This document shows, one piece after another, positions 1 to 64,000 of a stretch of 64,000 nucleotides of DNA. The position numbers and the translations under genes are program-made. This DNA is from Bolinopsis microptera (taxonomy: Eukaryota > Ctenophora > Tentaculata > Lobata > Bolinopsidae): assembly GCF_026151205.1 (NCBI RefSeq), contig NC_087082.1, positions 15,099,365 to 15,163,364 on the forward strand, read 5' to 3'. The notes beneath the pieces are model-generated. The model was not told where the DNA came from. It ran no database searches and was given only the letters and a program-made list of their open reading frames with translations. Every line of letters begins with the position of its first letter. The stretch's first letter is position 1.

Positions 1-237
1 CGTCCAGTCAACCAGTCAGGCAGTCATTGCACTTATATTGTGTCAGTTCAAATCAATCACTATAAGATGCTACTCCAGGATAACTTGATAACTTATCCTC
101 CAGCACCATTTTTATATATATATATATTTTTCCCTCTTTTAAACCATTCCAGTACATTGTGCAGAAAGTTGGAGCTTTACAATTTTGGAAGGATGCAAGG
201 ATACCGATCTGATATCAATCGTAAATAATAAAAAATA

Positions 238-394
238 CTCTAGCACAATTATAACTGCAATGTTACAGAACTCCAAATGCTTAATGAACACTTTTGCAGG
301 TACCACGTATTCACACTCAAAATTGAGTTTCGTCAGTTTCCGATAAGAGATTGGGACGGGTTCTATAAACAAACAAACAAACAAACAACATTAA
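238..394 (+). repeat. SINE-like repeat, copy 1
   Basis: This segment matches 24237-24409: both share a stretch after an AATGCTTAATGAACAC-type junction and end in a run of CAAA units. The head hairpin that is perfect in the other copy is degraded here. Sequence to the right (from about 391) is paralogous to 15985-16310, which lacks this repeat, so it is an insertion in the gene A copy or lies at the edge of the duplicated block. No clear target duplication was found. Non-LTR-mobilised short repeat is the likely class. Confidence 0.5.
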
Positions 395-718
395 AATTTA
401 ATAACGGAACATTTTTTCCTGTTCAGATCAACAAACATGACGTGCTATAATTTAAAGTTTATCTTTGCGTTTCTGTTTTATAATGTACAGTTTTTTACCT
501 TATTTTGGCTTTTATCCATTTATAGATTTACCAAAATTACACAACGTTAGGTATTTTGCCACTAAGAAGCTGAGTGATGGTCAGAGTTAAAAGCTTCTTC
601 ATTAGTGTTTTTGATACCCCATTAATCTCCTCTCCCTATACATAAAAATTTTGTAACTACTGATTCCAGTTTATAAATATCATTATTAGGATAAGAGTAC
701 CAAAGATATCATAATTAC

Positions 719-2359
719 CTGTAGCTGTTTGATATCTGTAGTGCGTTGAAATCTTGTCCTTTCTCCTTCCACCAGGAGTATGGAACTGCAATCCGGATAG
801 TGTGTTCCTCATCGTGCATTTTTCATCCTCATACCTGTCTTCATACACCCAGGTGACCTCCAGAACACCATCAAACCATATTTGTAGTTGAGTTGACGTC
901 TTCAGGAATGTCAGAACACCAGCTTGTTGGAAGAAAGGTGCTTCTGTCTTTACGGCGTCAGAGCTCCCATCACACTTACCGGCAGTTACCATGTGTGCAG
1001 TGTCAAATATGAACCAGCCTATTCCCCTCATCGTCCATCGGATATCGTTACTAGCATCTATCTTCTTGTCAGTCCTGATCTGGAACCTTTTACCCTCCAC
1101 TATCTCAGTTATCAAAGTGCCTCTTTCTGCATCTGCAGGAACTGGGATCCACTCACTATACTGAGTATCTAGGGAGATAGAGAATGATCAGTTTTGGTTT
1201 TATGTCAAATGTTAAACACTAAACTAAAAAAGATGAAATTATCAAAATAGTGACAGAATTAACGTGTCATGTGTGAATACGGGACACTATGTTGTGCAAT
1301 TTGAACCACATCAGACCATTTCTTTCCGTATTATTATATTTTCCGTCAATAGGAGGGCCTGTTTCCTCAGAAACTTAATTTTGTTAAGGGTAAAAGTAAA
1401 AGTAAGGGTAAGTGTTTGAACTTTTATCCCTAGGTAAAATTGTACCCACCATGAAACGTGATCTTGTACACCTGGTTTGCCCATGGCCCACCTTCACCAT
1501 CATCTCCACAAGCATTAGACACTCCATATTTATTGTAGGTCTCTTCAGCATCTGTTGCACTTGCACACTCACCTCCATCCTGTAGAGCAAATACTCTGTA
1601 TCCAAAGAACAAGGCTGCCTTGAGGCACTTTTCATACGCATCAGTTCTTGATTTGTGATTATCATTGAGTAGAGTGTGTTTCTTTTCAATCAGCTGTATA
1701 GCTCTATCTGCTGTATCTTTCCAGCAACAAAGATACTCTATGACCATCTCTGGGTCGTCTGAAAAAGAAATCATTTTATTAGGAAGGATTATATATTCAC
1801 TTTTTCATAAATCTATATAACTTAATAATTGTGGTTTTCCTAAAAATACAACTTCCAGAGCAGATTCTGATGTTAGGGTTCGGGCGCGAGGTCATTGGGT
1901 CCGAAAGTCGCAGTAACCCGAGGGCCGCAGTCAATGTGCACACTGTATGAGTGTATCTCGACATACACTGTATATCGTCACGCATGTTATATCGCCATGT
2001 AGTAGAATGCCTTACAGTTATTGGACGATAAGATACGATCAGTAATGTCAGAGCTTAAAAACAGTATAATTTTTGGGTGTGTTACTGCTTCATCCTAAAT
2101 TTTTATTTCTGTATTAAGTAATTTAAAAGGTTCATTTATATTTTATATGTTAGTGTTACGGATCATCCGATCATCATCTTATTTTTTAAATTATGATCTG
2201 ACATAACAGTATTATTAAAAGATTTTAATTCCAACTCTATATAAAATTTGTAAGTACGAAAGTAGATTTTTTATTCGACTTACGTGATAGTGGCATACTA
2301 GATGTTGATACAACACTCATCAGCAGTAGAAATACACCAAATATATGGTTTCTTGTCAT
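719..2359 (-). CDS. Gene A: secreted/surface protein, 5' exons (partial)
   Basis: Three exons are supported by in-phase splice sites. Exon 1 (2359-2284) begins with ATG and encodes a hydrophobic signal peptide (MTRNHIFGVFLLLMSVVSTS), ending at a GTAAGT donor. Exon 2 (1758-1450) encodes a Cys-containing domain with CCWKDTADRAIQ, a central YRVFALQDGGECASATDAEE and a closing GGPWANQVYKI block. I have seen this domain type in invertebrate extracellular proteins but cannot name it. Exon 3 (1168-719) encodes a ~150-residue, probably beta-rich domain with WFDGVLEVTWVYED and HYRYQT. All junctions are phase 1. Downstream exons would lie left of the window or have been lost; position 391 on is intron paralogous to 15985-16310. 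The closest relative is gene A' at 12070-20970. A secreted or membrane location follows from the signal peptide; ligand and role are unknown. Confidence 0.72.
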
Positions 2360-3222
2360 TTCTAAAATTGTTAAGCTTAAGTAATTAAATCAAAAAAGCC
2401 GCATGTTTCAACTGAATCTGAAAACCGAAATATTTTCAACATTATTATGTAGCTAATGATTTAAATACAGCTATGTAAGTGTAACGGAACAGAAATATTA
2501 CGTCCATTGGAGTATTGAAATGAAAAGGGGGAAGCCAAGGGGTATTTTGGGGTATTATAGGGAATGCCTTAATGGATTTTGGAAATCCCCCGTAAAAAAG
2601 TCCCCCATAATACCCCAAATTTATTCTAAATATTCATTGTGGGCAACAGTTTATGTTTTCACAAACCAGTTTTAGTCCATTGTTCAATGCATGTTTTAGA
2701 ATGTGTTTTTTTAAACACATTTTTTAGACTCAACAGCCAAATTTCGGAACTGTTGCTCTGCTCATGCTTATGACTTATAGTTATTAAATTACTATATTCC
2801 CCTTTATACTCATGGATCTGGTGACATTCCCGTCTTAACCATTTTGGCCCCGAGGCCGGGTTTGAGACTTGGAATACGTCAAGGAACCGATCGGAAACAA
2901 ATTTGGCTTGGGTAGAAATTTTAATTAAGGAGTATGTTGCAGTTTTGCGCAATCGACCACGTTTTTTTTGGTGCTTTTGCAACTTTGAGATAAAACTTTG
3001 GCCTCTGATTAGACTTGTACATAAAGATTTCAATGTCTTATGACATTAGGACATTAGTTATGAGGCTGCACCTATTTGCGCTCTGGTGATAATATCAATT
3101 ACAGATACAAGATATCTCGGCTTCTGGAGAGCTAAATGCTCAACTTGGACATTTAAATTTTTTAAATGACCACATTGAGTTAAGTAGAGCATAATGTCAT
3201 AGTTCTCAGTCATTAGTCATTA
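2360..3222. other. Upstream of gene A; no gene seen
   Basis: This AT-rich stretch upstream of the gene A start codon would hold its promoter, but no element is recognisable. Around 2540-2640 a TTTGGGGTATTAT block is repeated in inverted orientation, giving a weak MITE-like hairpin. A 124-codon open frame at 2659-3033 on the minus strand has no recognisable domain and is not called. Confidence 0.35.
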
Positions 3223-4424
3223 GAGTTAAGAGCTTAAATTGGACAGTAAAATGATCATACTGAGTGGGGTAAAGCCTAGTTTCAACGTCCTCAGCTCAGG
3301 TATAAGGCTGTCGAGTTAGACCAAAAGCTTGCAAATTTCACCCCCAGAAAAACCAGGTTATGTCAAAGCAACAGCTCCAAGTTGGCGTTTTCAATATTAC
3401 AACGCGAGTAAGCTCGCTGCTAGGGTAGGAGAGGCTATGACATTAGTATGCTAATCCTCTGGGGCTCTTTAAAGAATAGAAAACGTAGAGAGGACAGTCA
3501 GGAATCTTCCTTGCCTTCAAACCTTTTGTTTCACACATTTCCTGGCCTCACGAGTTCTTGGATTAGCCTAGAACACCAGATAATTTTGAACAATTTGATG
3601 GCTCGTATACGATTCTTGCAACCACGCTAAATATTCAACGCTCATTTTAGTGGATCTATCTGGCGTCCTGGTGGATTTTATCGATCGCATTAACCTTTAA
3701 ACCTATTGTCATAGCGGAGCAATATACACGCCCAAAACAACGATAGAGGAGCGGTTTACACGCTCACAAGCAACCACGTCTGTTTCTAACCTATGTTAAG
3801 GAATGGACTTGCCATCTCTACAACAAAGGAAAAGCTCTAATAGCCTCTACTAACCTTAGAACCGCAGCATAATCGCTCTACCCACTGGCACATAACACCT
3901 TCCACAGGAAACTGACACGCTCACAGGCTCCCACGTCTCTTGTAACCCCAGGACTCTAACAGGCTTACAGGCTTCCACATCTGATCTCTTGTTGCCACAG
4001 GATTTGATTTTGGATCGGACACTCAAAACAACGATAAAAGAGCTGCAGTCTACAGTGACGTTACAGGAACACTGCATACTCCTACGAGTTGAACGCAGCA
4101 GGCCAATACCTCCCCTGGAAGTCCCTGTCTCTCCGTCTTTAACCCGACGGGGTTGCACCAGGGGTGGTGGTAACAGAGCTTCAAGACTCTCTGAGTCTGT
4201 TTTCGATCTATGAATATGGTATATACCTTAGGAGTCTCTCTCTCCAGCAGCAGGAGTTTGAGACATAGAGACGCGTTGTGAGAGCCACTGAAAGGAAGGC
4301 TTACAGTCGACGCTGACCAATCAAAAGAAGAATAGACCAAAACCTATTTTTACGCTCTCTCTTTGAAACTATGCTCTACAAGATCATTCTGAATGTTTTA
4401 CTGTCCAATTTAAGCTCCTAACTC
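3223..4424. mobile_element. 1.2-kb element with ~29-bp imperfect terminal inverted repeats
   Basis: The left end (3223-3251, GAGTTAAGAGCTTAAATTGG...) is the near-exact reverse complement of 4396-4424. The interior from about 3778 is shared with 50085-51057 and includes copies of the CACGCTCACAGGCT monomer that is tandemly amplified there. No coding capacity was seen, so it is a non-autonomous TIR element or a composite. No clear target duplication. Confidence 0.5.
3778..4332 (+). repeat. Dispersed repeat DR-A, copy 1
   Basis: Collinear with 50085-51057 from a shared block around TTTCTAACCTATG through the shared GACCAATCAAAAGA end. The second copy is longer mainly because the CACGCTCACAGGCT monomers between them were amplified. 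Both copies contain TGGAAGTCCCTGTCTCTC and a CCAGCAGCAGGAGTT block. No coding signature. Confidence 0.65.
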
Positions 4425-4427
4425 CAA

Positions 4428-5018
4428 TCAGAAACCAAGTTATTTTGATTTTAAGTGCTGTAGTCGCAACACGCGACAGTATACAACTCAGCATTGCTAT
4501 GAATGAGAACTTTGACATTTCAACAAGACCACATTTATGTAACATTGATAAATGGACAATGATATTTAGTTTTGATATGTTTATTAAAAAAATTGTATAC
4601 TCCAGAGCAGTGGCGTAATGTCCCCCCCCCCCCCTCTAGGGGATTGAAATTAAATTATAGATCCACTATCTCCGCTGAAATAAAGCGTCCCCTGTTGGCG
4701 CCCTCCATGAAGGAGTTTGGTCTTCGTCAATTGTCAAGGAGCTTGCGGAGAGTTTCTGGAGGATTGAAGGGGAGGAGAACGTTGAGTGCGAGCAAAATCA
4801 GCTCTTAGATCTACCTTCCACTATTTCCAGCTCTACCCAGCTAACACTAGTATCATCTAATTATAGATTTTCACTAGCCTCAAGGGAACCTCTGCTCTAT
4901 CCAACTACCACCAGCAATCAGCACACAGCACCCTCAAACTGCAGCTGTTATATATGATCATTTCATTATCTTTGTTACAATGAACAATTTACATCGCTAA
5001 ACTTTCTCATGTCTTTAT
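4428..5018. other. Repeat-flanked spacer, no gene seen
   Basis: Between the 3.2-kb TIR element and the outer boundary of the large inverted arm. It contains a run of 13 C near 4621. Short open frames (for example 4572-4808, plus) show no recognisable domain. Confidence 0.3.
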
Positions 5019-5724
5019 CACAATGCTGGCAAGCATTACCGTCGCCCTTATATTCACAACACTATTTACCCCCTATACGATTATATCCCCTTTATTGTTT
5101 TCCAGGCATTAAGACTCATCGAAAGTAGTTCAGCAGGTACATTTAAGTTCAAAACATTCTAATTCAATGTTGAAGATGACAGGAATAAGAAATAGTTATA
5201 TGGAGGTTTTTAAGAAATTTGCGCAAAATACGCGCCAGCATGTTATACGAAATTAGGTAAAAAACCCAAAATCGCCATATTCAGGTGCCTTAAAAACCAT
5301 GTTAAAATTGAGTTAGAGATCTGAAACTTTGCAGGGCGTCTAGACCTTGTCCAAATCGACTGTAAAAAAAATGTCATGTTTCAGGAGTATCGGGAAGTGG
5401 GTTTTCTGGAACCCCTGTTTTACAACAGATTGTCGTGAAGATATATATATACTATATACAACTGGTTTTCTTCTCTTATAGAAAAAGGGCTCTACTAGCT
5501 GTAGCTAGGAGCATGAAATATCGGTACAAAGCAAACTATGCAAATGTCAAACTATAAGTTTCATGTTTGAAAAGCAATCTTCAGTGACATAATTAACATA
5601 AAAATGGCAAACATAATACAACACAGTGCTCCTTTATCAAATTTTATAATTAACAATTAACAATTACTCAATACTACTAAACCTATATAAATAACTACAA
5701 ATCCTAATAACTAATAAATACTAA

Positions 5725-7539
5725 CTAAATATGTCTAACTAAGAATTTCCTAGAGTGCCTACATTTAGAAATAATTTCTGATCTTTTATTAATAATGCCT
5801 GGGGTTTTAAGTATGTATAGTTTCTCGTCTAAGCAGAGGCCACAATGCCCCGCTCCAGCCTTATATTTCTTCGATTTAGTAATAATCTTCCAGTCTATGC
5901 TATATTCAATCATCTTCTCCTTGAGGTCCCATATCAATTTTGATAACTCGGTACTCAGTCTGTGCTTAGAATTCTTAAAACTTTGTCGATGATTGTACCA
6001 CCGTGTCTTAAAACTGTTTTCAGTCAATCCAATATAGGCCGTTTCCTTGTTAGATGCCGTTTTAACGGTTGCTTGGTATACTATGCATTTGGCCAGACAT
6101 TGTCCTTTGAGGGGGCACTTCGAGGCGTCTCTGCAATTACACTCTTTTTCTGGAGCTTTTTTCTTTTCAGATTGTTTCTCTAGGACTGATTTGTTGTGCC
6201 CTTTGAGTATCCTTCCCAAACTGGGCATGCAGCAATAGCTTATTTTCACGGTATTCCTATTGATGATTTTATGTAACGGTAGGTTTTTCGGGAAATGCTT
6301 ATCGATAAGAGCGAAGAACTTTCTTCCGATGTTGGTTGAAACGTTTGCACTGAATGGGGGATTGTACCATATGATGTTCCTCTTCCGCGATCTCTTTCTC
6401 TTTTTAGGCGGTGGTGTTTTATAATCGATGGTGTGACTATATCCGCTATCTCTAAGTGCCTTCTCATAATCGCTTTTGGCTTCATTTAGGCATGTCTTGT
6501 TGCTGGATATGCTTATCAATCGTGATTCTATCATTGAGGGTAAGTTCTTCAATATGATGGGAGGATGATTGGATTCTGCGTTAATGTACAATGGTGTGTC
6601 ATTTGGTTTCCTATAAGGTCTGTATGACTTGTCTGTTAGGTCGAGCACGACATCTAAGAAATCAACCGAATGCTGACAGAGATCCACCGTTATTTTTAGG
6701 CCTTCTTTTTGGAATAGTGAGTGTAGTTGCTTCCTAATTTTATCAAGACGCTGGCCGTTGGTTTTATTAATTACTGCAAGTCCGTCATCCCGGTATAATC
6801 CTAGGTACTGCTGCGGAATGATCTTTTTTATTTTGCTTAGAAGGTAAAGTCCGATTATTTCTGATGTTTCAGCTCCGTCCAAGCTTCCCATTGTGACGTC
6901 AAAGTTTGTGTCGGATTTCTTTACCCAACATTTGTTGCTGTTCATTAGAAGGGATTCCTTACTGAGTGTAATAATCTCTTGTTCATCTTCAGGGATGTGT
7001 ACTATCGTAGAAGCGTATTTTAATGCACGGTCTAGGAGATCTGCCGTGATTGATGGGTAGAATTCCTGTATGTCGAACTTTAGAAATCGTGCCATTTTTA
7101 GGTCTTTCAAGTCTTTAAACCATGTTAAAACTTCTGTGGTGCTCTTCCATAAATTGTCCCCTGTTTCGAGTTTTATTGCAGAGATCAGTTTTTCTAGGAT
7201 TTTCTTACTGACACTTCCTAAATTGGAGTTAGCGGGGTTAATTAATCTGCATTTAGTGTTGCTTGTAAAATTATCTTTGTGGTCTTTCAGTGTGATGAAG
7301 CATGGAGTTTCTGTGTAGCACTCCATCTTGTCGTCGATTTTAAGTTTTCTAGCTAGTATGTTAGTTCTTCTATCAATGTCTTCTTTTGTTCCGTTAGGTG
7401 CGACTTTGTAGTCCTTTGTGATGTTCTCGTGTAGCAGTTGGTTATATTTCTCTGGGTCTAATTGGTACAGATTTGATGTTTTATCTGCCTCTACAACAAC
7501 TTTCCCGCCTGATTTTAGTTTCTTGAGATCATTCTGCAT
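5725..7539 (-). CDS. Penelope-like reverse transcriptase with C-terminal GIY-YIG endonuclease (left copy)
   Basis: This 604-residue frame is intact. Residues about 10-45 match the start of the RT fingers (GGKVVVEADKTSNLY). FLKFDIQEFYPSI at 152-164 carries the first catalytic Asp, and YRDDG at 249-253 is the catalytic motif, with Arg in place of the commoner Ala or Met. A basic stretch KKRKRSRKR (379-387) could serve as a nuclear signal. A Cys-rich knuckle begins at 466 (ECNC, then three more Cys by 485), followed by the GIY-YIG-type nuclease: CIVYQA (485-490), AYIG (502-505), KTRWYNH (511-517) with its Arg, and a downstream Glu in LDEKLYIL. This order (RT then nuclease) is that of canonical EN-plus Penelope-like elements. 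The product would copy its RNA at a nicked chromosomal site. The N-terminus appears truncated. It differs from the right copy at one residue (Thr211 here, Ala there). Confidence 0.9.
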   Translation of the reverse strand: MQNDLKKLKSGGKVVVEADKTSNLYQLDPEKYNQLLHENITKDYKVAPNGTKEDIDRRTNILARKLKIDDKMECYTETPCFITLKDHKDNFTSNTKCRLINPANSNLGSVSKKILEKLISAIKLETGDNLWKSTTEVLTWFKDLKDLKMARFLKFDIQEFYPSITADLLDRALKYASTIVHIPEDEQEIITLSKESLLMNSNKCWVKKSDTNFDVTMGSLDGAETSEIIGLYLLSKIKKIIPQQYLGLYRDDGLAVINKTNGQRLDKIRKQLHSLFQKEGLKITVDLCQHSVDFLDVVLDLTDKSYRPYRKPNDTPLYINAESNHPPIILKNLPSMIESRLISISSNKTCLNEAKSDYEKALRDSGYSHTIDYKTPPPKKRKRSRKRNIIWYNPPFSANVSTNIGRKFFALIDKHFPKNLPLHKIINRNTVKISYCCMPSLGRILKGHNKSVLEKQSEKKKAPEKECNCRDASKCPLKGQCLAKCIVYQATVKTASNKETAYIGLTENSFKTRWYNHRQSFKNSKHRLSTELSKLIWDLKEKMIEYSIDWKIITKSKKYKAGAGHCGLCLDEKLYILKTPGIINKRSEIISKCRHSRKFLVRHI

Positions 7540-7550
7540 TTCAGAGCGAA

Positions 7551-9365
7551 ATGCAGAATGATCTCAAGAAACTAAAATCAGGCGGGAAAGTTGTTGTAGA
7601 GGCAGATAAAACATCAAATCTGTACCAATTAGACCCAGAGAAATATAACCAACTGCTACACGAGAACATCACAAAGGACTACAAAGTCGCACCTAACGGA
7701 ACAAAAGAAGACATTGATAGAAGAACTAACATACTAGCTAGAAAACTTAAAATCGACGACAAGATGGAGTGCTACACAGAAACTCCATGCTTCATCACAC
7801 TGAAAGACCACAAAGATAATTTTACAAGCAACACTAAATGCAGATTAATTAACCCCGCTAACTCCAATTTAGGAAGTGTCAGTAAGAAAATCCTAGAAAA
7901 ACTGATCTCTGCAATAAAACTCGAAACAGGGGACAATTTATGGAAGAGCACCACAGAAGTTTTAACATGGTTTAAAGACTTGAAAGACCTAAAAATGGCA
8001 CGATTTCTAAAGTTCGACATACAGGAATTCTACCCATCAATCACGGCAGATCTCCTAGACCGTGCATTAAAATACGCTTCTACGATAGTACACATCCCTG
8101 AAGATGAACAAGAGATTATTACACTCAGTAAGGAATCCCTTCTAATGAACAGCAACAAATGTTGGGTAAAGAAATCCGACGCAAACTTTGACGTCACAAT
8201 GGGAAGCTTGGACGGAGCTGAAACATCAGAAATAATCGGACTTTACCTTCTAAGCAAAATAAAAAAGATCATTCCGCAGCAGTACCTAGGATTATACCGG
8301 GATGACGGACTTGCAGTAATTAATAAAACCAACGGCCAGCGTCTTGATAAAATTAGGAAGCAACTACACTCACTATTCCAAAAAGAAGGCCTAAAAATAA
8401 CGGTGGATCTCTGTCAGCATTCGGTTGATTTCTTAGATGTCGTGCTCGACCTAACAGACAAGTCATACAGACCTTATAGGAAACCAAATGACACACCATT
8501 GTACATTAACGCAGAATCCAATCATCCTCCCATCATATTGAAGAACTTACCCTCAATGATAGAATCACGATTGATAAGCATATCCAGCAACAAGACATGC
8601 CTAAATGAAGCCAAAAGCGATTATGAGAAGGCACTTAGAGATAGCGGATATAGTCACACCATCGATTATAAAACACCACCGCCTAAAAAGAGAAAGAGAT
8701 CGCGGAAGAGGAACATCATATGGTACAATCCCCCATTCAGTGCAAACGTTTCAACCAACATCGGAAGAAAGTTCTTCGCTCTTATCGATAAGCATTTCCC
8801 GAAAAACCTACCGTTACATAAAATCATCAATAGGAATACCGTGAAAATAAGCTATTGCTGCATGCCCAGTTTGGGAAGGATACTCAAAGGGCACAACAAA
8901 TCAGTCCTAGAGAAACAATCTGAAAAGAAAAAAGCTCCAGAAAAAGAGTGTAATTGCAGAGACGCCTCGAAGTGCCCCCTCAAAGGACAATGTCTGGCCA
9001 AATGCATAGTATACCAAGCAACCGTTAAAACGGCATCTAACAAGGAAACGGCCTATATTGGATTGACTGAAAACAGTTTTAAGACACGGTGGTACAATCA
9101 TCGACAAAGTTTTAAGAATTCTAAGCACAGACTGAGTACCGAGTTATCAAAATTGATATGGGACCTCAAGGAGAAGATGATTGAATATAGCATAGACTGG
9201 AAGATTATTACTAAATCGAAGAAATATAAGGCTGGAGCGGGGCATTGTGGCCTCTGCTTAGACGAGAAACTATACATACTTAAAACCCCAGGCATTATTA
9301 ATAAAAGATCAGAAATTATTTCTAAATGTAGGCACTCTAGGAAATTCTTAGTTAGACATATTTAG
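7551..9365 (+). CDS. Penelope-like reverse transcriptase with C-terminal GIY-YIG endonuclease (right copy)
   Basis: Mirror image of the frame at 5725-7539, separated from it by 11 bp, with the same 604-residue product except Ala at residue 211. RT motifs (DIQEFYPSI, YRDDG), basic stretch, Cys knuckle and GIY-YIG-type nuclease are all intact. Neither copy has a visible promoter, because transcription would have to begin inside the opposite copy's 5' end. A transcript reading through both would fold into a ~2-kb double-stranded RNA. The extreme similarity implies recent formation or conversion between halves. Confidence 0.9.
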   Translation: MQNDLKKLKSGGKVVVEADKTSNLYQLDPEKYNQLLHENITKDYKVAPNGTKEDIDRRTNILARKLKIDDKMECYTETPCFITLKDHKDNFTSNTKCRLINPANSNLGSVSKKILEKLISAIKLETGDNLWKSTTEVLTWFKDLKDLKMARFLKFDIQEFYPSITADLLDRALKYASTIVHIPEDEQEIITLSKESLLMNSNKCWVKKSDANFDVTMGSLDGAETSEIIGLYLLSKIKKIIPQQYLGLYRDDGLAVINKTNGQRLDKIRKQLHSLFQKEGLKITVDLCQHSVDFLDVVLDLTDKSYRPYRKPNDTPLYINAESNHPPIILKNLPSMIESRLISISSNKTCLNEAKSDYEKALRDSGYSHTIDYKTPPPKKRKRSRKRNIIWYNPPFSANVSTNIGRKFFALIDKHFPKNLPLHKIINRNTVKISYCCMPSLGRILKGHNKSVLEKQSEKKKAPEKECNCRDASKCPLKGQCLAKCIVYQATVKTASNKETAYIGLTENSFKTRWYNHRQSFKNSKHRLSTELSKLIWDLKEKMIEYSIDWKIITKSKKYKAGAGHCGLCLDEKLYILKTPGIINKRSEIISKCRHSRKFLVRHI

Positions 9366-10597
9366 TTAGTATTTATTAGTTATTAGGATTTGTAGTTATT
9401 TATATAGGTTTAGTAGTATTGAGTAATTGTTAATTGTTAATTATAAAATTTGATAAAGGAGCACTGTGTTGTATTATGTTTGCCATTTTTATGTTAATTA
9501 TGTCACTGAAGATTGCTTTTCAAACATGAAACTTATAGTTTGACATTTGCATAGTTTGCTTTGTACCGATATATACTATATATATATATATATAGACGCT
9601 TTTTGCAGTCAATTGTAGCCTACATTTAAGTGTCCGTAGATTCAAAAGTATAAACGATACAGTCATCTCGAACCACAGGTTTTAAAGATAATTGTTTAAG
9701 CTTTAGTTACATTGTATTGAAAAATAATTTAACGTCATCATCATCACTTGATGACGTCATCAAGTTAAGTGTTTTTAAAACTTGACTTTTGACAAAGTAA
9801 CAACTTTTTAAATCGATTTTACACGATTAAGGAGTAATTTTATTCAAAATCTGAGGACATTTTCATCTTAGATAATTGTTCAAGAATTCCGAAAATTTAC
9901 CGGAATAGTTTCCTACCTTGCTCCTTCATAAAGATATTTGCTATTGAAGTTAGTGCTTTTTTGAAGAATAATTTTATAAAAACACAAAAGTTGTGAATTA
10001 GTATTCTCTGGTGTTGGGCCATCCCTTGGGTTGTGGAGCTCAATTTTGCTTCTTAAAGGTGTAAATTGTGTTATAGGCTAGTTTTAAAGTTAAAAATCGA
10101 AAAGTTGCACACGTGGGGACACGCCCTAATTCATTTAAAATAGCTAAAATCGCTAAAAATTTTGATTTTCACGATTTTTATCAACTTTGGAGTCCCGTTG
10201 TGATCCAAGTTCTTTTTGAAATCTTCTGAAACTTTGCATGCTTATCAAACTATATATTAAATACCACTATGCAAAAATGTACGGTGATTCAATATTGTAT
10301 GCGCACGCGACGTCCGCTCAAAGTTTGCACGTGCGAAAGGTGAGAAATTTGCTCATTCGTGATTTCGAATATATTCTGCTTTCCACGATATTTAAATGGC
10401 ATGATATATGAATTTAATGCCAACTTGAATGAGTAAAAAGTGCCATATTCAGTCGGTTATCGACAGAAATACCTAACTAAACACAAGGAAACGTTTTCAA
10501 AGGCAGAATTTCGAAATCGTCGAAATTACCTCCTTGTTAATGAAGTTTCGACTAGCTGTGTAAATTATCCTGACATTATAATCAAAAAGAGATGATA

Positions 10598-10926
10598 TTT
10601 GACCAAAACCCATAATCATGGGTAGAGTGTACCGCTGCCAGTGTCTCTCTTTTCCAAACAAAAGGAAATGATATTAATTTGAGGAACAGTCCGCTAATGC
10701 AAATTGATACCGAGAATGAAATCGGTCGCTCGCTTTTTCCATTCGATCACGGCTTACGAATTGTAATAAAGCTTATTGATTTGAAAAAGCGAGCGACCGA
10801 TTTCATTCTCGGTATCAATTTGCATTAGCGGAAGCTGTTCCTCAAATTAATATCATTTCCTTTTGTTTGGAAAAGAGAGACACTGGCAGCGGTACACTCT
10901 ACCCATGATTATGGGTTTTGGTCAAA
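10598..10926. repeat. 329-bp hairpin (foldback) at the inner end of the left arm
   Basis: It starts ATTTGACCAAAACCCATAAT and ends with the complement ending GGTCAAAT. Arms of about 135 bp flank a ~55-bp loop. The equivalent hairpin ends the right arm (22485-22815), loop in opposite orientation. It coincides with the inner limit of the arm homology, so it is either the terminus of the repeat or a foldback MITE present before the arms were duplicated. Confidence 0.8.
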
Positions 10927-12069
10927 TGTCTTATCTGAATATAGCAAATGAAAACACTGTTTAAGAATCGAAATAATAAAATATTAGAAAACAAACAAAT
11001 TGAATCTCAAAACAATTACATATAAATTAGTATATTATATAGAATGACTGTGAATATGCTGATAAGACATCATAACTGTTCTAGCTGTTGGTGAGCTAAT
11101 AGCTAGTAGTCACTTAGCGACATTAAGATAATGATTATAGACCACACATTCATACTAGAATGCTTTACACATTCAAAATTCAAGTTTTTATGATTCATAG
11201 TTAATGTTAATATTTCTACGATATAAATAATTTAAGACTATTCTCAAAAATGAAAAGTAACATAAGACTACATATTAGTTTACGTTATGAACTCTATACA
11301 TTAAAATGCGCCAGAGTCCTACTAGAAAGGTCCCATCATCAAAAAAGTTCATCAGCTTTTCTTTATTTGGTCGCAGTCTCATCTGATCTTGAGTTCCTCC
11401 ATCTTCCCGATTCTTTATCTATAAAAAAATTGTACGATCGTTATACCATGGGTTTTCCGAGAGGAATGTTGATACAAAGCTTAAATCAGTATCATTTTAG
11501 ATATTCAGTTATTAATATTGAACCTTTTCCATTGCCCAGAAATCAGGTAACATGTCAAAATATACTTAGTTAGTTAAGCACATATAATATTAAGTAAATA
11601 CTTAATACTCACTTATGTAGCGTAATTATTAAATCAGTTCCTTAAATAGTAAAAATGGAATTCAACCTCAGCTCATGTTGATGAAGTGATTCTGGTTGCC
11701 ACGTTTCCAACAGATTTTATACCGTCTTCAACTGCTACCAAACGTCCGTTTTACAGTACCTGACACTTCTGCCACAAGCAGTGGAGGGATGATATCTCTT
11801 CACTGCTTCTGTCAGCTGATTAGTTGAAATAATACTGGTAATCGTCCCACCGATTTCCAGATAATATTTTAAACTAATAAATAATTATTCATTTAGTCTT
11901 TATACCCTTAAATAACTGGCACATATTTTGTAGTCTCCTAGATACAAACATGGTGACCAGTATTTGAGGGTAATATGACCGTCTGATATTATAATAGGTG
12001 GATAAATCGATCCACTTTTTACTTAAATGTTTCACCTTAGTAAAGGATAGATCAATTAGAAATACTTAC
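10927..12069. other. Inner flank of left arm; downstream of gene A'; no gene seen
   Basis: AT-rich. A 107-codon plus-strand frame at 11250-11573 has no recognisable domain. On the minus strand, downstream of the last supported exon of gene A', I found no membrane anchor or clear terminal exon, so the 3' end of gene A' is unresolved. A short minus-strand open stretch near 11750-11880 resembles decayed coding sequence but has no splice support. Confidence 0.35.
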
Positions 12070-13090
12070 TGAAGCACTTTTCAAACCCGTAACCAGACTT
12101 GTGGCCCACTGAACAATTTTCACAAATATTGTTGTTTGAGTCATGATATGTCTTTGGTGGACAGATCTTACAGAATTCGATCCCTGTTATGAGTTTGTTA
12201 TGTTCATTTTCCGGTTCTTTACACTTAACATTTCCACCTTCGCACTAATGGGGAATTTAAGAGGGTATCAGTCAATTATTCATTAAAATGTTTAAAATAT
12301 CTAAGTAAAAACGGCGGATATTAAAGTGACGCAATTTCGATCCTCTGCAGAGTGCATTAATTTATTGACATGATGATCATGATTGCTCTGATTTTAAAGA
12401 GTTTAAGTAAACTCAAGATACAAGACAAGGTGACGTACCTTCCATTCGGTACATGTTGCTGCTTCTGTCTTTATAAAACCTGTTTCACACTTGTAACTGA
12501 TGTCAACAGTTTCTCCGTCAGACCACACATCTAGGGTAATTTAATTTGTTATGAACAGCAGTGATTGTTTTATTTGTATTTATTGTGTATTTTCATTAAA
12601 GAAGAAAACTGAACTGACATAATCTTTTTTCGAACTTCTATTCTTACCTTTAGTTTCATTAAACTCCAAGTCTTGTGGCAATTGTTCTCTTACTTTGCAA
12701 CCTGAAGGGACACAGATTAATTTATTAGAACTGTTCGTCGTTTCTATTTATTGGGTGGTTTTGTTATCACGATAAGGCTTTTCTACTTGACTAGTACAAC
12801 TGAGGAACTGGAAATTAACCAAATAGTTGTTAAGATTGTGATATAAATTTGCTAATAAGCTGTTCTAGTTGTGTATTTTTGGGATAACTCACTATTTTCA
12901 TCAAAACATTCAAACGACGTATCGTTGAATTCCATATCACCGCTCGCACCACAAGTTGCAGTAGTACTAGTAGTTGTGTCAGAAGATGGGATGTAACCAG
13001 GAGCACAGCTGACCGACACAGTCTCTCCTTCTTTCATAGTGTGACCAGTGGTTTCAAAATTAAATTGAGGGTACTGGTCCTTTTGACATG
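12070..13090 (-). CDS. CCP/sushi pair and ephrin-receptor-like Cys-rich exons of gene A'
   Basis: Exon 13090-12893 encodes a CCP module (ETVSVSCAPGYIP, then ATCGASGDMEF, then FECF) with the four expected Cys. Exons 12701-12648 and 12530-12439 together encode a second CCP (CKVREQ, VDISYKCETGFI, AATCTEWK). Splitting one CCP across two exons is common in animal genes. Exon 12244-12070 continues CEGGNVKC and then FCKICPPKTYHD...NICENCSVGHKSG, the spacing seen in ephrin-receptor-like Cys repeats; it ends at a GTAAGT donor, so at least one further exon is expected beyond 12070. Confidence 0.72.
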
Positions 13091-16000
13091 CTGAAATTGA
13101 TACAGTTAGCTGGAGATTTAAGTTACAGCTGCAAATGATGTCTTGACTGCTATGTTTACTTTCTGACTCATGATTAGATAGCTCAGTCTGTAGAGATTAT
13201 TAGGAAATAAAACCATTAAAAATTATCTTCACCTAATTTGGACTTGATCCTTACCGTAAACAGTCATCATTACATATGTGTCAGAATATGGAGAATCGGG
13301 AAACTGTCCAGATGTGACTCTGCAAGTGAAAGTTCTATCTTCTGTAACAGCGGTTCCCGTAACCTCAAGGGTAGCTGTCTGACTGTAATTAATTTCCAAT
13401 GTCCCAGATTTTGGAGTGTAGCTATTATCTTCTCCATGAGTTCCCAGCCATTCCACTTTTACTAAGCTTGTTATTCCTTTTATCACACAGGAAATAGTTG
13501 CGTCTGTACCGGATTTTACTTCAGCGTCGTTTACCGAAACATCTGAATGACAAGAAGAAATATTTAGTTAGAAAATGTTTTTGCCTGTAAAATTATCATT
13601 CAAGTAAACTAGCTGTAAGAATAATGATTAATGAAAGATCCTTGATGGATTTGATTCACGATTTATTATCATATAGCGTGATGATGAATAAAATATGATA
13701 TATAGAATAATTTAAAAACTTCGACTATTGTACCAGCTTGAAAACCCACCGTAAATATTGAGTTGGACATTTCTATTGTCGTAGTGTGAAGATCCAGGGA
13801 AGAGAACTCGACAAATGAAAGTTTTATCTTCTGTAACATCAGCTTCCTTTACTTCTAGCGTAGCCGTCTGACTGTTGTTTTCTATTGTTCCAGGGTTTGG
13901 AGTGTAGTTGTCAGCTGAAATAGTGTTACCTGATTCCAGCCATTCCACAGTTATTGGACTTGTAATTCCTGTTATCACACAGGAGATAGTGGTGTCTGTA
14001 CCGGATTTTACTTCAGCACTGTGAGCTCTCATATCTAAAATATAGATTATGAGATTATTATATTAGTTTATTTACACCATAAGGGACCAATAACTTTGGT
14101 CATGATCAATATTTTTGGTGGGTAAAGAACAAGGTTGTTAAATACGTCAAAATTTCGTGAAATAATACGACGTATTCGGTTCTTATAAAGAATACGTCGT
14201 AATACTAATACGCCGTAATACGCTGATTTGTCAAAATTTAACATTACAGCTGCGCGCCACCCTCATCATTGATCATGCATTAAAGGAGTGCTATGCAGTT
14301 ATACATGATAACTTAAATTTGTAATCAAATTTCATGGATAATCCGATAAGCAAACAATTTTTTGCGCGCACGACACACCTTTTCGTAATACGCCAATTTT
14401 CGAGGATTAATACGTATTCGTATTCCAATACGTATTCCCTCCTAATACGTATTTAACAACCTTGGTAAAGAACATCTGGGAGATTTTACTTTAAGAGAAA
14501 ACATCATTTAAAAACCAATTTTCGTGATCAACCATATCGAGACTAGGAGACTAAAATGGTATATAGAAGTACGTTAAGCAGTTATGACGCGAAATTATAG
14601 CAAATCAGCACTCACCAGTACATTGGAGGCCATCTTCTAAACCTTGCGAATCTATCATGAATACACCTGTCTGTCCCTGAGAGGTGCAGGTAACAGTTTC
14701 CCAATCGCTGGCATCGTTCTTGCAGCTGACTAGAATCTCTTGGTTAAGGTCTACCGGTCCAAAAATCTCCTCGTTATCGTTACTAGTTTTGAAGACGTTA
14801 TATCTGTCAGCAAATTCTGAGGTGTTGCAACCCCCTGAAATGTGATTGTTTATCATAACAATGAAGAAACGCCGAAATGTTGGATATTGATTTGAAATGA
14901 TATACTGTAAACCAGGGACAAAAGGAAATCGCGGCATGTGCGGAATCGCGATTTTCCCATTATTTGCGACAAATTTTATGTGTAGTCTGTTAATTAAATA
15001 TCGCGGTATTGCGATTTTTGGGCAAAATAATCGCGATTTTCTTTTGTCCCTGCTGTAAACTGTTTGATCTTATTAGGAATAATTTCTCAGCAATTATTTT
15101 ACGATTAGATACAATCTGTGATATCACAACTAGAAAATATATTGATCTAAAAGTTACCTGTTTGATATCTGTATTGCACTGATACTTTATCCTGTTGGTT
15201 TGGGTAAATTGGGTAAATTCCGACAAATCTTATTCCTCTCAACGTACTCTTCATAGCACATCTCCTTATATAAGCACCGTTATCCTCATAGACCCAGGTG
15301 ACCTCCAGAACACCATCGAACCAGACTTGCAGCTGAGTGGACGTTTTCAGGAATGTCATAACACCAGCTCGTTGGAGAAATCCTTCTGTTCCTTTTAATT
15401 CGTAGCTGCATTGTTGCAGCGTTCACTTTTTATTGTGCTTGCAGTGAATCTAAGACTAAACCAGTCTATTCCCCTCATCGTCCATTGGATATCGTTACTA
15501 GCATCTATCTTTTTGTCAGTCCTGATCTGGAACCTTTTACCCTCCACTATCTCGGTTATGAAATTGCCCCTGTCTGCATCTGCAGGAACTGGGATCCACT
15601 CACTATACTGAGTATCTAGGGAGATATAGAATGATCAGTTTTGGAATTATGTCAAATGTTAAACACTAAATTAAAAAAGATGAAATTATCAAAATAATGA
15701 CAGAATTAACATACAGGACACTATGTTTTGCCATTTGAACCACACATTTCTTTCCGTGTTTATTATTATAATTTCCGTCAATAGGAAGGCCTGCATTCTC
15801 AGAAACTTAATCTTACTCTCCTCTATCAGAAAACATCATTTAAAAATCAATTTTCATTATCAACCATATCAAGACAAAGAGACATAGAACGGCAATAACA
15901 TTATTTTTGGAGACGATGATGATTTATAAGTTTATATACTATAATACAGATCTAAATATAAGGAACTCTAAATAAGTGGCTGTAACATTAAAATTTAATA

Positions 16001-19000
16001 ACGACACTGTTTCTCCTGTTCAGATCAACTAACATGACGTGCTATAATGTATAGTTTAACTTTGCGTTTCTGTCTTTTAATGTACAGTTTTTTACCCTAT
16101 TTTTGCTTTATAGATTTATCAAAATTATAAAACGTTTTTAAGGTATGTTGCCACTAAGAAGCTGAGTAATGGTCAGAGTTAAAAGCTTCTTCGTTTGTGT
16201 TTTTGATACCCTATTAACCTCCTCTCCTTATACATAAAAAGTTTGTAACTACTGATTCCAGTTTATAAATATCGTTTTTATGATAAGAGCAGCATACCAA
16301 TAGTCTGAGACGAAACGGAATCTCGTTAGCTTTTCGTGTTAAAAGCGATTTCTCAACGGTTATCACCTCTCAAGATGATTCTTAAAACATTTGGCCACTA
16401 TTGCATTTTTGAAATAAATGCAATAGTGGCGTTTTCGGCCACACCCTTTTTCAGGGTTTCGCGGTCACTCGAATTTGTGTATTTCAGTCCAGGAAGGTCT
16501 TAAAGACTATTCCGATACACCAAAATGTGCCTAATAGACACATTTATATACAACTTATGAAGCAACATATACCTTAAAATGCTTCGTTTCGGAAATATGG
16601 TCGAAAAACGGTTTTTGGATTGACGCAGTCCATAATTTCCATGATTTTTGGCATTCCCGCCTAGGAAGGTCGTAGAGACTATTCTGATACACTAAAATGT
16701 ACATAATGGCCACATTTATATACAACTTATGAAGCAACATATACCCTAAAAGGCTTATTTTCCGAAATGTGGCTGAAAAACGGATTTTTGCCGAGCGAAC
16801 AATGACAATATTCACAAATGGGCTATTGGACTGTTAACCAGAACGGTCTTAAAGACTCATGAGCAACATAGCATTTGTCACAAGATGTAAGATGAGTCAC
16901 TTTGTATCCAGAAACACCTACAAAAATTGGAGAATGATCTACTTTATTGGGCATCTCTCTTAATTAAATGGGCCAGGCCAGCAGCATATTTGTGTCTTAC
17001 GAAAGGGCGATTTTTCAATTACGGTTTCTTTAGTAAAGGTCAATGGGTCAGTTGCTAACAGTAAATTGTTCGCAATTGCCGACTCATGCACATCATATAC
17101 TCAAAAACGCTCACTTTAGGAGTGATTAGTAAATAAGTTTAACTACTGCATGATTTGTGAAAACTCCAACAATTTTTTATTGGCACCAATTTAGCCAAAA
17201 TGTAATGACCAAAATTCAACTTTCTATTTATTCATGCCATGAAACTTAACCATGATATGTGCTAAGAATACCGGACCTAAAATAATTCGGCACTGTTTCC
17301 GGGCCAGATTGTTGCTTGACCACTGACCAGTACTTCAGAATGACCCCATATCCTTTTTTTCAGTCGCATAGATTTTCCCATCGTATGATAATGCGTGTCA
17401 TTAACTGGCTAGTTCTTCTGTTATTACAGCAGTGAGCTGCCTCGAGATCTTATCTGGGGCATTGGCACAAATACTAGAACATTAGAACTGTAATTCTAGA
17501 ACCTCAAATAAAGGTTACTTGGCAGAATAGCATTATCAGGGTTCGAGATTTGACTGAGGGCATTCAGGTAACATACCAGGTTCATATCACCAGTTGAGGT
17601 GAATCTTATTTTCGGCATGCAATGCCTTATAACTATAAGTTATAAGATTATAGTAGGATCACGGGGTTTATATAATAGAAGGTCTCGAGATGCTGATTTG
17701 GCTATTTAGGTTTTACATGTGAAATTTTTCCAGCTGTGGGTAAAGTGGATTTTAGAGCGGGGAGGGGGTCTTAATGACCAAAATCTGAACGATCTCTTAC
17801 TTACGGGACACTACAGGACAAGGGACGGATCTCGGGCCTAATAGCTGGAGTTTGCACCTAGATGGTCAACGTGAGGATAGCATGAGGATTTAGGATGCTC
17901 TGCCTGCCTTTCATAAGGCCTTGTAACCCCGAAAGCTGGTATATCTTATCTAAATTAACCTTGGTTACATCCCGTGCTGTTCCGAATATATAATTTGATT
18001 TATAGGTCCAATATCAAGCAAAAAGTCTGATCTCCGACGCGAGGATCTCCGAACTCCGATCTTAAAGTTGAATCTCAGAGCCAAAAAGAGGAACCTAAGC
18101 CTTGGTTCCTCTCTTTGAGAGTCAAGCAGGACGGTGTTATCAACTCAAAGTCGGATTCGTAGCACAATTGAAAACCAAAGAATAAAAATCTTAATGAATT
18201 TCCCGACATCCTAAAATTAATATCAGGTCGTATTCGATTCAGTGGCCCAAACTCCAATAGGTTACAAGACTTAAGTTCAAGTCGAGGAACACTTTGATTA
18301 AGCATGATCCTTGTCTAGTTGGAATTTTCGCATATCATGCAGTAGTTATCTACTAATCACTCCTAAACTGAGCGTTTTAGAGTCGAATCTCGAACCCTGC
18401 CAGGCCATGCGGCCAAGTAATTTTAATCTGAAGTTCTTGAATTATAGTTCTAATGTTCTAGTACTAATGTATTAGTGCCCTAGATAAGATCTCGAGGCAG
18501 CTGTAATAACAAAAGAGCTAGCCAGTAACCACTTGATTAAAAACGAGGAAATGACACACATTATCATACGATGGTAAAATCTATGCGAACCAAACCACTG
18601 CGGTATTATTGAACTGCGGCCAACAGATCTCAAACCAAGGATTACAGACCAATATTGGTCGAGACAGCAAAATCAATCATAATTTCAAAGTGGCGTACTG
18701 GTCAGCGGTCAAGCAACAATCTGGACCGGATCCAGTGCCGATTTATTTTAGGTCCGGTATAGTATTCTTGGTACATATATCATGGCATAAATAAATAAAA
18801 AGTTTGAAGTTGAATTTTGGTCTGGCACATATTATATTTAAAAATTAAATTGGTGCCAAGGAAAAATTGTTGGAGTTTTCACAAATCATGTAGTAGTTAT
18901 TTACTAATGACTCCTAAAGTGAGCGTTTTTGAGTACATGAGGTGCATGAGTCGCCAATTGCGACCAATTCTCTGTTAGCTGCCGACCCTTTGACCTTAAG

Positions 19001-20970
19001 AAACCGTAATTTTGAAAAATCGCCCTTTCGTAAGACTCAAATATGCTGCTGGCCTGGCCCATTAAGAGAGTTGCCCAATAAAGTAGATCATTCTCCATTT
19101 TTTGTAGGTGTTTCTGGACACAAAGTGACTCATCTTACATCTTGTGACAAATGCTATGTTGCTCATGAGTCTTTAAGACCGTTCTAGTTAACAGTCCAAT
19201 AGCCCATTTGTGAATATTGTCATTGTTCGCTCGGCAAAAATCCGTTTTTCAGCCACATTTCGGAAAATAAGCCTTTTAGGGTATATGTTGCTTCATAAGT
19301 TGTATATAAATGTGGCCATTATGTACATTTTAGTGTATCAGAATAGTCTCTACGACCTTCCTAGGCGGAAATGCCAAAAATCACGGAAATTATGGACTGC
19401 GTCAAGCTAAAAACCGTTTTTCGGCCATATTTTCGAAACGAAGCATTTTAAGGTATATGTTGCTTCATAAGTTGTATATAAATGTGTCTATTAGGCACAT
19501 TTTGGTGTATCGGAATAGTCTTTAAGACCTTCCTGGACTGAAATACACAAATTCGAGTGACCGCGAAACTCTGAAAAAGGGTGTGGCCGAAAACGCCACT
19601 ATTGCATTTATTTCAAAAATGCAATAGTGGCCAAATGTTTTGAGAATCATCTTGAGAGGTGATAACCGTTGAGAAATCGCTTTTAACACAAAAAGCTAAC
19701 GAGATAGCCTTTTAGAACGGTTGGGATCCGACTACAAAGTTATCATATTCATAATAACCTGTTTGATATCTGTAGTGTGTTGAAACTTTGTCCTTGTTAT
19801 CTCCGTCATGAGCATGGAACTTTAATCCGGATAGTGTGTTCCTCATCGCGCATTTTTGAGTTCCATCCTTGTCTTCATAGACCCAGGTGACTTCCAGAAC
19901 ACCATCAAACCATATTTGTAGTTGAGTTGACGTTTTCAGGAATGTCAGAACACCAGCTTGTTGGAAGAAAGGTGCTTCTTCATTTAGGGAGTCAGAGCTC
20001 CCACCACACCTACCGGCATTTATTACCGTTGTGGTAAATGTGAACCAGCCTATTCCCCTCATCATCCATCGGATATCGTTATCAGCATCTATCTTCTTGT
20101 CAGTCCTGATCTGGAACTTTTTACCCTCCACTATCTCGGTTATCAAAGTGCCCCTGTCCGCATCTGCAGGAACTGGGATCCACTCACTATACTGGGTATC
20201 TAGGGAGATATAGAATGAATAATGATCAGTTTTGGATTTATGTTAAATGTTATTGTTAAACACTAAATTAAAAAAGATGAAATTATCAAAATAGTGACAG
20301 AATTATCATGTCATGTGTAAATACGGGACACTATGTTGTGCAATTTGAACCACATCAGACCATTTATTTCCGTATTATTATATTTTCCGTCAATAGGAGG
20401 GCCTGTTTCCTCAGAAACTTAATGGGTAAGGGTAAAGGTAAGAGTAAGGGTAAGTGTTTGAACTTTTACCCCTAGGAAACGTCGTACCCACCATGAAACG
20501 TGATCTTGTACACCTGGTTTGCATAGCCTCCACCTTCACCATCACCTTTACATGCATTCGACTCTCCATATTTATTGTAGGTTTCTTCTGCATCTGTTGC
20601 ACTTGCACACCAACCTCCAGCCTGTATAGCAAATACTCTGTATCCAAAGAACAATGCTGCCTTGAGGCACTTTTCATACGCATCAGTTCTTGATTCGTAA
20701 TTATCTTTGAGTAGATCGTGTTTCTTTTCAATCGGCTGTATAGCTCTATCTCCTCTATCTTTCCAGCAACCAAGATTCTCTGTGACCACCTCTGATTCTT
20801 CAGCTGACAATAAGTACTTTAGCAACTGTGACATACAGTCAGAGAAAGTTTTAATTGTCAGCATTTTGATGTTATACTATAATACAGATTTAACTTAACT
20901 AACCTGTTGCAGACGCCGATCCAATGATCATCAGCAGTAGAAATATACCAAGCTTAACGTTGCCTGTCAT
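12070..20970 (-). CDS. Gene A': multidomain Ig/CCP secreted or surface protein (11 exons located)
   Basis: Exons on the minus strand: signal peptide 20970-20904 (LGIFLLLMIIGSASA); Cys-rich GGYANQVYKI domain 20803-20492; beta-rich domain 20199-19759; a degenerate copy of that exon 15615-15158; CCP-like 14834-14616; Ig 14034-13750; Ig 13542-13255; CCP 13090-12893; split CCP 12701-12648 and 12530-12439; Cys-rich CKICPPKTYHDSNNNICENC module 12244-12070. Donor and acceptor dinucleotides and reading phases agree throughout. Every junction is phase 1 except the last (phase 0), so modules can be skipped or duplicated in frame. The protein would enter the secretory pathway; the Ig and CCP content resembles recognition or complement-like proteins, but no ligand can be named. 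No transmembrane exon was found. Skipping the degenerate exon would keep the frame. The third intron carries a 3.4-kb foldback element. Gene A (719-2359) is its truncated or partly visible paralogue. Confidence 0.72.
13255..14034 (-). CDS. Two tandem Ig-domain exons of gene A'
   Basis: Exons 14034-13750 and 13542-13255 each encode one Ig domain of about 95 residues, with a B-strand Cys (TTISCVITG; TISCVIKG), an EWL Trp and an F-strand TFICR or TFTCR Cys. Each begins after a D-type phase-1 join and ends in IYG or VYG before a GT donor. The two are clearly duplicates, sharing an AEVKSGTD segment and a similar TATLEV block, so they arose by tandem exon duplication. Confidence 0.8.
14131..14463. 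mobile_element. 333-bp MITE with 10-bp target duplication (Mutator-like)
   Basis: Termini AAGGTTGTTAAATACGT and its complement are flanked by the direct repeat GGTAAAGAAC (14121-14130 and 14464-14473). The interior is rich in AATACG units. TIRs with a 9-11 bp duplication suggest a Mutator-like non-autonomous element. It sits in the intron between the CCP-like and first Ig exons of gene A'. Confidence 0.82.
14913..15052. mobile_element. 140-bp hAT-like MITE with 8-bp target duplication
   Basis: Starts CAGGGACAAAAG and ends in the near-complement CTTTTGTCCCTG, flanked by the 8-bp direct repeat CTGTAAAC (14905-14912, 15053-15060). CAGGG-type ends and 8-bp duplications are diagnostic of hAT elements. 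It lies in an intron of gene A'. Confidence 0.85.
15158..15615 (-). pseudogene. Frameshifted duplicate of the beta-rich exon in gene A'
   Basis: Parallel to exons 719-1168 and 19759-20199, with the same acceptor context (CTCCCTAG) and a GTAACT donor. It retains LQVWFDGVLEVTWVYED and VQYRYQT. Between the WTMRGIDWF part and the LQRAGVMTFLKT part the reading frame changes near 15395-15415, where a stop follows if one frame is kept, so the exon is probably inactive or skipped. Its flanking intron is also duplicated (15616-15830 resembles 1169-1380 and 20200-20420). Confidence 0.7.
16320..19705. mobile_element. 3.4-kb foldback element
   Basis: Ends ATCTCGTTAGCTTTT at 16320 and the complement at 19705. 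Arms of about 1.2 kb (16320-17560 and 18380-19705) flank a loop of roughly 0.8 kb. Each arm contains a near-perfect small hairpin around GCCACTATTGCATTT (16392-16429; mirrored near 19596-19632) and two tandem ~180-bp subunits sharing CACATTTATATACAACTTAT and GAAGCAACATATACC. No transposase frame. It is inserted in the intron 53 bp from the donor of the exon at 19759. No clear target duplication. Confidence 0.85.
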
Positions 20971-22484
20971 TTCTAAAAAGATGGAAAATGTTAGATAATC
21001 ATCTTTAAAATTATACGAGATACAGTAAATGGGAGCCAATTACTGTACTGGATATCTGCTGAATATTGAAATAGGATTTTCAACAGCTCGAAATATATAA
21101 AATGGAGGCGAGTGATGATTCAGATTGATGATTGATGAAGGGTGTTTTGTTCGAATCAACCACTTCTCTGAGTGTGTAACTGCTACACGTTGGAATTCAT
21201 ATTAGTGTAGGAGAACACTGAGTTACAACATTTGCTATTTGAGTCGACAACTATTGGAGCGCACGCAAAGGCAAAGGTTAAAGGTTCACTACTAGACTGA
21301 GACATTAGTCAACACCTGCAGCTTCTCTTTCTAAGCCGCGAGCTTTCTTCGGCTAGTACAATAGAGCTATAGGATTTATGGACACAACATTAGCTCAGAC
21401 TAATGAACAATATTTTCGAGGCCAAACAAATCTCACTGCTTCTACTTTGAGCTAATATTATGTCTAATATTTTGCACATGATATTGTGTACTAGAAGTAG
21501 AGGGGGCCGGGGGCGCATCTTTTTTATTGTAGATCACCAGTAAAATACTTGCTGCTGGGCTCTCAGATCATAAAGCAAGATGGTTAAATAAACCGTAAGC
21601 TACGAATAATGAAGCCCAATAGATTTTGAGCATATATGCTATAGATTCGTTATAGCGTTTAGTAATTTGGTTTTTCGTCTAGAAAAGGTGGGTCATAAAA
21701 ACGACCCTATCGTCCCTAATGGGTTAATGTTACCGTACGATTTGTGCTTTGTACTAGACACTTGTATAATTGTAGAGCATTCGTCACTTAGTGAATCGTT
21801 AGAAGAACCTTATGATCAGTGATCTCGAAGTCAGCAGTCAGGTCACCAATTCCTATGATGAATCAGAAGTTTGAATCCCCTTCCGTCTCTTTTAATTTTA
21901 AGGAGAGTTGTATTTGGAGAACCCCTTGAGAATTAGTTCTGATAAATAAAATAACGATCATTAGGTCAAAAATAAACAGCAATAAGGTGCACATGGTGCT
22001 AAGTTAATAGTTATCGATTAATATGTTCGAAAATAACAAAAAATACAGCTGTAGTCTGTACAGTGTACAACAATAAAAAAAAACCGGAATTTTCGGGACC
22101 AGATCCCTTGAGGACTGCAGAGAAGCTGTCACAATTGATGCGCGAAACCGAATTAGAAAAATGAGAACTATGGTGATCTGACAAATAAAATTCCAGTCAT
22201 TAGGTTAACACCAGGCCACAGGTGGTGCGAGGTGTCGCTAACTAAATTTATACAAAAAGATTATACAGTAAATTCATAATCAAACTTTATTGCATCCCGT
22301 CAACTTGAAACATGAAAACAACGAAAATAGATTAGGGAAATAAACTGCTGCATATTTTTGGTGGGGATCAGCAGTGTTTTCTAGCGCTAATATTTAAACT
22401 TGAAATTGTTTTTATACTAAAATGCGAATGGTTCCGTTGCTGAAAATTTTTCGATCTCATATGACATATATTTTATATAAACAA
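20971..22484. other. 5' flank of gene A'; no gene seen
   Basis: Region between the gene A' start codon and the right arm, so it should contain the promoter. Two diverged copies of an AATAAAAT...CATTAGGT...GGTGC motif lie near 21945-22010 and 22180-22240. Near 21880 there is a tRNA B-box-like AGTTTGAATCC without a convincing tRNA fold. Nothing else is recognisable. Confidence 0.35.
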
Positions 22485-22815
22485 ATTTGACCAAAACCCA
22501 TAATCATGGGTAGAATGGACCGCTGCCAGTGTCTCTCTTTCCCAAACAAAAGGAAATGATATTAATTTGACTGACCGTTCTCAAATGCAAATTCATACCG
22601 AGAATGAAATCGGTCGCTCGCTTTTCCTATATTCAATAAGCTTTATTACAATTCGTAAGCCGTGAATGAATGGGAAAAGCGAGCGACCGATTTCATTCTC
22701 GGTATGAATTTGCATTTGAGAACGGTCAGTCAAATTAATATCATTTCCTTTTGTTTGGGAAAGAGAGACACTGGCAGCGGTCCACTCTACCCATGATTAT
22801 GGGTTTTGGTCAAAT
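22485..22815. repeat. 331-bp hairpin (foldback) at the inner end of the right arm
   Basis: Counterpart of 10598-10926. It begins ATTTGACCAAAACCCATAAT and ends in the complement. Several substitutions relative to the left hairpin appear in both of its own arms (for example GACCGTTCTC here against CAGTCCGCTA there), so each hairpin is more self-complementary than the two are alike. Confidence 0.8.
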
Positions 22816-24131
22816 ATCATCTCTTTTTGATTGTAATGTCAGAGTATTTTATAAAGTCGAAATATAAACTGATATCTTCATTAATAAAGAGGAAGTTTCA
22901 ACAATTTCGAAATTTTTCCTTTAAAAACATTTCCTTGTGTTTAGGTAAGCATATCTGTCGATCACTGATTGAATATGCAACTATATAATCTATCAAGTTG
23001 GCACTAAACTCAAATATAATGTCATTTAACTGTCATGTTACTGTTAAAGCAGGAACTAAATCTAATCGAAATAAAGAGAGTGAAGTTCTCACTTTTTGCA
23101 AACTTTGAGCGGACGTTGCGTGCGCATCCAATATCAAATCACCGTAAAATTTTGAATTTTCGTATTTCTTATGTATTTTAATAAGTGTGCAAAGTTTCAG
23201 AATATTTTAGCAAGAACTCGCATCACAACGGGACTCCAAAGCTGATAAAAATCGTGAAAATAACAATTTTCAGTGATTTTAGCAATTTTCTATCAATTTG
23301 GGCGTGTCCCCACGTGTGCAACTTTTCGATTTTCAACTTTAAAACTAGCCTATAACACAATTTACACCTTTAAGAAGCAAAATTGAGCTCCACCACCCAA
23401 GAGATGGCCCAACACCAGAGAATACTAATTCACAACTTTTGTGTTTTTATAAAATTATTCTTCAAAAAAGCACTAACTTCAATAGCAAATATCTTTATGA
23501 AGGAGCAAGGTAGAAACATTTTTCGGTAGATTTTTAGAATGCTTGAACAATTATCTAAGAAGAAAATTTGCTCAGATTTTGAATAAAATTATTCCTTAAT
23601 GGTGTTAAATTGATTTGAAAAGTTGTTATTTTGTCAATAATCAAGATTTAAAAACGCTTAATTTGATGACGTCATCAAGTGGTGACGATGACGTTAAATT
23701 GTTTTTTGATATAATGTAAACTAAAGTGTAAAAGATTATCTTCAAGACCTATGGTTGGAGATGACTGTATCGTTTATACTTTTGAATCTACGGACACTTA
23801 AATGTAGGCTACAATTGACTGCCAAAGCGTCTATACCACTATACTATACTTCACGACAATCTGTTGTAAAACAGGGGTTCCAGGAAACCCACTTCCCGAT
23901 ACTCCTGAAACTTGAAATTTCATTTACACTCGATTTGGTCAACGTCTAGACACCCTGCAAAGTTTCAGATCTTTTACTCATTTTTAACGTGGTTTTTAAG
24001 GCACCTGAATATGGCGATTTTGGGTTTTTTACCTAATTTCGTATAACATGCTGGCGCGTATTTTGCACAAATTTCTTGAAAATCTCCAAATAACTATTTC
24101 TTATTCCTGTCATCTTTAACATCGAATTAGA

Positions 24132-24236
24132 ATGGGGGTAAGCAGTAAGGGGGGTAAATAGTAAAGGGGGTAAATAGTAGAGGGGGTAAATAGTAAAGGT
24201 GGGTAAATAGTAAAGGGGGTAAATAGTATTAGTATT
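24132..24236 (+). repeat. GGGGGTAAATAGTAAA-type minisatellite
   Basis: Five or six irregular units of about 17 bp, GGGGGTAAATAGTA(AA/GA), in the right arm. The left arm has only a short version near 5071-5097, so the expansion followed separation of the arms. Confidence 0.75.
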
Positions 24237-24409
24237 AAGCATTTAGAGTTCTGTAAAACTACAATTGTAACTGCAGTTTTACAGAACTCTAAATGCTTAA
24301 TGAACACTCTTGCAGGTACCACCCGTATTCACACTCAGACCTGAGTTTAGTCATTTTCCGATACGAGATTGGGGACGGGTTCTATAAACAAACAAACAAA
24401 CAAACAAAC
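24237..24409 (+). mobile_element. SINE-like insertion with hairpin head and CAAA tail
   Basis: Flanked by a perfect 16-bp target duplication AAATAGTATTAGTATT (24221-24236, 24410-24425). The 5' end is a hairpin (24237-24298) with a 24-bp perfect stem, starting AAGCATTTAGAGTTCTGT, and a 14-nt loop. The 3' end is a run of CAAA repeats. Length 173 bp, no ORF. Target duplication plus repetitive tail indicates mobilisation by a non-LTR element; no Pol III A/B boxes were identified. A related copy is at about 238-394. Confidence 0.85.
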
Positions 24410-24479
24410 AAATAGTATTAGTATTGTGAATATAAGGGCGACGGTCATGCTTGCCAGCATTGTGATTTGCGATCCAAAT

Positions 24480-25410
24480 ATTTCAGATATGAAAATTTGT
24501 GAACACACATTTGACAGATTGGAAGAAATTTTTGCCCACAAACCAATTAGTCAGTCAATTAATGATGGTATGAAACCAAATTGGCCAATTGGGGTACTGG
24601 TATTCAAAATCTCGAACAAAATTGGAAAATCATACTGTCCCATACTCTGTCCCATTTTCAGTTTTTGAAGCTGAAATTTCCAGGGCCGAAATTTTACAGT
24701 TTTGAACGAATTTTTGACCCGCAACCAATTAGTCAGTCAACTATAAATGGCAAATTACACGATCGGGGTGCTGGAAGTTTGATTTGGGTCGGAAGAAGCT
24801 CACAGCAGAAATCTTAACAAAACGAAATGTTGTATTTTCATTGACATACGTTGCATGCCACTTTTCGCGCGCGATACGAAACATGTATCAATATTTTCAA
24901 AACTCTGTCCCATTTACAGATATGAAAATTCGTGAGCACACATTTGACAGATTGTCCCATTTTCGGTTTTTGAAGCTGAAATTTCCAGGGCCGAAATTTT
25001 ACAGTTTTGACCGAATTTCTGACCCGCAACCAATTATTCAGTCAACTATAGATGGCAAATTACACGATTGGGGTGCTGGAAGTTTGATTTGGGTCGGAGG
25101 AAGCTCACAGCAGAAATCTTAACAAAACGAAATGTTGTATTAACAAAACTCTGTCCCATTTTCAGATATGAAAATTTGTGAACACACATTTGACAGATTG
25201 GAAGAAATTTTTGCCCACAAACCAATTAGTCAGTCAAATAATGATGGTATGAAACCAAATTGGGGTACTGGTAGTCAAAATCTCGTACAAAATTGGAAAA
25301 TCATACTGTCCCATACTCTGTTCCATTTTCAGTTTTTGAAACCGAAATTTCCAGGGCCGAAATTTGCAAGTTTGATTTGGGTCGGAGGAAGCTCACAGCA
25401 GAATATCTAA
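24480..25410 (+). repeat. Tandem array of a dispersed repeat (units of roughly 200-350 bp)
   Basis: Blocks recur in order: GATATGAAAATTTGTGAACA (24486, about 24920 and 25166), TTTCCAGGGCCGAAATTT (three times), and GATTTGGGTCGGA followed by AGCTCACAGCAGAAT (three times). Related sequence appears in inverted orientation at 29440-29830 and 31380-31900. Open frames across it are not conserved between units and are not genes. Confidence 0.7.
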
Positions 25411-25414
25411 TCCC

Positions 25415-25814
25415 GGCACTTTCCAACTATTCTCACTCAAATACCCGGACGAATCTATAACAATTGAAACACTGATATAAAACTGTAAGATATCAATCTG
25501 GTTCTCCCTGACAACACGTCTATAATAAATAAGTTAATTAAAAGTTGACATTTATAAAAACCCTGGCCAATAAAATCAGCAGTCGATAAATTAAACTTAA
25601 TGTTGTTTTAGTGAAAATTCGCCATTCAGTTAAACAGAGCTCGAGAAAGTTCTTACTTTTAGGCAAAATCCACCGTGCTGTTTGCCCATAAAACGTAAGC
25701 CAAAATAAAATTTACCACCAAATCTTCATAACCAACATATTGAAGAAAAGTAGTAAATGAAAGTAGGAAAAATGAAAGTTAAAATATCGGAATTAAAAGA
25801 AGATGATCCTCAAC
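25415..25814. other. Spacer downstream of orphan exons; nothing recognised
   Basis: AT-rich, no coding signature. It would contain the 3'UTR of the minus-strand gene ending at 25815. Confidence 0.3.
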
Positions 25815-26190
25815 TCAGTCTTCACGATCAGCTTGATCTTTCTTTGCGTTCTTCTGATAGAATAGTTTCCGTCGCTCTTTGGCTTTCTCTCCTTTCTTCA
25901 CGTTAATCTTAGCTTGCTCTGAGAGGAAACATTGTTATTGTATTTAATCAACTGTCCCCAGGAGTGATAGAGTGTTTGCTCATGCAAATCCTTGCCCTGA
26001 TTAACGTTGTACAGTAGGTTCTAGATGAACATAATTTGAGTGTATCGTTAGCAATAACAGACGTATTATAATTTATATTCCACACCAAGCGGAGATAAAT
26101 CTAAAATGTAAAAGCTCAGTCTGTGTTAAATTAATCTTACCAGCAAGATATTTGACTTTCTCCTCCCCTGAGTCAGCAGGGTTCACATCA
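25815..26190 (-). CDS. 3' exons of an unidentified gene (Lys-rich C-terminus)
   Basis: The terminal exon 25918-25815 follows a good acceptor (TTTCCTCTCAG) and encodes a highly basic tail (EQAKINVKKGEKAKERRK, then FYQKNAKKDQADRED) ending at TGA. An upstream segment ends at a GTAAGA donor after 26141 and encodes SGEEKVKYLA in the matching phase. Its 5' limit is unclear, about 26190. No family recognised. Upstream exons were not found, so this may be the 3' end of a gene with distant exons or a remnant. Confidence 0.5.
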
Positions 26191-26381
26191 TCCCCTGACT
26201 TGAGTTCAAGAGGTTCACATCATCGCACGCGAATTCCAAACAGCGGTGGTGTCAAGGCTTACTTAAACGATAAGCAAACCTTACGAGAGCAAGTTCACAT
26301 CAGGCAATATATAAAGAATAACTATTATCAGGACTGCATAAATCATTTCTATCATCAACATCCTTCATGAAACAAACTACA

Positions 26382-26555
26382 CTATGGTCTCAGAGAAAAA
26401 CGAAACGGATGAACTCAGCCTACCCTGCGACCCTATCTGCAAACCTATCTCACCTCTCGACAAGTGGACTCAAGCTGGTGAGATAGGTTGCAGATAGGGT
26501 CGGCAGGGGTAAGTAGGGACTGAGTTCATAGTTTCGTTTTCTCTGAGACCCATAG
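26382..26555. mobile_element. 174-bp hairpin MITE
   Basis: Near-perfect inverted arms of about 75 bp, beginning CTATGGTCTCAGAGAAAAAC and ending in the complement with CCCATAG; central loop near AAGTGGACTC. The palindromic CTATGG/CCATAG ends hide the exact target duplication. Confidence 0.8.
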
Positions 26556-27167
26556 CTCATCGTCTCCAGAGCCACCACGCTTCTGCGTTTTCTGAACAAG
26601 AGGCATGCTGGTACTTATCATGCGCTGCTCATGACCTGTAGCATCTTCCTGATGCGGAGGTCTTTGCTAAACTCCTCTGCTAATGCTCCTCGTTGTCGCT
26701 CCAAATGTAAACAACTGTTCCGTTGTTATGAATGTCCACCGAGAATCTACAGTCCGCGATGGGATCCTACATTCTACTACAAAAGAAGAGAAAAACCAAT
26801 GCTTTGTCCTGAGCACAACTCCGAGACTCATTCCCACCAATCCTCAAGACACGATAGATAGAGACAATTGGAATAGTTGTTGTTGTTGACCGATGGCAAT
26901 TATTAATACTTCACCAAAAATCGAACGACTCTTATACCCCATTTTAATCTTAATCATTTATTTCATTGCGCAATAAATATTTATTCGTAACTAAATATAT
27001 CAAGAGACCACATTGAATCGAATCAATAGTTTGATCAGTATTTACTACGATACAAATTAATTATGCAAGTTAGTTCGTAACTAATTGCATCCAAGATACC
27101 ATAATACATTAAATGATCTGGTAACCATTGAACTATTCCACAAACACTGTTGCTTGATTCAGGGATA
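26556..27167. other. Spacer; possible decayed coding near 26631-26889
   Basis: Overlapping plus-strand frames (76 and 68 codons) near 26631-26889 lie in a locally less AT-rich stretch, one with a Cys cluster (CRSKCKQLFRCYEC). No splice context or homology was recognised, so no gene is called. Confidence 0.25.
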
Positions 27168-28018
27168 TCTGTTATTATACAATAGACCCAGTTTTTTGGG
27201 TTTTCCAAATTAGTTTCTGATCTATTCTGATTTGCGACCAAATGTTATTGCACTGTTCTGGATAAACGACGTTTCAAAGTAACAACTCTTATTCATGCTG
27301 ACAAAATTGCGGTAAATATGTGAGAAACCTGTCTCAACAAAAATTTATTATCAAAAATGGCCTAAAACGACAACAAATTGTTCAAAATTATCGACTAAAA
27401 TTAGAATCAAAATCTATATATCTACACCACTACTCGATTCTGCTATTCAATAAACTTAAAAACATCACTAACAGAGTACGTGATTGTGATCGTGTGCTGG
27501 AATGACATGTACAGTGATTAAAGATGATACGATGTAAGTGATAACAGAGATTGTGAAAAAACATTAATACTTATACTGCTAGAAAACTGAAAACTGTATG
27601 CAATAAATAAAAAGGGAATTAAACTAAAATATCTAAAATTCTTCAGTACTAGCTATGATAAAAAACGTTTGTAATAGTATCCAGTTCTTCTATCTTGTTA
27701 ATTGTAGGGTTCAAATTAATAATAACATCGCTTCACAATCTTTCTTCTGACAGTATTGGGCTTCAATTCTTACAATTTCTATTCAAACTGGGATTTAACC
27801 CTCATGACCGCTTGAAATAATGTGTGGAAAAGTTGAGCTAACATAGGAAGGGGTTAGCCCAGGGTTGGTAGCGTAACGTTAAAGTGTTCTCCTGTTTATT
27901 ATACAATAGACAGTTTTGGGTTTCTCCAAATAGTTTTGATTATTCTGATTTGCGACAAATGATATTGCACTGTTAGGAATTAAACGACGTTTCAAAGTAA
28001 CAACTTCAATTCATGCTC
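27168..28018 (+). repeat. ~125-bp direct repeat pair, 725 bp apart
   Basis: 27168-27298 and 27894-28018 share TATTATACAATAGAC, ATTCTGATTTGCGAC, ATTGCACTGTT and AAACGACGTTTCAAAGTAAC in the same order with small indels. The region between is AT-rich without an ORF. They could be short terminal direct repeats of a decayed element or a simple duplication. Confidence 0.6.
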
Positions 28019-28094
28019 CAACTTATTTGTTATATAGTAGTGTTATTATACAGTAATATGATCGGTAGCGGTGATCGCGGACAACTGTATATCC

Positions 28095-28165
28095 CCCCTC
28101 TCCGCGGACTGTGGTTCCGCAGAGACCGAGGTCTCCGCAGACAGTGGTCCGCGGACAGTGTTCTG
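28095..28165. repeat. GC-rich imperfect hairpin
   Basis: CTCCGCGGAC near 28099 pairs with GTCCGCGGA near 28148; inner arms TTCCGCAGAGACC and GGTCTCCGCAGA pair with two mismatches. An isolated GC-rich island in AT-rich DNA, probably a MITE remnant. Confidence 0.55.
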
Positions 28166-28816
28166 GGCTATCTCGATACTGCGAATATAGGTAACATCTA
28201 AACAGGTGGCATTTCACCAAGCACACTATTTCCCCTCCAAATACGAAAAAGTCTTTACAAATTGTAACACAAAATAAGTGTTTTACTATTTACTAATTAT
28301 TTACTAATTTACTAATTACTATTTACTAATTACTAATTCACCGTGCAGGTAAGCAGAGTGTGTGGTGGTGGCGTGGTACTACGACCTGGGACAAGTTTGC
28401 GAGGATATCGAGTACATGGACCGGATCTCAACCTCACAGTGCTACTGGAAACTCGCTGGAAGTTCATATCCCCAATCGTTTGTTTGTGAGTGTTTGAAGT
28501 GGAAATTTGGAAAAAATTTACTTGAGTAAATTGGGCATTCTTCTGTGTCCTGGCATGTGTGTGAAGTTCGAATAAATCTTGAAATGTCATCGAATCAAAT
28601 CGACACATTGCACCAAATAATATCAACATTCAACACCTACATTAATTGTAAGATAACTCAATCGGTTATCTGATTGTCTTACAACGATTCACTGCATTTC
28701 ATTCTGATTATGAGACATTAAATAAGATCGGACGCTTGGTCTTAAGAGTTACTGACAAAATTGATATTGTCCATTGATACCAAAACGATTATGTGAACAT
28801 CTAAGTTGGGTCCGTT

Positions 28817-29081
28817 TCAGACAGTAATCTGATCAGCGAGTCTAGTTAAAGCAGTGTATGAACCAGCAGGAGTACACATATACACAGGTTGCGATCCCTT
28901 GACCCTGATGGGAGCAAAGAATGGAACGGGATGTTCCTTTCCCCTGGTGGGCCAGATCATTGGGTGCCAGTGAAGGTTATGGGGCCCTGTTCTTCCTATG
29001 GCAATCTTGGTTCCACCCCCTCCATGGCATTTCCTGAGAGTAACGAATCCTCCATTTTCTAGTAAGGGCACTGTACGAACT
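28817..29081 (-). CDS. Orphan terminal exon, unidentified protein
   Basis: It follows a strong acceptor (CTGCAACTTCCTCCCTCAG) and encodes about 87 residues beginning VRTVPLLENGGFVTLRK and ending LTRLADQITV before TGA at 28817. Composition is clearly less AT-rich than the surroundings, and the frame is open with protein-like content (HNLHWHPMIWP, GSQPVYMCTPAGSY). I do not recognise the family. Upstream exons were not located. Confidence 0.5.
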
Positions 29082-29439
29082 CTGAGGGAGGAAGTTGCAG
29101 CCTTAGATTTTAGATTTTATTAAAAACATTATATTTCTGTGTTAAACTTAAACAATTAACCAATTTTGTGATGAGGACTAGAAGTGGTAGGTTTCTTTTT
29201 TTGATTTAAATTTGATTAACGTGCTGCTTATTCAACTGATTTATAAACTCATATAGGTATACAGATACATAGTACATAGTATTAGTTTATTATTAGGACC
29301 GACCGACAACGATCAATTTTATCAGTTAGTGTAACTATTTTACGTATTTAATATATTGTGCGTTGGAACGGTTTCATTTCGTTTTGAATTTAGTTGTGCT
29401 TAATGTTACATCATGGATAATTAAAACTGGAAAATGGGA

Positions 29440-29830
29440 CAGAATAATCGGACAAAAACGGATTTTGCAATTTTCTTCGAGATTCTTTGACTTCCAGTAC
29501 TCAATTTTGGTTTCATACTATATCCAATTTAAATGACTAATTGGTTTTTGGGCCAAAAAAATTCATCCAATCTGTGTGAAATTATGTGTTCAAAAATTTC
29601 CATATTTGAAAAGGGACAGAATTTGGAAAATACACATTTTAGTTTGTTAACCTTTCTGCTGTGAGCTTCCTCCGACCGAATCAAACTTCAGCACCTCAAT
29701 CGTGTCATATGCCATCTAAGTTGACTGATTATTGGTTGCAGGAGAGGCATTCGGTTTAAAACTGTAAAAATGTTGGTCCTGAAATTTAATCTTCAAAAAA
29801 CTGAAAAGGGACAAAAAATGGGACCTATTT
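29440..29830 (-). repeat. Dispersed repeat, inverted relative to 24480-25410
   Basis: Contains the complements of landmarks in the 24.5-25.4 kb array (GCTGTGAGCTTCCTCCGACC, CTAATTGGTTTTTGGGCC, GGGACAGAAT). A third diverged copy lies around 31380-31900. Repeats in both orientations suggest ends of a larger decayed element or independent copies. Confidence 0.6.
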
Positions 29831-29995
29831 GGTAGATCCATTGGCACTACACACAACACAGGAGGATTATAGTGCAAAGAAACTGCTGCTCACTGCTGCT
29901 CCACTGCTGCTTGTGCTAACTGCTGCTTGTCGCGCGCGCGCCCATAGCACAGTGACTTGGACTTTAGCATTTAGGGGTGTGCACAATAATAATAA

Positions 29996-30618
29996 ATTTA
30001 CCTTTTGTCCTACCTTTTTGGAAAGATTCAGTGAGTTTCGCATAGGTGCCATATTTGATGGTGCGCGGGCTTTTGTTGACCATTGTTAAACTTAATGATC
30101 TGACCCGGCGCGCGCTACTTCGTAGCTCTTGCTAGGCAGTGCGCCATCGCAATAAGCGCGCGCGCTGACCTTGAATGGTGTTTTTAGCTTTTATTTCGGC
30201 CAGCACATTATTTTGGAACAATTGTAAAAGTTCTATACTTCCCATATAACATTTTGTTGAATTTGGTCCGCTTACGTAAACACTTATGTTCTACTGAACC
30301 TAATTTAGTTTTGAGCGATTTCGATGCTCGAATTTGAGTATCAAACGAATTTATACCAATTTCGTCTTTTAGACCTCTTAATCAGCCCAATCTCTCCACT
30401 AAATATAGGTTGGTAGTTAAGTATGATTGGAAGTTTTCTGAAATTTTCAGCAATGCTTCATGTTCAGGAACCGACGATATGACAACATAATACGACTAAA
30501 ATCAACGAATTCGTCAAATTACGCGACTTTTACACCTAATTTTGGCTCAAAGCCGCGCACCATCAAAATATGGCACCTAGGCGAAACTCACTGATAATTC
30601 CAAAAAAGGTATGATAAA
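29996..30618. mobile_element. ~620-bp element with ~75-bp imperfect TIRs
   Basis: 29996-30072 (CAGTGAGTTTCGCATAGGTG, GCCATATTTGATGGTGCGCG) is the reverse complement of 30548-30618. The interior shows no coding. Confidence 0.6.
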
Positions 30619-31506
30619 TCTGGTATTGTTAAAATTCTCTCAGTCTCTAGAAAAAACGATGGTACAAAAATTTGAAAATCCGAGCAAGATTATTTTATCG
30701 TGCAACCGCCTACTCTGCCTTTCGAGAAGAAAGCGGCGCGCGTACATCGAAGAAATTTAGAAGAGTAACCACCCGTCAAGGCTTTTTTGAAGCAAAAAAA
30801 GTAACTGTAAAGATGCGTAATTTGACAAATTCGACCATTTTAGTCGTATTATGTATTATTCGGATTTATCTTCGTTCCTTAAAATGAGATCATTCTGGAA
30901 AGTGCGACGCCTTCCAATAGGGCTTTCACAAACTGTCCGAAAAATTTGTTGGATATGGAGTTGCTATACTTAAGTGATCAAAATGGGGCAAAATTACGCT
31001 GCTTTTAGCTGAAAATTAATGTCCGAAAAATTTCAAGATATCCAACCATTTAGTAATGGGGGATATGCTATAATTTTTCGGGACACTTTCCTTGTAAGTC
31101 TATGAGTAAGCTTACAAATAGCGCTAAAAACCATTCCCTACAGTTCGGCCGCGCGGCTCACTGTCGATGGCGCACTACCTACAGTTAAGCAGCATTACCG
31201 GGCCTCGCTCGCCTGCATTCCGCAAATCTCTATTACATAATATGTTTTATGAACATGATAGCCTTGAGGGTCCCCAGGTAATTAGCAGCAGTAAGCAGCA
31301 GTGTCTTTGCACTAAAGCCTCCTGTGGACACCAAAACTATCGATCATGATGACCATAGTATTAGTATCTTGCTGTGCCCTACATTGTTCAAAGTTTTTGA
31401 CAGAACTCGGGACATAAAACGCATTTTGCAATTTTCTTCAAGATTTGACTACAGTTACCTCTTAGACTTAATTTGGTTTCATAGTCTTCATTCATTATTC
31501 ATTGAT
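30619..31506. repeat. Repeat-derived spacer, no gene seen
   Basis: 30719-30790 (TTTCGAGAAGAAAGCGGCGC, ATCGAAGAAATTTAG) recurs in inverted orientation at 59000-59065. 31195-31285 looks like a diverged relative of the small MITE at 31507. The ORFs at 30672 and 31167 cross these repeats and are not called. Confidence 0.45.
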
Positions 31507-31615
31507 TTACCTGAGGACCCCAGGCTATTATGTTCCGGGCGGGCTTCAGCCTGTCATTTCGCCGAATCTTTATTATTAAGTTTATGCACAATAATAGCCT
31601 GGGGTCCTCAGGTAA
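31507..31615. mobile_element. 109-bp MITE with 25-bp TIRs
   Basis: Starts TTACCTGAGGACCCCAGGCT and ends with its perfect complement (AGCCTGGGGTCCTCAGGTAA). It interrupts the dispersed repeat spanning 31380-31900. Confidence 0.8.
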
Positions 31616-31994
31616 CAATTAACTAACTTATTGGTTTTATGGCCAAAAGTTCAAAATTGTGTTCAGAAATTAATAATATTTGAAAAATGGGACAGAATAT
31701 GAAAATCAAAGGGGCCATCGCCATCTACTAGGAACGTCCGCCAAAAAATCGCAGATTTTCAGACCCAAGAACCTATCAGTTATAAACTGACTAATTCATT
31801 GGTTGCGGGTGACAAAAATTCAGTCAAAACTGTACATTTTGGTCCTAGAAATTTCATCTTCAAAATCTGAGAATGGGGAGAGAATTAAAAATACAGGTTC
31901 ATTTGTCATACAAAATGAATTTCTAAGAATAAAAACTCAGCCATATACAATATAATCGTACTAAAAGAATTTCATATTCAGCACAATGAAAATG

Positions 31995-32108
31995 TTGTAT
32001 CCACCGCGGTGACCCCCACGGTCGCTTCACTATTAGCGCTTCACTATAGCTCCCCTGTAGCGTCTTCGACAGGGGGGAGCGGCACTTCGTGCGCGGCGGG
32101 TCATACAA
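31995..32108. mobile_element. TTGTAT-ended GC-rich MITE, copy 1
   Basis: 114 bp from TTGTAT to ATACAA. Contains the hairpins GCACTTCGTGCGC and CGTCTTCGACAG, closed by C(TTC)G, and a GGTGACCCCCACGGTCGC block. Related copies: 32712-32860, 45944-45983, 58192-58270 and 59384-59498. Confidence 0.75.
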
Positions 32109-32271
32109 TGTTGACAAAAGAAAATGATGGACCATAGGCAGATAACTGAAATATAGAGTATTCATATTACTTAACAGTTGAATAAAACAGTTCGGTTTCA
32201 TACTTATTTCATATTTACAAAAGACTCGCTTCAGCAGGTTTGAGTTAGCTTTTTGGATCGAACTCTAGGAA

Positions 32272-32591
32272 TTATGGCTCTCCAAGTTCAGTAGTAATCT
32301 TTGAGATTATCTTCATTCGTTCCTGTTGTTGGCTTTTCGCTTTCCATTGCCCTGCGTCCCTGAAAAGATTAAATAATAATCGACTATATTTTTGGGATTA
32401 CTTACAGACGTATCCACACGTCAAGAGAACCAAAATGCAAGCCTAACACCAGATACTTAAAATGAATTTTAAGCTTGTAGTTGTACAAATCACCAACCAA
32501 GTAGGGTTACGGTATTCAATTGAAATAATTTTGTTTGATACCTTCTGTCTTTAGAATTAATTTCTCTTCTCATCGCTCTTCTGATCTCCTT
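32272..32591 (-). CDS. Last two exons of an unidentified, charged protein
   Basis: Exon 32591-32542 follows a TTATTGCAG acceptor and encodes KEIRRAMRREINSKDR. Its GTATCA donor joins in phase to exon 32359-32272 (acceptor AATCTTTTCAG), encoding DAGQWKAKSQQQERM and KIISKITTELGEP before TAA. The continuous highly charged, probably helical C-terminus and matching phase support a real gene. Upstream exons and family are unknown. Confidence 0.5.
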
Positions 32592-32711
32592 CTGCAATAA
32601 AGAAATTGAGAATAATATCGTGACAAGAATAAGGGGCCATCATTATGACGGTCCGCCGAAATCGCAACATTTTCAGACCACCCGGCCCTCCATCCCCCTG
32701 TCCGGGTATGT

Positions 32712-32860
32712 CTTGTCATACGTTGTTATTGTATGACCCGCCGCGCACGAGTGCACGGCTCCCCTTGTATCGTAGAATCTCTACACCATATTAATATAGT
32801 GAACAAACCATATAAAAAGTGAAAAGACCGTGTGGGTCACGACGTGCCCTACAAATAATC
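32712..32860. mobile_element. TTGTAT-ended GC-rich MITE, copy 2 (diverged)
   Basis: Contains GTATGACCCGCCGCGCACGA, CTTGTATCGTAGAATCTCTA and a GTGTGGGTCACGACGTG end, in the same order as the copy at 59384-59498. Hairpin stems are partly decayed. Confidence 0.6.
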
Positions 32861-34426
32861 TAAGACAAGCTAGCGCGCTCTAGCTGTCTTAGGATAGGCA
32901 AATTTCTAATACAGCTAGAAAATGAGGGGGTTGATGCGCGCTAGCTGTCGTAGGTAGCTGTCTTAAAAAATGTGCTAGCTACGCCAGTAGCCATGACAGG
33001 TTTAACCCCCATTATAATGAGGGTTATAAATTTAGCGACGCGCAAATAAAGCACGTACTTGTTGTCAATATCACGTTTACTTATAAAATACAGGTCGGTT
33101 TCGCGCGCAGAGAATTAATCCGCAATTTTGGCTAGTTTTCGAAAAAACTTTGTCAATTTTTTAAGGCCCGATCCGATATCCTTTATTTTGTTTATAAACT
33201 GAGTTGAATTTGCTTAGGTATGGATAGGTGGCATATGAACTACCTTTTCCAGCAGTTTTGAATGATCTAGGTCTCTTTGCCTAACTGGACTAGCGCCTAA
33301 ATCCATGAAATAGTCCATAAGCCAGATAGTTCAGGCGACCGTTTTGGGGTTACTTATACTTTAAAATTGAAGTTTAACAGCCAACAGTCCACCTTTAGAC
33401 GGCTTGGCCTAACTGGACGACGGGCGGCTACAGTGTGATGAGACCCGTTACGTGCACCGTTTTACTCCCATGAGCTGACAAAGCATGGCTATTATGAGCC
33501 GATGACGTGCTTCGACGAGGTAAGTGGCCATGCTGACGTGATCCATGCCTCTATCTCTCACAATAAAGAGCTCGTTAGCTCACAACATAACAAGGGCATC
33601 AGATGTTTTCAGGGGGATCACCAATATTTCTGGACGGCTGGCGCTGGATCCAAAAGGACCCTTTCTCAACGGTATATACATTATTATAAGATGTACTTGA
33701 CTAATTTAATTGGGTCCATGTCATCGAGCTAGGATCTAGGCATGCCCTGTCAGCTCATGTTAAGAGACTACAGGCACTGACGGGTCCACATCACTCATGC
33801 AGTTAAGGCCAGGTGACCCAAGTACGACTATCGGCCTAAAATCTGCCCTAAGTAGGAATAGGCCAACCGTCCGTTTGTTCAGTATATATTACTTGTTAGG
33901 CATTTAGTCAAGTTAGGCCATATTAGTCAAGTTAGGCCAAGCGTCAGTTAAGCCAACAGACCCGGTTTCCCTCTCAACCATTGCAGATCGAATTACAAGT
34001 CAGCCCTGGCATACCTATTTGCCTCAAATTTCTGTCCCAAATTTGTCTCAATGTGCCAAAATCCGGGATTCATGAGTGCGGCAAAATTGCGACAGAAAGT
34101 GGCCGCCAGTCACGTTGAAATAGTTACACGGTTTCAAATACCTGACTGCATGAATTATTATAAAACTTTCTAAAAAACAGACAAGATTTGCCAACAAATC
34201 TGGAGGTAATTACTGATATCAATATTAAACAGGTTTTGAAAATTAAATTTTGATGCAAATAAAGCAAGCATATATTAGTACAAAAACAAACAATGTTACA
34301 TGCATAATATCAAACTTATTTTCGAATAGTTATAATAGCATTCAAATATTATGGTCTCAATATAACATAAATAGTAATGTCAATTATATATAATAAAATG
34401 TTCAACACCAATCAAACTAACAAGCC
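32861..34426. other. Repeat-rich spacer, no gene seen
   Basis: Includes alternating GCTAGCGCGC/TAGCTGTCTTAGG motifs (32867-32985) and recurring GGCCTAACTGGAC / AGTTAGGCC motifs (about 33285-33960). A 76-codon plus frame at 33502 has no recognisable domain. Probably old transposon sequence. Confidence 0.35.
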
Positions 34427-34430
34427 TTAA

Positions 34431-35794
34431 GGGGGCATACACTAAAACAGTGGTTTGTGCCGTCCAGACCAAATGACCTCATAGGCAGTTCAGTGACCTT
34501 CTAGCGCACGGTTTCCACACCAAAAAAAAATTATTTTGAGAATTCCCATTTTTGTAATCGAGCATTTCCTGGTTGAGAGTGCAATTTTCGGAAAACATTA
34601 TTTTGTGGTTGAGACGCTTTAAGTAAATAATTTCTTGCGGTATCGGGTTGAAATTTTGCTCGCCGTTTATTCACATCTATTTCAAGGTGTGTGTAAAATC
34701 TTGATATCGTATCTAAAAAGGCTGGTGTGTTATGAATTTTTAAAGTCAAAAAGCTAAAATTGTCCTTTTCAGGCTTATTTTAACAAAAAGACAGTCAGGT
34801 AAGATCGGATTGATTTGATGCTTGACATCAAATTGTTCGCTGAATTCTGGCGCAGTTTTTGATGCCCTCAAAAATGTTTTTACTCATTCAGCTTCAGATC
34901 TATTGGACCTCAAAGCCAAACAACAAATTTAGGCACATTTTTCGGTTTTAATATTTACTGATTTTTCTAAAATTTTGATAGGAATATGCTAGTGACTTTT
35001 TGAAGGGTGCAAAATAACCGCAATTCAACTAGCACATTTATATATGAGTTATGAACAACAAAACATCCTAAAATGCTTCCCTTTGAAGTTATGGTAGAAA
35101 ATGTGATTTTTTGGCTTTGCAGATAAAAAATCACATTTTCTCCCTTAACTTCAAAGGGAAGCATTTTAGGATGTTTTGTTGTTCATAACTCATATATAAA
35201 TGTGCTAGTTGAATTGCGGTTATTTTGCACCCTTCAAAAAGTCACTAGCATATTCCTATCAAAATTTTAGAAAAATCAGTAAATATTAAAACCGAAAAAT
35301 GTGCCTAAATTTGTTGTTTGGCTTTGAGGTCCAATAGATCTGAAGCTGAATGAGTAAAAACATTTTTGAGGGCATCAAAAACTGCGCCAGAATTCAGCGA
35401 ACAATTTGATGTCAAGCATCAAATCAATCCGATCTTACCTGACTGTCTTTTTGTTAAAATAAGCCTGAAAAGGACAATTTTAGCTTTTTGACTTTAAAAA
35501 TTCATAACACACCAGCCTTTTTAGATACGATATCAAGATTTTACACACACCTTGAAATAGATGTGAATAAAGGGCGAGCAAAATTTCAACCCGATACCGC
35601 AAGAAATTATTTACTTATAGCGTCTCAACCACAAAATAATGTTTTCCGAAAATTGCACTCTCAACCAGGAAATGCTCGATTACAAAAATGGGAATTCTCA
35701 AAATAATTTTTTTTTGGTGTGGAAACCGTGCGCTAGAAGGTCACTGAACTGCCTATGAGGTCATTTGGTCTGGACAGATTTGGTGTATGCCCCC
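34431..35794. mobile_element. 1364-bp palindromic element with TTAA target duplication
   Basis: Starts GGGGGCATACAC after TTAA (34427-34430) and ends GTGTATGCCCCC before TTAA (35795-35798). Almost the whole element is an inverted repeat centred near 35112 with a loop of about 20 bp, so each ORF on one side has a mirror on the other (for example 34531-34749 and 35488-35706); neither is a gene. TTAA duplication points to a Kolobok- or piggyBac-type transposase acting in trans. A CACATTTATATA...TTATGAACAACA segment near the centre resembles the subunit of the 16.3-kb foldback. Confidence 0.88.
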
Positions 35795-35883
35795 TTAAGA
35801 CATTGTAAATTAAATCAGCCAAATAAGTTGTTATTCTCCAAGAAACTAATAAAATAACTAAGCATAGCATATCAGATAGGATT

Positions 35884-37595
35884 CTAGACATTAAGATTCG
35901 GAGCACCTGCGGTAGTTACAGGCATGTGCGGAATAATTCGTGTTTGCTTGAAAAAGTAGATCAAAGGAGTGTTACCCTTAAAGTCCAACTCATTGGGAGA
36001 AAGTCCATGATCCAATAAATAATTCATGACATCTTTGTTCGGGGCATGGATGATGGATAAATGCAGCAGAGAACGTCCCTGGTCATCCCTCTGGTTGATG
36101 TCAAATAGCCCATCATATTCCATAAGTGTCTTCAAAGCTATGATGTTTTCATATTTCACGGAACAATCTAAAAGTGACTCACCCTTCTTGTCTACATGTA
36201 AAAACATGGCCTCAGCTTTCTCTGCATCCATGGTGTTTTTGATGAAGTCGAATATGAAACTGAACGCACTGTCGCTGACATCACCTGCCTTCTTCTGTAC
36301 GCTAAAGAACAAAGGAGTATCTCCTCGCTTTGATTGGATGGTCACATCTGCTCCAGCCTCCAGTAATCGCCTAACTTTGTACACATCACCTCTTTGAGCA
36401 GCTAAATGAAGGGGAGTCCATCCGTGCATATTGAGTGCACTTACAGCTATACCAGGAACTTGCAACAGGGTCTCCATCATCAGGTGTCTCTCTGATAAAC
36501 ATGCCTGGTGAAGTATTGTCTCCAGCAATACACAACACTTTGCATTTACATCTGCACCTAATTTAATCAGAGTTTCCACAGAGATGAGGTCACTGTTTGC
36601 TCCAGCTAGGAACAGGGCGGTTTCCCCATATGAGTTTGGAGCGTTGACATCAAATCCTGAAACATTTAGTATTTGAAACAATCGAGTTGAAGACTAGCAG
36701 AAGTTCAGTATACAAGATGCTCGAATTATCAAACTGCTTAAATAACTACACTCAAATCATTAATAACATTATCTTGCTATTAATGAGAATCAATATCACA
36801 TGACAGAGTAACATACGTACCTAGCTTGACAAGCTGCTGGATAATGGAGGTAAGAATTGGTAGCCCATCATGCCGTGGTTTCCGTCTATAGGCAACAGCA
36901 GATAAACATATGTAGTTGTGGAGAGCATTGTTGTCGTTTGGTGCTACCACTTTCAGCCATTGTTGAACTATAGGCTGGTAGATGCAGATGATTAATCATA
37001 GAATTACTTGAATGAACAAAATTTATTAACCATTTGACTTCATAAATACTGTTTTATTCCTTCTTGGCTTTATAGTCAGCAAAATACAAGTTTTCATCTG
37101 GTACATACCTTGCTGATATTTTCAAGGGCTTTATTTATCAAGAATTCGATAACTGATCTCTGCCTGAGAAAGATTGGAATTATTTTCTTGATGAGCAAAT
37201 TAATTAATGCTTTTAATATTATGTTAAATTATCATGACTTGCTATTTCTGTTACCAAAATACTTGATCTATGTGACTATTCATATTCGATTTGTGTTACT
37301 GATATAAAAATACAATATAAGACAATTAAGTTGAAATTCATACTGTTCCATCAATTGTTTAAACCAATAAATAGCGAGTCAGTTGAAAAAAATTCAAGTC
37401 ATTGGGCAAAAAATTATTGATATTCAAATTTCATTTAAACCTGTAATAGCATGCCATCATCAAATAAGTCTCTTTATCTTCAAATATTTGAAGCCATCCA
37501 TCCCCTTCAAATGTTGTCTTCAAAAAAGGTAGTTCTCCATCACGTATTCTATCGCGTGCTAAAAGGTATTGCTGTTCTTCTAAAGAATGCGCCAT
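35884..37595 (-). CDS. Ankyrin-repeat protein, complete four-exon gene
   Basis: Exons: 37595-37441 (ATG start, MAHSLEEQQYLLARDRIRD), 37163-37109, 36974-36821 and 36656-35884 (TAG). All junctions have GT/AG and agreeing phases, giving 378 residues. The N-terminal ~120 residues (FLINKALENISK, PIVQQWLKVV) are helical without a named domain. From about residue 124 there are ankyrin repeats: GFDVNAPNSYGETALFLAG, LIKLGADVNAKC, HGWTPLHLAAQRGDVYKVRR, LLEAGADVTIQSKRGDTPLF, then DDQGRSLLHLSIIHAPNKDV and FKGNTPLIYFF. A non-canonical spacer separates repeats 4 and 5. No signal peptide or membrane segment, so cytoplasmic or nuclear, as a protein-binding scaffold. Introns are short (277, 134 and 164 bp). 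The TTAA palindromic element ends 86 bp beyond its stop codon. Confidence 0.88.
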
Positions 37596-37919
37596 AAGAT
37601 ATCATGTATCCTAGCGATGATGATATTTTAGAGGAAAATGAGTTTAACATCATTGTTGCATGAATAATACATTTGATAAGGATTGTTGATTTTTTTCTAA
37701 AGGTATTGCAAAAGTGAGGAAAATATTGGAATTTGCTTCAGTTAGAGATATGCTCAAAAGTTGCTTTTTTATGACTAACAATCTTATATCCCAGGGCTTT
37801 GCTATAAGTGCAGCGAATTTTCTTGGCTAAGACAGGCTAATTTGTATTAACAAGCTGTTTAATCATAATTAAGTTTGGTATTTCTTTTGGTATATCTGAA
37901 CCAGTAACTATTTTAAGGC

Positions 37920-38444
37920 CTGTTCGAAATCAAGGTTAAGTTAACAGTCGAGTCATTCTAACAGATGGGAACACTGACTCAAGCAATTGTAATCTCATCG
38001 CTTGACTACTGCAATGCACTTTACTATGGTTGTAGTCAAGCCTCAATTACGCAGCTGCAAAACATTCAGAACCGAGCATGCCGTCTGGTTTTTGGATTAA
38101 AGAAGAGAGACTCAGTCGAGGAGAAGCTCAAATCCCTTCATTGGCTCAAGGTGAAGGAGAGGATTGAGTTTAAGTTATGCTTACTGATTTTCAAAGCAGT
38201 CAATGGTGTTGCTCCTGCATATCTGTGTGATCTAGTAACATTTGTTAGTTCGAGTAGCAGAAGAACTTCCTCCTTACACCTACCCGTCCGATCTACAAGA
38301 TCACACCCAAGAGCGTTTCAGACTGTTGCTCCGAAAATCTGGAACCAACTACCAATTGAAATTAAGACTTGTTCCGATGTTGATCTGTTCAAAACATTAT
38401 TAAAAACTCACCTGTTTAAGAAAAGTTATGGCATGAGTGATTAA
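37920..38444 (+). pseudogene. 5'-truncated non-LTR retrotransposon, C-terminal end
   Basis: Encodes SSLDYCNALYYGCSQASITQ, LQNIQNRACRLVFGLKK, SLHWLKVKERIEFKL and APKIWNQLPIEIKTCS, the conserved C-terminal tail after the RT domain of jockey/CR1-group LINEs. About 160 codons remain open to TGA at 38444. The RT core and endonuclease are absent, as expected of 5' truncation. The 3'UTR probably runs to the AT-rich TTATTATTTATTATTAAAT tract near 38710. Confidence 0.8.
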
Positions 38445-38959
38445 TTGACAATATAATAACTTTATGTTATTTGCTTAAACTGTTTAGGATGCAACCTAAT
38501 GTCATGATCTTTTTGAACTTATTAGCAATTAGACTGTTAGCTCGCTTCACAAGCATGTCATCTTCGTTCCAAAACTTTTTATGTCCTATGCATACACTCC
38601 TTGATAGTTATCTTGATCTAGTATCTTTGTTTCACACAAAAGAGCATAAGTTTTGTGGTTTATCCACTGGGCTTAGAGTTTGTGTTTAAGCTACCAAATT
38701 TTAAATTTTATTATTATTTATTATTAAATTAATTTCTAATAATCTTTATCCAGTATCTGTGGATGAAGCAAATTTCATGGTCCCATATCCACATAATTAA
38801 AAATTTCCTCCCAAACCCATTTTCAGACCCTTCTGTTTCCCGCTTGCTTCGCTTGCTGTGGCCCAAGCCAACAGGGGCGTGCACAGGATTTTTAAAAGGG
38901 GTGGGCGAGGAGTTGGTTCCGGCTCCGAGGCTACTGCGGCAGGGGCTCAGAAGCGCAGC

Positions 38960-39165
38960 CCCCGGAAAATTTTAACTGGATTATATGCTTTAAAACCAAT
39001 ACGATATCAATACAGAAGGTTCAAAACAGTTGATTAGACACAAGTGGTTATAAGTAATATTTGAAGGGCGCAGGGGGCGCAGCCCCTGAAAATTTTTAAC
39101 TGCATTATATGCTAAACCAATAGGATATCAATACAGAAAGTTCAAAACAGTTGATTAGACACTCG
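38960..39165 (+). repeat. Direct repeat of ~85 bp with GCGCAGCCCC head
   Basis: 38951-39045 and 39070-39165 share GCGCAGCCCC, ATTATATGCT, GATATCAATACAGAA and GTTCAAAACAGTTGATTAGA in order. Probably the end of a decayed transposon. Confidence 0.6.
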
Positions 39166-39189
39166 GTAATATTTTGGATTCAAAACATT

Positions 39190-41596
39190 GGACAAATTAA
39201 AATTAAAGATGGCACGAATTTTAAGTCATTTAGAGAGGAAAAATTTCCTCTCGATACCCAATGATTGAACTGCTCTTTGGGGACTGCAATTGTTCATTAT
39301 CGTAATAAATTATCCGAGTCTAAGATTCACTAGACCTAAAGGACACCAAAAACTTGACATCCAATATTTTATAAGAGACAGTGAAACAAATTTTAGTGAA
39401 ACAAATTTAAAATTTTATCCTTTATTTTACAATCATAATATAATAATATTTATAAGCCTCCGTTTTGAAAGTTTTAAATTTTAATATATTCACATTTCTA
39501 TTTAAAATTCAATTTAATGTATAAGTCAATAACTGGCCGCCAAAGCCGCGCATTCTTAAAAACATGATTAAATTGTTTATGATTATACGACAAATAGAAA
39601 TAAATTTAAAATTATCCGTGGTTTTTTTTTAAATAAATTATAATCTTACCTAAATCCAAAGCCAGCTTTGTAAAATTTACTTTTAGATCAAAATATATCG
39701 TCAATTCTAAATATTTACAATGCAACATTTCATTAATTTACACACAAGCGTACTCCAGCCCCTGCACGCATCCGTTCTTATGCGGCGCGGCTCAGGCCGC
39801 GCACGCACGTATTATTATATACTTTTTGCTTTCTAATAAATATCGTGTCAATGTGTACGTCTAAATGTTCATGCTTTGTGTAAACCGAATCCAATTGAGA
39901 TTAGTGACAAGGATAAGGACCCAAGTGCCTGTACGGCTTTTTCGACCCCTGTGGACCACTACTCTTGAAGTCGCTCTACAACTATTGAACATTTATAACT
40001 GTTATATAATATATAACGACATTTGACAATTATTATCATTAATCTATAATCTAGCTGTCTTGCTGAGGGGGAGGAGTAAACGCTTCACAAACTAAAGTGC
40101 TTACAACATACAAAATTTAAAACCATCAACACGGTTATAGTTCATATCAAGGGCCAATTTGGTATACCTCTATTTCGTTGTAATATCTAGTATATCTTCA
40201 CATCTTAATACTGTAATGAAATACAATAGGATACATGTTTCGAGAAAGAAAGGTTGGTCCGATTATTAACAAAAGTAAACAAAAGTCCATCAGGGACTCC
40301 ACGGAGTCGAAAAAGGTACACGGCTGCTGTCTGGTGCTGCTAGGCATTTATTGATCAAGATGTTTTATTGTATTGGTTTTTGATGATTCTATTGTTCGTG
40401 ACTAATCAAGTTCTAGGTGGGGGTATAAAGTGCTGCTTAAGATACTTCGTCATCTCATGTCCAGTATAATGAATAAGATAGTAAACAATATAGTTTCAGT
40501 AGTTGACCCATACAGTTAAGTCCGTCATAACTCACAATTGTTTAGTCATCTGTCAATTGTCAAAGTCGTTGTGTGTTTAGTCGCTGAGTTAGCAGTAAGA
40601 TAAGTTGTTGCGCGCGCGCGTTTAATCCCGTCGACGTGAGATGTGACAATGAAAACGCTACAGAATTATTGTTTTCGCGCGTTACGTAGAATTTACTAGT
40701 GTGTAATACTGGTTAACACTGGGTGTACACTGAGTGTAAGTCGCTAAGTTTCAAATACGAGCCGAATATTTCTAATTTTGAGTGTATCGTGAGCATGTTT
40801 TACAGTGCAATTGTTCGGTACTAGTGTGTTTGTGTGTATATATAAATATATCATCTGTGGAGTATGGTGTGTGGACTGTGGTAAATAATGTGTTTAGTTG
40901 GAGTGCAGTGGTTGCATGTATGAGGAAAGATAAGTGGTTATTTTAGTAACTCACATTAATCAAAACTTGAGCTTATTCGTGGCAAAATTAAGCTCACACC
41001 AATCAAGTGTATCATGCTTGAATTGCAATTCTTGTAGACACTATACCGATATTCAAACATAACGGTATCCAAAATCTCTTCAAAACCACTGTTACCTCAA
41101 ACTCTACAAGATACTGAAATTGTGTGCTCCAATATCCCTACAAAAGGGATACACATTTTTTATCATATTTTACCTTTAAGTTATTATATTCATAGACATG
41201 TCTGAGTGGTTATGTTTTGTTGTTTCACACACACTCATTCCCTTAGCATGTAAATACAACAAGGATGTAAATAGAGAGGATTCAGGTGAACGGAACGAGA
41301 GCTAACCCTGAAGGGCAGGTAGTGTAATGTTTAGCTTATTTTGGTTTCTTTGTAGTAGTTTCAGTTTCTTTGTAGCAGTTCCTTTAGTCCTAGGTTTGTA
41401 GTTTTGGGTTACTACTTTCTAACATACTTTCTTATATTTACAGGGTTGTTTTTAGTTCTAGTGAGTGTCTGCTGCTGTAAGAGTGAAAGCCAGACAAGTC
41501 AAGTTCCAGAGTGTGTGTGTGTGTCACGGGGACCACACAGAAGAACCTAAAGAGAAGATCTAGTGTTTGTGAGTAAGGGAATATCACAACACGTTC
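39190..41596. other. Long AT-rich spacer, no gene seen
   Basis: No ORF with protein-like content. A GC-rich inverted motif (GGCGCGGCTCAGGCCGCGC) lies near 39783, and alternating CG runs near 30 bp scale at 40609-40621. TG-rich tracts occur around 40790-40850 and 41512-41523. Confidence 0.3.
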
Positions 41597-44500
41597 ACAT
41601 CACTTCTGTAGTACAGACAGATCCGTCTGAAAAAATCGATCTGTCGACACACAAAGCTTACAAAGGATTTTTGACGTTTTTGAGTCCTAATAGATGTCCT
41701 TTATGGCTGACCAACTTTTCCAAACTTTTCCACGTGTCTTAAGGCCACTTTTTGCCACTTTACCACTTTTTACCACCTTTCTTGTTTGTCGAATATCTTT
41801 AGTTGTGAACATCGTAAAAGGTTGCGGATCAATCGAGTGTGTTCATATTACCATGAAGAAAAACTTTTGTTCTAACAATTTTTACGTCAGATAATCATTT
41901 AATTGGATAATTATCAATTAGCTAATTAGCAAAATTCTAAAAATTTTTTATTGGCTCAAAATGATCGGAATAGCTTAAAACACGGAGAAAAGTAGTTTTT
42001 AGAAAAACTTTAAAAATTTTTCACTTACATTTTTTTTCGAGACTTGGAAAAATTTCGAAAATTCAAAAAAAAAATTTCCGCCAAAAGTGATCAAATCGCA
42101 TGAAACGGGGAGAAAAATGCTTTTCAAAAAAACTTAGTGAATTTTTCGTTTCAAGAATACTTAAATCACCAATATTTGTAGTTGGAGTTCATTAAATCGC
42201 GGCAGATTTTAGTAATCAGGAATTACTAAGTGGAAAGGTATGAAACTGAAAAACGTTAACCATACGATAAAAGAGTTTCATAACTAATTACAATACAGCC
42301 TTATCGATTTTCACAGAAACTGCACCAATGGCACAGTCAAGAACGAAAGACGAAACGATAGCCTGCTGTACTATCATTTTAATGATTTCAATGATGAATC
42401 AGTGGGGTTAAGATAATCACATTTGTAATAAATAAAACCTCTCTGTACCGTCAATTGTGCTAATCTAAACCGGCCTACCTGGATTACCAGACCTCTTCTT
42501 TTCCTCAACAATCAAACCAAGTTGTTCATATAGTATTTGGTGGGCGATGTAAGTACTTATCGAGCTGTATTCAATCACAATACGACACAATACGTGTATA
42601 TTATATGGCTCTTAATGAGGTTTATGAAACGCTTAATACCGTGAGAAACCCGGTATAGAGACGTTTTACAGTTTATCACGAAAACGTATACTTGGCCTCA
42701 TGGCTCATTTACAGTTCGAAGAAGGCAAGAACAGACCAGGGAAACTAAGGAATAGCCATATCCAGGAAGCAAGTGTAAATACACCTTCCAACATCTACTG
42801 TGACTTGTTTTATATTACCAGACCTCTTCTTTTCCTCTACAATCAAGCCAAGTTGTTCATATCGCATTTGGTGGGCGATGTAAGTACATATCGAGCTGTA
42901 TTCAATCACAATACGACACAATGCAATACGTGTATATTATATTATGGCCCTTAATGAGGTATATGAAACGTTCTATACCGTACACTTCTCGTTTCTCCCG
43001 TGAGAGGCCTGGTATGGAGAGGTTTTACAGTTTATCACGAAAACGTCTACTTGGCCTCATGACTCTTTGACAGCTCAAAGAAGGCAAGAAAAGACCAGAA
43101 AGCTTAAAATGTCAACTCGCTCTTTTCAATGCTCTTCGATCTGTCCCACATTAATCCCGAGCTGATCATCATGGGCCCCGAATATCCTGCGGGAAGAACC
43201 TGTATTTTTACTTCACGACGTCCGGATTTCAAATCAACATCCTCAATAACATTAACAATCCTTCCTGATCAGGATCTGTCTCTATTAGCAATTTCCAAAA
43301 TATCCTGACTCTCGTGGAACATTTTACTGAATGAATTATTACCGGTTCTTTACTACCCCTTGCCCGACGCTCATATCTAAATCTTATCCTTGCCCGTATG
43401 TTACCCTTGTTGATTTTACTTTTAACCGACCCTGACATATGGGGGTGATTTTATACCGCATAGCAAATGAAGCGGTATGCAGTACAATACAAAACAAGTC
43501 ACAGTAGGTGTTGGAAGGTGTATTTACACTTGCTTCCTGGATATGGCTGTTCCTTAGTTTCCCTGGTCTGTTCTTGCCTTCTTCGAACTGTAAATGAGCC
43601 ATGAGGCCAAGTATACGTTTTCGTGATAAACTGTAAAACGTCTCTATACCGGGTTTCTCACGGTATTAAGCGTTTCATAAACCTCATTAAGAGCCATATA
43701 ATATACACGTATTGTGTCGTATTGTGATTGAATACAGCTCGATAAGTACTTACATCGCCCACCAAATACTATATGAACAACTTGGTTTGATTGTTGAGGA
43801 AAAGAAGAGGTCTGGTAATCCAGGTAGGCCGGTTTAGATTAGCACAATTGACGGTACAGAGAGGTTTTATTTATTACAAATGTGATTATCTTAACCCCAC
43901 TGATTCATCATTGAAATCATTAAAATGATAGTACAGCAGGCTATCGTTTCGTCTTTCGTTCTTGACTGTGCCATTGGTGCAGTTTCTGTGAAAATCGATA
44001 AGGCTGTATTGTAATTAGTTATGAAACTCTTTTATCGTATGGTTAACGTTTTTCAGTTTCATACCTTTCCACTTAGTAATTCCTGATTACTAAAATCTGC
44101 CGCGATTTAATGAACTCCAACTACAAATATTGGTGATTTAAGTATTCTTGAAACGAAAAATTCACTAAGTTTTTTTGAAAAGCATTTTTCTCCCCGTTTC
44201 ATGCGATTTGATCACTTTTGGCGGAAATTTTTTTTTTGAATTTTCGAAATTTTTCCAAGTCTCGAAAAAAAATGTAAGTGAAAAATTTTTAAAGTTTTTC
44301 TAAAAACTACTTTTCTCCGTGTTTTAAGCTATTCCGATCATTTTGAGCCAATAAAAAATTTTTAGAATTTTGCTAATTAGCTAATTGATAATTATCCAAT
44401 TAAATGATTATCTGACGTAAAAATTGTTAGAACAAAAGTTTTTCTTCATGGTAATATGAACACACTCGATTGATCCGCAACCTTTTACGATGTTCACAAC

Positions 44501-44708
44501 TAAAGATATTCGACAAACAAGAAAGGTGGTAAAAAGTGGTAAAGTGGCAAAAAGTGGCCTTAAGACACGTGGAAAAGTTTGGAAAAGTTGGTCAGCCATA
44601 AGGGACATCTATTAGGACTCAAAAACGTCAAAAATCCTTTGTAAGCTTTGTGTGTCGGCAGATCGATTTTTTCAGACGGATCTGTCTGTACTACTGGGGA
44701 AGTGATAG
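41597..44708. repeat. 3.1-kb palindrome with ~1.2-kb arms
   Basis: Left arm 41597-42815 is the reverse complement of 43490-44708 (for example ACAGACAGATCCGTCTGAAA at 41613 and its complement near 44673). The arms differ by few bases (TCGACACACA against TCGGCAGATC contexts). The 674-bp centre contains 42818-43105, a diverged direct repeat of 42487-42745. ORFs at 41694/44408 and 42700/43384 are mirror images and not genes. No target duplication was identified. Confidence 0.85.
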
Positions 44709-45904
<1,196 letters not shown>

Positions 45905-45943
45905 CATGATGCTTAGCTAATTCGAACAATACAAGCAGCTTGT

Positions 45944-45983
45944 ATCACGCGGTGACCCCCACTGTCGCTTCACTATAGTGGGT
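45944..45983. mobile_element. TTGTAT-ended GC-rich MITE, copy 3 (partial)
   Basis: Carries TTGTATCACGCGGTGACCCC and CACTGTCGCTTCACTATAGTG, one half of the family seen at 31995-32108 and 59384-59498. The hairpin half is missing. Confidence 0.6.
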
Positions 45984-46935
45984 GTCATCCGAATTGCGAG
46001 ATTCGCGAGAAATCTCAGGTGCAACTGTACGAGAAGAACTCGCGTGCGCGAGTTGATAGATTCAATACTTAATTGTTACCGCGTGCACGGTAGAGTCACA
46101 TTTAGAAGGTTCTAGACTATTTGACGTTGTATGTTGACTTCTTCGATGATGTGATCACAATTAACAGAAAAGCTTAACCCTCAACTATTCACAATTTTTG
46201 AACTTGCAACTCTCTCTCTATCTTATTCTTACTTGCTTACTTGGGGACCCCGGGCTTTAGTGTCTGAACACTTTAGTCCCGGTATTGAATTTGAGACAGG
46301 AAAGCATTTTACAAATTAGAATTAGAATTAGAGTCAAATTTAAACAGCAATATAATAGAAATAAATTAAAAATGCTTCGATCTGCTGTGCAGGACATCAA
46401 AATTAGCATTTTAATCAGAAAACATAATCCAAATTAAATCAGTAATGCCATAATTTTAGTCACAATCAACAATATTTACAGAATGGACCACATATAATTA
46501 AATCTTGTACAATTGGTATCCTGGAGATGATAGATAACACAACTAAAATTCATCTGCATCATAAATTAACGAAAATATGCCTCAGTGCTTCAAAGAACTA
46601 AATTTTGTAGTAGTTTTAAAGTAAATATTTGGTTCCATATCAGCTAGGTATAAACTATTAAAGTTCATGCAACATCTTAGAAATACAATATTTTATTTTA
46701 TCCGTAATCTGAGCCATATTACAGGATCATACAGTGGTAATAAGATCTTTACACCAAACACTGTGCAAACAAATACTAAAGCGCGTAGATGATGTAGGTA
46801 TTGCACTATTCTGATGTTATCCTCTGAAGCAGGAGGAAGCAGGGGAAAGCAGTGAGAAAGCAGTGAGATAGCAGTGTACTCTTCGAACAAGAAGATGCAA
46901 AATCCCCGTTGAATTGAGAGGTACAGTTTTTGCGT

Positions 46936-47237
46936 TGACTCCTCGAACCGTCACTGAGGGAAAGAAAATATGATAAATCTGAAAAAAGACAAAAAAAGAA
47001 AGACAAGGTTGTTCTACTCACTGGTACTAACTATTTCATCAACACAGTAAACTCTTACAGTGTCACAAAAGACATCGAAGAATTTGTTGAAACATTGTGG
47101 GCAGAATTTAATATCGCAAAAATAAGTATTTCAAACATTCTGCCTAGAGCTGTTACAAGTAAGAATAATATAATCCAGGGACTGAATCGATACTCGGAAA
47201 ATGTGTGTTATAAGCATATAAGCTATCGTACATAAAC
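46936..47237 (+). pseudogene. SGNH-hydrolase-like fragment
   Basis: An open frame without ATG runs from about 46936 to TAA at 47235. It encodes a Lys-rich linker (SEKRQKKKDK) then VVLLTGTN, SVTKDIEEFVETLWAEF and ISISNILPRAVTSKNN followed by IIQGLNRYSENVC. The GTN...ILPR...N arrangement resembles blocks III-V of SGNH/GDSL-type esterases found in retrotransposon ORF1 proteins and other invertebrate proteins. No splice sites or flanking domain found, so a remnant of a mobile element or lost gene is likely. Confidence 0.5.
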
Positions 47238-48299
47238 ACAGAACACGAGAATAAATAAGGAATTGTCAGGCTTGGTAAGCATCTCAAATACATAACTCAC
47301 TTGTGCTAAACTTCATTAAATTTTATAATCCAAGGTTATTAACATGAATCATATATATTACTATTTCATCTTGTTTACAATGTTAGATCAGCCCAAATTT
47401 CTAATTCATTGTAATTGCTCAACGTTTTTATATCTCTCAAGCTATATTTGGTGGCAAGAGATAATTTATAATCGCAGGGAATAGTGTTCGTGAATCTATA
47501 ACGTCTCCCATTCCAATGACCATAGTGCGTGATGAAAATCACATCCTTTACGAGGTGCATTTCAGTGAAAATAAGCAATAAGAAATAAAGAATGTAATTA
47601 CAAATTTTCACAATGTATAAAATCCTCGTTTATCTTGGATGTAATTAATAGTGTCTCATCATATAATGAAATAAACATTAGCTTTGGCTATTTCTACACT
47701 CCAGTTCTGTGAAAAAATAATAAACTGTTTCAGAGTATTTGCTAGGATAGCGGGGTCGCCTGTGTGTACGTGCATTTCTGACCAAACCAAGCAATTCACA
47801 AAGATTCTATTTAAATTTCATTAAAAGAAGAATAGAACTGTATGTCTCTCTTACTTGCAACCCTACTACAATCAAGCTGTTGTCCATTTAATCTAAAATG
47901 GTTCTATACTTCTCCAAAATGATTACTCGCATATAATTGTTCATATTTCTGACGTAATGTCAAAGTGGGTATCTATGTGATTTTCGTAATAATTAAATGG
48001 TTACCTTCATGCCCACAGTTCAATGTTTCAACCTACCAATATACCATACTTTATACTCATTAACTTATTATTTGTATACTATAATATGTTTTTGATTCTT
48101 AGTCCTTAGAAGGGCACTCTATTTACAGGTTTCGACTTATTTGAATGTCCTGCACAGTGCACAGAGCAACATGGTTGAATAGTGAATACCTGATAAAAAA
48201 CTGCACCCAAGACTGAAGACGAATGAACTTTGAACGCAAATTTCTGGCTGAAAACAAATTGTCTTCGTAAATTTTAAATTAATTCCTAAAAATAAGTGT
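47238..48299. other. AT-rich spacer, nothing recognised
   Basis: A 78-codon minus-strand frame at 47375-47611 begins with a hydrophobic stretch but has no further support. No repeats evident beyond short AT tracts. Confidence 0.3.
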
Positions 48300-49760
48300 G
48301 TGTTTAACAACTACGACAAAAGGTTCTTCCGACATTGTCTACAGCGGGCAATATCTTATATTTCGTTCAATTCTTCTAAAGTTTTCATAACCAAATTATG
48401 ATCTTTAAGATCGTCCATCAATAATTTAAAGAGGCTTTTGCCGGGACAACCTTGAACCTATACGCCCTTTTAATTTTGACAGGGCAGCTCAGAAATAAAT
48501 TGTTCTGAAACAAATGTAGATAAATCTAATCACTTTAAAATAGGCGGCTCAGTTACTGACACGTTCTTACCAAAACAATTTAAATATACCCAACTACCAT
48601 CTAGCTTACTCATAGAACACAACTCTGTATACTTTAAGTGGCCCTAACATTCAACCTAGGCAGAACAAAGCTTAAGGACAAAACATCTGATACTCTTAAC
48701 TTCAGAAATCTTCTCTATAGCCTCTTTTCTAATAACAGAACAATCGTCAGGTAACATGGCAATTAGAATGTTTTGGGAATGTGCAAAGTAAGAATTATTT
48801 CCTAAAACTTCTAAAAATATATTCCTGTGAACTTTACCCTTACCCGTAACGCGTTTCCTGACCAATGTTATTTCCTCAAACAAGAAGGCTATCATCCCAT
48901 TGTGAATCCAAGGTAACGACCAGATGGCTGCGCTACAAGGGTCGTGTGTTCCTCAGTAACCTTATGTCTAATCTTGTGTTGATCCAAGGCTAACGTACCT
49001 GGTTAGATAAACATTTTTACATAATTTACCTTTTTATATCAAGCAACCAAAAAAGGTAATGAGTCTCATACCTAAAATCCCATTTAATCGATAGGCTTGG
49101 ATATTCGACTCGAAATCCCATATTTATTTTGAAAGCGTTTAGTTGCCAAAAAGAAAGATCTATGAAATCAAAAAACTAAGCATTATACCTTTATCCTTTT
49201 TCCCGTCGTAGAGCAACTCCACTTTCAGATTCCAAGGCTATTCTAACGCTTTCTCTTTAGATCGCTGCACAATTCCTCTCACCTTCTTTACTGTAAACTG
49301 CTTGTCACACCCCATAAACTCGTTATATTTACAGGTAAGTCTAGCGCATACTTTGTTATTTACCCTGTGCGCAGCTATCAAGGGTGCCAACCCGTCAAGA
49401 TTGTCTATATATATTGTATCTTCTCTTCTTAGCAGAAGGGGTTCTAAAAGGAGTTTTCATAGTCGTTGTCATTAGAATCTGTATCTTCTTCCCAATCTAA
49501 CAGCAAACTTAACCTTCTTTTTTGTTTCTATTCACTTATCCGAGACTGAGAAGCGAGTTCCAGGCAAGCAGTAGGTTCTGATTCAGAAGAGGTTGCATGT
49601 TCGGATTGGCTAGCCGGTTCGTATTCTAATTGTTCTGCTGGAGTTGGAGGTTTAGACGAGGGTTCGGTTTCTGTTCGAGGTGGGGGTTCAGACGAAGGTT
49701 GAGGTTATGCTGGAGATTGAGGTTCTGCTGTAGGTTCAAATAGGAATACTTTTATGAAGT
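48300..49760 (-). pseudogene. Decayed gene, probably mobile-element derived
   Basis: Reading leftward: an acidic Ser/Pro/Glu-rich region (LEYEPASQSEHATSSESEP, about 49520-49680) broken by a TAG; a DWEEDTDSNDNDYENS tract; DNLDGLAPLIAAHRVNNKVC and TCKYNEFMGCDKQFTVKKV (about 49270-49410) with another stop; IAFLFEEITLVRKRVTGKGK, FLEVLGNNSYFAHSQNILIA and MLPDDCSVIRKEAIEKI (48656-48895); YTELCSMSKLDGSWVYL and VTEPPILK; then ISELPCQ. The order FAH..NILIAML..D...IR.EA..KI, then VTEPPIL, then PCQ matches from memory a widespread uncharacterised invertebrate family found in multicopy, transposon-like contexts. Frameshifts and stops separate the blocks, so it is not functional. Confidence 0.55.
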
Positions 49761-50084
49761 TAGATCCAGGAAACAATCATCGGATTTCTTCAGTCTCCTG
49801 AAATATGTTATGTCACATTAGATGATACGGAAAGACACTGTAACGGGCAATCTATGATTTGATCAAGCATACCCAAAAGGATTTCTTTCATAATAGTAGC
49901 TTATTAAAAACACAACATTAAGATTTCTATTAAAATCAACCTAAAACCACATGGCACAGCAACAATTTCACCAAGTGCAGATCGACCAACATAGCATGTG
50001 ATGATGTGACAAGTCGCCCCACGAAAAACCTCACCGAACCTCTACGCGGTGTGGGTGGGTGGCTCGAACGGGAGGTGTATGGGT

Positions 50085-51057
50085 GTTTCTAACCTATGCA
50101 AAGGAAGGGACTAGCCATCTCTACAACAAAGGAAAGGCTCTAATAGCCCATACTAACCTTAGAACCGCAGCATAACCGCTTTTCCCACAGGCAAATAACA
50201 CCTTCCGCAGGAAACTAATAGGCTCACAGGCTCCCACATGACGTGTAACCCCGGCCCAGCATTTGGTTTTGGATCGGACACTCAAAACAACGATAGAGGA
50301 GCGGTCATCACGCTCACAGGCTACCATGTCTCCTGTAACCCTAGGATTTAACACGCTCACAGGCTACCACGTCTCGTGTAACCCTAGGACTCTAACACTT
50401 AACAGACTCTAACACGCTCACAGGCTTCCACGTCTCGTGTACCCTAGGATTTGGTTTTGGATCGGACACTCAAAACAACGATAAAGGAGCGGTCTACACG
50501 CTCACAGGCTACCATGTCTCGTGTAACCCAAGGATTTGACACGCTCACAGGCTACCACGTCTCGTGTAACCCTAGGACTCTAACACTTAACAGACTCTAA
50601 CACGCTCGCAGGCTTCCACGTCTCGTGTACCCTAGGATTTGGTTTTGGATCGGACACTCAAAACAACGATAGAGGAGCGGTCTACTCGCTAACAGGCTTC
50701 CATGTCTCGTGGAACTCCAGGATTTAGTTTAGATTGGCCACTCAAAAAACGTAAGAGGAGCGGTCTACAGTGACATTACAGGAACATTGCATACTCCTAC
50801 GAGTTGCACGTAGCAGGCCATGACCTCCCCTGGAAGTCCCTGTCTCTCTGTCGTTAACCTGGCGGGGTTGCACCAGGGGCGGTGGTAACAGAACTTCAAG
50901 ACTCTCGGAGTCTGTTGTCGATATCTATGTTTAATATATATATATGGTATATAATTTGGGAGTCTCTCTCTCTCCAGCAGCAGGAGTTGAAGAGTGGGGA
51001 CGCGTTGTGAAAGCCACCGTAAGAAGGGCTTACTGTCGACGTCGACCAATCAAAAGA
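50085..51057 (+). repeat. Dispersed repeat DR-A, copy 2
   Basis: Collinear with 3778-4332 but about 420 bp longer because of tandem amplification between about 50215 and 50720. Ends in CAGCAGCAGGAGTTGAAGAG and CGACCAATCAAAAGA, as does copy 1. Confidence 0.65.
50215..50720 (+). repeat. Higher-order tandem repeat of a CACGCTCACAGGCT monomer
   Basis: Nine copies of CACGCTCACAGGCT..CCA.GTCTCGTG at about 50218, 50308, 50353, 50413, 50497, 50542, 50602 and 50685 (plus a diverged start). Spacing repeats every 189 bp (50308 to 50497, 50353 to 50542, 50413 to 50602), so three unequal monomers make one higher-order unit. Each unit carries GGATCGGACACTCAAAACAA. Confidence 0.8.
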
Positions 51058-52237
51058 TTCACCAGATCATGACTGTAAATCACAAGCCTTCGACAAGGCT
51101 AGTAAATAAAAGGTAAATAAAAGGTAATGCTTTTGACGATGATAGAAAGTCAAAATTTTGAAACAGTTGCTAGGAGACCCGTTGCGGTTGCTATGGAGTA
51201 TGGTGGGCAATGCAAATGGTTACGTAAAAACTTGAAAGAACACCTTTAAACCTTAGAAGTTAGAACTACCAATAACTTTTTACAGAGTGAAGTTTAGACA
51301 AATGGATAAAAAGTTATCCAAAAAGAACATCGGCCTCGCCATAATTCATATTTTTGTCGACAAAATATGTAAATGTAACGTACGCGCAGAGATTGAGATA
51401 GTGCTCACGAAATGTGCACTTTGTACAAATTTACTTCGAATCTAATTACGCGGGAATCCGCCCACGTGTGAGCCCCGCAACGGCCAACTGTACCTAAGGA
51501 ATGTGTGTAGAATAAGATAGTGTATATAGATTGACATCCTATCGTAGTAATTAAGTAGTGACCTAATTGCGACCATCATGTGTACATCTTGTGATAACAT
51601 AGTTTTTAGTTTTACTAAGAGATCAGATCGCAAATAACTTATCAATAAAATTCACTTACATGGTAGATTGCAGAGTGCAGACCAAGAACTAGAACATGAA
51701 CTGCATGTACGAAGTCTTTTTTTTCCCATTATGGTCAGATATCATACCGATGAGTCAATTGAGGGGATACTTCGACAATATCTTCCTCTCAGTCTCCATT
51801 ATGGATACCGAACTTTACCCCTTATTCTCGGCTCATTATTAAGTTATTACCGGGCCAAGAGTCAACACGTTACCTGAGTATTGAATTAAATAAGTGCATG
51901 ATTGTACTGATTGTAATTCAAGTGATAACTTGTGATAACATATGCAAAAATTCAACCGTCTGCGACCTTGAAAATGCCATATATAAGTTAAATTAAATCG
52001 ACACTTAAAGTCAAATAACTTGCCTGCATATACAGAGAATACTGATGTTGTCTTGTTACATCTTACACTTGATTAGTCCTTGCTATGGAAAATTATAATT
52101 AAAAGCAGCATTACTAATTGGGTTTAAAAATACCTAATTCAAAAACTGAACAAAAAACACTATAAATATAATGAGCGCTATAATCTGAGTAAAATAAACA
52201 GTCAACATTACGTGATGTCGGGAAAGGCACTGAAATA
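51058..52237. other. Spacer, no gene seen
   Basis: AT-rich. Open frames at 51442 (minus) and 51668 (plus) lack recognisable domains. The satellite homology begins near 52238. Confidence 0.3.
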
Positions 52238-53822
52238 TGTATGAGACACATTAGAAACACTTAATAACTGGTTTTCTAGCAGCGATGTGATGTATTATTG
52301 TTAACTGTCCTCTATTTTAGGGTTCTTTTATAACAGCTTTGATATTGGACACTTACGACACTGTTTAATAAAAGGTACAGATAGTAGAAGTGAAGGTTAC
52401 ATCAATGTGTCTTTAACAAAACTTCATAACTGGAGAAGGGAGCTGAACAGGGAATCTGGACACAGAACCAGTATGTCGATTAAGCTCTAGGTCATTGTGA
52501 GAGCTCGGAGCCACAGCTAACTAAAACTCTTGTAAAACTCTCATTTGCTAAAAGCAGCACGCCTATTTATATGCACTGGTCCAAATCCCGTGAGGGACTG
52601 TGTTATTACTTAAGTGGCTAGTTAGAGGTAGTTTGGGCAAGTTGCGGTTAACTCTGGTAAGAAGTGGTAGGATCTGGTAAGTTAGGGCAGGTTAAGACTA
52701 TCCCCCCTAAAGCTTTTAGAAATAGCTGCTCACTGCTATTGTTACTACTGATCATGTGGTGCAATGTGTTATGATATTGTGTTAGCCCATATCAAGTTCT
52801 AGATTATTCTATAGAAGGTAAATCTATCAATAGTAAAATGCCAAAGCTAGCAACCCAACATAATAACCCCTCACATTCTGTCGGGCCTTTTACTGTGGCA
52901 ATTCGTCCGGGTCCCGGGAGTTGTTAAACAATTTAAAAAATAGCTGGAATAGTGAATACTATATTTGGAATAGTCGTGGAGTGTACGGGGTAGATTTAAG
53001 CACCAACCAGAGTGTATGAAACTTAAAACTGGACATAATTTCAGATAACCGGATCGGAAAGGTCTGACCTTCTGTGAGTGTTGAACAGGCCACAGTGCAG
53101 GAAGTAGCCTCTAAAAAAATCACGTATTCAACGTCCCACTTGATGTTAAAAACTATAATCAAAATGATAATACAAACTGAGCTCTTTGTTTTAATATCAA
53201 TGTTCGAGGGATATTAGAAGCTTAAATAGTAAAGGACAAAGGTACGATCAAATGTTATTTCTACACAAATGGTTTACTGTTATAATTAAGCAAATCATCG
53301 AGTAAACACAGAGTGTAAACAAATATATGAGACATAGTAGAAACACTTGATAACTGGTTTTCTAGCAGCGATGTGATGTATAATAACCCCTCACATTCTG
53401 TCGGGCCTATTATTATGGCAATTCGTCCGGGAGTGGTTAAACAATTTAAAGGGCAGGCAGGAGCCTCCACAAAAGTCACGTATTCAACTTCCCACTTGAT
53501 GTTTAAATCTATAATACAAACAGAGCTCTTTGTTTTAATATCAATGTTCGAGGGATATTAGAAGCTTAAATAGTAAAGGTACGATCAAATGTTATTTCTA
53601 CACATATTGGGGGGGGGGGGGCCAACCATATTAAAGTATATTAAAATGTAGGATTTTTCCCGATTTTGACCCGGGGATATACTTTAATATACTTTAATAT
53701 ACTTTAATATACTTTAATATATCCCTATCTCCTTGGAGGCCTACATCAAAAATTTTTGCCCAAAATAAGCTTGAAATGCAATCCTTAATCGATTCCAAAA
53801 AGTTCTTGAAAAAATATTGAAA

Positions 53823-55840
53823 ACTGATGGAGTTATTTCAATTTTAATGAAGTTATTTTGGCTAGTATTCTGAACCGAGATATTATGTGCAATTTTCCCA
53901 ATTTTGTTCATGGAGGTCTTTTTACTTAGTATCCACTATATCCAACAAACACTGAGTTACATCTTTCACATAGAGTTAGTCTCATTAAAATCCCTTACAA
54001 ACAAGAGAGTAAACAGATCTGCGGCAGTGCGGGATAAGAATGGGACACTTATATCAGATCCCGAAGCTCAGTCACATCGCTGGGCCGAATATTTTGAAGA
54101 ACTCTTGACGCCAGCAGCAGATGCGGTGGATTTCTCTCTATTGGATGAGGACGAAAAGGTACTTTCTTTTGAATATCTTAGTAATGATGATGAGCCACCG
54201 TCCTTGTTTGAAATTGAGGAAGCTATCAAGAAGTTGAAGAACTACAAAAGTGCTGGAATTGATGAAATTTCAAATGAGCAGTTAAAGTACGGTTCTCCTG
54301 GACTTCTGCCTTGGTTAAAAGATTTGTTTGAAACTGTATGGAAAAGTGAGGATATTCCTAGTGATTGGAGGAAAGGAATCATCACCATCATCCCAAAGAA
54401 AGGGGACCTCACATATTGCAACAACAACAGAGGGATAACTCTACGCTCCACCGTATCGAAGTTATTTCAAATCGTGTTGTTAAAAAGACTAAGTAATGGG
54501 CTTGAAAAGTTACTTAGAGAAAATCAGTGTGGTTTCAGGAGAAACCGTTCTTGTATAGATCAGCTATACTCCCTTCATTGTATAATACACAATTGTATAG
54601 AATTCAACGTCCCTTTGTATATAAACTTTATTGATTTTAAAGCTGCTTTTGATTCAATCAATCGTGACTTTATTTGGAAAGCTTTTGAACATTATGGTCT
54701 TCCAACAAAATACATCAATGTTTTCAAAGCGTTCTTTAGAGCAACTGAAAGTGCAGTTCGTGTCAATGGGGAATTGACAAGATGGTTTGATGTCGATTCG
54801 GGGACTGGACAAGGTGATGTGCAAGGGCCTCCCATTTTCAACCTTGTACTTAACTGGGGATTAGAACTTGCCGAGAAGTTTAAAAATATATCGCGTGGTT
54901 TTACTCTTCAGTACAGACAAAGTTCCAGACAACCGGAAAAATGTGTCATTGATTTGGACTATGCTGATGACATAGCAGGCATGGATGACACTGTCGAGGG
55001 ACTGCAAGAAACAACGGACAATATTGCGAAATACTGTGGGCTTGGGGGTTTAAAGATGAACGCAAAGAAAACAGAGATCATGGTAATTGGGAAAGATACG
55101 TCGCAGCACCCACTCCCAGAGAATAGGACCATAGATATTACTGTCGATGGAAACTCTGCAAAGCAGGTCACTCAATTCACTTATTTGGGTGCCAAAATTA
55201 CATCGGATGGCAAGATCGATAAAGAAATAAGTGTCAGGATTGGAAAAGCAACCGGAGCTTTTAACCAACTCAATAACATTTGGAAGAATAAGAACATAAG
55301 CATTAACAACAAAGTGCGAATCTACATCGCAGCTGTTCTTACCATTCTGACCTATGGAAGTGAGATATGGAACACGACTCAAGTGCAGACAAGAAGATTA
55401 GAGTCTTTCCATCAGTACTGCTTACGCAGAATCCTGAGAGTGAGGTGGTTCCATCGAGTAAGAAATGAAGATGTTTTAAGAAGGGCTTCAATAACTGCTC
55501 TTACTGACATAATAGCAACAAAACGGCTACGTTGGTTTGGACATGTCAGTAGAATGCCTGAAGATCGGTTACCTAACTATCTACTTGAATGGAAACCCAA
55601 GCATGGGAAACGATCAAGAGGCAGGCCTAGGAAGAGCTTAAATGATGTATTTATTGAAGATGCTGAGCAGAGATTGGATCGTAATGGACTCACGATTGAT
55701 TGTATGAGAAGATTGGCTGCAGATCGAAAAGGATGGAGAAATATTACCCGCCGAAGTTGTATAATACAAAGTAATGACGCAGATGACGCAGACTAATCCT
55801 TTTGGATGGAGATCTCGCCATGTAACATGTATGTAACATT
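53823..55840 (+). mobile_element. 5'-truncated RTE-type LINE with 14-bp target duplication
   Basis: The perfect direct repeat AAAAAATATTGAAA flanks it (53809-53822 and 55841-55854). The 3' end is a short UTR with ATGTAACATGTATGTAACAT, matching the short repetitive 3' tails of RTE-group elements. The endonuclease region is missing, consistent with 5' truncation. It is nested inside the G-run element, itself inside the satellite, giving a clear relative chronology. Confidence 0.82.
53904..55796 (+). CDS. Non-LTR reverse transcriptase (LINE ORF2 fragment)
   Basis: The frame is open for 630 codons. The first ~25 residues are probably not original protein. From about residue 28 it matches the linker before RT (RWAEYFEELL), then the RT domain: NYKSAGIDEISNEQLKYG (113-130), GIITIIPKKGD, GFRRNRSCIDQLYSL (210-224), FIDFKAAFD with catalytic Asp (242-250), GTGQGDVQGPPIFNLVLNW, catalytic YADD (353-356) and GLKMNAKKTE. 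The C-terminal part has FTYLGAKITSDG, YCLRRILRVRWFHRVRNEDV and KRLRWFGHVSRMPEDRLP, typical of RTE-type LINEs often mis-annotated as craniofacial development protein 2-like. The apurinic endonuclease domain is absent. The RT core looks intact, so this is a recent insertion unable to self-mobilise without the missing nuclease. Confidence 0.88.
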   Translation: MFMEVFLLSIHYIQQTLSYIFHIELVSLKSLTNKRVNRSAAVRDKNGTLISDPEAQSHRWAEYFEELLTPAADAVDFSLLDEDEKVLSFEYLSNDDEPPSLFEIEEAIKKLKNYKSAGIDEISNEQLKYGSPGLLPWLKDLFETVWKSEDIPSDWRKGIITIIPKKGDLTYCNNNRGITLRSTVSKLFQIVLLKRLSNGLEKLLRENQCGFRRNRSCIDQLYSLHCIIHNCIEFNVPLYINFIDFKAAFDSINRDFIWKAFEHYGLPTKYINVFKAFFRATESAVRVNGELTRWFDVDSGTGQGDVQGPPIFNLVLNWGLELAEKFKNISRGFTLQYRQSSRQPEKCVIDLDYADDIAGMDDTVEGLQETTDNIAKYCGLGGLKMNAKKTEIMVIGKDTSQHPLPENRTIDITVDGNSAKQVTQFTYLGAKITSDGKIDKEISVRIGKATGAFNQLNNIWKNKNISINNKVRIYIAAVLTILTYGSEIWNTTQVQTRRLESFHQYCLRRILRVRWFHRVRNEDVLRRASITALTDIIATKRLRWFGHVSRMPEDRLPNYLLEWKPKHGKRSRGRPRKSLNDVFIEDAEQRLDRNGLTIDCMRRLAADRKGWRNITRRSCIIQSNDADDAD

Positions 55841-56143
55841 AAAAAATATTGAAATTTTATCGAATTTGGGCAAAAGCGAATTTGGACAAAAGCGTATGCC
55901 CAAATATGGGCATATTTTTTAAAGCTCATAGCTCAGCCAATTTTTGACCAATCTGGATGGAAATTCATGTACTAGTCCTAAAACAGGCTTATCTTGCGAA
56001 TCTGAGTGAAAAATATAGTTCATCATGTAAATCTTAACGAAGAATATAAATCTTCGAATTGTAGGTATATTAAAGTATATTAAAATGTAGGATTTTTTCC
56101 GATTTTGACCCGGGGATATACTTTAATATACTTTAATATGGTT

Positions 56144-56178
<35 letters not shown>

Positions 56179-57110
56179 ATATTATGGCAATTCGTCCGGG
56201 AGTGGTTAAACAATTTAAAGGGCAGGCAGGAGCCTCCACAAAAGTCACGTATTCAACTTCCCACTTGATGTTTAAATCTACAATACAAACGTTCGAGGGA
56301 TATTAGAAGCTTAAATAGTAAAGGTACGATCAAATGTTATTTCTACACATATGGTTTACTGTTATAATTAAGCAAATCGTCGAGTAAACACAGAGTGTAA
56401 ACAAATATATGAGACATAGTAGAAACACTTAATAACTGGTTTCCAAGCAGCGATGTGATGTATAATAACCCCTCACATTCTGTGATCTGTCGGGCCTATT
56501 ATTATGGCAATTCGTCCGGGAGTGGTTAAACAATTTAAAGGGCAGGCAGGAGCCTCCACAAAAGTCACGTATTCAACTTCCCACTTGATGTTTAAATCTA
56601 TAATACAAACAGAGCTCTTTGTTTTAATATCAATGTTCGAGGGATATTAGAAGCTTAAATAGTAAAGGTACGATCAAATGTTATTTCTACACATATGGTT
56701 TACTGTTATAATTAAGCAAATCGTCGAGTAAACACAGAGTGTAAACAAATATATGAGACATAGTAGAAACACTTAATAACTGGTTTCCTAGCAGCGATGT
56801 GATGTATAATAACCCCTCACATTCTGTCGGGCCTATTATTATGGCAATTCGTCCGGGAGTGGTTAAACAATTTAAAGGGCAGGCAGGAGCCTCCACAAAA
56901 GTCACGTATTCAACTTCCCACTTGATGTTTAAATCTATATAATACAAACTGAGCTCTTTGTTTTAATATCAATGTTCGAGGGATATTAGAAGCTTAAATA
57001 GTAAAGGTACGATCAAATGTTATTTCTACACATATGGTTTACTGTTATAATTAAGCAAATCGTCGAGTAAACACAGAGTGTAAAAAATAAAAAGCATATG
57101 AGACATATTA

Positions 57111-57689
57111 GAAACACCTGTGATGTGATCGACAGCTTGTTAGTGTACGGCTAGCACGATCCTGTCCGCACCTAGTCAATCAGGGTATCGATAGATCAGA
57201 TCTCAACGGATCACATCAGCATTAGAACAATAGGAGCAACGTCACGAGATTACCCGTAAGCTTGTGAAATACGAATGTGAACCGAAGTTACAATATGTAA
57301 TCCGAAATTCGGACAGATGTCGCCAAAAACTACTCCTGTCCGACAGCGAAATCTGTCCGAAATCCCTAATTCGGCTGTCGGACAGATGTCGCTGCCGGAC
57401 AAATTGTTGTTTTCTTGAGTCACAATTGTCGATTTTAGATTACTAAAACGTCTGACCTGTTGAACATATTGATATGATAAAACTGATAATAATTCTGGGA
57501 TCAGGATAGGCATGAGCAGGTTGCAGTAAAGTTACGTCTACAGAAACCGAACACTGTGTTTTAATATTAAAGTTCAAAATATTATGTGCCTTTAAACTTA
57601 TACACAAACAGGTCCGACCGGTATACCTTTCAATTAACTGATATGAAATGCTTAAACAAGACCAAATCCCCTAAAATATACATTCATTC
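57111..57689. other. Spacer with GTCGGACAGAT motifs
   Basis: Around 57310-57400 short motifs (TCGGACAGATGTCGC twice, TGTCCGACAGCGAAATCTG) form inverted and direct repeats within 100 bp, possibly a small hairpin element. No gene. Confidence 0.4.
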
Positions 57690-57701
57690 AACGTGCATTA
57701 A

Positions 57702-57842
57702 ATTTTACGGACGAAATGATCCCAGGGGGGACTCCCAACCCCTCGGCGGGTAGTTGATACACCCTTCACAAGCAAGAGCCACTTTGGTCTACTTGCTGTG
57801 AGGTGTCTCAGCTACATGGGTTGGGGGTCCCCCTTTTTTTTT
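57702..57842 (+). ncRNA. Retroposed structured hairpin RNA candidate
   Basis: 57725-57833 folds into one long hairpin. The basal stem GGGGGACTCCCAACCC pairs over 16 positions with GGGTTGGGGGTCCCCC (one G-U), then GTAGTTGATACACC pairs with GGTGTCTCAGCTAC, then CACAAGCAAG with CTTGCTGTG, with a small terminal loop. It is followed by nine T (57834-57842). The block is flanked by the 12-bp direct repeat AACGTGCATTAA (57690-57701 and 57843-57854). The flank indicates insertion with target duplication. A T-run is a Pol III terminator, but a retroposed tail would normally be A-rich in the same orientation, so the transcript orientation is uncertain. Alternatives: hairpin MITE or pre-miRNA-like RNA gene. 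Confidence 0.55.
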
Positions 57843-58191
57843 AACGTGCATTAACTATACTAGTATACAGTGCAGATGGCTCTAAAAGCGAAAGCTATCC
57901 TATAATCCTACCTAAACAGCAGCAATCAAGGATCTAAATGACTAACGGTAGATCGAGTAGATAAACTAGAATAATTCAAGCTTAAAACCATTTCGAATAA
58001 AATAGTAATAGAGGTCGATCGAATTTAGAAATAAAGCTGGATCCAAATTAAAGCCACAAACATGTTCGACTCCGCAAGCATTTCGTATTGGCGACACACA
58101 AATATTTAGTACAAATACGGATGGCGCGCCGCTTTATTATGGAGGGAACTGAGTCAGCTCCCTTTTGGTTTGTTATTGTTTGCAAAACGGC

Positions 58192-58270
58192 TATGACCCC
58201 CTGTATCGTCTTCGACGATACAGGGGGAGCCGCGCACTTCGTGCGCGGCGGGTCATACAACGTATGACAA
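58192..58270. mobile_element. TTGTAT-ended GC-rich MITE, copy 4 (hairpin half)
   Basis: Contains two consecutive perfect hairpins, CTGTATCGTCTTCGACGATACAG-type (17-bp core TATCGTCTTCGACGATA within CCCCC...GGGGG) and CCGCGCACTTCGTGCGCGG, then GGGTCATACAACGTATGACAA. Both loops are closed by C(TTC)G. Confidence 0.75.
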
Positions 58271-58757
58271 ACAAGCAGCTTAATTAAATTATTACTATAA
58301 CTAACATTTAACTTGTTGAATAATTTATGCTTCCAAACAGCATTTGATAAAAAGTTTAAAATTGATCAAAATTGAATTTTTAAAATGCTTTGCCATTCAT
58401 TAACCACCGCTTTTCGTGCGAAAATGCAATATCACGTATAAGTAAAACAAAATTTTTTTAAGTAAAACAAAATTTAAATTTTATTGCCATTACAATGAAT
58501 AATGATATCATAATAAATATAAGTAGACATCCGATAATAAACTTGTTACATCCAGTACAACCCAAGATGTCAGCCGACGCGACCTTCAAAAATTAAAGAA
58601 TGCTAGCATGTTATGTTCATTGTTCATAGTTTTTCTAACGAGCATGCTTAGCACTTAGGCTGTACTACGGAAATAGCTTTAATTCTACGTCATATTAAAA
58701 ACTTTACATCATTTTTGAGATACAAAAATAAATTTTAAAATAAATAACTCTTTTGCT
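58271..58757. other. AT-rich spacer, nothing recognised
   Basis: No ORF or repeat noted apart from a doubled AAGTAAAACAAAATTT near 58440-58475. Confidence 0.3.
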
Positions 58758-58873
58758 GTTTAGGCGCGGCACCGCGCTTGACCCACATGCTATACAGTGT
58801 GTAGCAACACAGCGCTGAAAACAGAAGCTGAATGAGCTATAACATATAAGCGGTGCGTGCGCCGCGCCTAAAC
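58758..58873. mobile_element. 116-bp MITE with GTTTAGGCGCGGC termini
   Basis: Begins GTTTAGGCGCGGCACCGCG and ends GCGGTGCGTGCGCCGCGCCTAAAC-type complement (two short fragments pair with one interruption). Lies in very AT-rich DNA. No ORF. Confidence 0.7.
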
Positions 58874-58999
58874 CTAAAACCATAAACTTTAAATATTGTC
58901 AAGATATTAAATTATAAAATTAAACATTTTCAATACATTTCGTATTAAAATTAATTCAATTTCAAATTTTTTAATAAATGCATATTGCAATTTTTATGT

Positions 59000-59065
59000 T
59001 TTTTTTGCTTCTTGACGGATGTTATTCGTCTAAATTTCTTCGAAGTAGCGCGCGCCGCTTTCTTC
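59000..59065 (-). repeat. Dispersed repeat shared with 30719-30790
   Basis: Inverted match: CTAAATTTCTTCGAAGTAGC and GCCGCTTTCTTCTCGAAA here correspond to the complement at 30719-30790. Both copies sit in AT-rich non-coding DNA. Confidence 0.6.
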
Positions 59066-59383
59066 TCGAAAATTTGGCCCGAGTCAAGTGCTACGAAATA
59101 ACGCGCGCCGGGCTGGTCCATTATCAATGGATAACTATGACTATCATAAAGGAACTGACACAAAATTGTCAATGAAAAGAAACCAATTTTTCAAATTCAA
59201 AATCACAATTCTGTTATTTATCACCAATTAATTTAACAAAAAGAGTTAAAAATTTTTTCAAGACACTAGATAAGACTACATTTTGAGATGTGAACATTAA
59301 ATTGATGATAAAGATAAATACAATAAATTTGTGTTGACATACCACGGGCAATTGATTCACAATGTCAATTCTTCGCAGCTAGC

Positions 59384-59498
59384 TCGGTGAGGCTTGTCAT
59401 ACGTTGTATGACCCGCCGCGCACTCGTGCGCGGCACCCTGTATCGTAGAAACTCTACCACTATAGTGAAACGACTGTGGGGGTCACGAAGTGATACAA
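59384..59498. mobile_element. TTGTAT-ended GC-rich MITE, copy 5 (most complete)
   Basis: From TTGTATGACCCGCCGCGCAC (59394) to GGGGGTCACGAAGTGATACAA (59498), about 105 bp, preceded by TTGTCATACG. Ends are TTGTAT/ATACAA inverted repeats. Contains the CGCGCACTCGTGCGCG hairpin and a CACTATAGTG palindrome. Confidence 0.75.
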
Positions 59499-59631
59499 AG
59501 TGAGGCCCAGTGGTACCATGTACGGTGCATTTCGCCGATCTACTGAATTTTGTGTTTGCAAGAAGAATTATTTGTTGGAGGACTTCGCCGCTTCGACGCG
59601 CCGCGCAAACTAGCATTCTTGCTTCGTCGAC

Positions 59632-59662
59632 GATCGTTGCTCTGCTTCGCAGAGCAACGATC
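59632..59662. repeat. Perfect 14-bp GC-rich hairpin, C(TTC)G-closed
   Basis: GATCGTTGCTCTGC-TTC-GCAGAGCAACGATC, extended outside by CGTCGA/TCGACG with one mismatch. An ACGATCTCGA block recurs at 59886. It resembles a bacterial terminator in shape, but there is no T-run and the context is eukaryotic. Confidence 0.7.
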
Positions 59663-60746
59663 TCGACGGATTGACATCGTCAATCAAAATTATTTGATGC
59701 GCGGATATATAGTGCATCGCGCTTATCATGTAACACGGGCACGAGCTATGATTGATTTATTTTTCAAAACTTATAAATATCTATATTCTATATTTAGGAA
59801 AAATTTAAGACAAAGTACAATGTAGATTTTAATTTTGAGTTATACTTGATTGACGATGTCACCCCTTCCAGATGCAACGATTATGTTGCAACGATCTCGA
59901 TGCTGGATGCGGAGCAAAATGATAATCCCAAATTTGCACTGCACGTCGAAAACCTCCTAGAGTTAGCCCAAAAATTGTATTTTTGGCCAAATATGTAATA
60001 AAAGTTTGCAACTTTAACTTTGTAGATTTTTGTCCTCTGATCGGCTGAGATGTTATTTGTCCCTTGGAGCTTGGAATGTGTCAAGCGTGCGAGCATGAAC
60101 TCACTGCGAAGACGTGATCACCTTTATTGTTTATGCTTTAGTAACAAACCCAGCCAATATGCAATAAGGTTTGCTGCATGGCTATATCCAGATTGATAAA
60201 ATGGACGAACAGTAAACAGGTAGATGAATGCAAATTTGTTTGAATGGAGTCTAGAGAGTAAAAATTGAAGATCGAAGGTTTGAAGGTCGGAAGTCAAGAA
60301 CCGAGAAACTAATAGTCGGAAGTCGGAAGTCGAGAACCGATAGCTGAGAACCGAAAGCACTAAGCAGAGGTGTATTTTTATAGGTTTATTTTGATGGAAA
60401 AAGTCATAAGAATGACATTTTAAAAGTCGATTTTGGAGGTGAAAATCAATTTTTAACGACCATATTAATAAAGTATATATAAAGTATCCTCTTCAAAAAT
60501 TCTCTTCAAAAATTCTCTTCAAAAATCTCTTTTTATATTCTGATGATTTTCCGTTTATTAAAGCTTTCTTTGTATGTTATAGAAAGAATAGAACTTTGAG
60601 TACCTCCAACCTCAATCGTGTCTTGTGCCTGTTGTAGCGTGAGCGTAGAAATAAAACAAGCTGTTAACACGTAATCATAGAGGCTAGGGCATAGGGAAGA
60701 ACAAATCGTTAATAACAAATTATGATAGCAATCAATGTTCAATATA
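59663..60746. other. Spacer with minor low-complexity repeats
   Basis: Includes GGAAGTCGAGAACCGA-type purine-rich units (60285-60355) and a triplicated CTCTTCAAAAATT (60488-60528). No gene. Confidence 0.35.
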
Positions 60747-61722
60747 CAGGGTGAGTTGAAAATAGTGTGTGGAAAGTAAAAATCGATAATTTTTTTTATG
60801 AAGGAGCAAATTTTGAAAGGTGAATTGCTATCAGTTCATAAACTTTACTTATTTCATTCTTGCCTCTCATATGATTCTAACTCATAATTTGGTTGATTTT
60901 TGGCAGTTTTCCAAAAAATCTTAAATTCGTCCTAATGGGGTTTTCAAATTGTGTGCCCAGAAAATCGAGTCTAAAAATATATTTTCTCCTACATTTTTAA
61001 AGCAATCACCCTGAAACTTTCAGGATATGTTCTAGGGATCATTTAAAAGAGATGAGCCAGACATAATTTTGAGATAGGCCTTTTAAAAAATTTTATTCGA
61101 TTTTGAAAATCGTGGACCTCAAAAAATCATCAAAAAACGAGGTCCAAGATTTTCAAAATCGAATAAAAATTTTTTAAAGGCCTATCTCAAAGTTCTGTAT
61201 GGCTCATCTCTTCTAAATGATCTTTAGAACATATACTGAAAGTTTCAGGGTGATTGCTCAAAAAATGTAGGAGAAAATAGATTTTTAGACTCGATTTTCA
61301 GGGCACGCGATCAAAAATCGCTCGCGCAATACAATTACCACACACGCGCTGACCTTTGACCGGCAATAATTTCGGCTAGGAACGATATTTTTCCACGGCA
61401 TCAAAAGCATCTGATAGATATTACTCCCCTCTATCAGAAACAACTAACTAAAAAGTCGATTTTGAGAAAATTTCCATGAAGACCCCCCTGCCCCATAATA
61501 CAGTCAAGTCGGCTATAGACAATTGTCTTACACGTTATCAATATGTCCTAGCTAATAAAGGACGATGGGTTGAGCAAATTATTAATTATTAAGTATTTTA
61601 ATTGTATTATTATAAAAAGTATATATTTTCATTACCAAAATATGCAAAAATTAAGTGGAAATTTCATTTGTCAAAAAAATTAGAGCCATTTACTTTCCAC
61701 ACACTATTTTCAACTCACCCTG
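60747..61722. mobile_element. 976-bp TIR element with TA target duplication
   Basis: Termini CAGGGTGAGTTGAAAATAGT and perfect complement (about 33 bp), flanked by TA on both sides. The interior is largely a second inverted repeat (about 60950-61125 and 61140-61310) centred near 61132. TA duplication and CAGGGTG ends suggest a Tc1/mariner-superfamily non-autonomous element. No transposase. Confidence 0.82.
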
Positions 61723-62196
61723 TATATAACAATCTCCCTTCGGCAAGTTATAGCTAGTCGGCCGATACAACTAGCTGCGCTCGCGTTTAACACGAGGAGC
61801 TAGGCGCGCGCGCAAAATTGAGGTCAGGAGGACTGTCACTTTTTAGCGCTGACTAGCTTAACGTCGCCGCGCGTTCCATACCTGTGGAACAACTTTTGTG
61901 ACCAAACTGGTCTTTAACTTTAACTGTCAGAAAACAGACATAAAAAATACTTTCTTCCCACAGGTCGGGACAAAATTAGCACCATTTTGCTTCTTAAACG
62001 TTAAAAACTTGTAACTTATATTTCCATAAAATTGGATTAGCCACGTTCTCTGTCGAATTATTAAAATACATAAGTTAAATCAGGAAATCTGTAAAATTTA
62101 AAATAATGAGTGACTCTAAAAATGTGATAAAAACAGCGGTTTGACAAATATTACAACATACGGGTTTACAATGATTTCAGTTCGTGATTACTCATT
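61723..62196. other. Spacer, no gene seen
   Basis: Contains GCTAGGCGCGCGCGC-type CG-rich motifs near 61800 and AT-rich DNA downstream of the retroelement frame. Confidence 0.3.
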
Positions 62197-64000
62197 CTAA
62201 CTCATGGTTTTCATTTTAGTGATAGCATCACTCTTAGCACTTCTGGTTGGTCTCAAACGCGGTTCAGGTAAGGGTGCACCACCTGTAGCTGTAGGTTTGG
62301 ACAACTCAGACACCCGGACTTGCTTGTCGTTGGTTTTCAGGGGGGAAGCAACTTTCGGTTGAGGACGCTCAGTCACTTTAGACGGTGAGGTATCCCTGAC
62401 TGGGGACGCTGGTTTCGCCACAGCCTCAAGTCTGTTGCCGTTCGGAACTCCTAGGTTTAGTGCATTTATTCTCCGTCTTTCCCTTGTTTCATGCAGCTTC
62501 TGGAACTTAATGTCAGAGCGAGCTATCTCTCTGGTTAACAGCGTTTTTTGCGGACTAGTGATTGCTTTTCGTTCCATCCTTATAACGGGGGTGTGTCGTG
62601 GTTTTATTGCGTCAGCGTGTTTCTTTACAATCCTGTCTCCGTGTTGGACCACGTAATTGTTCGAATTATCACCGAGTCTTTTGATTACTCTAGCTTGCTC
62701 CCAGTGGCTTTTGTCGTCCATTTTGGCGAAAATGAGCTGATTTTCCCGGAACTCTCGAGTTCTGGGGTGTTCGTTAATTGCAACTTGCAGTTTCTCAGAT
62801 TGCAATTCCTGCTCCCTCATCCGATCGGTTGGTTTGATTTGGTGTAGTTTAGATCGCAGAGTTCTGTTGAACGCTAACACAGCTGGTGTTTGACCAGTAG
62901 ACGAATGGGGTGTGTTGCGGTAAGTTAGCAGAAAATCGTTCAGATTCTTGCACACGTCCTTACTGTTGGAACCCTGTTCTTGGGTTAATTAAATAACAAA
63001 TAATACTCAATTATTATAAATACAAATTAGATGAATAAAGAGGTTATACAAATCTTGTGTCAAAAGTAACCTTGTTACTCTACAATGTACTCTCTTAAAT
63101 AGTGAATGATTGATATGGTGTGACTCAGTAACTCACACTACTCTGCTCTGACTAATAGTTAAAACACATTTCAATACTAAACTAAACAATGTCTTTTTTA
63201 CTATTAGATTAAACTACTATTAAATTAAAACTACTACTCCTGATGATGATGTTCTTCTTACTATATGAGGGACTTCTGAATGATGAGGACTTCAAGTAAA
63301 ACTGGAACTGATAACTATAAAACAAAAACCCTGGGGGAAAACTACCGTGAGTAAAGTGAAAGGTAATCCACGTGAAACTATAAAGCAAAGTGAAAGAGGA
63401 AGCGGGAACTCCTAGACTAAACTACTAAACTATAACTATAAACTACTTACCACTCTTTCCACGTCACAGAACACAGATAGTATCTGTCGACTGGAATCTG
63501 TGGGATCACTAAAACAACGTCACTCCTCTCCCTTCTGCTACGCTAGAGTCTGGAGTCGACAACGTCACTCCTCTCCCTTCTGCTACGCTAGAGTCTGGAG
63601 TCAACTAAACACTGGACACTCCTCTCTCTTCTGTTACTTCAACTAGAGTCTGGAGTCGAGCCTTGTCTGCCTTCTGGAGTCCCTTTACCCCAACACTGTA
63701 TATACAATCACTGGAACTAAACCTTTGCTAAAGTGAGATACAGGGTTAGTAATATGTAAGTACAAAAACAAGCTACAAATAGAATTAAGATTCTAACACT
63801 TACTGGTTACAGACATCTTTTTCAGGGCGGATTTAAACGACTGAACAAGTCGTTCGCAGATTCCGTTTGATTTGGGAGAATACGTCGGAACAGTCACGTG
63901 CTTTATACCACAGGATTTCAGATATCCCTCAGTTTCATCCGACACGAACTGTGGTCCGTTATCCGTTACCAGACAGATTGGGATACCTGTACGAGAGAAT
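62197..64000 (-). pseudogene. Ty3/gypsy pol: integrase and C-terminal tail, split by a solo LTR
   Basis: Part 1 (64000-63804, continuing off the window) encodes the integrase core: PICLVTDNGPQF with a catalytic Asp and PTYSPKSNGICERLVQSF with the catalytic Glu at the family's usual spacing. Part 2 (62958-62197) continues with FLLTYRNTPHSSTGQTPAVL and ALNR-like (AFNRTLRSKL) motifs, then a C-terminal module (NQLIFAKMDDKSHWEQARVI, YVVQHGDRIVKKHADAIKP) and a basic tail ending at TAG/TGA near 62197. These correspond to the end of a Ty3/gypsy polyprotein. A solo LTR at 62964-63798 separates the two parts, so this copy is inactive. No polypurine tract or 3' LTR of its own was identified just downstream. 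Confidence 0.85.
62964..63798. mobile_element. Solo LTR, 835 bp, inserted in gypsy integrase
   Basis: Begins TGTTGGAACC and ends TTCTAACA (TG...CA), flanked by the 5-bp duplication CTTAC (62959-62963 and 63799-63803). No internal retrotransposon coding, so it is the product of recombination between two LTRs. It contains a TGTATATACA TATA-like box near 63697 and two to three tandem ~50-bp units with CTCCTCTCCCTTCTGCTACG and CTAGAGTCTGGAGTC (63515-63660). The TATA position favours minus-strand orientation. Confidence 0.88.

What the first reader, a model, noticed from the sequence alone, without database searches (positions are those of the whole stretch)
5019..24471. 19.5-kb inverted-repeat structure enclosing a complete-looking multidomain gene
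Matching inverted arms of about 1.76 kb (after removing later insertions) bound gene A', whose paralogue gene A lies just outside. Either a very large TIR element has captured a receptor-like gene, or two opposed copies of one repeat happen to flank it. Both arms stop at the same kind of hairpin on the inside and at ATCACAATGCTGG on the outside. If it is one mobile unit, it would be a carrier of Ig/CCP genes and could drive their copy number.
Basis: partly seen in the sequence, partly recalled or inferred. Interest (0 to 1): 0.75.

Follow-up and report, generated by a model that had tools for sequence, protein, structure and literature searches.

The report
Two stray repeats flanking a gene
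The apparent 19.5-kb inverted-repeat unit around a gene is most likely two separate insertions of a common 1.8-kb mobile repeat that landed in opposite directions, not a gene-carrying element.

Summary
The arms are real: 5019-10925 (split by a later 4.1-kb insert) and 22487-24464 (split by a 174-bp insert) are opposed copies, 86% identical, of one ~1.78-kb non-coding repeat. They are not one mobile unit. (1) The repeat is abundant: its 5'-end pattern has 1749 places and its palindrome-end motif 2802 (two expected per intact copy) in the 265-Mb genome. (2) The arms belong to different subfamilies, each 97-99% identical to copies elsewhere. (3) Each arm has two empty sites of its own at paralogous loci on the same contig. 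(4) One paralogous stretch has the right insertion while the matching left site 10 kb away is empty; its inner part was not read. (5) No scored place joins the outer flanks. (6) The closest gene relatives found lie in one cluster, while the repeat is on all 13 large contigs. The repeat resembles non-autonomous Helitrons/Helentrons, but no autonomous partner was found and junctions are not all clean. Side finding: the left arm's insert is a head-to-head palindrome of what looks like a Penelope-like retroelement; 21 of 37 detected loci of it are oriented so, an arrangement already described for Penelope.

The parts
5017..10927 (+). Left arm: one copy (subfamily B) of the ~1.78-kb repeat, element 5019-10925 flanked by AT at 5017-5018 and 10926-10927; interrupted by 5459-9570
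   Evidence: 39 other copies at 99% identity listed
22485..24466 (-). Right arm: one copy (subfamily A) in the opposite orientation, element 22487-24464 flanked by AT at both ends; interrupted by 24237-24410
   Evidence: 10 other copies at 97-99% listed; insertion edge shared with C11:15436327
5009..5015 (+). ATGTCTT, first copy of the target duplication of the left arm
   Evidence: empty sites L083 and L085 hold it once; junctions printed
10926..10932 (+). ATGTCTT, second copy of the target duplication of the left arm
10597..10927 (+). Terminal ~331-bp palindrome of the left arm (3' end of the element)
22485..22815 (-). Terminal ~331-bp palindrome of the right arm (146-nt arms, 39-nt loop)
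   Evidence: (I9)
5459..9570 (.). Penelope-like retroelement (assigned by motifs read by eye and by structure) inserted in the TA-rich stretch of the left arm: head-to-head palindrome (2025-nt arms, 5-nt centre, 5518-9572) plus a ~59-bp tail on the left
   Evidence: 12-bp repeat ATATACTATATA at 5447-5458 and 9571-9582, in TA-rich sequence
24237..24410 (+). 174-bp (AAAC)n-tailed short retroelement-like insert in the right arm; 15-bp target duplication AATAGTATTAGTATT at 24222-24236 and 24411-24425
   Evidence: a second copy of its sequence at 245-388
12852..20876 (-). Open frames of host gene A' (Ig matches at 13229-14062, weak WSC match at 20472-20876), not carried by the arms
16313..19712 (.). 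Separate 3.4-kb inverted-repeat element inside gene A', with near-identical copies on other contigs
   Evidence: I4; 100% at C9:4672433-4675867 and C4:8844867-8848300

Best explanation
The structure is two independent insertions, in opposite orientation, of copies from two subfamilies of one high-copy non-coding repeat, on either side of gene A', a member of a local gene cluster. Shown: the arms differ in subfamily, each has its own empty sites, and one paralogous stretch has the right insertion edge with the left site empty. Inferred: the repeat is a non-autonomous rolling-circle-type (Helitron/Helentron-like) element. It has fixed ends, [AT]CACARTGCTGGCAAGCA...GGTCAA[AT], an inverted repeat able to form a small hairpin about four bases inside its 5' end and another about ten bases before its 3' end, inserts at AT-rich sites including its own internal TA repeat, and is moved by enzymes supplied in trans. 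The gene's copy number comes from local duplication, not from transport by the arms.
For: Copy number: 884 + 865 5'-end places (up to 2 mismatches, reversed-pattern control 0) and 1402 + 1400 palindrome-end places (up to 3 mismatches, control 0). Subfamilies: right arm 97-99% to 10 other listed copies over nearly all of its 1421-base inner part, left arm 99% to 39 other listed copies, against 86.5% between the arms. Empty sites: right at C11:15092206-15092611 and C11:15412604-15412976, left at C11:15425829-15426222 and C11:15594970-15595224, all spanning the joined flanks, and the junction of each read. Right insertion edge at C11:15436027-15436479 (98%) while the left site at C11:15425829 is empty. 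No scored hit spans the joined outer flanks. Listed DNA matches to the non-repeat parts of gene A' all lie on C11 between 15.40 and 15.61 Mb. Repeat type: AT at 63 of 63 5' junctions and 46 of 46 3' junctions (see report for bias); potential hairpins; 41 Helitron Rep-domain matches in the genome.
Against: The paralogous stretch may be a mosaic of two duplications: its left flank is 88% identical and its right flanks 100%, and an exon between them only 59%. On contig C1, convergent 5'-end pairs 3-10 kb apart outnumber divergent ones 8 to 1; the one pair read in full, L081, is three copies nested in one another, the other seven were not read in full. For the class: the hairpin z-scores are weak (-0.6 to -1.7); the left arm has a 7-bp duplication and an extra T; nested copies L024 and L003 carry extra AT-rich bases (read by eye); flanks of 16 solo copies show no consistent duplication; no Rep gene was found next to the element's ends, though only about 1.5 kb on either side of the Rep match at 20 of the 41 places was checked.
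Confidence: 0.95

Rival explanations
1. One 19.5-kb TIR transposon captured gene A' and moves as a unit.
For: Both arms have matching ends in inverted orientation and enclose one gene.
Against: Arms 86.5% identical to each other but 97-99% to copies elsewhere; separate empty sites; right insertion edge without the left; no scored outer-flank junction; the left arm's 7-bp duplication lies on either side of that arm alone.
Confidence: 0.01
2. The two insertions are independent, but the repeat is not a rolling-circle element: it is a non-autonomous retroelement, moved for instance by a Penelope-like reverse transcriptase, whose variable AT-rich 3' flank is a tail and whose variable duplications are target-primed insertion scars.
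For: Variable duplications and extra bases at junctions; Penelope-like frames also sit in TA-rich stretches of the repeat (window 5459-9570; L054, recognised by eye); Penelope ends are reported to integrate unrelated sequence in trans (PMC3846280, passages).
Against: The right arm's junction is clean to within an AT dinucleotide; both ends were located cleanly in 24 of the 29 other loci, though that search favours long copies; no BLAST match between the Penelope-like insert and the arms.
Confidence: 0.2
3. One insertion, later duplicated in inverted orientation to give the second arm.
For: Opposed copies of one family close together.
Against: The arms belong to different subfamilies and each sits in its own target, empty in paralogues.
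Confidence: 0.01

Closest known systems
HINE / DINE-1-like non-autonomous Helentrons (PMC4067079, passages read)
   Same: High copy number, no coding capacity, a palindromic sequence a few bases from the 5' end, a palindrome near the 3' end, internal tandem repeats, AT/T-rich targets, clustered copies
   Different: Here a ~331-bp palindrome forms the 3' end, junctions fall at AT rather than TT, some junctions carry duplications or extra bases, the paired sub-terminal repeats of HINEs were not established, and no autonomous partner with shared ends was found
Penelope elements of Adineta vaga (PMC3846280, passages read)
   Same: For the insert in the left arm: head-to-head inverted copies, a short tail at one end, short target duplication
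   Different: Here the two arms are often of nearly equal length, giving near-perfect palindromes (6 of 14 simple pairs within 7%, a limit chosen after seeing the lengths); no profile library confirmed the protein family

Membership tests
Single large TIR transposon with cargo | Both inverted termini inserted together, one target duplication at the outer ends | tested here: not met
   Separate empty sites for each arm; no scored outer junction
Single large TIR transposon with cargo | Terminal repeats identical or of one lineage | tested here: not met
   Arms in different subfamilies
Helentron / HINE | Stem-loop near the 3' terminus | tested here: inconclusive
   Predicted 6-bp stem followed by 11 nt including the terminal AT, in both arms; z-scores -1.0 and -0.7, with 32 and 40 of 200 shuffles folding as well
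Helentron / HINE | Palindromic sub-terminal repeats at both ends | tested here: inconclusive
   5' stem about 4 nt inside the end (z -1.7 and -0.6); its outer pair is G-C 59, A-T 37, G-T 4, A-C 0 of the 100 places listed (counted by hand; possibly few events). The matching repeat near the 3' end was not tested
Helentron / HINE | Insertion without target duplication at a fixed dinucleotide | tested here: inconclusive
   AT at the junctions seen; clean for the right arm, 7-bp duplication for the left arm; flank similarity of 16 solo copies no better than mismatched pairs
Helentron / HINE | Autonomous partner with Rep/helicase and the same termini | tested here: inconclusive
   41 Rep-domain matches, but only about 1.5 kb on each side of 20 of them was checked and no shared ends were seen
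Penelope-like element (insert in left arm) | Reverse transcriptase and GIY-YIG endonuclease in one ORF | tested here: inconclusive
   612-aa open frame; no Pfam match, weak reverse-transcriptase match E 0.0025, far below its cut-off, no useful match among solved structures; YRDD and GIY-YIG-like motifs read by eye and recalled
Penelope-like element (insert in left arm) | Head-to-head inverted copies, optional tail, short variable target duplication | tested here: met
   21 of 37 detected loci oriented head-to-head, 16 of these with both outer ends at the element's 3' end; tail 5459-5517 and 12-bp repeat for the window copy only

The most novel reading that the evidence does not exclude
The 1.78-kb repeat belongs to a single-strand-type transposon group in which hairpins at both ends and a ~330-bp terminal palindrome define the element, AT is the junction on both sides, and its own internal TA repeat acts as a landing site that produces stacked self-nests; some of the convergent pairs 3-10 kb apart would then be compound elements able to move together, though the pair in the finding is not one of them.
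Probability: 0.12. Interest if true: 0.5.

Novelty: new member of a known kind. Interest (0 to 1): 0.22.

Why it matters
It removes a false lead: this pair is not a carrier of Ig-type receptor genes and does not explain their copy number. The repeat family is nevertheless useful, because its self-nesting and the local gene duplications give natural empty sites from which its insertion chemistry can be read. The Penelope-like insert offers a genome in which near-symmetric head-to-head pairs recur, so that the self-priming model proposed for that retroelement group (PMC3846280, passages) could be tested.

Tried and rejected
Single-unit model: tested by flank junctions and rejected. Direct or inverted similarity between the flanks of 16 solo copies (of 30 loci; 14 dropped as the window itself, nested, adjoining or with an unclear end): no better than mismatched pairs (mean 5.0 against 4.7 direct, 4.6 against 4.7 inverted). 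An idea that the repeat targets the centres of palindromes came from L026 and L003 and was dropped after that test. Rfam at gathering thresholds: nothing in the window. Rep loci as autonomous partners: no shared ends in the roughly 1.5-kb flanks of 20 loci. Paper searches for Penelope with twin priming and GIY-YIG found none, for Penelope-like elements with head-to-head two; some searches were seen as listings only. Whether this repeat family is already in a repeat library could not be checked, as none is held here; the novelty grade is therefore provisional.

Full report
What is there. The window is C11:15099365-15163364 of an unnamed 265-Mb genome in 232 contigs. The inverted arms exist as described. 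The left one runs on the + strand from CACAATGCTGG at 5019 to GGTCAA at 10925, the right one on the - strand from 24464 to 22487. The left arm is interrupted by 5459-9570 and the right arm by 24237-24410; without these they are 1783 and 1789 nt long and 86.5% identical over 1758 aligned columns. Each ends on the inside in a palindrome of about 331 bp. The stop-to-stop frames of at least 100 aa that touch the arms are the two of the insert in the left arm and one, 24351-24668, that runs from the right arm into its flank.

The repeat is common. A search with 1421 bases of the right arm gave 2157 candidates, of which 40 were scored. The 5'-end pattern with up to two mismatches has 884 + 865 places and the reversed control none; the palindrome-end motif with up to three mismatches has 1402 + 1400, two being expected for an intact palindrome, and the control none. 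Of the 30 loci brought in, one is the window. By my reading, 17 of the other 29 show a single copy within about 1.5 kb, and 12 show copies nested in or adjoining one another, often at an internal TA-rich stretch near element position 617. Both ends were located cleanly in 24 of the 29; 23 of these measure 1.77-1.83 kb and one, L007, 2.5 kb. The search favours long copies. L081 is a three-deep nest: a plus copy holds a minus copy, which holds a plus copy. L049 and L060 show both kinds of end close together and may be shorter derivatives (matches).

The two arms have different origins. Over its 1345-base inner part, the left arm is 99% identical to 39 other listed copies. The right arm is 97-99% identical to 10 other listed copies over nearly its whole 1421-base inner part. 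The two differ from each other by 13.5%. Two ends of one recently moved element should instead be each other's nearest relatives. Copies listed together lie on all of C1-C13 and on some small contigs.

Each arm has its own empty sites. A query made of the joined flanks of each arm found places that run straight through the junction: for the right arm C11:15092206-15092611 (92%) and C11:15412604-15412976 (89%), for the left arm C11:15425829-15426222 (88%) and C11:15594970-15595224 (85%). A further match, C12:3237980-3238190, passes the right junction by only 12 bases and was not read. About 200 bases around each of the four junctions were read and aligned. At the right arm the empty site reads AAACAAATTTGCGATC, so the insertion is clean apart from an AT that can be given to either side. 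At the left arm the empty site reads CTCATGTCTTATCTG, and the filled site holds ATGTCTT on both sides of the arm (5009-5015 and 10926-10932) with one extra T. That duplication encloses the left arm alone, not the 19.5-kb interval.

One paralogous stretch has the right insertion without the left. C11:15436027-15436479 matches 300 bases of the right arm's inner flank plus the first 151 bases of the arm at 98%, followed by rearranged palindrome pieces; the 200 bases on each side of the arm are found there at 100%, 2095 bases apart against 1982 in the window. The left site about 10 kb before it, C11:15425829-15426222, is empty. A query that joins the outer flanks, as the single-unit model requires, has no hit across the junction among 42 matches from 40 scored candidates of 302.

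The gene is a member of a local cluster. In one search, the listed matches to the non-repeat parts of window 11200-22480 lie at C11:15406401-15412801, 15427857-15430114 and 15599632-15606567; the other listed matches fall on the 3.4-kb element at about 16300-19740 inside the gene. That list is incomplete: it was cut, and it does not even show the window's own place. A protein search with one exon gave 31 matches: nine on C11 between 15.10 and 15.61 Mb (59-100% identical, the query itself included) and 22 elsewhere, on other contigs or other parts of C11, at 39-63%. Close copies are thus local, whereas the repeat is spread over all large contigs.

Is the pair expected by chance? With 1749 copies, about 29 convergent pairs 15-25 kb apart are expected at random placement. 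On C1, using the 96 listed zero-mismatch 5' ends, convergent, divergent and same-strand pairs within 25 kb number 12, 3 and 24, against 2.2, 2.2 and 4.4 for random places, so copies cluster; against orientation shuffles the 12 are not unusual (mean 9.9, reached by 1434 of 5000). At 15-25 kb the counts are 1, 1 and 5. Pairs 3-10 kb apart are lopsided, 8 convergent to 1 divergent. The one read in full is a self-nest, and inverted self-nesting predicts convergent pairs; the other seven were not read in full. The rest of the genome was not listed and so not tested.

What the repeat is. All 63 distinct 5' junctions examined read AT before CACA; about half come from loci found with a pattern that includes this AT. 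Of 49 sequences printed after GGTCAA, three are inner edges of palindromes that the filter let through; the other 46 all begin with AT. Folding predicts a stem about 4 nt inside the 5' end and a 6-bp stem followed by 11 nt, the AT included, at the 3' end, but with weak z-scores of -0.6 to -1.7. Among the 100 places listed the outer pair of the 5' stem is G-C 59 times, A-T 37, G-T 4 and A-C never (counted by hand; this may reflect few events). These features, the lack of coding capacity, the internal minisatellite (24134-24228) and the clustering agree with the description of HINE elements in PMC4067079 (passages). The genome has 41 matches to the Helitron Rep domain, 40 of them over the cut-off. 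Against this stand the long terminal palindrome, duplications or extra bases at some junctions, the weak fold scores and the missing autonomous partner. I put the Helitron/Helentron-type reading at about 0.55, a retroelement-type reading at about 0.2, and leave the rest open.

The insert in the left arm. 5518-9572 is a palindrome with 2025-nt arms and divergent 612-aa frames, flanked by ATATACTATATA on both sides. No Pfam family matches it; a retron reverse transcriptase model matches weakly (E 0.0025); the assignment to Penelope-like elements rests on motifs that I recognise by eye and on structure. A genome search with one arm scored 40 of 82 candidates and gave 66 matches at 37 loci. In 21 a plus piece is followed by a minus piece, that is, head to head; in 16 of these both outer pieces begin at the element's 3' end. 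One locus is a mixed arrangement and 15 show one orientation only. Arm lengths correlate over the 17 loci with both 3' ends, the mixed one included (Spearman 0.68, p 0.003). I kept 14 simple pairs and dropped three with large gaps or mixed order: 6 of 14 have arms within 7% in length, where shuffled pairing gives 0.9 on average and reached 6 in 1 of 20000 shuffles; without the window's own pair, 5 of 13, reached in 5 of 20000. The 7% limit was chosen after seeing the lengths, and lengths of 2025 are capped by the query. PMC3846280 (passages) reports head-to-head as the most frequent inverted arrangement in Penelope and suggests self-priming, so the kind of structure is known; near-equal arms fit that idea.

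Verdict. This is an ordinary encounter of two copies of an abundant repeat, with some interest in the repeat itself.

Noticed in passing
window 5459-9570; loci listed: A Penelope-like element many of whose insertions are head-to-head pairs, some with arms of nearly equal length (near-perfect palindromes).
   Followed up: partly
window 16313-19712: A 3.4-kb element with ~1-kb inverted repeats inside gene A', 100% identical (rounded) to copies at C9:4672433-4675867 and C4:8844867-8848300, so probably recent.
   Followed up: partly
window 24481-25408: A repeat next to the right arm matches arrays of about 366-bp spacing on C2, C3, C4, C5, C6, C9 and C10.
   Followed up: no
window 34462-35775, 41608-44694: Two more near-perfect inverted repeats (651-nt arms with a 12-nt centre; 1209-nt arms with a 669-nt centre).
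   Followed up: no
L054 2012-3022: A different Penelope-like frame (recognised by eye) in the same TA-rich stretch of another copy of the repeat.
   Followed up: no
window 24237-24410 and 245-388: A short (AAAC)n-tailed retroelement-like insert with an internal hairpin; a second match to it in the window.
   Followed up: no
window 45356-45902: A pure CA repeat of about 273 units.
   Followed up: no
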